In this document: piece after piece, positions 1 to 37,325 of the stretch
Layout: the number at the start of each line of letters is the position of its first letter
Position numbering within the stretch: position 1 is the first letter of the stretch
Source: a virus
Virus record (IMG/VR): IMGVR_UViG_3300035698_017730
Span: 1 to 37,325 of that record
DNA: 37,325 bases
Strand: one strand, 5' to 3'
Position numbers and translations under genes: made by a program
The notes under the pieces: model-generated
What the model was told of the DNA's origin: nothing
Seen by the model: only the letters and a program-made list of their open reading frames with translations
Databases searched by the model: none

Positions 1-336
1 GGCCGCGTCGTTCGCCGCCAGGTACCGCGCCAGGCCAGCCAGCGACCAATCGGGGGCAGGCACGGCGGACACATCGTTGAGGTGGTCAGCCAGCATAGCT
101 TTGTAGGCCATGTTTTTGGCCGCCTTCATCGCCCCCGTCGCATGGGGCATGTCGTTGATAGTCTTCAGCGCCCCATCGGGAACGGGCACGGTTCTAGCCC
201 AGGTGATCATCTCTGTCCAGTCTTCTTGAGCGTCCTCTGGGCGATAGATGGGCACAAGTTGGTGATGCACCAGCCCCGATCCGCTCGTCGTCGGCGTTGG
301 AGCCTCTGTCAATCGGTATTTGAACTCGTAAGACAT
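1..336 (-). CDS. Phage protein of unknown function, 3' end outside window
   Basis: An open frame starts at an ATG at 336 and runs off the window edge, giving 112 visible residues. A perfect AGGAGG lies seven bases upstream of the start, next to the stop of the preceding gene, so the start is secure. The protein begins MSYEFKYRLTEAPTPTT and has no motif, signal peptide or membrane segment that I recognise. Its place directly after a virion-type gene in the head-tail operon suggests a small tail or neck component, but that rests on context only. Confidence 0.75.
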   Translation of the reverse strand, partial: MSYEFKYRLTEAPTPTTSGSGLVHHQLVPIYRPEDAQEDWTEMITWARTVPVPDGALKTINDMPHATGAMKAAKNMAYKAMLADHLNDVSAVPAPDWSLAGLARYLAANDAA

Positions 337-346
337 GCAAGACCTC

Positions 347-1396
347 CTAGTCTAATTCAGCGCTCAGCTCGATGTAGTAGTTCTGCCCTGACGCAGGAGT
401 GAAGGCGTCCAGCGTCTCCAGAAGCCCGTACAGCGTACGCGTCGCAGCCGCAGCCGCGAAGTGCAACCGAACCGTAGCGTTCACCGCATTAGCGCAGTCA
501 CTACCCGTACCCTCGGTCTGGCAGCCATCGAAGTCGATGTACCCGATGCGTTCCTCTTTGTTAGCCCACAATAACGTCCAGGCCGCGTTGTCATTGATAG
601 CCGTCGGCGCTACGTTGTACAGGTGCAAGCGGTAGCGGGCCACATTCGTACTCTGGTCGGTCATAATCCGAGCCTTGACGATGTAGCCCGTGCCAGCATT
701 GACCCTGGCGACGTTCGTAAAGGTCAGCACAGTCGGAGAGCTAGTAGCATCGGCAACCGCATCCTTAGACGCATACGCAGTGACATTGGCGGGCCTGGTA
801 AATGTCGCCGCCACCACATCCCCGTTGCCGCCAACCTCACCGACATGGGTCTCGCCAGCGGTAATCGTAGAAACATTAACATCACCAATAACCGTACCCG
901 TGACCAGCTTGTCATTGATGAGCTTCAGCAGGTTCTTGATGCCTTTGAACAAACCAACGCCAGTCCTAGCCGTAGCATCTTCGGTTGTGCCAGTGCCCGC
1001 TGCAGCAACAGTCGTTAAGCCCAGCGTAGCACTGTGCCCATCTACCTGTGACCCAGATGCCGCACTGACAGGGAAGATCGCTGCCGTCCCTGGCTGCGTA
1101 TAGACGCCTGCGCCGGCAGTGTTATTCACCGTTACGTCGCCGATGTCTGTCCCGCTCACGAACTTGGCATTGAGCAAGATCAGGACGTTCTTGATCCCCT
1201 TCCACAGGCTGATGCCCGTCCTGGCCGTGGCGGTCTCAGCCACAGCGGATGAAGCCGCAGCATCCGTAGTTGTACCCTGTGCGTCATCCGCGCCGTCAGC
1301 AACTGTCGTAGTTGCCGCCACAACAGGCGTATACAACGCTTCCACGATCCATCTATACAAAGTCTGGGCTGCTGTTAAAACATCTGAGGCTGCCAT
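347..1396 (-). CDS. Virion structural protein with an internal repeat
   Basis: A 349-residue protein rich in Ala, Thr, Val and Gly, typical of beta-rich virion proteins. Two copies of a segment of about 37 residues (ATARTG, then KGIKN, then IGDV) are separated by about 90 residues in the N-terminal half. The C-terminal third (ANVTAY, VNAGTGYI, LHLYN, IGYIDF, LLETLDAFTPASG) resembles a domain that recurs in uncharacterised structural proteins of environmental phages. The ATG has the SD GAGGAGTGAG, and a copy of the palindromic repeat lies just upstream of it. The TAG stop overlaps the SD of the next gene. A tail or head surface protein is likely, but the exact role is unknown. Confidence 0.7.
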   Translation of the reverse strand: MAASDVLTAAQTLYRWIVEALYTPVVAATTTVADGADDAQGTTTDAAASSAVAETATARTGISLWKGIKNVLILLNAKFVSGTDIGDVTVNNTAGAGVYTQPGTAAIFPVSAASGSQVDGHSATLGLTTVAAAGTGTTEDATARTGVGLFKGIKNLLKLINDKLVTGTVIGDVNVSTITAGETHVGEVGGNGDVVAATFTRPANVTAYASKDAVADATSSPTVLTFTNVARVNAGTGYIVKARIMTDQSTNVARYRLHLYNVAPTAINDNAAWTLLWANKEERIGYIDFDGCQTEGTGSDCANAVNATVRLHFAAAAATRTLYGLLETLDAFTPASGQNYYIELSAELD

Positions 1397-1416
1397 ATTC
1401 TCACTCCTCTATGCTA

Positions 1417-1437
1417 AAAGTGCCGATTCTGCACTTA
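1417..1437. repeat. Palindromic regulatory repeat, copy R1
   Basis: The core GTGCCGATTCTGCAC is at 1420-1434, with AAA and TT extensions of the arms. It lies between two minus-strand genes and ends 23 bases before the start codon at 1396, directly upstream of the SD. The flank between core and SD is nearly identical to that of copy R6 at the portal gene. Confidence 0.85.
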
Positions 1438-1439
1438 TA

Positions 1440-1928
1440 TTATAATTGACTTACTTTGGCTGTGAAGACCAACGGCGTGGACTGCTGAAACGCTGATCCG
1501 TCCTTCAAGGCCACCGTCCCCGACCGCCCCCATCTGAAGTTGCTACATGGCCCAAAGGCCACACCGTCCAGGCTCTTGTAGTCTACAAACAGGTCCCACA
1601 TGGCCTCACGATAGCGGCTCTTGAGCTTGGATAGCGTCTCCGGGTCCTGATGCCGCAACTCCATCACCAGCACGACCTCCAGGTCCCAATGATGTACCCG
1701 CGCCCCTCCCGTGCCCTCTGTCTGCCAGCCGTCCAAGATGAACAAGGCGGGGAACTGCCTGGCCGTCACGTAGCGGTAGGCGGTGGAGTCCAAGACGTGG
1801 TACTCTTGGAAGTCGGCCAGCGTCAATGGGTCGTCGGCGTGATTGGCCTCCACTGCGGTCAGGTAGGTTGCGAAGTGCGCCTCAAAAAGCGCCTGTGTTT
1901 TTGCCTTAACCGATTCTGGCGTCGCCAT
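1440..1928 (-). CDS. Putative tail terminator or neck protein
   Basis: A 162-residue soluble protein placed directly after the head-tail connector, where phages usually encode a neck or tail terminator protein. The N-terminal half is helical and acidic. The second half alternates strands (HHWDLEVVLVMEL, GTVALKDGSAFQQSTPLVFTAKVSQL), which suits a terminator fold. An SD-like GAGGTAG precedes the ATG. No conserved motif was recognised, so the assignment rests on gene order, size and secondary-structure impression. Confidence 0.5.
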   Translation of the reverse strand: MATPESVKAKTQALFEAHFATYLTAVEANHADDPLTLADFQEYHVLDSTAYRYVTARQFPALFILDGWQTEGTGGARVHHWDLEVVLVMELRHQDPETLSKLKSRYREAMWDLFVDYKSLDGVAFGPCSNFRWGRSGTVALKDGSAFQQSTPLVFTAKVSQL

Positions 1929-1934
1929 GTCACA

Positions 1935-2465
1935 CTACCTCACCTTACTCAGCGCACCCTTCCAAGTAGCCACGGTGCGTGCCACATCCCTCTGGTTCAG
2001 AAACTGAGTCTTGGCCGCGAACTCCCTGAAGGTCAGCTTGTGATCTACGGTCTCGCTGCTCTCATCGCCGTATATCGTGGGTAACATATTGACGCGGGGG
2101 TCGGTGTCACGAGAGGCATCGTACAGTACCTCGCCCCCACCAGAGAGGATGAGCAGTATCGCCTTCTCGTAGAACTTCCACCACCGCTCCAGGCGGGTGT
2201 TCTCTGCGTCGCCCCCGCCCATGGCCGACATGGTCTCCAGGGTCAGGGCGCCCGCCCCCCAGAGCACGGTGGACTGTATGAGCTTCTTGCTCTCTGTGGT
2301 CGTAACGGGTACGTTAAAGCCCATCCTGTAAAGGCGAGCGTTGACTTCACCCTCTACCCAGGTGATGAACTGCGTGACCTCACTGGTAGTAGGCGTGGTG
2401 GTAGTGGTAAAGTCAACGTCGCCTATCAAGGACTCAACGTCCGCGACTTCGATATAGTCACCCAT
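1935..2465 (-). CDS. Head-tail connector (adaptor) protein, gp6-like
   Basis: A 176-residue, mainly helical protein starting MGDYIEVADVESLIGDVDF. It has the usual adaptor layout: a short acidic start, a helix (EVTQFITWVEGEVNARL) and a long amphipathic helix (RLERWWKFYEKAILLIL). Such proteins dock on the portal and form the neck of the capsid. Its position two steps after decoration and capsid genes fits this family. The assignment comes from pattern and gene order, with no single catalytic signature to check. Confidence 0.6.
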   Translation of the reverse strand: MGDYIEVADVESLIGDVDFTTTTTPTTSEVTQFITWVEGEVNARLYRMGFNVPVTTTESKKLIQSTVLWGAGALTLETMSAMGGGDAENTRLERWWKFYEKAILLILSGGGEVLYDASRDTDPRVNMLPTIYGDESSETVDHKLTFREFAAKTQFLNQRDVARTVATWKGALSKVR

Positions 2466-2505
2466 TTATAGCTCCCTGTAGCAGGCTTGTACTACGACCG
2501 TAGTT

Positions 2506-3537
2506 CTAGCTGATCACGGTGGCGTACAGCCAGGTTGACAGGTCTACGACCTCAGGGATGGTGTAGAGACCTGCGCCGACTTCCACTACCCAGGGATCCA
2601 CGGTCTCTTTGTTCCAACTGAACTTCCCAGTCTGGATGCCGTCAGGCCCCGGTGCGGTTCTCAGCTTGCCCACGGGCGTCGCAGGAAGCAGAAGGATGTC
2701 GGTGTCGGCCAAGAATCGAGTTGAGCTAACAGTCGGAAGGCCCGTGGAGGTGGAGCGGCTTGTGGTGGTGTACTTGGCATCGTAGACGATGACCTCGCTG
2801 ATGCCCGCCATCTTCAGCGCTTCCTTCACGAAGGAAGGCGTTAGCGTCGGCTCAAAGCCGGCCTGGCCAGTGAACCATAGGTCGCGCATCGCAGCGTTGC
2901 TGGCCAATGTACGTATGACCTTTCTGGATGCAACCATTATGGTGGGGTCAGTCCCGCACTTCTCGCCTACTTCCTCAACCCATCCCAGCAGGTCCTTGAT
3001 CGGCAATCCGTCGCTCTCATCCCACAGCGGATCGGCTGTTTTCTTCAGCGTAGAGCCGGTGAACGGGCCGGGGTAGTTGACGGTGAAGATGACCCCGCCG
3101 TCGCTCACGTCTATCTGCCCCTTCAGGGCGTTGAGGACCAACCATTCGCAGCGGGCGTCAAGGCGCTCAGACAGCTTTCGCACTTGCTTGGAAATCTGAG
3201 CCTTCTTGTCAAACTGCATCCTGGCCACCGGGGAGCGCTGCGAAGAAGCCACTTCCTCAAAGATGCGGATGTCAGACTGCTTGAACACGGCCTTCTGGCG
3301 AATGTAAGCCACGCTGTACGACAGTTTGCCGTAGATGTCCCCATCTACCACAGCGGTCTCGCCATCAATACTGACGAAGGGGGCAAGCGGGTTCTGATCC
3401 AGTTCAATCCAGGTGGTCAGCTCGTCCGCAGCGCAATCCTGGAACGGAAAGAGACGCGGGAAGATATACTTGCGATTGATAGGGGCCAGCCGTACTAGCC
3501 CCGTCAATTCGGGTTCTCTCATAAACGTTGGTAGCAT
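2506..3537 (-). CDS. Major capsid protein, lambda gpE-like
   Basis: A 343-residue protein that follows a decoration-protein gene and precedes a connector gene, the classical lambda-like order. The sequence fits the phage capsid E family. An early PINRKYIFPRLFP segment resembles the N-arm, followed by the motif-rich centre (DKKAQISKQVRKLSERLDARCEWLVLNAL) and a C-terminal strand region (DPWVVEVGAGLYTIPEVVD). HK97-fold proteins of this type form the icosahedral shell. Length is normal for gpE (about 340 residues). Processing by the upstream protease is possible, but no cleavage site can be read. Confidence 0.85.
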   Translation of the reverse strand: MLPTFMREPELTGLVRLAPINRKYIFPRLFPFQDCAADELTTWIELDQNPLAPFVSIDGETAVVDGDIYGKLSYSVAYIRQKAVFKQSDIRIFEEVASSQRSPVARMQFDKKAQISKQVRKLSERLDARCEWLVLNALKGQIDVSDGGVIFTVNYPGPFTGSTLKKTADPLWDESDGLPIKDLLGWVEEVGEKCGTDPTIMVASRKVIRTLASNAAMRDLWFTGQAGFEPTLTPSFVKEALKMAGISEVIVYDAKYTTTSRSTSTGLPTVSSTRFLADTDILLLPATPVGKLRTAPGPDGIQTGKFSWNKETVDPWVVEVGAGLYTIPEVVDLSTWLYATVIS

Positions 3538-3568
3538 AGTTCTTTCACCTCGCTATTTGATTTGTTGT

Positions 3569-3979
3569 CTATAGGGTGGATGCGAACACGATCCGACCAG
3601 AAAGGGTGGTCTCGCTGGCTGCTAGCACGGTCCCGAAGACGCCGTTGTCGAAGCACTTGTCCTCGTCCAGCCAAGCCCCGCCGCCCATCACCAGGGCCAC
3701 TACTTTATCGTGTGTCCCCTCGCTGTTTTCCAGAGATGACGGGGCGGGCAGTACGCCGATCACGCCAAAGCCGTAGCTCGTGTAGTTCGGCACGATCTTT
3801 GAGTTGGCGGGGTTCAAAGCCATGACCCAGCCTTCTTTAAGGTACTTGTAACCCTTCAGGTCGGTGGTGGAAACGTAGTCCTTGTCGATGGTATAGGTTC
3901 CTAGCACCGCGTTTCTGATGTTGCTCAGGAAAATGTTATTAACCTGATCGTAGGTACTTAGACTTGTGCGATATGGCAT
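3569..3979 (-). CDS. Head decoration protein, lambda gpD-like
   Basis: A 136-residue protein just upstream of the capsid gene in transcription order. It shows the beta-rich, glycine-rich pattern of capsid-stabilising proteins (GFGVIGVLP, KVVALVMGGGAWLDE). The conserved run ending in DNGVFGTVLAASE recalls the segment that precedes the C-terminal strands in gpD-type proteins. Such trimers bind the three-fold positions of expanded capsids. The ATG at 3979 follows GGAGTAAACG. The gene-order argument (protease/scaffold, decoration, capsid) is strong. Confidence 0.75.
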   Translation of the reverse strand: MPYRTSLSTYDQVNNIFLSNIRNAVLGTYTIDKDYVSTTDLKGYKYLKEGWVMALNPANSKIVPNYTSYGFGVIGVLPAPSSLENSEGTHDKVVALVMGGGAWLDEDKCFDNGVFGTVLAASETTLSGRIVFASTL

Positions 3980-4029
3980 CGTTTACTCCTCCATGGTTAT
4001 TTTAGCTACAATGGGGCATCTCCGCCCTA

Positions 4030-5805
4030 TTAGCTGGCCTCGGCCTCCGCCGGGATCACGTCCCAGTTCATCTGCTTGGCGAACTCGCGGGCCCTTTCCT
4101 CGCCCTCTTTGAGTTCTTTCAAGCGGGCCTCTACGGTCTGGTCTTCCTCGGTGCTGGCTCTTTTCTCCAGCTTCTTGCCATCTGGCCCTGTGGTGAGCGT
4201 ACCCAAGCGGGTCGGGCACTCTTCCAGTAGCCGCACCATGGCCTCAAGATGTTGGTCTGGTCGGGCTGCGTCGCCCTCGGCCTCCAGGCTGATGATGCGC
4301 TCTGCGTCCTCGTGGCAGGCTGCCATCACTGGCTTGACCAGCTTGACGATGACGGGCGGGATGCCGCGAGTCTCGGCGGCCTTGATGTGCTTCTCCACCA
4401 GCATGTCGTGGCGCTCCCGCTCCAGGGACAGCAACCTATCGGTCTTGTCCTTGTTGTCGGTGGACAGGGTGCCAAGCTGGGTCTCAAGCTGCTTGATGCG
4501 CTCTGTGAGTTGCTCGTCGGCGAGGGCGGTGGCCTTTTCCTCCAGTGCCTTCGCTTCCTCTAGCGCCTTCTGTTCCAGCGCTTTCTGCTCTTCTAGTGCT
4601 TTTCCCTCTGCGGTCATTGTTGCCTCCTGTTTCTTGGTTTTTGATTTACTCTTCTTCACGGGGGCATACGTGACTTCCACCTCCTGCCAGTCGCCGAAGG
4701 TGACATTGCCCTCTTTGTCTTCGGAGTAGGAGATTTTGTAGAGCTTGTTATCCCGCTCTACAACGAGGTAGTCTTCGTAAATCCCCTTGGGCCACGGATA
4801 CCAGTCTTCTGCAACCGCCGCTGGCGTTGACGGTTTGCTAAATTGTGTTCTGAGGGCTCCACGGATTCTACTCTCGCGCTCGTCGAAGCTCTCGTCTAAT
4901 CCTTTTGTTTTCTTCACTGGCGGCAATCCCTTCATTTTGGCCCCACACTTGGGGCAGGTCATGTCGGCGCACGCTTTACCCCGTGCGTGTTTCGCCTTCG
5001 CCCCACATTCGGGGCACACACATTGATCCGTGCCGCCCACGCCTTGCTTGGGGCCGCCTACGCCCTGGCCCTCGCCGATTGCTTTTAGGATGATGGGGTC
5101 TTGCACATCTGCCGATAGCATGATTGGCACACCTACGGGGGGCATGTCTAAGAAGGGGCGGTTGGTCAAGGTGATTTCTTTAATGAGCACATCATCCCCT
5201 ACCTCTGTGTAGAGCGGTGAGATGAAACGGAACAACTTCTGGTTCACAATATCTTCACCCTTTGGCGTCCAAGCGGGCTTGCCGAGTAGGTATGTATCAC
5301 CAAGCGTCTTATGGATCGTCATGGCGTTCAGCCAGCCGCCAGCCCCATCTCCTGAGTGTCTGGTATCAATCGGCACTTGGGCATCCACGGGGGCATTGGG
5401 GCGATGGGCACAGGAATAGAAATTGGCCTGCGCGTTCTCCATCTTTGTCAAGGTCATTGAGAAGTCACCATAGCGCGGATCGTTCCACCCCCCCAGCATG
5501 TGCAAGGGGACCCATTCAGGCATCTCTTCCTTCAACTGCTCTAGGACGATGGGGCTGAAAAATATCTGCTCTTTCGGCTCGGTCTCGGTGAAGGTGCTGT
5601 CCTCTGCTTTCTTGGTGCTGTGCTTCTTTTCCCAATTTGTGGCGGCCCTCAAGGCGATAGCAAACGCATTTCCTGCGGGGCCAGTGTCCTTGTTTTTATT
5701 GCGCTCGCGCACTGCATCAAATGTGCTTGAATAGATTTGTCGTGCCTTGGCGGACATCTGCTTCACTGCGTCGGGTAGGTCTTTGCTGCTGGCGGTATAG
5801 GGCAT
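4030..5805 (-). CDS. ChaB domain - Mu gpI-like protease - zinc ribbon - scaffold fusion
   Basis: A 591-residue multidomain protein. Residues 1-60 match the ChaB family (MPYTASSKDLPDAVKQM, ARQIYSSTFD, AIALRAATNWEKK). Residues about 75-235 look like the Mu gpI prohead protease, with WVPLHML, DTRHSGDGAGGW, LFRFISPLY and EITLTNRPFLD. A zinc ribbon follows (CVCPECG, then CPKCGAK), and the C-terminal 200 residues are a Lys/Glu/Ala-rich coiled coil typical of internal scaffolds. The protein should shape and mature the procapsid. The frame is open back to 5946, but only the ATG at 5805 has an SD (AGGAGTGAG), and the upstream part crosses a terminator hairpin, so I chose 5805. The ChaB and zinc-ribbon additions are unusual. 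Confidence 0.85.
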   Translation of the reverse strand: MPYTASSKDLPDAVKQMSAKARQIYSSTFDAVRERNKNKDTGPAGNAFAIALRAATNWEKKHSTKKAEDSTFTETEPKEQIFFSPIVLEQLKEEMPEWVPLHMLGGWNDPRYGDFSMTLTKMENAQANFYSCAHRPNAPVDAQVPIDTRHSGDGAGGWLNAMTIHKTLGDTYLLGKPAWTPKGEDIVNQKLFRFISPLYTEVGDDVLIKEITLTNRPFLDMPPVGVPIMLSADVQDPIILKAIGEGQGVGGPKQGVGGTDQCVCPECGAKAKHARGKACADMTCPKCGAKMKGLPPVKKTKGLDESFDERESRIRGALRTQFSKPSTPAAVAEDWYPWPKGIYEDYLVVERDNKLYKISYSEDKEGNVTFGDWQEVEVTYAPVKKSKSKTKKQEATMTAEGKALEEQKALEQKALEEAKALEEKATALADEQLTERIKQLETQLGTLSTDNKDKTDRLLSLERERHDMLVEKHIKAAETRGIPPVIVKLVKPVMAACHEDAERIISLEAEGDAARPDQHLEAMVRLLEECPTRLGTLTTGPDGKKLEKRASTEEDQTVEARLKELKEGEERAREFAKQMNWDVIPAEAEAS

Positions 5806-5823
5806 AGGCTCACTCCTATAAAC

Positions 5824-5854
5824 AAAAATGCCCGACAGGTTTTCCTGTCGGGCA
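5824..5854 (-). terminator. Intrinsic terminator just upstream of the protease-scaffold SD
   Basis: A perfect 11-base inverted repeat (5829-5839 with 5844-5854) has a four-base loop. On the minus strand it is followed by TTTTTGTTT, a standard rho-independent terminator. It sits between the promoter at 6069-6097 and the SD of the gene starting at 5805, so it would end most transcripts before the gene unless it is antiterminated. Confidence 0.85.
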
Positions 5855-6062
5855 CACTTCGGTGCACTGATATGGAACGTGACGCTGGTGCTCTTGGCAC
5901 ACGGGTCGCTAAATTGTATGAGTCCAGCCCGCTTCCCAGCGGGCAATGTGCGCGGCCACCCCAGCCATTAGGGCTGGTTAAGTCACGCTAGGGGGGATAT
6001 AGAATTGCGCCAGGCCGTAGCCCCGCAATTACACGGCATGACAAGCCGAATTTAGTCCCCAC
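5826..6062 (-). ncRNA. Candidate structured leader RNA or small RNA ending at a terminator
   Basis: Transcription from the promoter at 6069-6097 would start near 6062 and meet six helices in a row. These are CGGC/GCCG (6034-6048); AATTGCG/CGCAATT (6003-6030) with an inner GGC/GCC; a closing helix of 5878-5883 with 5982-5987; inside it, hairpins at 5961-5977 (6 bp), 5927-5944 (7 bp) and 5888-5900 (4 bp); and finally the terminator at 5829-5854. A multibranch domain followed by a terminator is the shape of a regulated leader. It could equally be a stand-alone RNA of about 235 nt. I recognise no known riboswitch class in it, and its function is unknown. Confidence 0.6.
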
Positions 6063-6068
6063 CCCCCT

Positions 6069-6097
6069 ATTATACCACACTTTGCCTAATTTGTCAA
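6069..6097 (-). promoter_or_regulatory. Sigma-70 promoter for the capsid operon
   Basis: On the minus strand TTGACA (6092-6097), a 17-base spacer ending TGTGG and TATAAT (6069-6074) form a consensus promoter with an extended -10. It reads through the structured leader into the protease-scaffold gene. Confidence 0.9.
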
Positions 6098-6113
6098 GTA
6101 CCAATATTGGTAC
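6098..6113. promoter_or_regulatory. Operator-like palindrome between divergent promoters
   Basis: GTACCAATATTGGTAC is a perfect 16-base palindrome that abuts the -35 of the minus promoter. A third half-site, ATTGGTAC, at 6127-6134 abuts the -35 of the plus promoter. The same ATTGGTAC abuts the -35 at 32491-32498, and CTGGTAC does so at 27412-27418 on the minus strand. It is a plausible site for a shared regulator. Confidence 0.55.
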
Positions 6114-6134
6114 TATAAGATTGCAAATTGGTAC

Positions 6135-6163
6135 TTGACAAAACACTAAATCTGTGATATAAT
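6135..6163 (+). promoter_or_regulatory. Sigma-70 promoter for a plus-strand small RNA
   Basis: TTGACA (6135-6140), a 17-base spacer ending TGTGA and TATAAT (6158-6163) form a consensus promoter. No plus-strand gene follows for over 26 kb, but a stable RNA hairpin starts at 6170, where transcription should begin. Confidence 0.85.
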
Positions 6164-6169
6164 TACTCT

Positions 6170-6232
6170 TGATTGGTGGGTTCGCCCCTGTGGCTTGTGT
6201 CACCCACATCCAGGCTGAGCTACCCGCCATCA
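6170..6232 (+). ncRNA. Candidate small structured RNA
   Basis: The RNA would begin at the predicted start site with an 11-pair stem. Bases 6170-6173 pair with 6229-6232 and, past one bulged U, 6175-6181 pair with 6222-6228. One pair is G-U on this strand but would be a C-A mismatch on the other, which favours the plus strand. Inside, CCTG pairs with CAGG, and TGG with CCA around a ten-base loop. It lies in the gap after the Com-like gene and opposite the operon transcript. No family is recognised. The 3' end is not defined, since no terminator is visible, and longer read-through would be antisense to the Com-like gene. Confidence 0.55.
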
Positions 6233-6246
6233 CTTATCCTTCTCGC

Positions 6247-6486
6247 TTAGTAAGTAGCGAATTGTGGTCTCTGATACACTGTGCATATCTGTGACCAGTC
6301 AACGAATGTGGGCAGAAGCGCAAGTCGGTCGATATGCACCCTATTCACAGTCTTGCAGCGGGGACAGACCAGCGAGACTACGCCCACGGCGACACTCTCA
6401 AGGCAGATAGTCCTCCCGCATGACCTACACTGGACAGAGAGCAGATCGCCCTTACCCAAATGTGCAGAATCGGCACTTTTAGCCAT
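6247..6486 (-). CDS. Com-like zinc-ribbon protein
   Basis: A 79-residue protein with one zinc ribbon (C20-x2-C23 and C41-x2-C44; CRSCGRTICLES, VCPRCKTVNRV). This matches the Com family of Mu-like phages, where Com binds a stem-loop in mRNA and switches on translation of the following gene. The ATG at 6486 overlaps the stop of the upstream glycosyltransferase (TGATG). Codons 3-9 are formed by copy R2 of the palindromic repeat, giving the sequence KSADSAH. The C-terminal 30 residues are unlike classical Com. A role as a DNA- or RNA-binding regulator is inferred from family. Confidence 0.7.
   Translation of the reverse strand: MAKSADSAHLGKGDLLSVQCRSCGRTICLESVAVGVVSLVCPRCKTVNRVHIDRLALLPTFVDWSQICTVYQRPQFATY
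6462..6476. repeat. Palindromic regulatory repeat, copy R2
   Basis: The core GTGCAGAATCGGCAC lies within codons 4-9 of the Com-like gene, just after its start codon. On the mRNA it could fold into a hairpin in the translation initiation region. Confidence 0.85.
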
Positions 6487-8816
6487 CAATGAGTCCTCGC
6501 ATAGGCAGCCCTCACAGCATCCACAATCACGCGCCCGGTATCGTCCCACTTGAAGTCAGCCGCCCTCTCCAAGCTCGCGTCCGACATCTTTTTGAGCAAG
6601 TCTGGCCGCAACCGGAGTCGCTCAATGACGTTGGCCAGGTCTGCGTAGGAGATATGCTTGAGTTCCGCGCCAGTATGCCACGATTTTGTGACCGCAGGTT
6701 GTATGAGCAACGCAACGTCCCCTGGCGTATTCTTTGACAACACTTCGTTCCGAACACCCCCGTCCGCGACCGAAACTACTGGCAAACCGCAGGCCATAGC
6801 CTCAACCAACGGCAACCCGAAACCCTCCACAGCTTCTACCGCGACGAAGATGTCGGCGCAAGCGAATCGATCGCGGAGTGAATATCCCGCGAATCTCATT
6901 CGTTGCTCGTGCTGTAGGGCATCGTCCCCCTGTCGCTCATACTCTATGCTGCTGGTATAGTCCACCCCATATTCCGCTTCAAATAGAACGGGGGGAAACC
7001 AAACTATGTCTTGCACCCCATAGCTTTTTACCAGGTGCATGAGAGGGACAGGTTGGAAATTATTCTGCTCGAAGGGATTTGAATGGATATAAAATATGGT
7101 GTCCATAATCCCCTCCCCCTTCAGCTTCCGCGCCGCATATACCAACTGCTCCAAGTTGGACGTGCGCTTGTTCCTTTTCAGGGCCATGACCACGAACTTC
7201 TTGTCCAACCCTACGCCTTTCCTTAACATCCTGCGCTTTTTCACAGGATACCGCTTGAAGTCGGCGTGGTCGGATCCGTGCCAGGCCCACTTAATACTCA
7301 ACCCCGTCAGCCTCTTTACCAAATCAGCGCCCCACTTGGTATAGGTGATAACCTCCCCGCCCGTCCGCTTGACATTCAACATAGCCTGAAGGAACTCGTC
7401 TGGCAGCGGCGTCCCCTCAATCGGAACGTAGATGACGAACGGCCCTTGGTACTCCACGTCCGCACACATGCCCATGATGTTGATTACCGATCCCATGTCG
7501 TAGTTGAGATAGAGAACATCGGGCTTTTCAACCGCTATGAATTGTCTCTCCTTCAGCCACATCGCCCCGTGTCCATCGTAGGGGTTGCCCCGCCATATTG
7601 GGTAGGGGTCGGACAGGGCCAGGCGCGGGTCGCCCCGCTTGTCCGACATTCCCAGGGCAGCCACGTCAAAGCCGGCGTCCACGAAGCGGTCTCCTACTTC
7701 CTTGGTTACGACTCCGAACCCTGTGGTCAGGTCCCCACAATCGCTGACGATCCCTACCTTGATCTGCTCTTCTTCGTGCGCCACCCATATCTTCTTGCGG
7801 TCTGGGTCGGGCATAATGACGATAGGGCGTTCAATGGCTTCAATCAACTGTGAAGAGATAGTCGCAATATCATATTCCTGGGCTTTTCCTATAAATTGTA
7901 ACGATAATTCCTTCCTTTTGGTATTATTGTTACATAGATCATGGGTTTTTTGCACCAACTCATCAAAGGTATCCCAAGTTAGGGCGCCGCCTTCGGGCAT
8001 CCCACCTGAGTTATGCACAAGGGGGATCGTGCCTGCGGCCATGCTTTCCTGAACCACGATGCCCCTGTGCTCACACGCGGAGATGTCAGTGGCCTGATAG
8101 CCCGTTGCGCTGACGAGGACGGAGGCACGACGCACGAGGGCACGGTAGTCTTCGCCGTTGAGATCGTGATGGAAATGGATTCTCTTGCTATTCCCCGCCA
8201 AGGCATGGATGCGGGCGACATAGCGGGGATGTTGGGCGGCCCCCACTAGGTGCAAATCCCAATCGGGCAAGTCGGCTTGCTGAAAGGCTTTTATTACCAC
8301 ATCATGGCGCTTCGTGTTGCCATTAGGCACATCAAAGAAACGTCCAACTTGGATAATGCTCTTTTCTTTTGGAAGGGGGGTGAAATCATCTACCTTGATT
8401 GGGGGGTATATAACAGTGGATTCTCTACCCCATCGCTCCTGCACAGCCCATTGACAAAACTTGGAAATTGTGATCACGGTATCATAATCACGGGTGTCCC
8501 ACGGAAATTGTGGAAAAAACTGGACGAGGACCCCAAGGCGGCAGGGGTTAGCGAGTTTAAGGTGATGCGAGATGTTGATGAGCGCATCATACTCGCTGAG
8601 CTCGTCTGTGCCCAGGTATTTCCACTTCAGGTCTGCCAAACCGTCTATGCCGTAATCTTCGCCTGCGGTGTCAAAGGCAGAAGTATTCCCGCGCTCTATG
8701 AACACCGTGAGGTCATAATACTTCTGGAGCGCGTGCAAGAACCAAAAAGTGCAGTGTTCCCCCCCACCGTGCCCCCCTCCAGCTCCCACATGCGTACAAA
8801 ACGCTGCTATCCTCAT
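6486..8816 (-). CDS. Two-domain GT4 glycosyltransferase
   Basis: At 776 residues this is about twice the usual GT-B length. The N-terminal half has a complete GT4 pattern (VGRFFDVPNGNTKRHDVVIKAF, then VVQESMAAGTIPLVHNSGGMPE). A second domain begins near residue 355 (KVGIVSDCGDLTTGFGVV) and ends with the GT4 signature EGFGLPLVEAMACGLPVV. Two sugars are probably added in turn from nucleotide-sugar donors by a cytoplasmic enzyme. The start overlaps the HhH gene stop (ATGA), and the end overlaps the Com-like gene start. It is the last enzyme of the glycan block before the capsid control region. Confidence 0.85.
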   Translation of the reverse strand: MRIAAFCTHVGAGGGHGGGEHCTFWFLHALQKYYDLTVFIERGNTSAFDTAGEDYGIDGLADLKWKYLGTDELSEYDALINISHHLKLANPCRLGVLVQFFPQFPWDTRDYDTVITISKFCQWAVQERWGRESTVIYPPIKVDDFTPLPKEKSIIQVGRFFDVPNGNTKRHDVVIKAFQQADLPDWDLHLVGAAQHPRYVARIHALAGNSKRIHFHHDLNGEDYRALVRRASVLVSATGYQATDISACEHRGIVVQESMAAGTIPLVHNSGGMPEGGALTWDTFDELVQKTHDLCNNNTKRKELSLQFIGKAQEYDIATISSQLIEAIERPIVIMPDPDRKKIWVAHEEEQIKVGIVSDCGDLTTGFGVVTKEVGDRFVDAGFDVAALGMSDKRGDPRLALSDPYPIWRGNPYDGHGAMWLKERQFIAVEKPDVLYLNYDMGSVINIMGMCADVEYQGPFVIYVPIEGTPLPDEFLQAMLNVKRTGGEVITYTKWGADLVKRLTGLSIKWAWHGSDHADFKRYPVKKRRMLRKGVGLDKKFVVMALKRNKRTSNLEQLVYAARKLKGEGIMDTIFYIHSNPFEQNNFQPVPLMHLVKSYGVQDIVWFPPVLFEAEYGVDYTSSIEYERQGDDALQHEQRMRFAGYSLRDRFACADIFVAVEAVEGFGLPLVEAMACGLPVVSVADGGVRNEVLSKNTPGDVALLIQPAVTKSWHTGAELKHISYADLANVIERLRLRPDLLKKMSDASLERAADFKWDDTGRVIVDAVRAAYARTH

Positions 8817-9268
8817 AGTTCTAACCCCTCCCCCATCCCCTCCCTCACTGCCTCCACCGCCCCTTTATTCATCCCCCTCACGGCGGCCAGCTCCTCAACC
8901 GATGCCTGGCGAATGGCCTCGATGGAGCCGAAGTGGTCAAGCAGTGCTTCACAACGCTTGGGGCCGAGGCCGTGAATGGCCGCTAGTTGCCGCTTTTGCT
9001 CCCCTTGTGGGTCGGCTACGATCCGCAACTCCTTCAACTGGCTCTTGAGCCGCGTCCTGGTCTCCTCCAGTACGGCCAGCTTGTTTTCCAGGTCGGCTAC
9101 CATCAGTTCTGCCGCAAGACGTTTCAGGCGAGTATACTCTGGGGGGTCTACGTGTTTGGGCAGACATTGAAGTACATTTACTTTCCCACCGAAAGCAACA
9201 GTGACGTGTGCGGGGACTCCTGGCAAGTTGGGTAGATCGGTTGCGATCACTCTGAAATCGTCAAGCAT
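8813..9268 (-). CDS. Helix-hairpin-helix protein, UvrC C-terminus-like
   Basis: A 151-residue protein. Residues about 60-85 form a coiled coil, and residues 98-145 hold tandem HhH motifs (IHGLGPKRCEALLDHFGSIE, then LAAVRGMNKGAVEAVREGM). The second part closely resembles the DNA-binding end of UvrC, but there is no nuclease domain. It probably binds branched or nicked DNA non-specifically. A strong AGGAGG precedes the ATG. Its place between a homing endonuclease and a glycosyltransferase is odd, and it may have arrived with the nuclease. Confidence 0.7.
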   Translation of the reverse strand: MLDDFRVIATDLPNLPGVPAHVTVAFGGKVNVLQCLPKHVDPPEYTRLKRLAAELMVADLENKLAVLEETRTRLKSQLKELRIVADPQGEQKRQLAAIHGLGPKRCEALLDHFGSIEAIRQASVEELAAVRGMNKGAVEAVREGMGEGLEL

Positions 9269-9297
9269 TGTTTAACCTCCTGTGGTATTTCTGGTTC

Positions 9298-10206
9298 TTA
9301 CGCAAACGCTTCGGCAATGATAGGCCACGCCCCACGCCCTTTGATTTCGTGTTCCCAGATTACCATGAACTCGTAGCCGTTGTCGGTGGCCCACCGCGCT
9401 TTTTCGGCATCGCGTTTCTGCTGTTCGGGTCGCTTAGGGCCATGCCAATAATCGCCTTGAACTTCAATCAGTGTATTCGGTGGAATGAACTCGTCATAGA
9501 TGCGGCTATAGCCTTCGGGACGGTATTGGGTTTGGTGTTCAATGCCCATGATGTCCAGGGCGGCGGCTATCTGGATTTCTATACTGGTGGGAGATTGGAA
9601 AACGCCGTCAAAGCAGCCGCGTTCCCAGGCGGCTTGCACACCCTCGGACATTTTGCGAAGACATTCCTCTGTATACATGTCGTCAAAATCCCCCCGCTCC
9701 CGTTGTGCTTTCGTTGCCTCGGAATTTTTGCGACGCCACTCTTCGCCATAAACCCCCTGTGCCCAAGCAGCCTTGATGGCTTCAGAGAGACCTTCAAAAT
9801 CCCCCCGTGCCCAAGCAGCCTTGATGGCTTCAGAGAGACCTTCAAAATCCCCACGTGCCCAAGCGGCCCTCATTGCTTCGGGTTGCCCATCATAATCCCC
9901 GCGTGCATGGGCGGCTCTTAGAGCTTCAGAGACATCATCATAATCCCCACGCGCATGGGCAGCCTTGATAGCCTCAGGAACGCTATCCATGCTCCCGCCT
10001 GCCCACTTTGCCTTCCCCGCACAAGACTTACAGCGCGTGGCCCTTCTATCTATCTCAGCCCCACAATCTATGCAATGACTTCTCCTCCTGCATCGCCCTG
10101 TCCCATAGCAACGCTCACATAATCCCTTGGCTTTATGTGGCCTTTCCGTCGTCCCACATTCTTGGCAACAATCCCAGTCCTGTGCCCACCGCCCGTCCTG
10201 CAACAT
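9298..10206 (-). CDS. Vsr-like (EDxHD-type) homing endonuclease with tandem DNA-binding repeats
   Basis: A 302-residue protein. N-terminal cysteine pairs (CCQEC, CERC, CIDCG, CKSC) suggest two zinc fingers. The middle, residues about 73-190, is a run of 16-residue repeats (SEAIKAAWARGDFEG) of the kind that contact DNA in free-standing homing enzymes. The C-terminal 90 residues have a Vsr-like nuclease core (SIEIQIAAALDIMGIEHQTQ, DEFIPPNTLIEVQGDYWHG, FMVIWEHEI). Such enzymes cut unoccupied sites and spread their own gene. The ATG at 10206 with GGAGGGG is preferred over an upstream in-frame start. The gene has its own promoter and hairpin leader. Confidence 0.8.
   Translation of the reverse strand: MLQDGRWAQDWDCCQECGTTERPHKAKGLCERCYGTGRCRRRSHCIDCGAEIDRRATRCKSCAGKAKWAGGSMDSVPEAIKAAHARGDYDDVSEALRAAHARGDYDGQPEAMRAAWARGDFEGLSEAIKAAWARGDFEGLSEAIKAAWAQGVYGEEWRRKNSEATKAQRERGDFDDMYTEECLRKMSEGVQAAWERGCFDGVFQSPTSIEIQIAAALDIMGIEHQTQYRPEGYSRIYDEFIPPNTLIEVQGDYWHGPKRPEQQKRDAEKARWATDNGYEFMVIWEHEIKGRGAWPIIAEAFA
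9761..9990. repeat. Tandem 48-base repeats inside the homing endonuclease gene
   Basis: About five units of 48 bases encode 16-residue DNA-binding repeats. Units at 9761-9808 and 9809-9856 differ by one base, while later units are more diverged. Near-identity of the first two points to a recent duplication. Confidence 0.85.
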
Positions 10207-10253
10207 ATTCCCCTCCAAAAAGGCAAGCCCCATCCAGCCCGGCGGTGTCTGTT

Positions 10254-10332
10254 GCTACGCAAGCACCAGTGTTTAGGCTGTCAGGGGCACGTATAAAGAA
10301 AAATCCGCCCTCTCTGGTGTTGCTTACGTAGC
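10254..10332 (-). ncRNA. Structured 5' leader of the Vsr-like homing endonuclease mRNA
   Basis: The predicted transcript starts within a few bases of 10332. There, 10323-10332 pair with 10254-10263 (10 bp including one G-U in RNA), and 10314-10319 pair with 10264-10269 (6 bp) after a three-base bulge. The loop holds a GGCGGATTTTTC segment and a second GGGC/GCCC helix. The leader ends about 50 bases before the ATG. A similar arrangement occurs before the other homing gene at 27307-27375. Confidence 0.6.
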
Positions 10333-10338
10333 CTCTAT

Positions 10339-10367
10339 ATTATACCACACTTTTAAGGTTCTGTCAA
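10339..10367 (-). promoter_or_regulatory. Sigma-70 promoter of the Vsr-like homing endonuclease
   Basis: On the minus strand TTGACA (10362-10367), a 17-base spacer ending TGTGG and TATAAT (10339-10344). The TGA in the -35 is also the stop codon of the upstream glycosyltransferase gene. Confidence 0.9.
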
Positions 10368-11053
10368 ATCGCAAGACATGGAGGGAGCCTCCTCTTTACG
10401 TGTGTGCGGCCCGTCAAGCTCCCGACATCGGTGAACCCAGAGTCGGGCATAGTCATATATTGGGCCTCCTTTACCTTCATCCGTGCCAAGTCCAAAAAGC
10501 CAGCGTGGATAACACTTAGGTTTAGACTAGCCGTCTCTGCATCAGATATGGGCACGATCTCCCCCTTTTCTGCCCGGCACACAAATTCATGTACCTGGTT
10601 TACCCATTTCAGTTTGCGGTCAGCCCGCCAAATGCGGGCGTGCGTCTCCCAGCCTCCGTTTGCGGCAGAGTACGTCTCCCAGTCCCCGATCAGGTTGCAC
10701 TGTTTTATTCTCGCAGCCGTAATTGTGGCGGGCAGCCCCTCCAACAATCGCCGAATGTTGTCCCCGAACAGACGTGGCATCACTTCGTCGCTGTCCACGC
10801 GAATCCACCACACATCGTCGCCGCAAGTAGCCTTGTCGAAGCTGACCTGCCGCTGCTCCCCGAAATGTCCTGGCCACTTGTGCTCTATCACCCGCAAGTC
10901 ATAGCCATCCTTGTAGGTGCGCAGGTAATCCAAAGTCCCGTCCGTGGACCCGCCGTCCACCACCACAACTTCGTCCGCAAAGCCCAGGCTGGCCAGGCAG
11001 TCGGGCAACGTGGTCATGTTATCTTGAACGATCATCACAACGCTAAGTTTCAT
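10364..11053 (-). CDS. GT2 family glycosyltransferase
   Basis: A 229-residue GT-A enzyme. MKLSVVMIVQDNMTTLPDCL is the classic start, EVVVVDGGSTDGT the nucleotide-binding loop and WWIRVDSDEVMP the metal-binding acidic motif. It resembles the short GT2 enzymes of the WaaE/KdtX type that extend lipopolysaccharide cores (residues about 3-215). The ATG at 11053 overlaps the end of the preceding GT4 gene, so translation is probably coupled. Its stop codon lies inside the promoter of the next gene, and the last residues (RLPPCLAI) may be a tail created by insertion of the nuclease module. Confidence 0.85.
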   Translation of the reverse strand: MKLSVVMIVQDNMTTLPDCLASLGFADEVVVVDGGSTDGTLDYLRTYKDGYDLRVIEHKWPGHFGEQRQVSFDKATCGDDVWWIRVDSDEVMPRLFGDNIRRLLEGLPATITAARIKQCNLIGDWETYSAANGGWETHARIWRADRKLKWVNQVHEFVCRAEKGEIVPISDAETASLNLSVIHAGFLDLARMKVKEAQYMTMPDSGFTDVGSLTGRTHVKRRLPPCLAI

Positions 11054-12059
11054 AGACCACTTCCCTATACAGTTCCGCAATTTGATCCCCGATCACCTGG
11101 CTGGAAAACCCGTTCTCCACTAGCTCCCGCCCGTTTGCCCCCATCTCCTCCCGCAAGGTTTCGTCGCCGAGCAGGCCGCGCAGACATTGGTGCAACTCGT
11201 ACCAGCCACGCGCCGAGACCATGAAACCGTTGTGCGCATCCTTAACGAACTCAGGGAAGCTACCTACATTTGTAGTAATTACCGGCAGGCCAGAGGCCAT
11301 TGCTTCCATCACCGAACTCCCAAATTGCTCCATCCATGCGCCAAACGGGTCGTCGCTGTCCACGGGGTAGCTGGGCGAGCAAAACACCTGGGCCTCTCTG
11401 TAAATCTGGGCCAGTTGCGGCCCGTGCGGGATGTAGCCGAAGAACTTGACGGTGACTCCGAGGGTGTCCGCCCACGCTTGGAGCTGGCTTTGATTGTCGC
11501 CTTCGCCTACTATCCAGAGCTCGGCGCTAATGCCCTTCATGGCGATGATGATGTCCTTCACACCCTTGTAGGCCATCAATCTTCCGACGTACAACACGGC
11601 GGGGGTCTTGGGGACGAAAACAAGTGGCTCGAACAAATCCGTATCCACGCCTGGGTTGACGATGCGGATTTTATCGGGGGGAATTCCGTCCCACCAGAGA
11701 CAACTTCTTATCAATTCGGAGCGGGCCACCCACAGGTCTACGCGGGGGGCGTATTTCATTGGCGGGCCCCAGTTTTTTCCTGGGAGGTTATCGAAGCACG
11801 AGACAGCCAGCTTGGTCGTAGGGGGCAGGTGGGAAGCCAAGTATTGCGTGAGGGCATAGTGCACGTCCGGGCAGTCCACGATGTTCGCCCCCATGTCAAG
11901 AATCTCGTCAGGGTGCTTGAAGGTGAACGCCTCCGCACCTACGACCTGGCTCTGGAGTTCCGTTGCTACTATTACCTCAATGCCTTCACACTGAAGCCCT
12001 TGGTAGGTCTGCGAATCTGTGGTGCTCCATCGGCCTGGCCTAGCTACTACTATTCTCAT
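11043..12059 (-). CDS. GT4 family glycosyltransferase
   Basis: A 338-residue GT-B enzyme. The acceptor domain occupies residues 1-155, and the donor domain begins at PAVLYVGRLMAYKGVKDII. The conserved glutamate pair is seen in SSVMEAMASGLPVITTNVGSFPE. It would transfer a hexose from a nucleotide sugar onto a growing glycan in the cytoplasm. The SD GGGAGGTAAGC precedes the ATG, and the C-terminus overlaps the following GT2 gene. Length is slightly below the usual 360-400 residues, but both domains are complete. Confidence 0.85.
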   Translation of the reverse strand: MRIVVARPGRWSTTDSQTYQGLQCEGIEVIVATELQSQVVGAEAFTFKHPDEILDMGANIVDCPDVHYALTQYLASHLPPTTKLAVSCFDNLPGKNWGPPMKYAPRVDLWVARSELIRSCLWWDGIPPDKIRIVNPGVDTDLFEPLVFVPKTPAVLYVGRLMAYKGVKDIIIAMKGISAELWIVGEGDNQSQLQAWADTLGVTVKFFGYIPHGPQLAQIYREAQVFCSPSYPVDSDDPFGAWMEQFGSSVMEAMASGLPVITTNVGSFPEFVKDAHNGFMVSARGWYELHQCLRGLLGDETLREEMGANGRELVENGFSSQVIGDQIAELYREVVYET

Positions 12060-12062
12060 TGC

Positions 12063-12350
12063 TTACCTCCCTTGTGTGCCATCGTGGTCTATATTAAGAT
12101 GCAAAACCACTGTATAGGTGTCGCCTGCCTGAATTGGTAACACCTGGGGCAAGTCGCACCAATAATACCCATTCTCGCCACAGTAGGCGTCGGCGCGACA
12201 AATCACATTGTTGCGTGGGTCAATTATTGCGAACATACCGACTGGCTTGGGAAATCCCACCCCTGTCTGTTGCGCCTCGGCGATAGCATCAGTGATGTCC
12301 CGAAGCGGGTTGATTTCAAGATTGTCCCAATTATATTCCTTGGCTTCCAT
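12063..12350 (-). CDS. Small protein of unknown function
   Basis: A 95-residue protein starting MEAKEYNWDNLEINPL after a strong AAGGAGGGACACG. The C-terminal half alternates strands (VGMFAIIDPRNNVICRADAYC, GDTYTVVLHLNIDHDG), suggesting a small beta domain. There is no catalytic motif, signal peptide or membrane helix. The start lies inside the end of the preceding GT2 gene (19 bases overlap), so it is translationally coupled within the glycan block. It may be an accessory to a glycosyltransferase, which is a guess from position only. Confidence 0.65.
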   Translation of the reverse strand: MEAKEYNWDNLEINPLRDITDAIAEAQQTGVGFPKPVGMFAIIDPRNNVICRADAYCGENGYYWCDLPQVLPIQAGDTYTVVLHLNIDHDGTQGR

Positions 12351-13053
12351 CGTGTCCCTCCTTAAGGTGATGGTGTAAAAGCGTAAAGTGGTAAATGGTT
12401 GCAGGGCTGAATCCGACATTGAAACCCGCCCTTTGCGCGGCGAGGCAAAACTCGCGGTCGCTTCCAATGTGCGGATTCTGCACTTCGTCCAACAACCCCA
12501 CTGTCTCCAACACATCGCGCCGCAGCAGGAACACTGCACCCGTAACCCACTCTTTCCCTGCCCGACACACACGCTGCTCCCAGTAGCCGCTGTTTTCTTT
12601 ACGGATTCCGTAGTGGAACCCCGGTCCAAACGCGCCCGCGTGGTCGATTTTTCCGTCACCCGTCAAGGTTTTGCATCCCATGATGCCGCAGTCCAATTCG
12701 TACATATCCCCCAGCATGTGGGATAGCCAGCCAGGAAGCACCTCCACATCACTATTCAAGAGAAGAAAGTGAGTAAAGGGTGGAGTTTCAACTGCCATAG
12801 CCAACCGCAATCCCTGATTACAGGCTTCGGTAAACCAGAGGCGCTTATGGGGACAATGAGCCACAATCCAGCCCCCAGAAGCACATTCCTCAAGGTATGC
12901 TTTCATCTCCTCGTCAGGGTCACTAGAGACAACGATAATGTTGAAAGGAACCACGGTATGTTCCCAAACGCTATCTATGCAACCGCGCAGGAACTCAACG
13001 TCCCTGAAGCTAGGAACTATGATCGCCACACGGGAATTAACGAATGTCGGCAT
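12331..13053 (-). CDS. GT2 family glycosyltransferase, rhamnosyltransferase-like
   Basis: A 240-residue GT-A enzyme: RVAIIVPSFRDVEFLRGCIDSV, then IIVVSSD, with FLLLNSDVEVLPGWL as the metal-binding motif, and a later TGAVFLLRRDVLETVGLLDE acceptor-side motif like that of WbbL-type enzymes. The start overlaps the end of the preceding small gene by 17 bases, and there is no clear SD, so translational coupling is likely. A degenerate-flank copy (R3) of the palindromic repeat is embedded in the coding sequence and encodes VQNPH. Confidence 0.85.
   Translation of the reverse strand: MPTFVNSRVAIIVPSFRDVEFLRGCIDSVWEHTVVPFNIIVVSSDPDEEMKAYLEECASGGWIVAHCPHKRLWFTEACNQGLRLAMAVETPPFTHFLLLNSDVEVLPGWLSHMLGDMYELDCGIMGCKTLTGDGKIDHAGAFGPGFHYGIRKENSGYWEQRVCRAGKEWVTGAVFLLRRDVLETVGLLDEVQNPHIGSDREFCLAAQRAGFNVGFSPATIYHFTLLHHHLKEGHDGSQGI
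12469..12483. repeat. Palindromic regulatory repeat, copy R3 (inside coding sequence)
   Basis: GTGCGGATTCTGCAC keeps the 15-base core but lacks the AAA/TTT arms and lies in a GT2 gene, far from any start codon. It may be a functional site or chance retention. Confidence 0.6.
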
Positions 13054-13327
13054 TTACCATACAGTCCATTGGCGACGAGAGAATAGTGCCATATTCATCA
13101 CGCCATAGTGCAACGGGCGGATCGTTTCCCACCTGTCGCACTTCCATCAACCTGTTAGCTGGAGGGGCAACCTGTTCTTGGACAAGCCTGCCACGCTGGT
13201 CTATGACGACAACTCCATGTTGGCATACAGCATAAACAATCGTTCCCTCGCCGTCATACCATGTAATGACGTATGGGTCCGCACTAGTGGTCTCTATGGG
13301 TTTACCGCACGGACAAAGATAACTCAT
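13037..13327 (-). CDS. Small zinc-ribbon-like protein of unknown function
   Basis: A 96-residue protein starting MSYLCPCGKPIETT. The CPCG near the start and a lone Cys-Gln-His further on (AVCQHGVVVIDQRG) hint at a metal site, but the second cysteine pair is incomplete. The SD AGGAGGTTAT is good. Its 5' end lies inside the membrane-protein gene at 13302-13454, and its 3' end overlaps the GT2 gene. No family is recognised, and nothing indicates an enzymatic role. Confidence 0.6.
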   Translation of the reverse strand: MSYLCPCGKPIETTSADPYVITWYDGEGTIVYAVCQHGVVVIDQRGRLVQEQVAPPANRLMEVRQVGNDPPVALWRDEYGTILSSPMDCMVNADIR

Positions 13328-13454
13328 ATAACCTCCTCAACACTACGTCCATCACCCACCACACCGCCGCTCCCACCCCCGCCGCCGTCAAGATGGCTAC
13401 CAGAATGGCGATTGATAGGAACGTGCCGATGATGTCAATCGGCTTGCTTACCAT
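13302..13454 (-). CDS. Small single-pass membrane protein
   Basis: A 50-residue frame with one long hydrophobic helix (residues about 8-38; IIGTFLSIAILVAILTAAG) followed by a basic tail. Its ATG overlaps the stop codon of the GT4 gene upstream, and its end overlaps the start of the next gene, which is the packing style of this operon. Codon use and the membrane pattern support it as real. The function is unknown. It might anchor a glycosyltransferase at the membrane. Confidence 0.55.
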   Translation of the reverse strand: MVSKPIDIIGTFLSIAILVAILTAAGVGAAVWWVMDVVLRRLYELSLSVR

Positions 13455-14422
13455 TGCGCGCCAGCAAGCACTTCTCGTAACAAATCTACATACTCTCTAG
13501 CCATTCTCTCTTTGCGATGGTGCCGCATTGAACGCCGACAAGCCTTCGGGTCCAGGTCATCACACGCCTCAATAGCTTCAATGTACTCCTCAATGGTGTT
13601 GCAGATGAAGCCATTTACCCCCTGGATAATATACTCCGGGAGGCAGCCATTATCGCTACAAACCACAGGAGTTCCACAGTGTAGGGCTTCGTTGACAATG
13701 ATTGCACCAGCTTCCGTCCATGCGGTGCCTACCCCCACGCTGTGAATTAGTACCCGCGCCTTCTGGATCAGGTCGAGCTTCTCTAGCCCGCCCACTGAAC
13801 CCAGGTACTCAATGTTCCCGCCCAAGCGTGGCCGAATCGCGTTGTCCATATAGGCCGGCTGCCATGCGGGGCCTGCCAACTTCAACGGGACCCCCATTGC
13901 CTCCGCTACGTCTATGGCAACAGTAACGCTCTTCTCCGCGATAATGCTTCCCATGTAGAGCAAGTAGTCCTCTCGCTTCCCCGTGTACAAGGGATAATCG
14001 TCGGAGTTGAGTCCGTAATAAATTACGGGCGTCTCCTCGCCGCGCTTGAGGTGTCGCCTCTGCCCCTTGCTAATACAGACTACGTGGCGGGGATAGCTGA
14101 TTGTCATCACCTGGTATGTGTTTATGATTGGAAAATCGGGGAACGCCCTGGGAATAGTTTTGTCGTGTGTGAAGTCGATGACTCCATCCAGTCCCATCAT
14201 CACCTTCCTGAACATGGGGACGAACGTTGTCTCGTTGCCGTCCGTGGTGAATAGCTTGCCCCCAGGGGGGCACCGTGACCCCTCTTTGGCAAACAGGGTG
14301 ACGTTGTGGCCCGTTTCTGCCAGCTCGCGGGCCAAAGTCCAGGCCATCAATTCCATTCCTCCGTAGCCAGCGTCGCTGGGCGGTGTCGCTATTGCGGTCG
14401 TACTGATTACGCCGATGTTCAT
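13448..14422 (-). CDS. GT4 family glycosyltransferase
   Basis: A 324-residue GT-B enzyme with the GT4 opening MNIGVISTTAIATPPSDAGYGGME, ARELAETGHNVTLFAKEGS, a donor domain starting DYLLYMGSIIAEKSVTVAI and the signature EALHCGTPVVCSDNGCLPE. It resembles sugar transferases that act on lipid-linked or surface glycans. ATG at 14422 follows CAGGAGGAAAACA and overlaps the preceding stop. A frame extension upstream to 14485 lacks an SD and was not used. Confidence 0.85.
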   Translation of the reverse strand: MNIGVISTTAIATPPSDAGYGGMELMAWTLARELAETGHNVTLFAKEGSRCPPGGKLFTTDGNETTFVPMFRKVMMGLDGVIDFTHDKTIPRAFPDFPIINTYQVMTISYPRHVVCISKGQRRHLKRGEETPVIYYGLNSDDYPLYTGKREDYLLYMGSIIAEKSVTVAIDVAEAMGVPLKLAGPAWQPAYMDNAIRPRLGGNIEYLGSVGGLEKLDLIQKARVLIHSVGVGTAWTEAGAIIVNEALHCGTPVVCSDNGCLPEYIIQGVNGFICNTIEEYIEAIEACDDLDPKACRRSMRHHRKERMAREYVDLLREVLAGAQW

Positions 14423-15186
14423 TGTTTTCCTCCTGTATTGGGGTTCTCCCACCCCAGATTCCTCGTATCCTTTTTGAACTCCCACATTTCCGTCTCTACG
14501 CTGTCGCTGAACGCCTTCAACTGCTCACGAAAGTAACCCGCCAGTTCAAACATCGTCGGAATGCGTTCTTCGAGCGGCACTTGCCCGTTGTACCGTTCCA
14601 CGCCCTGCCAGTTATCCCTCCCCACCTTGCGCCACTTCACATCCAAGAGTAGGTGGTTTCGGGCGGCATAGGCCCAATAGTACGGTGATTTGGAGCCGTA
14701 GGCAGTCCATGGATGATTGACGCTGACCCTGTGATCGGCCAATACCTGATAGCCACGATGTGCTACTTCGTAGCCGAAATCCAAGTCCTGGTACTGTGTA
14801 AAGATGAAATCCTCGTCAAACTGTGCCCCCACACTCATCCTATACAGCGGTGCTATCCCATCCCAGTACTTAGGCAGTGGCTGGATGTGCATCTGTATCG
14901 GCTCCCCCTCTCGGTTAGGTCGTATCAACCCCACTTCAGGGTGCGCCTCCATGTAGTCGTACATCACCTGCAAATACTCAAAGTGCGGAATCTGCACATC
15001 TGTATGGAGCATGTGCCAGTATTTGGCCTTGCATCTATCCAGCGACACATTCTGCACCTTGGCCTCGTGATCGTACATGCACAGCCAATGCACACGCCCT
15101 GCATCACCTACCAGCTTCGCGGCCAGCTCGCACTGTTTGACTGCTGCCTCTTTGTCCCATCCCAAAATCCAGATTGCTACGTCCAC
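14419..15186 (-). CDS. GT-A (GT2-like) glycosyltransferase
   Basis: A 255-residue protein that starts at GTG 15186, eight bases after AGGAGG, with the TAG of the preceding gene sharing its first base. It begins MDVAIWILGWDKEAAVKQC. The segment KYWHMLHTDVQIPHFEYL fits the acidic metal-binding region of GT-A enzymes, and the later FTQYQDLDFGYEVAHRGYQV matches the GT2 C-terminal ED/Q pattern seen in O-antigen enzymes. Divergence is high, so the donor cannot be guessed. Copy R4 of the repeat is embedded here. Confidence 0.65.
   Translation of the reverse strand: MDVAIWILGWDKEAAVKQCELAAKLVGDAGRVHWLCMYDHEAKVQNVSLDRCKAKYWHMLHTDVQIPHFEYLQVMYDYMEAHPEVGLIRPNREGEPIQMHIQPLPKYWDGIAPLYRMSVGAQFDEDFIFTQYQDLDFGYEVAHRGYQVLADHRVSVNHPWTAYGSKSPYYWAYAARNHLLLDVKWRKVGRDNWQGVERYNGQVPLEERIPTMFELAGYFREQLKAFSDSVETEMWEFKKDTRNLGWENPNTGGKQ
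14983..14997. repeat. Palindromic regulatory repeat, copy R4 (inside coding sequence)
   Basis: GTGCGGAATCTGCAC, the 15-base core, has a left AAA arm but no right TTT arm. It lies inside a glycosyltransferase gene and not near a start codon. Confidence 0.6.
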
Positions 15187-15863
15187 TACCCCTCCTTTTG
15201 CCAGTTAGGATTGCGTGGTTTGTGCCCATGTACGTAAACCACTTCGCTCCGCCCTTGCTTCGGCGACATGGTGGCTATCTTCAAGCCATGCTTCCAGGCA
15301 ACGTAGGGGAAGCTGATCTGGTCACGGGGCGTCCACTGGACTTCTGCCCACCAGTCCTCGGAGAATCGCTTCACCTTTTCCGTGTGCCTGCGAAACACCA
15401 TGTAGCAAGCGTACAGCCCAGCGTTTTCAGGATAACCGTCAGCCCGATACCGCGCTACAACATCATCGTAAGCCTCTCGCGGGAATAACTTTGCCCTCCA
15501 GCACTTTTCGGCCTCTGCGTAGGCGCACGTCCTGCCTGGATGCTGTAGCGCAAAGATGTCAGCATCCTGTGATTTTGCAATCCGTAGAAGTTCCTGGGGG
15601 GACATAAGAAGCTGGGCGTTGCTGTCCACGTAGATGCTGCAATCGTACTTATCCAAGATGTCGGGCCAGAATATCTTGACCCGCCTCTGCTTGAGCACGC
15701 GGAACATCTCGTCTGGCAGGGAGACCTTGACCATCTTGTAGTCCGTCTTGGCTTTGTAGTGCATATCGGTAAAGCATAGTTTGTCCACCCCTGGCATTGC
15801 GGGCCTGGGGTGGAACAAAGCGTCGGGCCGCCCAAAGACGGCGGTGTAGACCACAGCTTTCAT
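15186..15863 (-). CDS. DUF616 / TOD1-like glycosyltransferase, copy 1
   Basis: A 225-residue protein: MKAVVYTAVFGRPDALFHP, KLCFTDMHY, RVKIFWPDILDKYDCSIYVDSNAQL and ALQHPGRTCAYAEAEKC. This order (opening strand, CFTD, a conserved Asp in YVDSN, HPxR with Cys) is characteristic of the DUF616 (TOD1/MUCI70) family of predicted glycosyltransferases. A paralogue lies at 21205-21912. The start at 15863 overlaps the methyltransferase stop by four bases, and the end shares a base with the next GTG start. Sugar donor and acceptor are unknown. Confidence 0.75.
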   Translation of the reverse strand: MKAVVYTAVFGRPDALFHPRPAMPGVDKLCFTDMHYKAKTDYKMVKVSLPDEMFRVLKQRRVKIFWPDILDKYDCSIYVDSNAQLLMSPQELLRIAKSQDADIFALQHPGRTCAYAEAEKCWRAKLFPREAYDDVVARYRADGYPENAGLYACYMVFRRHTEKVKRFSEDWWAEVQWTPRDQISFPYVAWKHGLKIATMSPKQGRSEVVYVHGHKPRNPNWQKEG

Positions 15864-16381
15864 CTCGCGTTCCCCGCTATCTCAAAATACCAGGATACCT
15901 TACTGATGCGCTCCACGGTCGCGCCCCACTTCTCCGCAAACTCCTCTGGTTCAAAGACATTCTTGACCCAGCGGCTCGTGGCCTTGTACCCCCAAGGGCT
16001 ATCTGGGCGAGGGTTCACACCGATGACTTTGCCGCCGACGCGCAGGGCTTCCTCCAATGCCCGATCAGGATCGTCGCACTGCTCCAACACGCCCGATAGC
16101 ACCACCGTCTCAAAGGCATCATCGTCAAAGGGCAACTGTTCGGCCCTCGCCAGTTTCACGGGTAGCCCCTTCAGGCACGCCAGCATGACCATCTCCTGTG
16201 TGGCGTCAATCCCCACACCGCCCTCCACGTCCTCCAGAAGCCACCCTGTATTGCACCCTACGTCCAGCCAGGGGGCCTCAATACGCGGCACCAGGAAGTC
16301 GTGGATTCTCTGGTTCTCGGCTGCGTGTCCCTTTTCAATGATTACGTTGTATCCGAAGTCGCTGACAGCCTCTTTAGGCAT
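15860..16381 (-). CDS. Class I SAM-dependent methyltransferase
   Basis: A 173-residue protein with motif I WLDVGCNTGWLLEDV (residues about 37-51), an acidic second strand (GVGIDATQEMV), and motif IV/V FETVVLSGVLEQCDDPDRALEEALRVGGKVIGV. It is shorter than most Methyltransf_11 members but covers the whole SAM-binding fold. It probably methylates a sugar, a glycan end or a lipid intermediate, judging from its neighbours (deacetylase and DUF616 genes). The first 40 bases lie inside the deacetylase gene. Confidence 0.8.
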   Translation of the reverse strand: MPKEAVSDFGYNVIIEKGHAAENQRIHDFLVPRIEAPWLDVGCNTGWLLEDVEGGVGIDATQEMVMLACLKGLPVKLARAEQLPFDDDAFETVVLSGVLEQCDDPDRALEEALRVGGKVIGVNPRPDSPWGYKATSRWVKNVFEPEEFAEKWGATVERISKVSWYFEIAGNAR

Positions 16382-16905
16382 TGTCCCAAATCCTCCAATG
16401 TGTGCCCACCTCTGTGAAACCGCCAGGAGTGCAGATAGACGATTTCAGCCGTGGGGGTCCCGCTTTTCAAGTAGTCTTCCAACCGCTGCGTTTGGGCCGA
16501 GACCTTCAATCCTGACATCCGCTCTGACCAGTCGCCCAACTCCCCTAACCCTGCATACGGTGGGCAGTAGTAGGTTGGTGTCAATCCCCAGGAAATCAAT
16601 AGCGCAATAGCTTCTTCGATCTCCCAATCCTCGACGGTGGGGGTATGATAGAGGCCGTGAACCCCAATCAGGTCGTCGCGGGAGAGCAGGTATTGCAGAA
16701 CAGGGCCGTTTTGCGCAAAGGTGTAATCTCCTCCCCGCCGACGGATTTGCTCGCCGTTCCTCGTTGCCACTATCGGGGCTTCTGGCTTCCCCCTCGGCGT
16801 GATCGCCTGCAAGATTCTGAAGCCGTACTTGTCACACAACTCACAGAACTGCATGAACGGCCCTATCGCCGTGTCAAACCCCACATCGTCGTTACGGATG
16901 ATCAT
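16342..16905 (-). CDS. Polysaccharide deacetylase-like protein (NodB/DUF2334 type)
   Basis: A 187-residue protein with the opening RNDDVGFD (metal- and base-forming aspartates), a central GVHGLYHTPT giving the His-x(3)-His-like metal pair, and YYCPPYAGLGE as the conserved Pro-Pro segment. This is the pattern of a NodB-fold N- or O-deacetylase in compact form. It would trim acetyl groups from a hexosamine, which fits a glycan pathway. It is coupled to its upstream neighbour by a four-base overlap. Confidence 0.7.
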   Translation of the reverse strand: MIIRNDDVGFDTAIGPFMQFCELCDKYGFRILQAITPRGKPEAPIVATRNGEQIRRRGGDYTFAQNGPVLQYLLSRDDLIGVHGLYHTPTVEDWEIEEAIALLISWGLTPTYYCPPYAGLGELGDWSERMSGLKVSAQTQRLEDYLKSGTPTAEIVYLHSWRFHRGGHTLEDLGQCLKRLSATSDTT

Positions 16906-17591
16906 GCACCAGCCTCCCTTGTTACGAGATCAAGGGCGTCTTGAATCTCCCACAGCCAGTCTATCTCTACAAACCGCTCCACGTCGTAATCATATCGGGG
17001 GCCGTGAACGTTGAAGTTAAGTGCGTGGAAAGCGCTGCCTTCCCTGCGATTCTCAAGCTCTGCAAGCCATAGCCGATTGTACCCATAGGACATCAGGTAT
17101 TTCTTGAGGAGATCGAGGAAGGGCGGAATCTCCCTGGCAGTCAAAACGAAGTTCCATTCACGCTCCTTGAACTCGTAGATGCAGGGGGCTTGATAAGACA
17201 ATATTTCTCCAAACAGGTCATCGGTAAGCACCCAGTCTCCAAACAGGTTGAAGATTTTGGAATCACACTCCAGCTCTGGCGTAGACAGAAGTTGTTTGAG
17301 TAGAAAGACTACGCTGCCTATGAGCCGCCTTGGTTCCAAAGCGGGGGACTGACAGAGCTTGCAATCCAGCACCTCAAACTCAGCCAAGTGATTCGCTCGC
17401 CAGCCGTGATGTCCAACTTGCCCGACCGCAACAAGAACCTCCATGCCTGCTTGCCGAGCCTGCCGCACCAATCGCCCCACGACGGTTTCCGCCCCCAGGT
17501 CGATCAATGGTCTGGGGCTGGGAAACTGCCTATCCTTTCTCCCATCAGGCGCAATGGGGCCAGCCGCTGGAATGATAGCGAAGTGCTTCAC
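16902..17591 (-). CDS. Sugar nucleotidyltransferase-like protein
   Basis: A 229-residue protein starting at GTG 17591 (AAGGAGCAACA upstream; GTGA overlap with the previous stop). KHFAIIPAAGPIAPDGRKDRQ with PRPLIDLGAETVVGRLVRQA is the nucleotide-binding loop of the NTP-transferase family, and FGDWVLTDDLFGEIL supplies the acidic metal site. It would activate a sugar phosphate to an NDP-sugar in the cytoplasm. The usual Gly-x-Gly-Thr-Arg loop is altered, so substrate choice cannot be read and activity is less certain. Confidence 0.65.
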   Translation of the reverse strand: MKHFAIIPAAGPIAPDGRKDRQFPSPRPLIDLGAETVVGRLVRQARQAGMEVLVAVGQVGHHGWRANHLAEFEVLDCKLCQSPALEPRRLIGSVVFLLKQLLSTPELECDSKIFNLFGDWVLTDDLFGEILSYQAPCIYEFKEREWNFVLTAREIPPFLDLLKKYLMSYGYNRLWLAELENRREGSAFHALNFNVHGPRYDYDVERFVEIDWLWEIQDALDLVTREAGA

Positions 17592-17995
17592 TGTTGCTCC
17601 TTGATAGTCTCTATGATTTGTGAGGTAGACAAACCGTAAAAGTAAGGGGTCATAATGACCCTCCCCCCATGCACCTTCATCCACTCCGCCCCAGGGATGT
17701 CAGCCCAATCATCCCCGTGGAACAGGATGTCAGGCTTTAGATTCTTGAGGTTGTCCGTGGGGTCTCTGGAGTTTTGGGGCACAACTTCATCTACGCAACT
17801 CAACGTCTCGTAGACGGCGGCTCGAAAGGGATAGGGGATGATGGGCAACCGCTTGTAAGATGCGATGGCTTGATCCGTCAAGAGTCCCACTATCAAGTAG
17901 CCACAGTGCTTTTTGCACTCCAAGAGCTGACGCAGGTGCCCATAATGAGGCCCTAAGTCGCCTGCATGAAACGAATAGCCAACAACACCCCTCAT
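17588..17995 (-). CDS. Cytidylyltransferase-like protein (HxGH superfamily)
   Basis: A 135-residue protein with the nucleotide-binding HYGH motif (residues 17-20) after VGYSFHAGD, a DILFHGDDWAD stretch, and a closing GLSTSQIIETI that matches the ISTTxxI motif of glycerol-3-phosphate cytidylyltransferases and ADP-heptose synthase domains. It would couple CTP or ATP to a phosphorylated alcohol or sugar. ATG at 17995 overlaps the preceding stop (ATGA). Full length for the family (about 130 residues). Confidence 0.8.
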   Translation of the reverse strand: MRGVVGYSFHAGDLGPHYGHLRQLLECKKHCGYLIVGLLTDQAIASYKRLPIIPYPFRAAVYETLSCVDEVVPQNSRDPTDNLKNLKPDILFHGDDWADIPGAEWMKVHGGRVIMTPYFYGLSTSQIIETIKEQQ

Positions 17996-18324
17996 TTCCA
18001 AAACCCGCCCTCTTCTGGATTCACGAAGCTATCCACCAACCATCTCCCAAACGGCATGGGTTCGTGCCAGAACCGATAGGCGGACAGTATACAGAAGGCC
18101 ACCGTGAAAATGCCAACCCCCCAAAACACAGTGTCCACCCAGTCCCGCTGTAAGAAGTTGTGTATGAACTGCAAGACGTAAATGACCCAGCTTGTCAGAT
18201 AGAACTTGCGGGATACGTCACGCGCCGACTTGCGCCTTCGTATCTTCGTGCCCTGCCAAACGTACTTGAACCGAACAGGAACGCCTAAAATCAGCACTAG
18301 ACTGGCGATGATTTTAGCGAACAT
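17992..18324 (-). CDS. SemiSWEET/PQ-loop-like membrane protein
   Basis: A 110-residue protein with three predicted membrane helices (residues about 3-20, 42-60 and 66-85). The loop RRKSARDVSRKFYLTSWVIYVLQF resembles the KSAxDIS segment that links helix 1 and 2 of SemiSWEET sugar carriers, which are 85-100 residues long. It could move a sugar or a lipid-linked intermediate. LAB_N-type lipid proteins are an alternative. The start at 18324 has GGGGAGGTAGGA. A carrier inside a phage glycan block is unusual. Confidence 0.55.
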   Translation of the reverse strand: MFAKIIASLVLILGVPVRFKYVWQGTKIRRRKSARDVSRKFYLTSWVIYVLQFIHNFLQRDWVDTVFWGVGIFTVAFCILSAYRFWHEPMPFGRWLVDSFVNPEEGGFWK

Positions 18325-18326
18325 TC

Positions 18327-19172
18327 CTACCTCCCCATACATATTTTACACAACGGCAGTTCTGAAAAGTCTCCACGCTGTTGAGCGGCAGCAAGCTCGC
18401 GTTTCCTCTGGAAAACCTTATCAGAGAAAAGCCCGTCACTAACATTGCCGCAAACCTGCCACTTGGTATCATCCAGGCAACACCCCACGATGTCGCCATC
18501 CCAATGAACGTAGTAGTCCCGATCACCGTAGACACAGCGGGCACGTCCTGTCCCGCCCACGGCCAGTTCGTTGTCACCAGTCAGGCCAGCGAAAGTGTTG
18601 AGCTTCTTGACCATAACATCAAAGTCGTCTCCCCCCAACAGAGAGTGGATGTCTCCCACTGTCTCGTCGGGGTTGTCCTTCGTGTGCATGAGTTGGACGG
18701 CGGCCCGAAACGGCTTGCCTGCCGCCCGCCAAACCTTGAGAAAGTTCTTAGTGTTGGCTACGACACGCTCAAAGTCGGCCCCTGTATTGATGCGCTCCAT
18801 GAGCTCAGGCCGTGATGAGTTCAGGCTGATACGCACCCACGACAGGCATGGATGCCGCACCAACTCCTCGGCCCTCTCTGTCGTCAGGATCATTCCGTTG
18901 GTGCTGAAGTCCACGTTGGTAAAGCCCAATCCGTCCAAGTAGTTCAGGTTCTCTTCAAGGTATGGACTCAACAGCGGCTCGCCCGTTCCGTGCAGGGCCA
19001 TCCGAGAATGCTTGTTGCCAAACCTGACGATCTGGTCGGCCACGTCACGGAACATCTCTGGCAACATGAAGCCCCTGGGCCGCAGGCGTAGGCGGTTGGG
19101 ACAGCCGACGCACTTAAGATTGCAATGGTTGGTTTGCTCAATGAGGTAAAGTGAGAAACTCATCTTGTACAT
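18327..19172 (-). CDS. Radical SAM protein with SPASM-like C-terminus
   Basis: About 281 residues. The CxxxCxxC iron-sulfur motif is at residues 17, 21 and 24 (CNLKCVGC), followed by HGTGEPLLSP, VDFSTNGMIL and WVRISLNSS, the usual radical SAM strands. C-terminal cysteines (RCVYG, GCCLDD, QVCGN, LPLCKICMG) look like a SPASM domain carrying extra clusters. Such enzymes modify peptides, sugars or cofactors by radical chemistry. The start is 19172 or 19163, both weak in SD and both inside the previous gene. The substrate is unknown. Confidence 0.8.
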   Translation of the reverse strand: MYKMSFSLYLIEQTNHCNLKCVGCPNRLRLRPRGFMLPEMFRDVADQIVRFGNKHSRMALHGTGEPLLSPYLEENLNYLDGLGFTNVDFSTNGMILTTERAEELVRHPCLSWVRISLNSSRPELMERINTGADFERVVANTKNFLKVWRAAGKPFRAAVQLMHTKDNPDETVGDIHSLLGGDDFDVMVKKLNTFAGLTGDNELAVGGTGRARCVYGDRDYYVHWDGDIVGCCLDDTKWQVCGNVSDGLFSDKVFQRKRELAAAQQRGDFSELPLCKICMGR

Positions 19173-19998
19173 CACATTCCGAGAAGTCGTAGGGTTCACC
19201 CCTATACTTCTTGATTATTTCTGCGTAGAATTTGGTGAACAGGGAACATATATTGTCGTAAGAGAATTGAGGCCAGACGAGGGGGCTAGTGTAGAACTGC
19301 TTAATACCCTGCTTGATGCCCTCCACGCTCCTCTCTATCTTGCGGATGGGTAGGATACTGGCTATACCAACATCGGTCGTGATGACGGGGATATTCATAG
19401 CCAGACATTCCATCACAGGGGTGCCAAATCCCTCGGCTTCAGAGGCGCAGACGTACAAATCCAGCCCTTCGTAGAACGCCGGCATCTCGTCGGGCGGAAC
19501 GTTGCCCCCAACCCGCCGAAACTCCACACCCAGGTCGCGGCAGGCTTCTGCTATCAGTGATATTCCCTTGTACTCAGACGCACTGCCTTGCGCCACACAG
19601 CCAACGACGAAGGGGCGCGTAGGGGCGAACTGGGCAAAGATGCCATCGGGTATCCACACAGCATCGGGGAACTTCTCTATTAGGGTTGGGCCAACCACGT
19701 GGACGGCGGTGGATTTCTTGGCTACGGCTTCAGTATTCCCTATGCCATAGCGGTGCGATCTGATACTCAACAGAAAGGGGGTAGTCTTTATAATCTCATG
19801 GACTATAGTGCGGTGGCTGCGCAAGTCCCAGTTGCCGTAATGTACTAGATCGTGTTCTCTCGATAGTTCCAATAACTCGGCAGGCTCAATTCTGGTGTAG
19901 TACCGCACCGTGAAATCGTGTGGAATCCCTTCCACCATGCGATCCACGATGCGATCTACTATCCACCCCTGGCCATCACCCAGAATCAGAATCTTCAC
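19138..19998 (-). CDS. GT4 family glycosyltransferase
   Basis: A 286-residue GT-B enzyme, rather short because the acceptor domain is compact (residues 1-125). MKILILGDGQGWIVDRIVDRM opens the fold, VVGCVAQGSASEYKGISLIAEA starts the donor domain, and EGFGTPVMECLAMNIPVITTDVG is the GT4 signature. It begins at GTG 19998 after AAGGTAG. The tail overlaps the radical SAM gene by at least 25 bases, indicating coupled translation. Donor and acceptor unknown. Confidence 0.8.
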   Translation of the reverse strand: MKILILGDGQGWIVDRIVDRMVEGIPHDFTVRYYTRIEPAELLELSREHDLVHYGNWDLRSHRTIVHEIIKTTPFLLSIRSHRYGIGNTEAVAKKSTAVHVVGPTLIEKFPDAVWIPDGIFAQFAPTRPFVVGCVAQGSASEYKGISLIAEACRDLGVEFRRVGGNVPPDEMPAFYEGLDLYVCASEAEGFGTPVMECLAMNIPVITTDVGIASILPIRKIERSVEGIKQGIKQFYTSPLVWPQFSYDNICSLFTKFYAEIIKKYRGEPYDFSECDVQDEFLTLPH

Positions 19999-20001
19999 AG
20001 G

Positions 20002-20610
20002 CTACCTTTCAGGAAACTTCAGTTGTGCAGGATCGTCCTTGAGCCTGTGAATAATGCCAAATCCAAAGGAGAAGGTCATCTCTACGGCCTCGCCACACTG
20101 GTCACGCATAGCACGAAACACCTTGCCTGGGCCCTCTGGCATGTACAGGGTGTCGTGCAACACCATGTAGCCCCCTACCTTCAACAACGGCCACATATCT
20201 ATCACGTCCTGCCGCACCGCTGAATAGTTGTGAGCACCATCAATGTAAATGAGGTCGGCCTTCTCTGTCAGCGTCTGGGCGAAGTCGTGCGATTTAGCGT
20301 GAACGAACGTCCACCGCGATAGCAGGTCAGGGTCAATGACCGAGCCTGCCCACTCATCTTGCACATCACAGGATACCAGCCGCCCACCTGAACGCTTAAG
20401 GGCCATCAAGAAGGCATTGGTAGAAGACCCTATGCTCACCCCCACCTCGTAGATCAGCTTGGGCTCTAGCCCCAGGGCCAGGGTGAACAAAAAGGCGTTG
20501 TATGTACCCAAATGCTTGTCTTCTACTTCCTCTACGTTCTTCAACAGCCTGCGAAGCCACTTCAACCGCGTCAGTTTCTCGTCGCCCGTTAGTCTACCTG
20601 CTAGTCCCAT
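20002..20610 (-). CDS. Class I SAM-dependent methyltransferase (Methyltransf_24 type)
   Basis: A 202-residue protein with KLIYEVGVSIGSSTNAFL as motif I, GRLVSCDVQDE as the acidic strand and KADLIYIDGAHNYSAVRQDVIDMWPLLKVGGYMVLHDT, typical of the family that includes sugar O-methyltransferases and cephalosporin hydroxylase-like proteins. It probably methylates a sugar hydroxyl within this pathway. The ATG at 20610 follows GGAGGATAGA, while in-frame starts further upstream lack an SD. Confidence 0.8.
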   Translation of the reverse strand: MGLAGRLTGDEKLTRLKWLRRLLKNVEEVEDKHLGTYNAFLFTLALGLEPKLIYEVGVSIGSSTNAFLMALKRSGGRLVSCDVQDEWAGSVIDPDLLSRWTFVHAKSHDFAQTLTEKADLIYIDGAHNYSAVRQDVIDMWPLLKVGGYMVLHDTLYMPEGPGKVFRAMRDQCGEAVEMTFSFGFGIIHRLKDDPAQLKFPER

Positions 20611-20634
20611 TCTATCCTCCACTCTTGTTGATGA

Positions 20635-21198
20635 CTAATACCGCTCCCAATCTAGACTGGTTTGGTGTGCTGCAAAGTCGCTCCGTAACTCCTTCGGCAC
20701 CCACAAAGAATGACCAGCCAAGCTCTCGTATTCAACTTCCAGGTATGAATTTGCCATGTGCTGTTTCTGGAATTGGTGCCAAAAGTAATACTTCACCGAG
20801 GCAATCATGCGGTCAGGGTCTTCCAGCGCAGAACCAAACACCCCTTGAATCTCATCCCAGAGCGCACAGTCCTCATATCTCTCTAGCTCTTCTTGACCGC
20901 CATACCAATGGATGCGTTCCTGGGAACGGTAAATATCTTGTGTGTCGCGCAACATTGTAACGACAAAGACACCCTTCAATCTATGAACATGGCGGGAGAA
21001 GGCCGGGCCATGCACAACGATTAAACTCGGACTCTCTAGGCGTTTAATGAGCATAGCCAGGTTGGCAATACCCACTGCCTGCGCAGGTACAAAGGCGTGC
21101 CCTGTGTCATGGGCAATCATCCGAGCACAGATATTCGTCCCCGAACGCTGGGGCCCCGTCACTATAATTTTGGGGTGGCAAGTTAAGCGCTCAAACAA
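20635..21198 (-). CDS. Sulfotransferase-fold protein
   Basis: A 187-residue P-loop protein. GPQRSGTN at residues 15-22 is the 5'-phosphosulfate binding loop of PAPS-dependent sulfotransferases, and VFVVTMLRDTQDIYRSQERI fits the 3'-phosphate binding region. It lacks the longer C-terminal half of many members. Transfer of sulfate to a glycan is the likely role. The start appears to be TTG at 21198, nine bases after AAGG, and no ATG fits. Phage-borne sulfotransferases are rare. Confidence 0.65.
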   Translation of the reverse strand: MFERLTCHPKIIVTGPQRSGTNICARMIAHDTGHAFVPAQAVGIANLAMLIKRLESPSLIVVHGPAFSRHVHRLKGVFVVTMLRDTQDIYRSQERIHWYGGQEELERYEDCALWDEIQGVFGSALEDPDRMIASVKYYFWHQFQKQHMANSYLEVEYESLAGHSLWVPKELRSDFAAHQTSLDWERY

Positions 21199-21204
21199 TA
21201 TGCG

Positions 21205-21912
21205 TTACCTTTCAGCCTGAAACGAGTTATCCTCGTAATTGTGAGCATACACATTGAAGAAAGAGTTACGCGCTAGGTGCTCGCCGCTCGGAAAGGTTGA
21301 AACCTTAATGCCCAGCTTCCATATCACATACGGCAGGCTAATCTGATCTCGGTGGCAAAAATCTCGCACTTCTCGATACCATGACCAAGCCATCTCGTCC
21401 ATCAAGGGGCTGTGCCGCCGCAACATGACCGCTGTTGCGTACAGACCGTTATGCTCTGGGTATCCTTCTGCTTTGTATTTCGCCACCTGCCTTGCAATGG
21501 GCTCAGGGTCAAAGTATCGCTGACACACCCTTGCTGCCTGATACAGACAATCTCTCTGGGGATGCCTGAATAACAAGATGTCTGAATCGGGGGACAGAAA
21601 CTTAATTAGCACTGCTGGGTCCACCTTGAGTTGAAAGGTGCTTGTAACCCACAAACTATATGTATAGCCCTGCAATAACATGGGGCGAAGTATCTTGTAA
21701 CGACGATGCGCTGTATGCGATGCTTGCCCCGGCACGAGTACCTGCTGAATGTCATACCCGACAGGCTGCTGCACTTCCAGGTCGGTGTAGCATATCGTGT
21801 CCCAGTCTGGCAAGGGCAGAGCGGGGCCATACAGAGCATCGGGCTTGCCCATCACTGCCGTATAGAGTAGATTCCGCTGCTGCATATTCTCAAGCATGGG
21901 TGGCAACGTCAT
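21205..21912 (-). CDS. DUF616 / TOD1-like glycosyltransferase, copy 2
   Basis: A 235-residue paralogue of the protein at 15186-15863, with the same landmarks in the same order: LLYTAVMGKPDALYGP, TICYTDLE, ILRPMLLQGYTYSLWVTSTFQL, LLFRHPQRDCLYQAARVC, GYPEHNGLYATAVMLRRH and DQISLPYVIWKLGIKV. In this copy the aspartate of the YVDSN motif is replaced (LWVTSTF), so its activity may differ. ATG at 21912 overlaps the epimerase stop. Confidence 0.7.
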   Translation of the reverse strand: MTLPPMLENMQQRNLLYTAVMGKPDALYGPALPLPDWDTICYTDLEVQQPVGYDIQQVLVPGQASHTAHRRYKILRPMLLQGYTYSLWVTSTFQLKVDPAVLIKFLSPDSDILLFRHPQRDCLYQAARVCQRYFDPEPIARQVAKYKAEGYPEHNGLYATAVMLRRHSPLMDEMAWSWYREVRDFCHRDQISLPYVIWKLGIKVSTFPSGEHLARNSFFNVYAHNYEDNSFQAER

Positions 21913-22829
21913 CCGCTTACCACACCCTCATAGAACGGTATAGTTTGGTGCAACCCCGCCTCCAAGCCCACCTCAGCCTCAAAGCCAAGAATGTCCTTGG
22001 CAATGCCGGTGTAAAGCGTGATATTGGCAGGGGTTTCCCCTGGGCGCATAGGCAGATACTCCAACTCGGTCGCGTTGCCTGTTAGCTCAATCACCTTCGC
22101 GGCCAACTCTTTTACGCTGACGGGCGGCAGGGACCCAATGGGGATCATCTGACCCACGGCGGCTTCTTTCTCCGCCGCCAGCATCATGGCCCGTACCACA
22201 TCGCCTATGTAGATGTACACCGACGATTGGTTGCCGTCCCCGAAGATGGGTATAGCCTCGCCCTTGAGTGCCTTGAGGATAAAGGTGGGCACCACCTTTT
22301 GATAGTTGTAGGGCGCCCCCCAGTCGCAGTCTAGCCACCGCTCGCGTGGGCCGTAGATGTTGCCCAACTGCAATACCACACAGGGGAAATCCCATTCGTG
22401 GTATGCCATTTGCAAGAACCGCAGGCAGCACTGCTTGGTGATCTTGTAGGGATTGAGCCAGTCCACATCGGGGGTATACGGGTAGACGAATCGCTTAACG
22501 CACGCCTCTCTGCAAGCCCGAATCATGCGAAGTAGCCCCAGGACGTTGACGCTTACAACATCCTCAACCGCATACTTCTCTATGCTTTCGGCGGTGCCCA
22601 GTATTCCCGCCAAGTGGTACACTACGTCTACCTGATGGCAATAGCGGTTCAGGTCTGCGGCGAGCACGTCGCCTTGCACAAACTCAAAGCGCGGATTATC
22701 AAGGTGCGCCCCCAACGCCTCGCTCAGCCACCTGTCCAACGCCACGACTTCGTTGGCACCGTCTTTCAACAGCGCGTCCACCAGGTGGCTACCAATAAAG
22801 CCACTGCCGCCAGTTACCAGAACTTTCAT
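21909..22829 (-). CDS. NAD-dependent nucleotide-sugar epimerase/dehydratase
   Basis: A 306-residue extended short-chain dehydrogenase. TGGSGFIG at residues 6-13 is the NAD-binding loop, VVYHLAGILG follows, and the catalytic Tyr-x3-Lys is Y128/K132 (PYKITK). LGNIYGPRERW and IGDVVRAMMLAAEKE complete the family pattern of GalE/RmlB-like enzymes. It would change the stereochemistry or oxidation state of an NDP-sugar for the neighbouring transferases. The start follows GGAGGAAATGAC. About 20-30 residues shorter than typical GalE. Confidence 0.85.
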   Translation of the reverse strand: MKVLVTGGSGFIGSHLVDALLKDGANEVVALDRWLSEALGAHLDNPRFEFVQGDVLAADLNRYCHQVDVVYHLAGILGTAESIEKYAVEDVVSVNVLGLLRMIRACREACVKRFVYPYTPDVDWLNPYKITKQCCLRFLQMAYHEWDFPCVVLQLGNIYGPRERWLDCDWGAPYNYQKVVPTFILKALKGEAIPIFGDGNQSSVYIYIGDVVRAMMLAAEKEAAVGQMIPIGSLPPVSVKELAAKVIELTGNATELEYLPMRPGETPANITLYTGIAKDILGFEAEVGLEAGLHQTIPFYEGVVSG

Positions 22830-22830
22830 G

Positions 22831-23595
22831 TCATTTCCTCCTGTCAAGTTCAGGGTGCTTGTCCCACAGAAGCGGGCCGTTGATGTGCCACTCGGCATCG
22901 GGGTGTTCTTCCACCCACCGCTTGACAAAGATGGTTCTCCAAGATGGCTGCTCTCGGTCATCAATGAGCACGGGGATGTCGCCCGCCAGAACAGGCTCAC
23001 ATCCAGCCTCTTTGAAGAGCCGAAGCCCCAGGTCTTGGTCGGCAAAGCCCATCATTCCTGTCTCAAAGATGGGATCAAACCCGCCTACGGCTTCGTAGTG
23101 CTTGCGCTGCACCGACACCCCACATAGCGCAATCCAGCCCGCCTCTCCATCACGCCGCGTGGGAAACCACTGGGTGAAGTATTGCTTGTTTGCAAGATTG
23201 GCGATGTGTGGCATAAGAACTATGTCCTGCCACAGGCCGTGGTAGTCTTGGATGCGCCGCAAGGCGTGATTGTGAAGTATCAAGTCGTCATCGAGAAACA
23301 GGAGCACCTCACCTTTTGTATGTTCTACGCCTGTGTTGCGGCTGGAGTATGGGCGCGGCCAGTTCTTGGGATGCCGTTCGCGGTAGATGTAGCGCACCTG
23401 ATCTGGCACGAGGGGGGGCGGTGTCTTGAGCTCCCCTCGGACATCGCTACCATCGTCCACGATGCAAACATCCAAGTCCTGGAAGCGGAAGAAGTGTTGG
23501 CCAGCCAAATTGTCCAGCAGCCGCTGGAGGCTCTTCGGCCTGTTGTACGTGGCGATCACGACCGAGATGGTGGGCAGTTCTATGTCTCTTGGCAT
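22831..23595 (-). CDS. GT2 family glycosyltransferase
   Basis: A 254-residue GT-A enzyme: ISVVIATYNRPKSLQRLLDNL, VCIVDDGSD, RNTGVEHTKGEVLLFLDDDLILH (metal-binding DDD) and VGGFDPIFETGMMGFADQDLGLRL (catalytic-side ED/QD pattern). This is a complete chondroitin-polymerase/GalNAc-transferase-like GT2 core. Strong SD AAGGAGTCTGACTA. It is the first enzyme of the glycan block in transcription order. Confidence 0.85.
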   Translation of the reverse strand: MPRDIELPTISVVIATYNRPKSLQRLLDNLAGQHFFRFQDLDVCIVDDGSDVRGELKTPPPLVPDQVRYIYRERHPKNWPRPYSSRNTGVEHTKGEVLLFLDDDLILHNHALRRIQDYHGLWQDIVLMPHIANLANKQYFTQWFPTRRDGEAGWIALCGVSVQRKHYEAVGGFDPIFETGMMGFADQDLGLRLFKEAGCEPVLAGDIPVLIDDREQPSWRTIFVKRWVEEHPDAEWHINGPLLWDKHPELDRRK

Positions 23596-23623
23596 TAGTC
23601 AGACTCCTTTCTGTTGATCAGAA

Positions 23624-23788
23624 TTATTTCCCTTGCCAGTTGTCCCTGAGTGGGTCTGCGTCTTCTTCCCACCCCAACGTCAGGCAGCGGTCTACCCAAC
23701 GACAGTACGCATACAACGATATAAAGCCCAGCATCCAGCCCAGCCCTATCAGGAACGCAACCATTGTCCAGTGTATGGTAAACATCAT
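23624..23788 (-). CDS. Small single-pass membrane protein
   Basis: A 54-residue protein starting MMFTIHWTMVAFLIGLGWML with one hydrophobic helix (residues about 8-28), then a CRWVDRCL segment and an acidic tail ending in a Trp-Gln-Gly-Lys sequence. SD GGAGGGGGATAGACC. Copy R5 of the palindromic repeat lies 21 bases upstream of the start. No family recognised. Confidence 0.6.
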   Translation of the reverse strand: MMFTIHWTMVAFLIGLGWMLGFISLYAYCRWVDRCLTLGWEEDADPLRDNWQGK

Positions 23789-23806
23789 GGTCTATCCCCC
23801 TCCCCG

Positions 23807-23827
23807 AAAGTGCAGATTCGGCACTTT
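23807..23827. repeat. Palindromic regulatory repeat, copy R5
   Basis: A full copy with core GTGCAGATTCGGCAC at 23810-23824 and complete AAA/TTT arms. It lies in a 54-base gap between minus-strand genes, 21 bases before the start at 23788. Confidence 0.9.
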
Positions 23828-23842
23828 CTCAATCTCAATGGG

Positions 23843-24031
23843 CTATTGATCCAGGCTCACATGAACGTGGACATCAATGGTAAACGCTTTGCCGTCGTCC
23901 ACCGTCTCGGCATGGTGCAGAGCAACATACTCCACAAGTACCCCAAACTCTTCTTCGTATTCGTGAATCAACTCTGTGATGGTTTTTTCCAACCCGTTCT
24001 TGCGCAATCTGGCATCCAGCACGCTTGGCAT
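23843..24031 (-). CDS. Small protein of unknown function
   Basis: A 62-residue acidic protein, MPSVLDARLRKNGLEKTITEL, with a predicted helix up to about residue 28 and a strand-rich end (FTIDVHVHVSLDQ). SD AAGGGAGGGTAGAAGTA is strong, so the gene is likely real. It stands between the head morphogenesis gene and the glycan block. No family recognised. Confidence 0.6.
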   Translation of the reverse strand: MPSVLDARLRKNGLEKTITELIHEYEEEFGVLVEYVALHHAETVDDGKAFTIDVHVHVSLDQ

Positions 24032-24052
24032 TACTTCTACCCTCCCTTGTAG

Positions 24053-24145
24053 TCATTTACATACGGTTTGTAGTCGTACTGGGCTAGTCCCCACCCCGTT
24101 GAACTCCGACAACCCTACGTACATCACTAGCCCCTTCCCACGCAT
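24053..24145 (-). CDS. Possible very small protein
   Basis: A 30-codon frame whose ATG overlaps the TAA of the head morphogenesis gene (TAATG) and which fills most of an otherwise empty 113-base gap. It starts MRGKGLVMYVGLSEF. Coupled translation is the only support, so it may be chance. Confidence 0.3.
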   Translation of the reverse strand: MRGKGLVMYVGLSEFNGVGTSPVRLQTVCK

Positions 24146-25113
24146 TAGAACGGCCATTCGTAGTCCTTGGGATCAGTGCTGGCCTCCCCACGATCACTAA
24201 CGGGAATAAAGCCGCACCGACAGTTGCTCAAGCAATTCATTGAACCGGGCCACCAGCCATGAATTTGCAGTGTCGCGATATGCCAAACCTTGCCGATTTT
24301 TGGCCAGCAACCCCGCTCCCCTACGCACGTGGCCTCGTCGAGTAGGCCCGTCCACAACATCTGCTTCTGCGCCACCTCAAATGCAGGCGTGTCCGGTGCC
24401 GGCTCCTCCGGCGCCCCCCACTCAGGCGGGGTCTCCCAGAGCAATGGGAAGGGCGGGGGATCCACTACGGGGAAAGTCCACCAGCTAATCGCCGGCGCCC
24501 ATGGCTCATCGGCCTTCACCCGCTCTTCCAGCGGAGGTCTGTACAATGCCCCCTTCTGCATCAACCCCCACATTGCGCCGGCGTACATCGCAACACGCCA
24601 CCTGAAGTTTTTCAGAACAGCCCCAACGTCCTCCCCTTTCTCGATAGCCTCTATCAGAGCGGCCATCAGGTCTGGCGCCAAACGCTGAAACACAAACATC
24701 AAATTGCGCTGCCAAGCCCATGCCACAACCAGCAAGTCGCCCCGTGAGAAGTGGACGCTGAGTTTGCCGAGAGCAAATCCGTAATGGAACCACTCCCACG
24801 ATGCCAAAACCAGCCAGAGGGCAAAGGCGTTTACTCTCGCCCGCGCCCCCCGCTTCTTCTCTTCCAGATCAGGCTCTTCTGCTATGGCCGCCGCTAGATC
24901 ATCCCCGAAATCGTCCAGGATCCCCAGGACGACTGCTTCATAGATGTCTACGGTCTCCCGCTGGCGGTCGTAGAGGCGCGTCGCTACCATGGGGACCACC
25001 CGTTTCTGCAGGGCCTTGAATAGGGCCTCCAGGGGCGCACGGGGGACTGTTAGGTTGGGGGTGTTTAGGAGTTTGGCTATTCGGCGGAAACTGCTACGGT
25101 ACGGGTGTTTCAT
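24145..25113 (-). CDS. Head morphogenesis protein, Mu gpF / SPP1 gp7-like
   Basis: A 322-residue protein. The C-terminal 90 residues carry the family signature: WTGLLDEATCVGERGC, then a WHIATLQIHG segment and CLSNCRCGFIPV, matching the W-x-x-x-x-D-E-x-T-C ... N-C-R-C pattern with four cysteines. These proteins enter the procapsid in few copies and act early in head assembly or DNA ejection. It follows the portal as in Mu, though with small genes and a homing gene in between. SD AGAGGAAAGCG precedes the ATG, which overlaps the preceding membrane-protein gene. Confidence 0.8.
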   Translation of the reverse strand: MKHPYRSSFRRIAKLLNTPNLTVPRAPLEALFKALQKRVVPMVATRLYDRQRETVDIYEAVVLGILDDFGDDLAAAIAEEPDLEEKKRGARARVNAFALWLVLASWEWFHYGFALGKLSVHFSRGDLLVVAWAWQRNLMFVFQRLAPDLMAALIEAIEKGEDVGAVLKNFRWRVAMYAGAMWGLMQKGALYRPPLEERVKADEPWAPAISWWTFPVVDPPPFPLLWETPPEWGAPEEPAPDTPAFEVAQKQMLWTGLLDEATCVGERGCWPKIGKVWHIATLQIHGWWPGSMNCLSNCRCGFIPVSDRGEASTDPKDYEWPF

Positions 25114-25246
25114 CGCTTTCCTCTAACACTTCTCGCAAATTGATGATTGTCCCATCCTTGGTGACCAATCCCTTCTGCGTGAGTAGGGTCGCACACAGCC
25201 AGGCACAGGCCAAAAAGCCAACTAGAAATCCGAAAAGGAATACCAT
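25094..25246 (-). CDS. Small membrane protein
   Basis: A 50-residue frame, MVFLFGFLVGFLACAWLCA, with an N-terminal membrane helix and an acidic, charged tail. SD AGGAGATTCTATT is good, and the end overlaps the head morphogenesis gene start by 20 bases. The size and layout recall small phage membrane proteins. Function unknown. Confidence 0.6.
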   Translation of the reverse strand: MVFLFGFLVGFLACAWLCATLLTQKGLVTKDGTIINLREVLEESDETPVP

Positions 25247-25260
25247 AATAGAATCTCCTG

Positions 25261-25461
25261 CTACCTCGCAACCAGCCTGAACTCGGTAGGCACATGCTCT
25301 TCCGCAGCATAGACCATGCGAAATTCTGCGGGCGCCTTGTTGGATGAACGAACATGCACTCGCTTTACTCCAGGCTTGAAGTCCTCAACGTGTAAGACTT
25401 CCCACCTACTAAAATCTTCCTTGCTTTCAGCGACGCAATGCTCATCCAAGCCTAGTTTCAT
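25261..25461 (-). CDS. Small protein of unknown function
   Basis: A 66-residue soluble protein, MKLGLDEHCVAESKEDFSRW, with alternating strands (EVLHVEDFKPGVKRVHVRSS) and an SD AAGGAAACTGAA before the ATG. It fits tightly between a secreted-type protein gene and the membrane-protein gene. No family recognised. Confidence 0.6.
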   Translation of the reverse strand: MKLGLDEHCVAESKEDFSRWEVLHVEDFKPGVKRVHVRSSNKAPAEFRMVYAAEEHVPTEFRLVAR

Positions 25462-25487
25462 TTCAGTTTCCTTGGCGGGGCGGCCAC

Positions 25488-26042
25488 TTACTTCAGGTAG
25501 GGGGTCTCGTTGACAGGGCTATCCAAGGGCTGCCATCCTGCTGTCTGTCGGGCCGCCCCGAATACGCTCCGCCTGGTGAACGTGGCGTCCACTTGCAGGA
25601 TGTCTCCTGCATGATACCCCTGTTGGTCGGTCGCGTCCCTAAACCACCAGCCGAGCTGGTCATGTACGCCCATCTCTATCGCGCCCGACCACGCTACGCC
25701 CTGGTACTGTTCAGCATCAGCCATTCCAGCCAGGCAAATCCATTGGTTTAGCTCGTAGGAGTAGATGGCTACGTTGATCTCAACGGTGTGGCCTGTGTTG
25801 TTTTTTGCGTGGAGGTTGGTCAGGGTCCACGTCTCCCCTTCAGGCACCGCGTGACCAAAGACGAGTTGCCTGGTGGAGTCGCAGACCACTAGCTCGTGCT
25901 CTGCCCAGGGCAGGGTGTCGCTGGAAAGCTGGGTGATGCTGGGCTTGTCGGCAATGGCCTCAGCTAGGCCATTGCCCATAACAGGTACCAACAAGATAGT
26001 AGCACATATTGCTACGGTGATAACTAAATCTGTCACTTTCAT
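25488..26042 (-). CDS. Exported or membrane-anchored beta-rich protein
   Basis: A 184-residue protein with an N-terminal hydrophobic stretch (residues 4-22, VTDLVITVAICATILLVPV) that looks like a signal peptide or anchor, followed by a beta-rich domain (WTLTNLHAKNNTGHTVEINVAIYSY; AGDILQVDATFTRRS). The mature part resembles small virion or adhesion domains, but no family is clear. SD GGAGGCAACAGA. If exported it would act at the host surface, for example in lysis or exclusion, which is speculation. Confidence 0.6.
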   Translation of the reverse strand: MKVTDLVITVAICATILLVPVMGNGLAEAIADKPSITQLSSDTLPWAEHELVVCDSTRQLVFGHAVPEGETWTLTNLHAKNNTGHTVEINVAIYSYELNQWICLAGMADAEQYQGVAWSGAIEMGVHDQLGWWFRDATDQQGYHAGDILQVDATFTRRSVFGAARQTAGWQPLDSPVNETPYLK

Positions 26043-26413
26043 TCTGTTGCCTCCTCTTGTTTTGTTGTGTTACTCAATTCCGCCTCTTCATCCTCTGGGC
26101 GGGATGCCATCAAGAACCGAAACCACCACAGGCAGTCCAGCATCGTTCTAACCTTATGGTCTCCCATGATTGTCTTGGCTGACATAGACTCTTTCTCCTG
26201 AATAGCATCTCCGATAGCCTCCAGGAAATTCAGTACGAGCAACGTCTCTACTTCATCATACGTAGTTTTCTCATCCTCTGCATGCTCATCTATGAGGCGG
26301 AGCAAGGCAGACGCGGCGGCGTAGTCACTTTCCCTGACACTTAAGCTGACCACGCCCAACGTGATGATAGCGGGATGTTTCAATTCTGCTAGAACATGGA
26401 GAATGCCCATCAT
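26039..26413 (-). CDS. Protein of unknown function
   Basis: A 124-residue acidic, mostly helical protein, MMGILHVLAELKHPAIITLGV, with a Glu-rich C-terminus (RPEDEEAELSNTTKQEE). The start overlaps the end of the NUMOD3 nuclease gene, and the SD AGGGAGGGC is inside that gene. The stop overlaps the next start. No motif recognised. It sits in the region between portal and head morphogenesis genes. Confidence 0.6.
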   Translation of the reverse strand: MMGILHVLAELKHPAIITLGVVSLSVRESDYAAASALLRLIDEHAEDEKTTYDEVETLLVLNFLEAIGDAIQEKESMSAKTIMGDHKVRTMLDCLWWFRFLMASRPEDEEAELSNTTKQEEATE

Positions 26414-27261
26414 GCCCTCCCTACGCCAGCGGCGTGTTCGTAAGCCTTCAAAAGCTGCTCGCCTAGAACGATGAGGCGGATTCCAAGTTGCTCACGGACG
26501 GCGTTGAACTTCGCCCAGTCATCCTTGAAACTCCAGTGGGGATCAAAGTGACAGTCAAGCTCTGGTACGTAGAAGTCGGGGGTGTAAGTGTGGGGACCGT
26601 CAGCAAGCTCATATTGGAACTTGTGGGATTCGTACTCCCACTCCCAACCGAGGGCATCGAAGGCGGCGGCTAGGCGGGCCTCCCAGGTGGAGCGCATCTG
26701 GACGCCGGCGTAGGTGACAGAAGGAGGATGAAAATCCACATCATTAAAGTCTCCCTTCGCCCACGATGCCTTTTGGGCCACGCTCAATTTGCGCCGGTGC
26801 TCTTCACTTTTAGGCCGACCCTTAAGTGCTTCACTAATCCTATGCTTGCATATCGCCGATAGTTGCTTGCCTCTCCCACCCTCCGCAATCTTTTGCCGGT
26901 GTTCTTCTGACAGCCGCCTGCCCTGCTTTGCCTCACTAATCTTGCGTCGCGTTTCTTCGCCAATCACACGTCGCTTGTTTGCCTCGCCGATTTTGCGTCG
27001 GTGTTCCTCGCTAAAGGGCTTGCGCTGCCTTTGCGCCCGGCTCATGTTGCGACGCGCCTCTTCGTTACGAACCCTGCCCTTGTTGGCCGCCCCGATTTTT
27101 TGCTTAACTGCGTCGCTACAGGCAATCCCTTTATTCCATGCGCGCTTGCCCTTATGTGCTTCGCTCTGTGTGTGTCTATACTCTGGATCGCTCCAGTCTC
27201 GCTTCCGCGCCTCACTTATCTTGCGGCGAGACTCTTCGGTGTGGTGTGAGCCTTTGCGCAT
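26410..27261 (-). CDS. NUMOD3-repeat homing-endonuclease-like protein with atypical nuclease core
   Basis: A 283-residue protein. Residues 1-165 carry about nine NUMOD3-type repeats (SEEHRRKIGEANKRR and variants) that bind DNA in homing enzymes. The last 100 residues look like a restriction-type core (STWEARLAAAFDALGWEWEYES, HTYTPDFYVPEL, IRLIVLGEQLL). The expected Glu-x-Lys after the PDF strand is missing, replaced by ELDCHFDPHWSFKDD, so cleavage activity is uncertain. The gene has its own promoter and a hairpin leader, and SD GGGAGGGATA is strong. It interrupts the head gene order between portal and gpF. Confidence 0.75.
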   Translation of the reverse strand: MRKGSHHTEESRRKISEARKRDWSDPEYRHTQSEAHKGKRAWNKGIACSDAVKQKIGAANKGRVRNEEARRNMSRAQRQRKPFSEEHRRKIGEANKRRVIGEETRRKISEAKQGRRLSEEHRQKIAEGGRGKQLSAICKHRISEALKGRPKSEEHRRKLSVAQKASWAKGDFNDVDFHPPSVTYAGVQMRSTWEARLAAAFDALGWEWEYESHKFQYELADGPHTYTPDFYVPELDCHFDPHWSFKDDWAKFNAVREQLGIRLIVLGEQLLKAYEHAAGVGRA

Positions 27262-27306
27262 ATTATCCCTCCCAAACGGTAGCCCCCGCAGGCGGCGGCG
27301 TTGGTG

Positions 27307-27375
27307 TTGAGCAACATCCTTAACCTTTGGGGGCTATGGCAATGAAAAAACCGCCATAGGATTTAAGTTGCTCAA
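27307..27375 (-). ncRNA. Structured 5' leader of the NUMOD3 homing gene mRNA
   Basis: The predicted transcript begins at about 27376, exactly at a 9-bp stem (27367-27375 with 27307-27315). Next come ATCC/GGAT (27316-27319 with 27359-27362) and a 7-bp hairpin (27334-27340 with 27353-27359, sharing one base), whose loop contains GGTTTTTTC on the RNA. The layout mirrors the leader at 10254-10332. Confidence 0.6.
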
Positions 27376-27382
27376 CATCTAT

Positions 27383-27411
27383 ATTATACCATATTTTCCG
27401 CATCTTGTCAA
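27383..27411 (-). promoter_or_regulatory. Sigma-70 promoter of the NUMOD3 homing gene
   Basis: On the minus strand TTGACA (27406-27411), a 17-base spacer ending TATGG and TATAAT (27383-27388). CTGGTAC abuts the -35. The portal stop codon TGA lies inside the -35. Confidence 0.9.
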
Positions 27412-28880
27412 GTACCAGTTTCCTGCTCAAGCAGTCGAGTCACACCTGCAACAATCTCCTCTAGCACCTGTGGCTTTGCCTTAACCAGTTTGGCCGCTGC
27501 CGCCGTGGGCACTGTGAGTATCTTGGCAAGCTCAACCAGGGCGATACTGGGAAGGTCGGGGTGCCCCGCGTTCACAACCATTGCGAGGATGTTGTAAAGC
27601 AATCGCTTCTTGAGGCTAAAGAGGGGGTTGTGTCGCACGCTTGCATCAGGGGCCTGTGCCCCAAAGTGATCAACAACCAACTGCCTGATTACGTACTTGT
27701 TCACGTAGGTCAAGAAGTCCCACGCCAGTTTGTCCTCCACTGTCAAAAACGCCTCGAAACTTCCCATGCCCTCGTAATAACTACGTGTCTTGGACTCGGT
27801 GAAAGGTGCTTGCTCAACAAGAACCATCCCCCTGAGAATGTCGGCCTCCAACGCCTGGATGCCCGATCCATAGGGGTCCCCTCCGCTACTCGTGTCCAGC
27901 TGATCAACGTTCCACATTCTATTGCCCCGCTCGTCGCGGTCGCCAGGCAAGGCCATCGTGATGTGCTCCTCAAGGCGCCAAAGTTGCTGAGAAAGCCATT
28001 GGAGCGCGTCCGCCTCTTCACCAGATTCGTTCGTAAAACGACCTGTGGGGGCATAGCCAATGCGCGTGGGCGAGGCATGTTTTGAATACCAGAGAAGTCT
28101 GAGCACCCAGAGCTTTTGTAAATAAAACCAGCTTGGGTAGACATAATTCAGGGCACTCTCGCCCCAAAAACCCGCCCGTGCGAACTGCATGGGAAAAACG
28201 AACGCCTTCCAAGCCTCCACACGGATGTCCTTCGGACTCTTCTCCTGAAAATAGCCGTCGAAGTCCCCGTTTGGCTGAATGGGTAAGGACGGCTTGATTG
28301 TGGCTATGAGGTTGTAGCGATATTCTTTTGGCACTATCGCGTACCCGTCCCAGGCCACCTTCTTCTGCCCTGTTTGCGGGTCATCATAATCAATGTGCAA
28401 GTTCGGTGCCGCCTCAAACACCTTTTCACTGAACGTTGTGCCGTCCACCAGGGCTTGCATTGCCACTTCGCACAGGCTATACAGGTGTGGGCGCACAAAC
28501 ACCTCATGCACGAAGGCTTTGATACGTAAGTCTGAACACTCTACGTAGGCATCCTTCAGGGCCGCCTGCACCGGAGCAGTCTTCAGGGCTAGAGCGTATT
28601 GGATAGCGGGGCTTTTTCTCATCCTCTCCAGCGTTTCATAATCAATGTCGCTTGGCCTGTATTCCTCATTTAAGACCGAATACAGCCCCTTCCTACTCCC
28701 CCGATACGTCAACTCCCCCAGCTTCTGCTTCTCGGTGGGCGACTTTCCCGTAGCCAGCACTCGCAGGCGATCCCGCAGCGAAAGCCGCTTTCCATCCAAA
28801 GCCCCGATGTCTGTACGCATCCTTCTCGTCAGACCAGGGCCGATTGTCCGCTCAACACTTCGTGGTATTTGCATTGTCAT
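27408..28880 (-). CDS. Portal protein, Mu gp29-like (DUF935)
   Basis: A 490-residue protein of the Mu gp29 type. Landmarks are an early DYETLERMRKSPAIQYALALK, then CEVAMQALVDGTTFSEKVFE, the central WFYLQKLWVLRLLWYSKHASPTRIG, an ALPGDRDERGNRMWNVDQLD strand segment and a late YYEGMGSFEAFLTVEDKLAWDFLTYVNKYVIRQLV. Portals form the dodecamer through which DNA enters and leaves. ATG at 28880 has GGAGTAAACATAAA upstream and copy R6 of the repeat before that. The last codons overlap the promoter of the following nuclease gene, so the natural C-terminus may have been altered by insertion. Confidence 0.8.
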   Translation of the reverse strand: MTMQIPRSVERTIGPGLTRRMRTDIGALDGKRLSLRDRLRVLATGKSPTEKQKLGELTYRGSRKGLYSVLNEEYRPSDIDYETLERMRKSPAIQYALALKTAPVQAALKDAYVECSDLRIKAFVHEVFVRPHLYSLCEVAMQALVDGTTFSEKVFEAAPNLHIDYDDPQTGQKKVAWDGYAIVPKEYRYNLIATIKPSLPIQPNGDFDGYFQEKSPKDIRVEAWKAFVFPMQFARAGFWGESALNYVYPSWFYLQKLWVLRLLWYSKHASPTRIGYAPTGRFTNESGEEADALQWLSQQLWRLEEHITMALPGDRDERGNRMWNVDQLDTSSGGDPYGSGIQALEADILRGMVLVEQAPFTESKTRSYYEGMGSFEAFLTVEDKLAWDFLTYVNKYVIRQLVVDHFGAQAPDASVRHNPLFSLKKRLLYNILAMVVNAGHPDLPSIALVELAKILTVPTAAAAKLVKAKPQVLEEIVAGVTRLLEQETGT

Positions 28881-28903
28881 TTTATGTTTACTCCTCCATG
28901 CTA

Positions 28904-28924
28904 AAAGTGCCGAATCTGCACTTT
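28904..28924. repeat. Palindromic regulatory repeat, copy R6
   Basis: A full copy with core GTGCCGAATCTGCAC at 28907-28921 and AAA/TTT arms. It lies between the tRNA and the portal start, 26 bases before the ATG. The flank shared with R1 is about 30 bases long. Confidence 0.9.
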
Positions 28925-28939
28925 GTATTGTCTATCAGG

Positions 28940-29012
28940 GGCTGGCGGCAGGAATCGAACCCGCGACGGCCATATTACAAGTATGGTGCCCTACCTATTG
29001 GGCTACGCCAGC
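28940..29012 (-). tRNA. tRNA-Thr (anticodon TGT)
   Basis: Read on the minus strand, the acceptor stem GCTGGCG (from 29012) pairs fully with CGCCAGC (to 28941). The D stem is GCCC/GGGC, the anticodon stem CCATA/TATGG encloses CTTGTAA with anticodon TGT, and the T arm is GCGGG-TTCGATT-CCTGC. Length is 73 bases with C as discriminator and no encoded CCA end. It lies one base after the upstream gene stop and ends 16 bases before the R6 repeat, so it is embedded in the head operon transcript and must be cut out. Confidence 0.92.
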
Positions 29013-29013
29013 A

Positions 29014-29475
29014 TCACTCATCCCCATCCAACTTCCCGTCCGACCGCTCACTGCCCCACTCGCCGCCGTCCACGTACAGCTTAGCCGTCGGCGCCCCGCT
29101 CCCGTCCTTCTCTGCAAAGGCAGGATGAGCTGTAAAGAAATCAGGGGGAAGCGGAGCACACGAATTAGTTACGTCGTACTCATCCACCTCGCCCCCGTCC
29201 AGTTCATCGAGCGCATCGGCCATCGGGCGAACCTCATGTACATAAACTTCTAGGCAGCCACCCTTTTCCATGTCTCGATTGCGTGCATACTTCTCAGTGA
29301 ACGTGCGCGTGGCGTCCGCCACAGCCTGGAGTTTGTGGTATTCATCAAATGTGAAGGACTCTACCACCTGCATGAAGTCTACCCGCTCGCCAGCCGTGCT
29401 GTCTTCGCCTACGTTGGTTGTCTCTACCCTGCCTGGGCTCAGGTGGTCGCCAGGCTGATACATCTCTTTCATCAT
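29014..29475 (-). CDS. Protein of unknown function
   Basis: A 153-residue acidic protein, MMKEMYQPGDHLSPGRVETT, with a helix near residues 40-70 (FDEYHKLQAVADATRTFTEKY) and an Asp/Glu-rich end. SD GGAGGAGTGA is strong. The stop is one base before the tRNA. Many phages have an accessory gene between terminase and portal, but no family is recognised. Confidence 0.6.
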   Translation of the reverse strand: MMKEMYQPGDHLSPGRVETTNVGEDSTAGERVDFMQVVESFTFDEYHKLQAVADATRTFTEKYARNRDMEKGGCLEVYVHEVRPMADALDELDGGEVDEYDVTNSCAPLPPDFFTAHPAFAEKDGSGAPTAKLYVDGGEWGSERSDGKLDGDE

Positions 29476-29496
29476 TCACTCCTCCAACACATTGCA

Positions 29497-29682
29497 TCAT
29501 CTTGCCATTTTTGGCATATTATTGCGTTGCAACCTTAAGTCCAGCCGCACGTGCCGGCGCACCCGCTTATTGTATCTCCGCTTGATACGCTTCCGCTCAC
29601 CAGGCTTCCAGTTCAAGTACCTTCTCCAGCGGGTTAAAGCATCGTACTCGTCGCCGCCCACCATGGGAATTTGGCCTTTCAT
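29497..29682 (-). CDS. Small basic phage protein
   Basis: A 61-residue, very basic protein (RRYLNWKPGERKRIKRRYNKRVRRHVR). The segment GGDEYDALTRWRRYLNW is typical of a small, conserved but unnamed phage protein often found next to terminase and portal genes. The ATG overlaps the stop of the gene before it, with GAGGG ten bases upstream. It may bind nucleic acid during packaging. Confidence 0.6.
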   Translation of the reverse strand: MKGQIPMVGGDEYDALTRWRRYLNWKPGERKRIKRRYNKRVRRHVRLDLRLQRNNMPKMAR

Positions 29683-29858
29683 CCTTCAGCATCCCTCAGA
29701 ATACTATCCAGACAAGCCTGCCTCCGCTCTGCTAGAGACAATCCTGCTTCTTTAAGTTCAAGGGACTTAATGAAACGCTCGTGAACCTTAACAAGGTCAA
29801 GCGGCACTGGCTTATATGAAGCAATCAACTCAACGAACTGTTCAAAGCCATCACTCAT
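29679..29858 (-). CDS. Small helical protein of unknown function
   Basis: A 59-residue frame, MSDGFEQFVELIASYKPVPL, predicted helical, with an acidic and basic mixed tail. It overlaps its neighbours at both ends in the usual coupled style. The compact helix pattern and close packing support a real gene. No family recognised. Confidence 0.6.
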   Translation of the reverse strand: MSDGFEQFVELIASYKPVPLDLVKVHERFIKSLELKEAGLSLAERRQACLDSILRDAEG

Positions 29859-30081
29859 CTTCTCGCCCCCCCCTCAAATCCCCAACTTCTGCCTTCTCAG
29901 CTTTCTTCCTGTCCACTACCATCCCCATCAGGTGCGCCTGTTCCCACGTCAAGCCCCCACACATACAAAAGTCTTTTGGAGGCGGGAAAGGACGAGTATC
30001 TGTGTTGGTACTATTACTCGGCCAATCCCAAACGTGGGTATGCCCATAACAACCAACGGGAGCAATAGTAGAACTAGCCAT
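29851..30081 (-). CDS. Small protein with Cys/His pairs, unknown function
   Basis: A 76-residue protein with CYGHTHVW near residue 12 and FCMCGGLTWEQAHLMG near residue 40, which together could bind a zinc ion. The C-terminal third is basic then acidic. ATG overlaps the large terminase stop (TGATG). No family recognised. A role near packaging is suggested only by location. Confidence 0.55.
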   Translation of the reverse strand: MASSTIAPVGCYGHTHVWDWPSNSTNTDTRPFPPPKDFCMCGGLTWEQAHLMGMVVDRKKAEKAEVGDLRGGREDE

Positions 30082-31865
30082 CAAATCCCCAACCTCTTCC
30101 GCCGCTGCGCATCCTTCCGAGACTTCACATGCCCCGTACCCACGCCAGCCAGCACCGGCCTGATACTCCCCACATCCAGACCAGGCAGCCGCTCATTGCC
30201 CTGCCTGGTCAACCCAAAGTCCACGTCACGCATCCCCATCAGACCCGCACCCACAGCAGGCAACACAAAGTTGATATTGTACCGCTTGGCCAGAGTCCGC
30301 AACCGAGAGCAGGCAAACCACCACGCCATCAACACATCATCGCTCTCAAATCGAGGCCAGTAGTGCGCCTCGTTTATCAACAAATCCGTCAGCGTAATAG
30401 ACCGCTGATCGCCACGAGGCACCTTGTGCCGGCCCTGCTCCACCATAGCACTCAGAGAGGGGATGCCAACAGAGAAATCGTTCTTGTTGGCCCCCGTGAA
30501 AAACGGCCTCACACTCATAAACCCCGACGACGCTTCGGGCAAGTCCGCGATCAGGTACTGCTGCACCCCGTTGGACTCCACCATGATAGCACCGTCGTAC
30601 CTCTGCCACAGCTCCACGATCTTGCGTTTCTGCTTCGTGGGCGACATCCCCTTCTCGTGGAAAATGTCCAGCCACACAATGCGCCCCTCTTTATCCAGTC
30701 CCAGCGTCACCGCTGCGAAGTGGCTGGCCTTCTTCGCACCAGAGATAGCTGGGTCAACCCCCGTCACCTTCACCAACGCGCCGTCGTGGTTCTCAATCGG
30801 CAACACCAAGTCAGTGTCGTAACACCGCCGGAACCACGGCATCGGGAAGTGCGAATCCTCGTCCGACATTACACGAAGTAAATAGTTGCGGTTGAACTGG
30901 ACGCTACCTTGAGCCTGCCTTCGCTTCATCAGCGCGTCATAGGGCCACTTTTCGGGCCACAGCACCCGTTTAGTGTCGTCGTCCAGGATGGCGGGCGACT
31001 GGAAGTTCTTAAAGGCTTCGTTCTTGAGCAGGTCTTGGTAGAGGTCTCGGTAGCTCTTGGGGGTCCCCACCACCACGCACTGGCCGTCCCGCACGATCAT
31101 GCTGAGGGAGTCTTGAAACCATGACTTGGCCTTTTCGCACTGGAACTCTGTGGCCGAGTTGTCGTCGTCAATGCAGTCGTCGTAGATATTCACGTCACTA
31201 CGACGACCAATGGTGGGCGACCCCATGCCCAGCGCAACTACAGTCTGGTCTTTCTCGATCTGTATCTGGGTGGGGTCGTCGGCTGCCGCTACCCTGCGCC
31301 GCACCGTGATCCCGTCCGTCAGCCATCCCCGCCCCATCGGGAGGGGGAAGCCCTCATAGTCCTCCGAGAAGGCGTCCCGTGTGCCAAACCCTGCAAGGAT
31401 GTAGGGGTTGTGATCCAGGTGGCCCTTGAGGCCACTCAAGAACATTCGAGCTTGCTCCATCGTGTTGCTCAGTAAGGCGATTCGCACCGACCTATCACAG
31501 CAGATCCGCCAGAGGGGGTAGAAGATGCTATTCAGAGAAGATTTGGCGTGTTCTCTCGACGTGAGGTTGATGTAGTAGGGGTGCCTTGCCAGCAACCAGT
31601 ACCACCCATCCCCCTTCCGCCCGTGGAAGTCGGGAATAGCCAGAGGGGGACGGACGAAGTTCTCTACGAAGAAGACGAGGGACTCGTGGTGCTTCTCGGC
31701 CCGCTCCTCGCTCCACGCGGGAAACTCTAGCCCTTGCCTATAAAGGGAAAGCACCAGATTCGCCCGCAGCGTCAGGGGCGACAGGTGCTTCAACGTCTCT
31801 AATGTCTCCTGGCTCAACTGTGATTGTGGGGCCAGTGATTTGTTGTTGTGCTCGCTCGGCGACAT
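30081..31865 (-). CDS. terL: Terminase large subunit
   Basis: A 594-residue protein. The ATPase half has ALLSNTMEQARMFLSGLKGHL (adenine/coupling region) and SDVNIYDDCIDDDNS as Walker B with nearby acidic residues. The nuclease half has VTGVDPAISG, IMVESNGVQQYLI and ESDDVLMAWWFACSRL, the three acidic clusters of the RNase H-like fold. It cuts and pumps DNA into procapsids. The frame starts at ATG 31865 with no clear SD and overlaps the small-terminase gene by 128 bases. A start further in, for example a TTG near 31793 after AGGAG, is possible. Confidence 0.9.
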   Translation of the reverse strand: MSPSEHNNKSLAPQSQLSQETLETLKHLSPLTLRANLVLSLYRQGLEFPAWSEERAEKHHESLVFFVENFVRPPLAIPDFHGRKGDGWYWLLARHPYYINLTSREHAKSSLNSIFYPLWRICCDRSVRIALLSNTMEQARMFLSGLKGHLDHNPYILAGFGTRDAFSEDYEGFPLPMGRGWLTDGITVRRRVAAADDPTQIQIEKDQTVVALGMGSPTIGRRSDVNIYDDCIDDDNSATEFQCEKAKSWFQDSLSMIVRDGQCVVVGTPKSYRDLYQDLLKNEAFKNFQSPAILDDDTKRVLWPEKWPYDALMKRRQAQGSVQFNRNYLLRVMSDEDSHFPMPWFRRCYDTDLVLPIENHDGALVKVTGVDPAISGAKKASHFAAVTLGLDKEGRIVWLDIFHEKGMSPTKQKRKIVELWQRYDGAIMVESNGVQQYLIADLPEASSGFMSVRPFFTGANKNDFSVGIPSLSAMVEQGRHKVPRGDQRSITLTDLLINEAHYWPRFESDDVLMAWWFACSRLRTLAKRYNINFVLPAVGAGLMGMRDVDFGLTRQGNERLPGLDVGSIRPVLAGVGTGHVKSRKDAQRRKRLGI

Positions 31866-32439
31866 CTATAAAACTCGCAATCTCTTCTGTGGACAACCCC
31901 CGATCCAGCAGGGTCTCCACGGTGATGGGCGGCGGTAACTGTTGCTCTGTCTTGGTGACTCGCACGTCGGAGCGGGTCACATCCAGGTCGGTGCCCAGCA
32001 GTTTGAGCCACATCTTCTCTAGCTCTCTGTACTCCCGTATCAGCCTGGCCATGCCAGTGGGCGTGATGAGGTTCTTGTTCATGTCCCAGCCCCTGATGGC
32101 TGTGTCCATTAACCTCAACAGGTCGTCTGCCAGGCCGCCCCACTTCTCAATTCGCTGTGCAGCGACGGCAAACTGGTTGCGGCGCAGGTACTGATAGGTC
32201 GCGGCCAACAGTTCGTCGTCTTGGCCCGCCGCCTTCCCTACCATGTCCGAGTGCAAGATGAATTCCCGCACGTCGGTAAGGCTAACGTCCATAGCTTCCG
32301 CTATGGCAATCGGCCCCTTCCCCCGTATCAGGTCAACCTCAATCACCTGCTGCTGGCCAGGCGACAACGGGGTTTGCCCCTCGGTGCCGTCAGCACGGGC
32401 ATAGGGGAACATTTTCAGGGGCTGCTGCTGTTTGGCCAT
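31738..32439 (-). CDS. Putative terminase small subunit
   Basis: A 233-residue protein directly upstream of the large terminase. An N-terminal helix-turn-helix (IEVDLIRGKGPIAIAEAMDVSLTDVREF, residues about 30-57) could recognise packaging sites. The middle is a long helical oligomerisation region (YLRRNQFAVAAQRIEKWGG; ARLIREYRELEKMWLKLL), and the tail is Pro/Glu-rich. This matches small terminases in order and layout. The ATG at 32439 has GGGAGTG upstream. In-frame starts further upstream lack an SD. Confidence 0.7.
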   Translation of the reverse strand: MAKQQQPLKMFPYARADGTEGQTPLSPGQQQVIEVDLIRGKGPIAIAEAMDVSLTDVREFILHSDMVGKAAGQDDELLAATYQYLRRNQFAVAAQRIEKWGGLADDLLRLMDTAIRGWDMNKNLITPTGMARLIREYRELEKMWLKLLGTDLDVTRSDVRVTKTEQQLPPPITVETLLDRGLSTEEIASFIDVAERAQQQITGPTITVEPGDIRDVEAPVAPDAAGESGAFPL

Positions 32440-32498
32440 AGGGCTTTTGCACTCCCTAAACATAATAAAAGTGGAGTCTGAAAATAGGAAATTGGTAC

Positions 32499-32527
32499 TT
32501 GACAAACTTGAAGAAATGTGATATAAT
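32499..32527 (+). promoter_or_regulatory. Sigma-70 promoter of the early plus-strand operon
   Basis: TTGACA (32499-32504), a 17-base spacer ending TGTGA and TATAAT (32522-32527). ATTGGTAC abuts the -35 at 32491-32498. Transcription would start near 32534 and run through the opposing promoter. Confidence 0.9.
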
Positions 32528-32568
32528 TAGTACAGGCGTTTCAATACAGCCCAAATCCCTACCCACAT

Positions 32569-32597
32569 ATTATATCACAAAATTGGGGGAATGTCAA
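32569..32597 (-). promoter_or_regulatory. Sigma-70 promoter of the packaging/head operon
   Basis: On the minus strand TTGACA (32592-32597), a 17-base spacer ending TGTGA and TATAAT (32569-32574). It faces the plus promoter 42 bases away, and its -35 lies at the start of the LexA-like gene. Confidence 0.9.
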
Positions 32598-32599
32598 GT

Positions 32600-32845
32600 A
32601 TGAATATTATGCGTTATAGGGTACTGCGAGCGATTCAATCTCTCCGTGTCGCTAACGACATCAGCCCGTCCTACGATGAGATTGCCGAGGAAGTCGGCCT
32701 CCAGAATCGTGCCAGCGTACATTATCACGTAAAGAAGCTCACCAAAGAGGGACTACTGTTGGCCAGGGTAAGGGCGAAAGCCAGGACACTCTTGTTGAGC
32801 GATGCTGGCAAAGAGTTTCTGGCCAAGATCATTTTGGACAAATAA
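32600..32845 (+). CDS. LexA-like DNA-binding domain without protease
   Basis: An 81-residue winged helix-turn-helix. MRYRVLRAIQSLRVANDISPSYDEIAEEVGLQNRASVHYHVKKLTKEGLL follows the LexA N-terminal pattern closely (PSYxEIAxxxGLxSxxxVxxHxxxLxxxGLL). There is no cleavage site or Ser-Lys peptidase domain, so it could not be inactivated by RecA. GGGGGA lies nine bases before ATG 32600. An ATG at 32591 in the same frame is too close to it. As first gene of the early operon, sitting on the opposing promoter, it is a good candidate for the switch repressor and for a protein that binds the palindromic repeats. Confidence 0.8.
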   Translation: MNIMRYRVLRAIQSLRVANDISPSYDEIAEEVGLQNRASVHYHVKKLTKEGLLLARVRAKARTLLLSDAGKEFLAKIILDK

Positions 32846-32860
32846 TGAGGAAGAAACACA

Positions 32861-33052
32861 ATGACCCACTGGCGAATAAAGAAATGGCGCGTAACGGGCC
32901 ACTGCTCCAATTGCGGACACACCATAAACAAAGATTATGAGTGCCGCAAAGAGGAACTGGGCCACAAGATTTGGTGGATAGACCGCTGCCTCAAATGCCG
33001 CCAAATAGACTTCCACTACAACATTGAAGAACTCAAGGAGGAAACCCCATGA
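32861..33052 (+). CDS. Small zinc-ribbon protein
   Basis: A 63-residue protein with two cysteine pairs (GHCSNCGHTIN and DRCLKCRQ), about 25 residues apart, forming a probable zinc ribbon. The rest is basic and aromatic. SD GAGGAAGAAACACA. It may bind nucleic acid, but no specific family is recognised. Its end overlaps the next start. Confidence 0.6.
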   Translation: MTHWRIKKWRVTGHCSNCGHTINKDYECRKEELGHKIWWIDRCLKCRQIDFHYNIEELKEETP

Positions 33053-33495
33053 TTCGTTTTATTGACCTGTCCTATCAGATTGGCCCTATAATTGAGTTTG
33101 CTTGGTTCGACACTGTTCCTGGCCGCTTTCTGGCGTTTGATAGCTTCCAGGCTTGGAATACGTGGGAGGAATTTCTATATGCTTACAATGCCCACTACGG
33201 ACCCAAGCCAGACCTTGCCCGCCTTGAACGCCTTTTCCCAGAAGATTGGGGTGTCCCGAAACAAGAATTGCCCGCCTTAATGAGTCGGGCCATCATTGCT
33301 ACCACACAGTGTGACCACGACTGGCACAATCCGCACATAACAGGAGAACGTGACTTCTACGACCAGGGATTGCATCAGGCCATTCTCACAACAACGTGCC
33401 GAATCTGTGATGGTTGGAAACAGGAAGTTTGGAAAACGCCTCTTTGGTACTACATGGGAATGGGAGACGAGGTAATAGCGAAGGAGGAAACCTAA
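33049..33495 (+). CDS. Protein of unknown function
   Basis: A 148-residue protein, MIRFIDLSYQIGPIIEFAWFD, aromatic-rich. A CDHDWHNPH ... TTCRICDGW region (residues about 98-126) has enough Cys and His for one metal site, similar to short phage zinc proteins. SD AAGGAGGAAACCCC is strong. A partial repeat half-site (33396-33406) lies in its coding region. No family recognised. Confidence 0.6.
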   Translation: MIRFIDLSYQIGPIIEFAWFDTVPGRFLAFDSFQAWNTWEEFLYAYNAHYGPKPDLARLERLFPEDWGVPKQELPALMSRAIIATTQCDHDWHNPHITGERDFYDQGLHQAILTTTCRICDGWKQEVWKTPLWYYMGMGDEVIAKEET

Positions 33496-33496
33496 T

Positions 33497-33745
33497 ATGC
33501 CAAAGTACAATTTCATCCATACGGCAGAAGCATACAAAATGAGTCCCGCCGATGTCAAAGACCGTGACACATTTCCCATCAAGGTGGTGGCTATAGCAGG
33601 CCACGGTAACGACTGGTCTGCCTATTACGGGCCGACTGACAAGACAGACGAAGAGATTGCAATGTACGGCGACAAGCTCACCCGTGATCAAGCCGAACCG
33701 CTGTTCTATGCCTTAAGCAATAGCGGTCGGCATTACAGAGAATAG
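33497..33745 (+). CDS. Small protein of unknown function
   Basis: An 82-residue protein, MPKYNFIHTAEAYKMSPADV, with a strand pair (FPIKVVAIAGHGNDWSAYYG) and a C-terminal helix (TRDQAEPLFYALSNSG). SD AAGGAGGAAACCTAAT. It could be a small phage regulator or inhibitor of the early region, but no motif supports a name. Confidence 0.6.
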   Translation: MPKYNFIHTAEAYKMSPADVKDRDTFPIKVVAIAGHGNDWSAYYGPTDKTDEEIAMYGDKLTRDQAEPLFYALSNSGRHYRE

Positions 33746-33750
33746 GTCAT

Positions 33751-33771
33751 AAAGTGCAGATTCGGCACAAT
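33751..33771. repeat. Palindromic regulatory repeat, copy R7
   Basis: Core GTGCAGATTCGGCAC at 33754-33768 with a left AAA arm. It is in the 39-base gap before the nuclease gene and ends 16 bases before the ATG at 33785, just upstream of the GGGGGGAG SD. Confidence 0.85.
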
Positions 33772-33784
33772 TTAGGGGGGAGAA

Positions 33785-34405
33785 ATGGGCAAGAGCGACC
33801 TTGAGTATGCGTTCCTGAACCGCTGGCTAACACTGACAAATGAGCTAGAGCCTATGCACGACTATCCCTTTGTGCGGGACGTGGTGGGACATGGCCCTGG
33901 CATACGCAAACGGCTCAAGGATGCGGGCCTGAAAGACTGGCGGTTTGACTGGGCCTGGGTTGAGCAGAAAGTAGCGGTGGAGTGCGAGGGGGGGATTTGG
34001 ACTGCTGGCCGCCATGTGCGGGGCAGTGGCTACGAGGGGGACTGCATCAAGTATAACTTTGCCCAGGCGCAGGGCTGGTCGCTCTACCGCTTCACGGCGG
34101 GGATGCTTGACCGAGACCCCATTGGCTGCATCAACCAGGTAGAAGCGGCGGTGAAGGGCGGGGCGGACGATCTGATGCCGTGCGGCCACAGTCGGGAGTC
34201 CGTGCGGGGGGACGGAATGACCCACTGGTGCGCGGAGTGCGAGGGGGAGATACCCTTCACCGACCCGCTAGACGAAGTGATTGAGCGGTGGCGGGAGCGC
34301 ACGCTGGCTGGCTTGAACCACACGCCAGAGCAGATGCAAGCAATGTACGACGAGATGAAGGAGGCACAACGCGATGCACAGAACAGGATTGAGGGCCAAG
34401 ATTGA
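33785..34405 (+). CDS. PD-(D/E)XK-like phage nuclease with zinc finger
   Basis: A 206-residue protein. WRFDWAWVEQKVAVECEGGIW (residues about 52-72) carries the Asp and Glu-x-Glu of a PD-(D/E)XK-like core, followed by RHVRGSGYEGDCIKYNFAQAQGWSLYRFT, a common pattern in phage nucleases related to Vsr and Holliday resolvase-like enzymes. The C-terminal half holds CGHSRES ... WCAEC, a probable zinc finger, and a helical tail. It may process replication or recombination intermediates. SD GGGGGGAGAA and repeat R7 lie upstream. Confidence 0.7.
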   Translation: MGKSDLEYAFLNRWLTLTNELEPMHDYPFVRDVVGHGPGIRKRLKDAGLKDWRFDWAWVEQKVAVECEGGIWTAGRHVRGSGYEGDCIKYNFAQAQGWSLYRFTAGMLDRDPIGCINQVEAAVKGGADDLMPCGHSRESVRGDGMTHWCAECEGEIPFTDPLDEVIERWRERTLAGLNHTPEQMQAMYDEMKEAQRDAQNRIEGQD

Positions 34406-34487
34406 CAATGTGTTCAAGCTGATCGTCGGGACTTGCATCCTGACATTCATCGTGATAATCATACGGGGATTGGCAATGGGGAGATAG
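34374..34487 (+). CDS. Very small single-pass membrane protein
   Basis: A 37-residue frame, MHRTGLRAKIDNVFKLIVG, with one membrane helix (residues about 14-33) and basic residues at the ends. AGGAGGCACAACGCG before the ATG is a strong SD and lies inside the nuclease gene end. Clean spacing to the next gene supports it. Function unknown, though small toxin-like or lysis-related peptides look similar. Confidence 0.5.
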   Translation: MHRTGLRAKIDNVFKLIVGTCILTFIVIIIRGLAMGR

Positions 34488-34490
34488 CAA

Positions 34491-35009
34491 ATGGCTAACC
34501 AAAGAGGCGGTTTCTTTCGCAGCATGATCATCGGGCGTCTTCTGGGGGGCATCGCGCCACGAGAAACTATAAAATTCTCGCGAGAGTCGGAAGTCCAAAT
34601 TCCCCGCTGGCAAACCTGGGAGCTTGTGCTCAACGTAAACGTGATGATTGCCGTCGCCATCTTCCTCATCTGCTGGCTACTTGAGTGGAAAGCCAACGGG
34701 GATATGTACTACGTCATCCGCCACCTCGCGCCCTGGAAGCGCATCATCCGCCTCTGGCTGCTGTTTGCCACCTGGCCAGGGATACTCATAGCCTACTTCA
34801 TTTCAGCACGGCGCCAAGCCAAAGAGCTTTGGAGCCGCAACTGGGAGCAGTGGGACGCCATTGACCGAAGCATGAAATATCTAAATCAAGACGAACAGGA
34901 CATGCGGAGCGCGCCCGCCAACGCACCCGCCGAAATCCCGATAGCCCTCATGGAAAATTGGACAGATGAAAATGCCCGCGATCTTTGGGAAGAAGACCAA
35001 GCAAAATAA
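34491..35009 (+). CDS. Membrane protein of unknown function
   Basis: A 172-residue protein with two membrane helices (residues about 47-65 and 86-105) separated by a positively charged loop, then an acidic cytoplasmic tail (ENWTDENARDLWEEDQAK). SD GGAGATAGCAA. It stands just before the FtsK-like gene and might anchor it at the membrane, which is only a guess from position. Confidence 0.6.
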   Translation: MANQRGGFFRSMIIGRLLGGIAPRETIKFSRESEVQIPRWQTWELVLNVNVMIAVAIFLICWLLEWKANGDMYYVIRHLAPWKRIIRLWLLFATWPGILIAYFISARRQAKELWSRNWEQWDAIDRSMKYLNQDEQDMRSAPANAPAEIPIALMENWTDENARDLWEEDQAK

Positions 35010-35041
35010 GGAACGCAAAAAGACAAGAGAAGGAGGATGTC

Positions 35042-35290
35042 ATGGCAACATCAACATTAGCAAGCGGCCTGTGTGTAGGCGACGTACTACTCGGCAAGAG
35101 GATCGCAATTCTTGCACCATCCCGACGGGTCTCGAAAGGCGGTTCGCGTTACGGCTACATCATACCTATCACATTCCAGGATGGCACAACCATGAAGATA
35201 GACGAAGAAGCAGCCGTATTGGTTGAAAGGTATGAAATAGCAGAGGAGATACATGAGGTTCCCCATACTCAGGAAGACCAAACAGAATAA
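35042..35290 (+). CDS. Small protein of unknown function
   Basis: An 82-residue protein starting after AAGGAGGATGTC at ATG 35042; in-frame upstream starts lack an SD. Strand-rich middle (RYGYIIPITFQDGTTMKIDEEAAVLV) ending in a Glu-rich tail. The next gene begins within its last 13 codons, so the two are coupled. No family recognised. Confidence 0.6.
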   Translation: MATSTLASGLCVGDVLLGKRIAILAPSRRVSKGGSRYGYIIPITFQDGTTMKIDEEAAVLVERYEIAEEIHEVPHTQEDQTE

Positions 35291-36800
35291 AGACCTCCCC
35301 ACCGAGGTCGTCGCCCGCCAGGCCGTCGCCAAGCTACTCCACCGCCTCAACACGCGGCTGGGCTACACCAAGAAGGACGGCGAGGTACAACGCCTGCATT
35401 TGGCGGGGGAAGCAACGGGGCAGGCCCAGATCGTGATGAGTGCAGGGGGGCGATTCGTGCAGGTACTCGTAGACCTGCAACGCCTCCCCCGCAAGATCAC
35501 AGTAGACGACCTCACCGATCCCGCCCTCCTCCGCGACCTCACGGTCGTCGTGGGCAAGCCCGTCCGTGCAAGGGGGCGTGAGGGTCTGTTCATGTTCGGC
35601 ATTGACCTGCGGCCAGAGGAGTCGCCTCGCTACCGCCTTCCCAAGAGCGTCACCCTCGACCTGGGCAAGCGACCTGCTGGTCAGTACATGATTCCCCTGG
35701 GCGAGTCTGCCGACGGGCCGCTGTGGGGATCCCTCCTAGACAGCATCTATAATATTTTATTGGCGGGGCCTACCCGATCTGGAAAATCCAATCAACTCCA
35801 CAGTATGCTCTGTGCATTACTTGCCGCTCACGGGCCGGACACCCTCAAGCTGGCTATTATGGACGCCAAAGGAGGCGTTGAATTAGCAGCCTACGCCGGC
35901 CTTCCCCACCTGCTCTTTCCTATCGCCCGTGACGTGGGCGAGGCCCAGGCTCTGCTGCGCCAGCTAAACACAGAGGTTCATCGCCGCGAAGTGCTTCTGA
36001 AGGGGAAAGGGGTACGCAATTGGCAAGACTACAACAAGCAGGTACTCCCTGACGAGCAACTGCCCCTCATTGTGCTAGTTATAGACGAGTTTCTAGTCCT
36101 GACCGTTGATGCGGGCGGCGCCACCCTCAATGTCCCCTTCACTCGCGAATTAGTTAAATTCGTCACGAAGGTTTGCGCCTTCGGTTTCCGTTGTCCAATC
36201 TCCGTCAGCATGGCCAAGAGCGTAATCATGGATACCAGCATCCGCACCGCCTGTACTACGCGCTTTTCATTTTGGGCCGTGAGCAAGGCCGAGGCCCAAC
36301 TAGCCCTGGGTACATTACCCGAAGGCATCAAGCTCCCCGCCCGCAATATCCCAGGCCGCGCCCTGGTGCGCATTGACAGTCAGTTCTACGAGCTCCAGAC
36401 CTATCACACCCCTACTGATCTGACCCAGGCTATCATCGCCCGCGCCGGCGCCGTCAATGGCTACCCGTTGCTCACCGACCAAGAACGCACCGTCGCCCAG
36501 TACGCCGTCCACGAGTTAGCCGGCGCGTTCAACCTAGCAGCCATCTACGAATGGATGGGGCCCAAGAACGTCCCGCGCCACAACGGCGGCATCTCCTATC
36601 GCTATCTCAGGCAATTGGGGCAGGACTGGGAGCTTCGTGGCTGGCTCTCGGCGGATGGCGACCCCACCACTGCCCGCCGTGTCACCGATACTCTACTCAA
36701 GGCTCTGCAAGCGTGTCCCGTCGCCCTCACTATCGCCGAGCGGCGGCGCCGTGCTTGGGAGCTAGAACAAAGTGCCGAATCTGCACTTTTGGAGGAATAG
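35253..36800 (+). CDS. FtsK/SpoIIIE-like DNA translocase
   Basis: A 515-residue ATPase with Walker A AGPTRSGKS (residues about 171-179), Walker B LIVLVIDEF (272-280), and the FtsK-type strand LKLAIMDAKGGVELAAYAGLPHL between them. The C-terminal 100 residues look like a winged-helix DNA-binding part (AVAQYAVHELAGAFNLAAIYEWMG). There is no long N-terminal membrane region, so it resembles soluble translocases of phages and plasmids. It may move or partition phage DNA. The last ten residues are encoded by repeat R8. SD GAGGAGATAC. Confidence 0.85.
   Translation: MRFPILRKTKQNKDLPTEVVARQAVAKLLHRLNTRLGYTKKDGEVQRLHLAGEATGQAQIVMSAGGRFVQVLVDLQRLPRKITVDDLTDPALLRDLTVVVGKPVRARGREGLFMFGIDLRPEESPRYRLPKSVTLDLGKRPAGQYMIPLGESADGPLWGSLLDSIYNILLAGPTRSGKSNQLHSMLCALLAAHGPDTLKLAIMDAKGGVELAAYAGLPHLLFPIARDVGEAQALLRQLNTEVHRREVLLKGKGVRNWQDYNKQVLPDEQLPLIVLVIDEFLVLTVDAGGATLNVPFTRELVKFVTKVCAFGFRCPISVSMAKSVIMDTSIRTACTTRFSFWAVSKAEAQLALGTLPEGIKLPARNIPGRALVRIDSQFYELQTYHTPTDLTQAIIARAGAVNGYPLLTDQERTVAQYAVHELAGAFNLAAIYEWMGPKNVPRHNGGISYRYLRQLGQDWELRGWLSADGDPTTARRVTDTLLKALQACPVALTIAERRRRAWELEQSAESALLEE
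36769..36789. repeat. Palindromic regulatory repeat, copy R8
   Basis: Core GTGCCGAATCTGCAC at 36772-36786 with AAA and TTT arms. It overlaps the C-terminal codons of the translocase gene and ends 16 bases before the next ATG, immediately upstream of its SD. Confidence 0.9.
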
Positions 36801-36802
36801 CA

Positions 36803-36982
36803 ATGCGAAAACACTTTACCCGACTCTTCTGGGGCCTCTACGTCATCGGCGTCATCGCCTCAATCTCTGCGCTCATCTATGTCATCGTCGCCCGCTACCC
36901 CGACCCGACCAGAGCGTTTATGCTCTTCGCCCTCTGGCTGGCCTATGGCATAGGCTGGACGGTGAGGGGGGAGGGGGAATGA
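36803..36982 (+). CDS. Small two-helix membrane protein
   Basis: A 59-residue protein, MRKHFTRLFWGLYVIGVIA, with two membrane helices (residues about 8-29 and 36-52) and a basic start. SD GGAGGAATAGCA. It is downstream of repeat R8 and overlaps the methyltransferase start. Size and topology fit a holin, but no lysin lies nearby in the window, so the role is open. Confidence 0.55.
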   Translation: MRKHFTRLFWGLYVIGVIASISALIYVIVARYPDPTRAFMLFALWLAYGIGWTVRGEGE

Positions 36983-37325
36983 CGGTCAGGATCATGGTGG
37001 GGGATTGCCGAGAGGTGTTGCGGGGGCTGGAAAGCGGGAGCGTGCAGTGTGTGGTAACATCGCCCCCATATTTTTCGCAGCGAGATTATTCTACTGAAGG
37101 CGTGATATGGGGAGGGGATCCTGATTGCGAACACGCATGGGGGGATGAGGGACACATCTCAAATACTGCACCGCGCGATCACGATGGAGCATATAATTGG
37201 GCAGATACACGGGGAACGGAAACCAAGCGACAAGCCCTTAAAGCATCTACTGGTCAATTCTGCCAGAAGTGCGGCGCGTGGAAGGGAAGTTTGGGGCTAG
37301 AACCCACCCCTGAACTCTACGTTCA
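36979..37325 (+). CDS. DNA methyltransferase (N4/N6 type), 3' end outside window
   Basis: 115 residues are visible. VGDCREVLRGLESGSVQCVVTSPPYFSQRDY has the catalytic SPPY and the segment before it expected in beta-class site-specific methyltransferases. An inserted zinc site (DPDCEHAW ... GQFCQKCGAW) and the closing SLGLEPTPELYV are typical of phage members. It would methylate cytosine N4 or adenine N6. The SAM-binding motif should lie beyond the window. The ATG overlaps the preceding stop (ATGA) with GGAGGGGGA before it. Target sequence unknown. Confidence 0.8.
   Translation, partial: MTVRIMVGDCREVLRGLESGSVQCVVTSPPYFSQRDYSTEGVIWGGDPDCEHAWGDEGHISNTAPRDHDGAYNWADTRGTETKRQALKASTGQFCQKCGAWKGSLGLEPTPELYV

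Follow-up and report, generated by a model that had tools for sequence, protein, structure and literature searches.

The window, by which we mean the whole stretch of DNA analysed, is a complete IMG/VR virus record (37,325 bases, 55% G+C). This record appears to be a fragment of a tailed-phage genome, in which the late genes head to the left end and no tail module is seen. The late genes that define the locus are listed with their family matches.

30081-31865, minus strand: terminase large subunit gene (phrog_38, 1e-64)
27408-28880, minus strand: portal gene (Portal_Mu, 7e-9)
4030-5805, minus strand: Mu I-like head protease/scaffold gene (PF10123, 2e-7; phrog_328), with the SD AGGAG and an ATG at 5805
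2506-3537, minus strand: major capsid protein E gene, downstream of the protease gene (PF03864, 1e-20; phrog_29, 4e-34)

The terminase and portal genes lie upstream of the leader described below, on the same strand, and the protease and capsid genes lie downstream. The preliminary description had placed the protease gene first in a late operon, which does not hold with terminase and portal genes ahead of it. The head operon is split by a block of sugar genes of ~20 kb (6486-27408, minus strand) that parts the portal gene from the protease gene and encodes glycosyltransferases, a nucleotide-sugar epimerase, a methyltransferase, a radical SAM protein and homing-endonuclease-like ORFs. Two of the latter have a perfect promoter and a long-inverted-repeat leader: the ORF at 26410-27261 (NUMOD3, minus strand; leader 27262-27376, fold z -2.35) and the ORF at 9298-10233 (five 48-nt repeats, minus strand; leader 10234-10332, fold z -2.19).

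The stretch ahead of the protease gene contained the following elements.

6247-6486, minus strand: gene for a Com-like zinc-ribbon protein (phrog_6417), directly upstream of the leader promoter
6135-6163, plus strand: perfect promoter in divergent orientation, pointed away from the leader
6096-6141: control region shared by the divergent promoters 6097 (minus) and 6135 (plus)
6069-6097, minus strand: perfect sigma70-type promoter, TTGACA-17-TATAAT, with TG before the -10
5820-5855, minus strand: intrinsic terminator, GTGCCCGACAGG-AAAA-CCTGTCGGGCAT TTTTGTTT, a hairpin with a U-tract

Perfect TTGACA-17-TATAAT promoters occurred six times in the window, compared with a mean of 0.005 per shuffle, and the leader terminator was the sole hairpin with at least 10 perfect pairs and a T-run (any such hairpin was present in 2 of 200 shuffles). 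Because of these shuffle counts, the leader promoter and terminator are beyond chance. The consensus promoter reported in the preliminary description was confirmed on the minus strand, and the start of transcription would be expected near 6062. Between promoter and terminator lies a leader of about 235-240 nt with no gene, which bears out the earlier figure of about 235 bases. The terminator hairpin (5855-5828) has 11 perfect pairs (12 in a looser scan), a loop of AAAA and the tail TTTTTGTTT; alone it folds at -23.5 kcal/mol, and within the leader its formation probability was ~1. As described earlier, this 11-bp terminator comes shortly before the start codon, with ~22 nt, containing the AGGAG SD, between it and the ATG at 5805. 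In this gap no promoter was found, and therefore any transcript of the protease gene has to pass the terminator. The preliminary description was sound in concluding that the protease and capsid genes need read-through.

The control region carries a perfect 18-bp palindrome, AGTACCAATATTGGTACT, adjoining the minus-strand -35, and a second TTGGTACTTGACA half-site. Its TGGTACTTGACA box was found again at promoters -27411 and +32499, the latter of which heads a LexA-type winged-helix ORF at 32591 (plus strand). Judging from these motifs, the region may function as an operator, and it is reasonable to suppose that the leader promoter is probably under a phage DNA-binding protein acting at the palindrome near its -35. 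Promoter -27411 and the end of the portal gene overlap at the point at which the insertion begins; promoter -6097 is placed where the head genes start again. Downstream of the divergent promoter at 6135 (plus strand) no gene or strong terminator was recognised, and the fold z of 6164-6400 (plus strand) was +0.56. A tRNA remnant at 6164-6240 (minus strand) was considered and ruled out, having no ARAGORN or Rfam support. At 32499-32597 two perfect promoters face each other, with transcripts that would overlap at their starts; one serves the LexA-type winged-helix ORF (32591, plus strand) and the other aims at the terminase genes.

Helices can be drawn in the leader at the places that the preliminary description had named, and these fall into two domains.

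5876-5990, minus strand: three-way-junction domain with the closing helix P1 GCGUGAC/GUCACGU, P2 CCAGCC/GGCUGG, and P3 GGUG/CACC with GCGCAC/GUGUGC and GCCCGCU/AGCGGGC
5990-6067, minus strand: 5' leader domain with a G-run/C-run closing helix and the hairpins CGGC/GCCG and AAUUGCG/CGCAAUU

The fold of the full leader had a z of -2.4 against dinucleotide shuffles, which is owed to the terminator. When the terminator was left out, z was only -0.09 (5860-6062) and -0.23 (5860-6067), and 432 and 379 of 1000 shuffles, respectively, folded as well. The three-way domain alone gave z values of -2.0 to -2.15 (38/1000 and 29/1000 shuffles; p about 0.03, uncorrected, for a domain picked post hoc), and in some cases the minimum-energy fold of the full-length leader did not contain it. 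The 5' domain was not significant (z -1.3; 105/1000 shuffles as good). The multi-helix drawing, including the three-way domain, therefore stands as a drawing, but the unusual structure that it suggested does not, with z at ~-0.1 once the terminator is removed. Structure in the leader beyond the terminator is possible, unsupported by these fold statistics. An Rfam search of the leader at gathering and permissive thresholds, a comparison proposed in the preliminary description, returned only miRNA/sRNA noise and matched no known class. We found no evidence that the leader RNA is a new RNA class.

The same measurements bear on two simpler or more elaborate accounts of the leader. It could be a plain untranslated leader whose terminator is leaky or is an mRNA-processing hairpin, with no regulation; a stability no greater than that of shuffles outside the terminator, together with the empty Rfam search, agrees with this, but this terminator far exceeds any other in the window in strength, and the control region of the promoter is palindromic; we regard this account as unlikely. 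A riboswitch had been raised earlier on. As a riboswitch or attenuator, the leader would alternate between terminator and antiterminator folds, and the multi-helix drawing, the z of about -2 for the three-way domain and the position of the terminator near the SD would all suit it. For the terminator's 5' arm, however, no antiterminator partner exceeded chance: 350 of 500 shuffles paired with it as well, so an antiterminator switch was rejected as a candidate. A leader-encoded peptide was also rejected, as the 19-codon ORF present has no SD. With no leader peptide with an SD, no Rfam class and no unusual stability outside the terminator, a switch of this kind is very doubtful. Because nothing upstream pairs with the terminator's 5' arm better than chance, read-through would be better ascribed to a factor acting on polymerase, or to plain leakage, than to an RNA switch.

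The gene directly upstream of the leader promoter offers one candidate for a leader-binding factor. Its product matched phrog_6417 ('translational regulator') at 8e-6, and scored 17.9 bits against PF10122 (Zn_ribbon_Com), under the cut-off of 22.9. The binding site of the Com protein of phage Mu is CC(N)2-3GAG within a hairpin loop that a C-G pair closes (PMC6483171), and a hairpin that fits this motif can be drawn in the leader.

5888-5900, minus strand: alternative hairpin GUG[CCAAGAG]CAC, with the C-G closing pair of the Mu Com motif

This hairpin is excluded once the three-way domain forms, and is exposed or hidden in alternative folds. Com-type hairpins with a stem of at least 4 numbered ten in the window on both strands, with about 0.03 expected per leader. 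The Com-like protein might bind the leader and change how the protease gene is translated or how termination ahead of it proceeds, in the manner of Mu Com on mom mRNA, and the adjacency of the gene, the phrog_6417 match and the fit of the hairpin to the consensus speak for it. Against it, the PF10122 score is below the cut-off, and the hairpin has only 4 bp, was found after the fact, is one of ten such in the window and lies ~85 nt from the ATG, unlike the arrangement at mom. Compared with Com-mom, the locus has in common a Com-like gene upstream and a leader hairpin with CC(N)2-3GAG, and differs in the Pfam score, the weakness of the hairpin and a protease gene rather than mom downstream. We consider such binding improbable, and treat gene and hairpin as a lead, not as evidence. 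It is more improbable still that the three-way domain is a receptor for the adjacent Com-like protein, switching read-through into the head-protease and capsid genes. To our knowledge, protein-RNA antitermination by a Com-type protein has not been described to date.

The preliminary description knew of no class with this arrangement of promoter, leader and terminator. The arrangement is not new, being that of the lambdoid late promoters pR'-tR' (Q), of StxS and of IsrK, and the phage leader is a further case of it; we do not claim membership in the lambdoid Q system. The late leader of lambda, the '6S' RNA, is 194 nt. As at lambdoid pR'/tR', a strong, constitutive-looking sigma70 promoter is followed by an untranslated leader and, no more than ~200-250 nt on, by an intrinsic terminator shortly ahead of late genes (about 200 nt of leader in the lambdoid case), and the downstream genes are reached by read-through only. 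Unlike pR'/tR', the leader here lies inside a split head operon rather than heading all late genes and has no sequence relationship to it. No antitermination protein of the Q family or otherwise was recognised among the ORFs scanned, which were part of those in this fragment-like record. A TAAATT at about +9 to +14 of the leader, picked out by eye, is a chance-level candidate for a lambda-type pause element. Lambda Q is the polymerase-modifying factor for read-through (PMC7171158). In Stx phages the sRNA StxS is produced by processing of the pR'-tR' transcript (PMC7873438). StxS, likewise the terminated leader of a phage late operon, sets a precedent for an abundant sRNA arising in this way; the leader here differs in having no sequence match in the phage collection. 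In the Gifsy-1 prophage, one promoter yields the terminated small RNA IsrK and a read-through mRNA (PMC4825925), an output that the leader would share, with other genes and other sequences; IsrK itself acts on an antiterminator circuit.

Two further phage systems resemble the locus in part. The late promoter P_I of phage Mu stands before gene I, needs the activator C and is not a sigma70 consensus. What the two have in common is a promoter that immediately precedes a gene I-type protease gene among head genes, and the difference is dependence on activator C as against the sigma70 consensus promoter here. The put RNA of phage HK022 consists of short double stem-loops, a structured nascent RNA that makes polymerase terminator-resistant. 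The leader might do the same as a structured nascent RNA, but has no sequence or Rfam match.

Our preferred reading, to which we give a probability of about 0.48, is that the leader is a promoter/terminator gate working like the lambda late leader. A strong promoter of the host sigma70 type would fire where the head genes resume after the ~20-kb sugar-modification insertion, and unmodified RNA polymerase would make an untranslated RNA of roughly 235-240 nt, mostly halting at the intrinsic terminator. Read-through, by a phage factor making polymerase terminator-resistant or by leakage, would give the protease-capsid mRNA. The terminated RNA would probably build up as a small RNA, possibly with a function of its own. 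In favour of the gate are the perfect promoter and the window's only strong terminator on either side of the leader, the head genes on both sides of the sugar-gene block and the anatomy shared with well-studied precedents. Against it, the ORFs scanned in this fragment-like record included no recognisable antitermination protein, and the candidate pause element is at chance level. Late transcripts from upstream may also run across the site, in which case the head mRNA might come from elsewhere than the local promoter.

In another account, promoter, RNA and terminator are an independent cassette, an RNA 'moron', making a trans-acting small RNA while head transcription from far upstream passes through. 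Its own promoter and terminator do bound a gene-free stretch amid co-directional late genes, and the perfect promoters -27411 and -10367, which head hairpin leaders of homing-endonuclease-like ORFs, indicate that self-contained cassettes exist in this genome. The distance of 22 nt between the terminator and the protease ATG, however, is like that in leader-type gates, and only one other promoter (-32597, 26 kb upstream), which heads the terminase genes, is well placed for the whole late block. We hold the cassette to be possible but rather unlikely.

Searches for relatives of the locus gave the following results. A blastn search for homologous leaders in phages and plasmids was empty, promoter-pattern searches of viral contigs returned either none or 58 generic strong promoters with no leader similarity, and an 18-mer leader pattern found four chance matches with no shared proteins. 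Scans with the capsid, terminase, FtsK and portal proteins detected no close relative. A search with a two-sequence terminase alignment recovered 80 loci at 24-31% identity, which share no other window gene among those tested; no phage had a terminase closer than about 30% identity in the collections searched, and in 398 genomes of one phylum the terminase matches were weak only. If it works as proposed, the gate would be an instance of a lambda-like late gate set at the break that a large insertion makes in the head operon, instead of ahead of all late genes, and the phage carrying it has no close relative among the collections that were searched. Such a gate would also be a candidate for producing an abundant small RNA of the phage. 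As a mechanism it is textbook, and its value would lie chiefly in the way phages re-wire a broken head operon.

Some other features of the window were recorded. The right arm encodes an FtsK/SpoIIIE-like protein (35253-36800, plus strand; PF01580, 4e-25; phrog_1358), which also matched SspH defence models. A near-palindromic 21-nt repeat, AAAGTGCMGAWTCKGCACTTT, whose 19-nt core had no exact match in other viral contigs searched, is present in eight copies (0 expected), at 1417-1437, 6459-6479, 12466-12486, 14980-15000, 23807-23827, 28904-28924, 33751-33771 and 36769-36789. Five of the eight copies lie directly upstream of gene SDs, on both strands, one is at the start of the Com-like gene, and two are in coding sequence. 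Amid the late genes, a tRNA-Thr (TGT) gene (28938-29012, minus strand) lies directly upstream of the portal gene and one copy of this repeat.

Follow-up and report, generated by a model that had tools for sequence, protein, structure and literature searches.

What might a consensus promoter do in a phage genome when it points away from the capsid operon and towards no gene of its own? The promoter that raises this question lies in an entire virus record of the IMG/VR type, all 37,325 bases of which were analysed (hereafter the window). The window carries a tailed-phage gene set with a Mu-like portal and protease, a phage capsid E protein, a terminase and a tRNA-Thr, and between the head genes the minus strand holds many glycosyltransferase, methyltransferase and related sugar genes (6486-23595, ~6.2-23.6 kb), a load that is unusual for a 37-kb phage. 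Blastn against phages and related-locus searches with TerL, capsid, portal and glycosyltransferase queries returned no close relatives, and the protease as a related-locus query gave two matches of ~40 per cent over 90 residues. The minor-head gene of another locus (L004), which had been considered as evidence for cassette insertion, had no similarity to the window's candidate, and the comparison therefore did not reveal the genes flanking the glycosyltransferase stretch as neighbours in a relative. Rfam, run on the window at gathering and relaxed thresholds, returned just a tRNA elsewhere and chance-level models, and neither ARAGORN nor Rfam gave a minus-strand tRNA.

Six perfect TTGACA-17-TATAAT promoters, this one among them, lie in the window, where dinucleotide shuffles expect 0.00:

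6135-6163, plus strand: promoter A, sigma-70, TTGACA-17-TATAAT with an extended -10, TGATATAAT; orphan
6069-6097, minus strand: promoter D, perfect, divergent from A, feeding the capsid operon leader
10339-10367, minus strand: promoter B, perfect; predicted RNA start at the base of a 12-bp stem
27383-27411, minus strand: promoter C, perfect; predicted RNA start at the base of an 11-bp stem
32499-32527, plus strand: perfect promoter carrying TTGGTACTTGACA, reading a LexA-like winged-helix gene (32591-32845)
32569-32597, minus strand: perfect promoter

Promoter A consists of TTGACA at 6135-6140, a 17-nt spacer and TATAAT at 6158-6163, matches the consensus at 12/12 positions and has a TG preceding the -10 box. 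By all sequence tests it is a real sigma-70 promoter, with both hexamers present, a spacing within 16-18 nt and an occurrence above chance, which bears out an earlier reading of the sequence alone (the sequence-only reading) that a perfect promoter here points away from the capsid operon.

Promoters A and D are divergent, with their -35 boxes back-to-back; the -10 boxes of D and A end at 6069 and 6163, ~90 bp apart, and the predicted starts are ~108 bp apart. The claimed divergence of A from the structured capsid leader is thus confirmed against promoter D (6097-6069, minus strand), and the further proposal that one control region makes two RNAs fits this divergent pair and the palindrome within it. 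Two elements accompany the promoters:

6097-6114, either strand: perfect 18-bp palindrome AGTACCAATATTGGTACT between A and D; candidate operator
5828-5855, minus strand: strong intrinsic-terminator-like hairpin in the D leader, directly before the protease ribosome-binding site

Since this hairpin stands between D and the protease start, expression of the capsid operon may depend on read-through or antitermination. The palindrome occurs once in the window, even at three mismatches, and a search for it alone in viral contigs returned three loci in unrelated contexts. The motif TTGGTAC abuts the -35 box of the promoters at 6069(-), 6135(+) and 32499(+), the extra copy beside promoter A lying at 6128-6134, and CTGGTAC takes this place at promoter C; correspondingly, TTGGTACTTGACA is found at A, D and 32499(+) and CTGGTACTTGACA at C, and the spacers of these promoters differ. 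A heptamer repeated beside several -35 boxes suggests a common operator. A and D are possibly under one regulator, for which the winged-helix protein encoded at 32591-32845 is a candidate because its gene stands behind one of the TTGGTAC-bearing promoters. The composite TTGGTACTTGACA-17-TATAAT was tried and rejected as a family marker, since it matches many phages and bacteria and none of them shares a window protein at E 1e-8.

On the plus strand past 6170, no open reading frame (ORF) combines a Shine-Dalgarno sequence with a family match, and among ORFs of at least 20 aa in 6164-6800 the sole AGGA-type start is beyond 6650. A plus-strand gene ahead of promoter A was rejected on these grounds, and the sequence-only reading holds in this respect. 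It had also called the product a small RNA, a claim that the sequence does not support: the plus strand has no intrinsic terminator near 6232, its first terminator-like sequence, a weak one, is at 6715-6728, and such sites are no commoner in that region than in shuffles. With neither a 3′ end nor a terminator visible, a bounded small RNA is unsupported; the plus-strand RNA possibly has a Rho-dependent or processed 3′ end. Opposite promoter A's predicted transcript lie two minus-strand genes:

6247-6486, minus strand: Com-like zinc-ribbon ORF of 79 aa (phrog_6417 translational regulator, E 8e-6); antisense overlap with the A RNA
6486-8816, minus strand: glycosyltransferase gene; further antisense target if transcription from A continues

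Promoter A thus has the geometry of a cis-antisense promoter, opposite the com-like and glycosyltransferase genes and without a gene of its own. Against the Pfam Com model the com-like ORF scores 18.2 bits, under the cut-off of 22.9. It overlaps the glycosyltransferase stop (TGATG), and no mom-like gene was recognised adjacent to it.

The predicted A RNA would open with a stem:

6170-6232, plus strand: 5′-terminal stem of the predicted A RNA, arms 6170-6181 and 6222-6232; fold z -1.7, helix p ~0.02

The arms UGAUUGGUGGGU (6170-6181) and ACCCGCCAUCA (6222-6232) form 11 pairs with one bulged U and one U-G pair (6177/6226), and 9 of the 11 pairs keep a probability of ~0.9-1.0 as the modelled transcript is lengthened to 400 nt. 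The helix begins 7 nt past the -10 box, on the predicted transcription start, in agreement with the earlier claim that the RNA begins at the base of an 11-pair stem. The stem exists, yet taken alone it is modestly unusual and weak evidence: 11 of 200 shuffles fold equally well, the helix p is 0.021 relative to shuffled sequence and 0.023 relative to positions across the genome, and 63-nt segments closed by stems this long occur at 187 sites in the window. The sequence-only reading had further argued that the G-U pair favours the plus strand; this fails because the minus strand of 6170-6232 folds as well (-25.0 kcal/mol, against -23.7 kcal/mol for the plus strand).

What lifts the A stem above chance is its position, which is in register with the stems of B and C. 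Their leaders are as follows:

10253-10332, minus strand: B leader stem-loop, z -3.2, preceding an endonuclease ORF (9298-10233)
27303-27378, minus strand: C leader stem-loop, z -5.3, preceding a NUMOD3 homing-endonuclease-like ORF (26410-27261)

After the -10 box, the helix starts at +7 at A, +7 at B and +6 at C. Over the six promoters the combined helix p is 3.6e-5, and 1.8e-4 without A. As controls, perfect promoters of other phage contigs reached p<=0.05 in 3 of 88 cases, and those in bacterial and archaeal genomes in 5 of 101, both approximately at chance, indicating that the 5′-terminal stem is a feature of this phage and not of perfect promoters generally; such a design seems specific to the phage. 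The locus reads most naturally as the source of a plus-strand RNA that would start at the stem and carry no gene, and this reading is partly supported by B, C and these controls. The B and C leaders share the loop GGCGG[AT]TTTTTC, and their longer transcripts are predicted to be able to refold, pairing near the ribosome-binding site. Neither leader matched Rfam, and a pattern search for the B/C architecture gave no matches. Promoter A lacks both this loop and a following endonuclease ORF, so its membership in that pair of leaders is not supported. In another phage contig (L022:919-986), a perfect promoter has its RNA start at an 11-bp stem, with tRNA-like sequence downstream.

The explanation that we put forward, tentatively and with more reserve than conviction, is that promoter A makes an untranslated, 5′-clamped antisense RNA acting in cis. 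It builds on what can be read from the letters themselves, namely the promoters, the palindrome, the stem and its register, the antisense geometry and the lack of a gene. The segment 6069-6163 would be a divergent control region at the junction of the glycosyltransferase-rich stretch and the capsid operon, from which D would restart transcription leftward for the protease and capsid, and A would make rightward an untranslated RNA whose first bases form the foot of the 6170-6232 stem. The stabilising action of 5′ structure is explained by the requirement of RppH and RNase E for single-stranded 5′ ends (PMC3997798); given this requirement, a stem at the very 5′ end should make an RNA more stable, and protection is the simplest role to be expected for the A stem. 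The 5′ clamp would thus shield the A RNA, and likewise both endonuclease mRNAs of the phage, from 5′-end-dependent decay. Entering the com-like gene and then the end of the glycosyltransferase gene in antisense orientation, the A RNA would have its effect in cis, through head-on interference or the formation of a duplex, and so limit leftward read-through from the com-like/glycosyltransferase unit into the capsid leader. A single regulator, perhaps the winged-helix protein encoded at 32591, would govern both A and D. From the features listed we infer transcription, the clamp function, the antisense effect and the regulator.

Other readings account for part of these observations. The small-RNA idea of the sequence-only reading, in its strict form a discrete trans-acting RNA with the 6170-6232 stem-loop as its body, could draw on a predicted A transcript that has no gene and whose opening stem stays folded in longer transcripts, and phage small RNAs are an established class (PMC12197685); we consider it unlikely, as no terminator follows the stem, Rfam gives no match and the fold z is only -1.7. 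The A/D region forms an inverted repeat with 37-nt arms (78 per cent), and A might also be a side effect of no consequence: in a symmetrical control region, the paired operator and promoter halves would be selected for leftward control, leaving the rightward RNA idle. Bacteria commonly transcribe non-coding RNA divergently (PMC10268837). Like symmetry-type bidirectional promoters, the region would be transcribed divergently with one arm non-coding. However, such promoters have start sites 7-25 bp apart and share one -10 box (PMC10268837), whereas A and D fall outside this definition: each is a complete promoter in itself, their -35 boxes stand back-to-back, they have no common -10, and their -10 boxes are ~90 bp apart. 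A itself scores 12/12, carries an extended -10 box and has a spacer of its own, and its stem register matches that of B and C. We therefore doubt that A is idle, giving this reading about the same standing as the discrete small RNA.

The stem might instead act on the minus strand as a translation-inhibition stem of the Mu com/mom kind. It lies 14 nt past the stop of the com-like zinc-ribbon ORF, it holds the GTG/ATG (6233/6230) of the next ORF behind an SD-like AGAAGGA, so that the start is inside the stem, and the minus strand folds to -25.0 kcal/mol; the start codon of Mu Mom sits in a comparable stem (PMC6483171). The likeness to Mu thus extends from the Com-like zinc ribbon to the start codon within the minus-strand stem that comes after it, but there is no Mom-like protein, the minus strand of 6150-6330 contains no Com motif CC(N)2-3GAG, and the downstream ORF is doubtful: its 81 aa (5988-6233) have no family match and run through both promoters, and its codon usage, like that of the com-like ORF, falls short of the range seen in the genes of the phage that are called with confidence. 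The stem start, moreover, fits a plus-strand transcription start. We regard this as very unlikely. We rate equally low the proposal that A is an orphaned cassette, a promoter and clamped leader like those of B and C whose endonuclease gene was lost; B and C are indeed cassettes of promoter, 5′ stem and endonuclease, but the plus strand holds no endonuclease remnant and A is without the loop GGCGG[AT]TTTTTC of B and C.

A clamped, cis-acting antisense RNA from promoter A would have several known counterparts. Like lambda OOP and aQ and P22 sar, it would be made from a dedicated promoter opposite phage genes and would not be translated. Unlike them, it is a predicted RNA with no visible 3′ end or terminator, and its targets would be a com-like gene and a glycosyltransferase rather than the lysogeny switch. 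Its stem resembles the stabilising stem-loops of the E. coli ompA and papA type in beginning no more than 1-2 nt from the transcript start; in contrast to that type, the stems recur at several promoters of one phage, the A RNA is geneless and the effect on decay is predicted. The B and C leaders, as structured leaders before endonuclease ORFs, recall the hairpin control of T4 I-TevI, segB and Aeh1 mobE, and alternative folds of B and C may cover the ribosome-binding site in the T4 manner, pairing near this site being known for T4-type homing endonucleases (PMC3014915). The late-promoter transcript of T4 I-TevI is missing the 5′ portion of the inhibitory structure, whereas the B and C transcripts would contain the whole stem, and A differs from the T4 and Aeh1 leaders in having no endonuclease gene.

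If the cis-acting reading of A is true, the phage sets protective 5′ stems exactly at several transcript starts, one of them geneless, and a divergent, operator-bearing promoter pair insulates the glycosyltransferase stretch from the capsid operon. A wider version, which we hold to be quite unlikely, somewhat more so than the discrete small RNA and less so than the orphaned cassette, would make the perfect promoters with stem-start transcripts a regulon with a genome-wide 5′ clamp, in which A would yield a novel type of free-standing, clamped non-coding RNA and so coordinate capsid expression with the glycosyltransferase stretch. At the other end of the set of perfect promoters, those at 32499-32527(+) and 32569-32597(-) are convergent; as they face each other within 32499-32597, the RNAs predicted on the terminase side and on the regulator side would overlap at their 5′ ends by ~29 nt.
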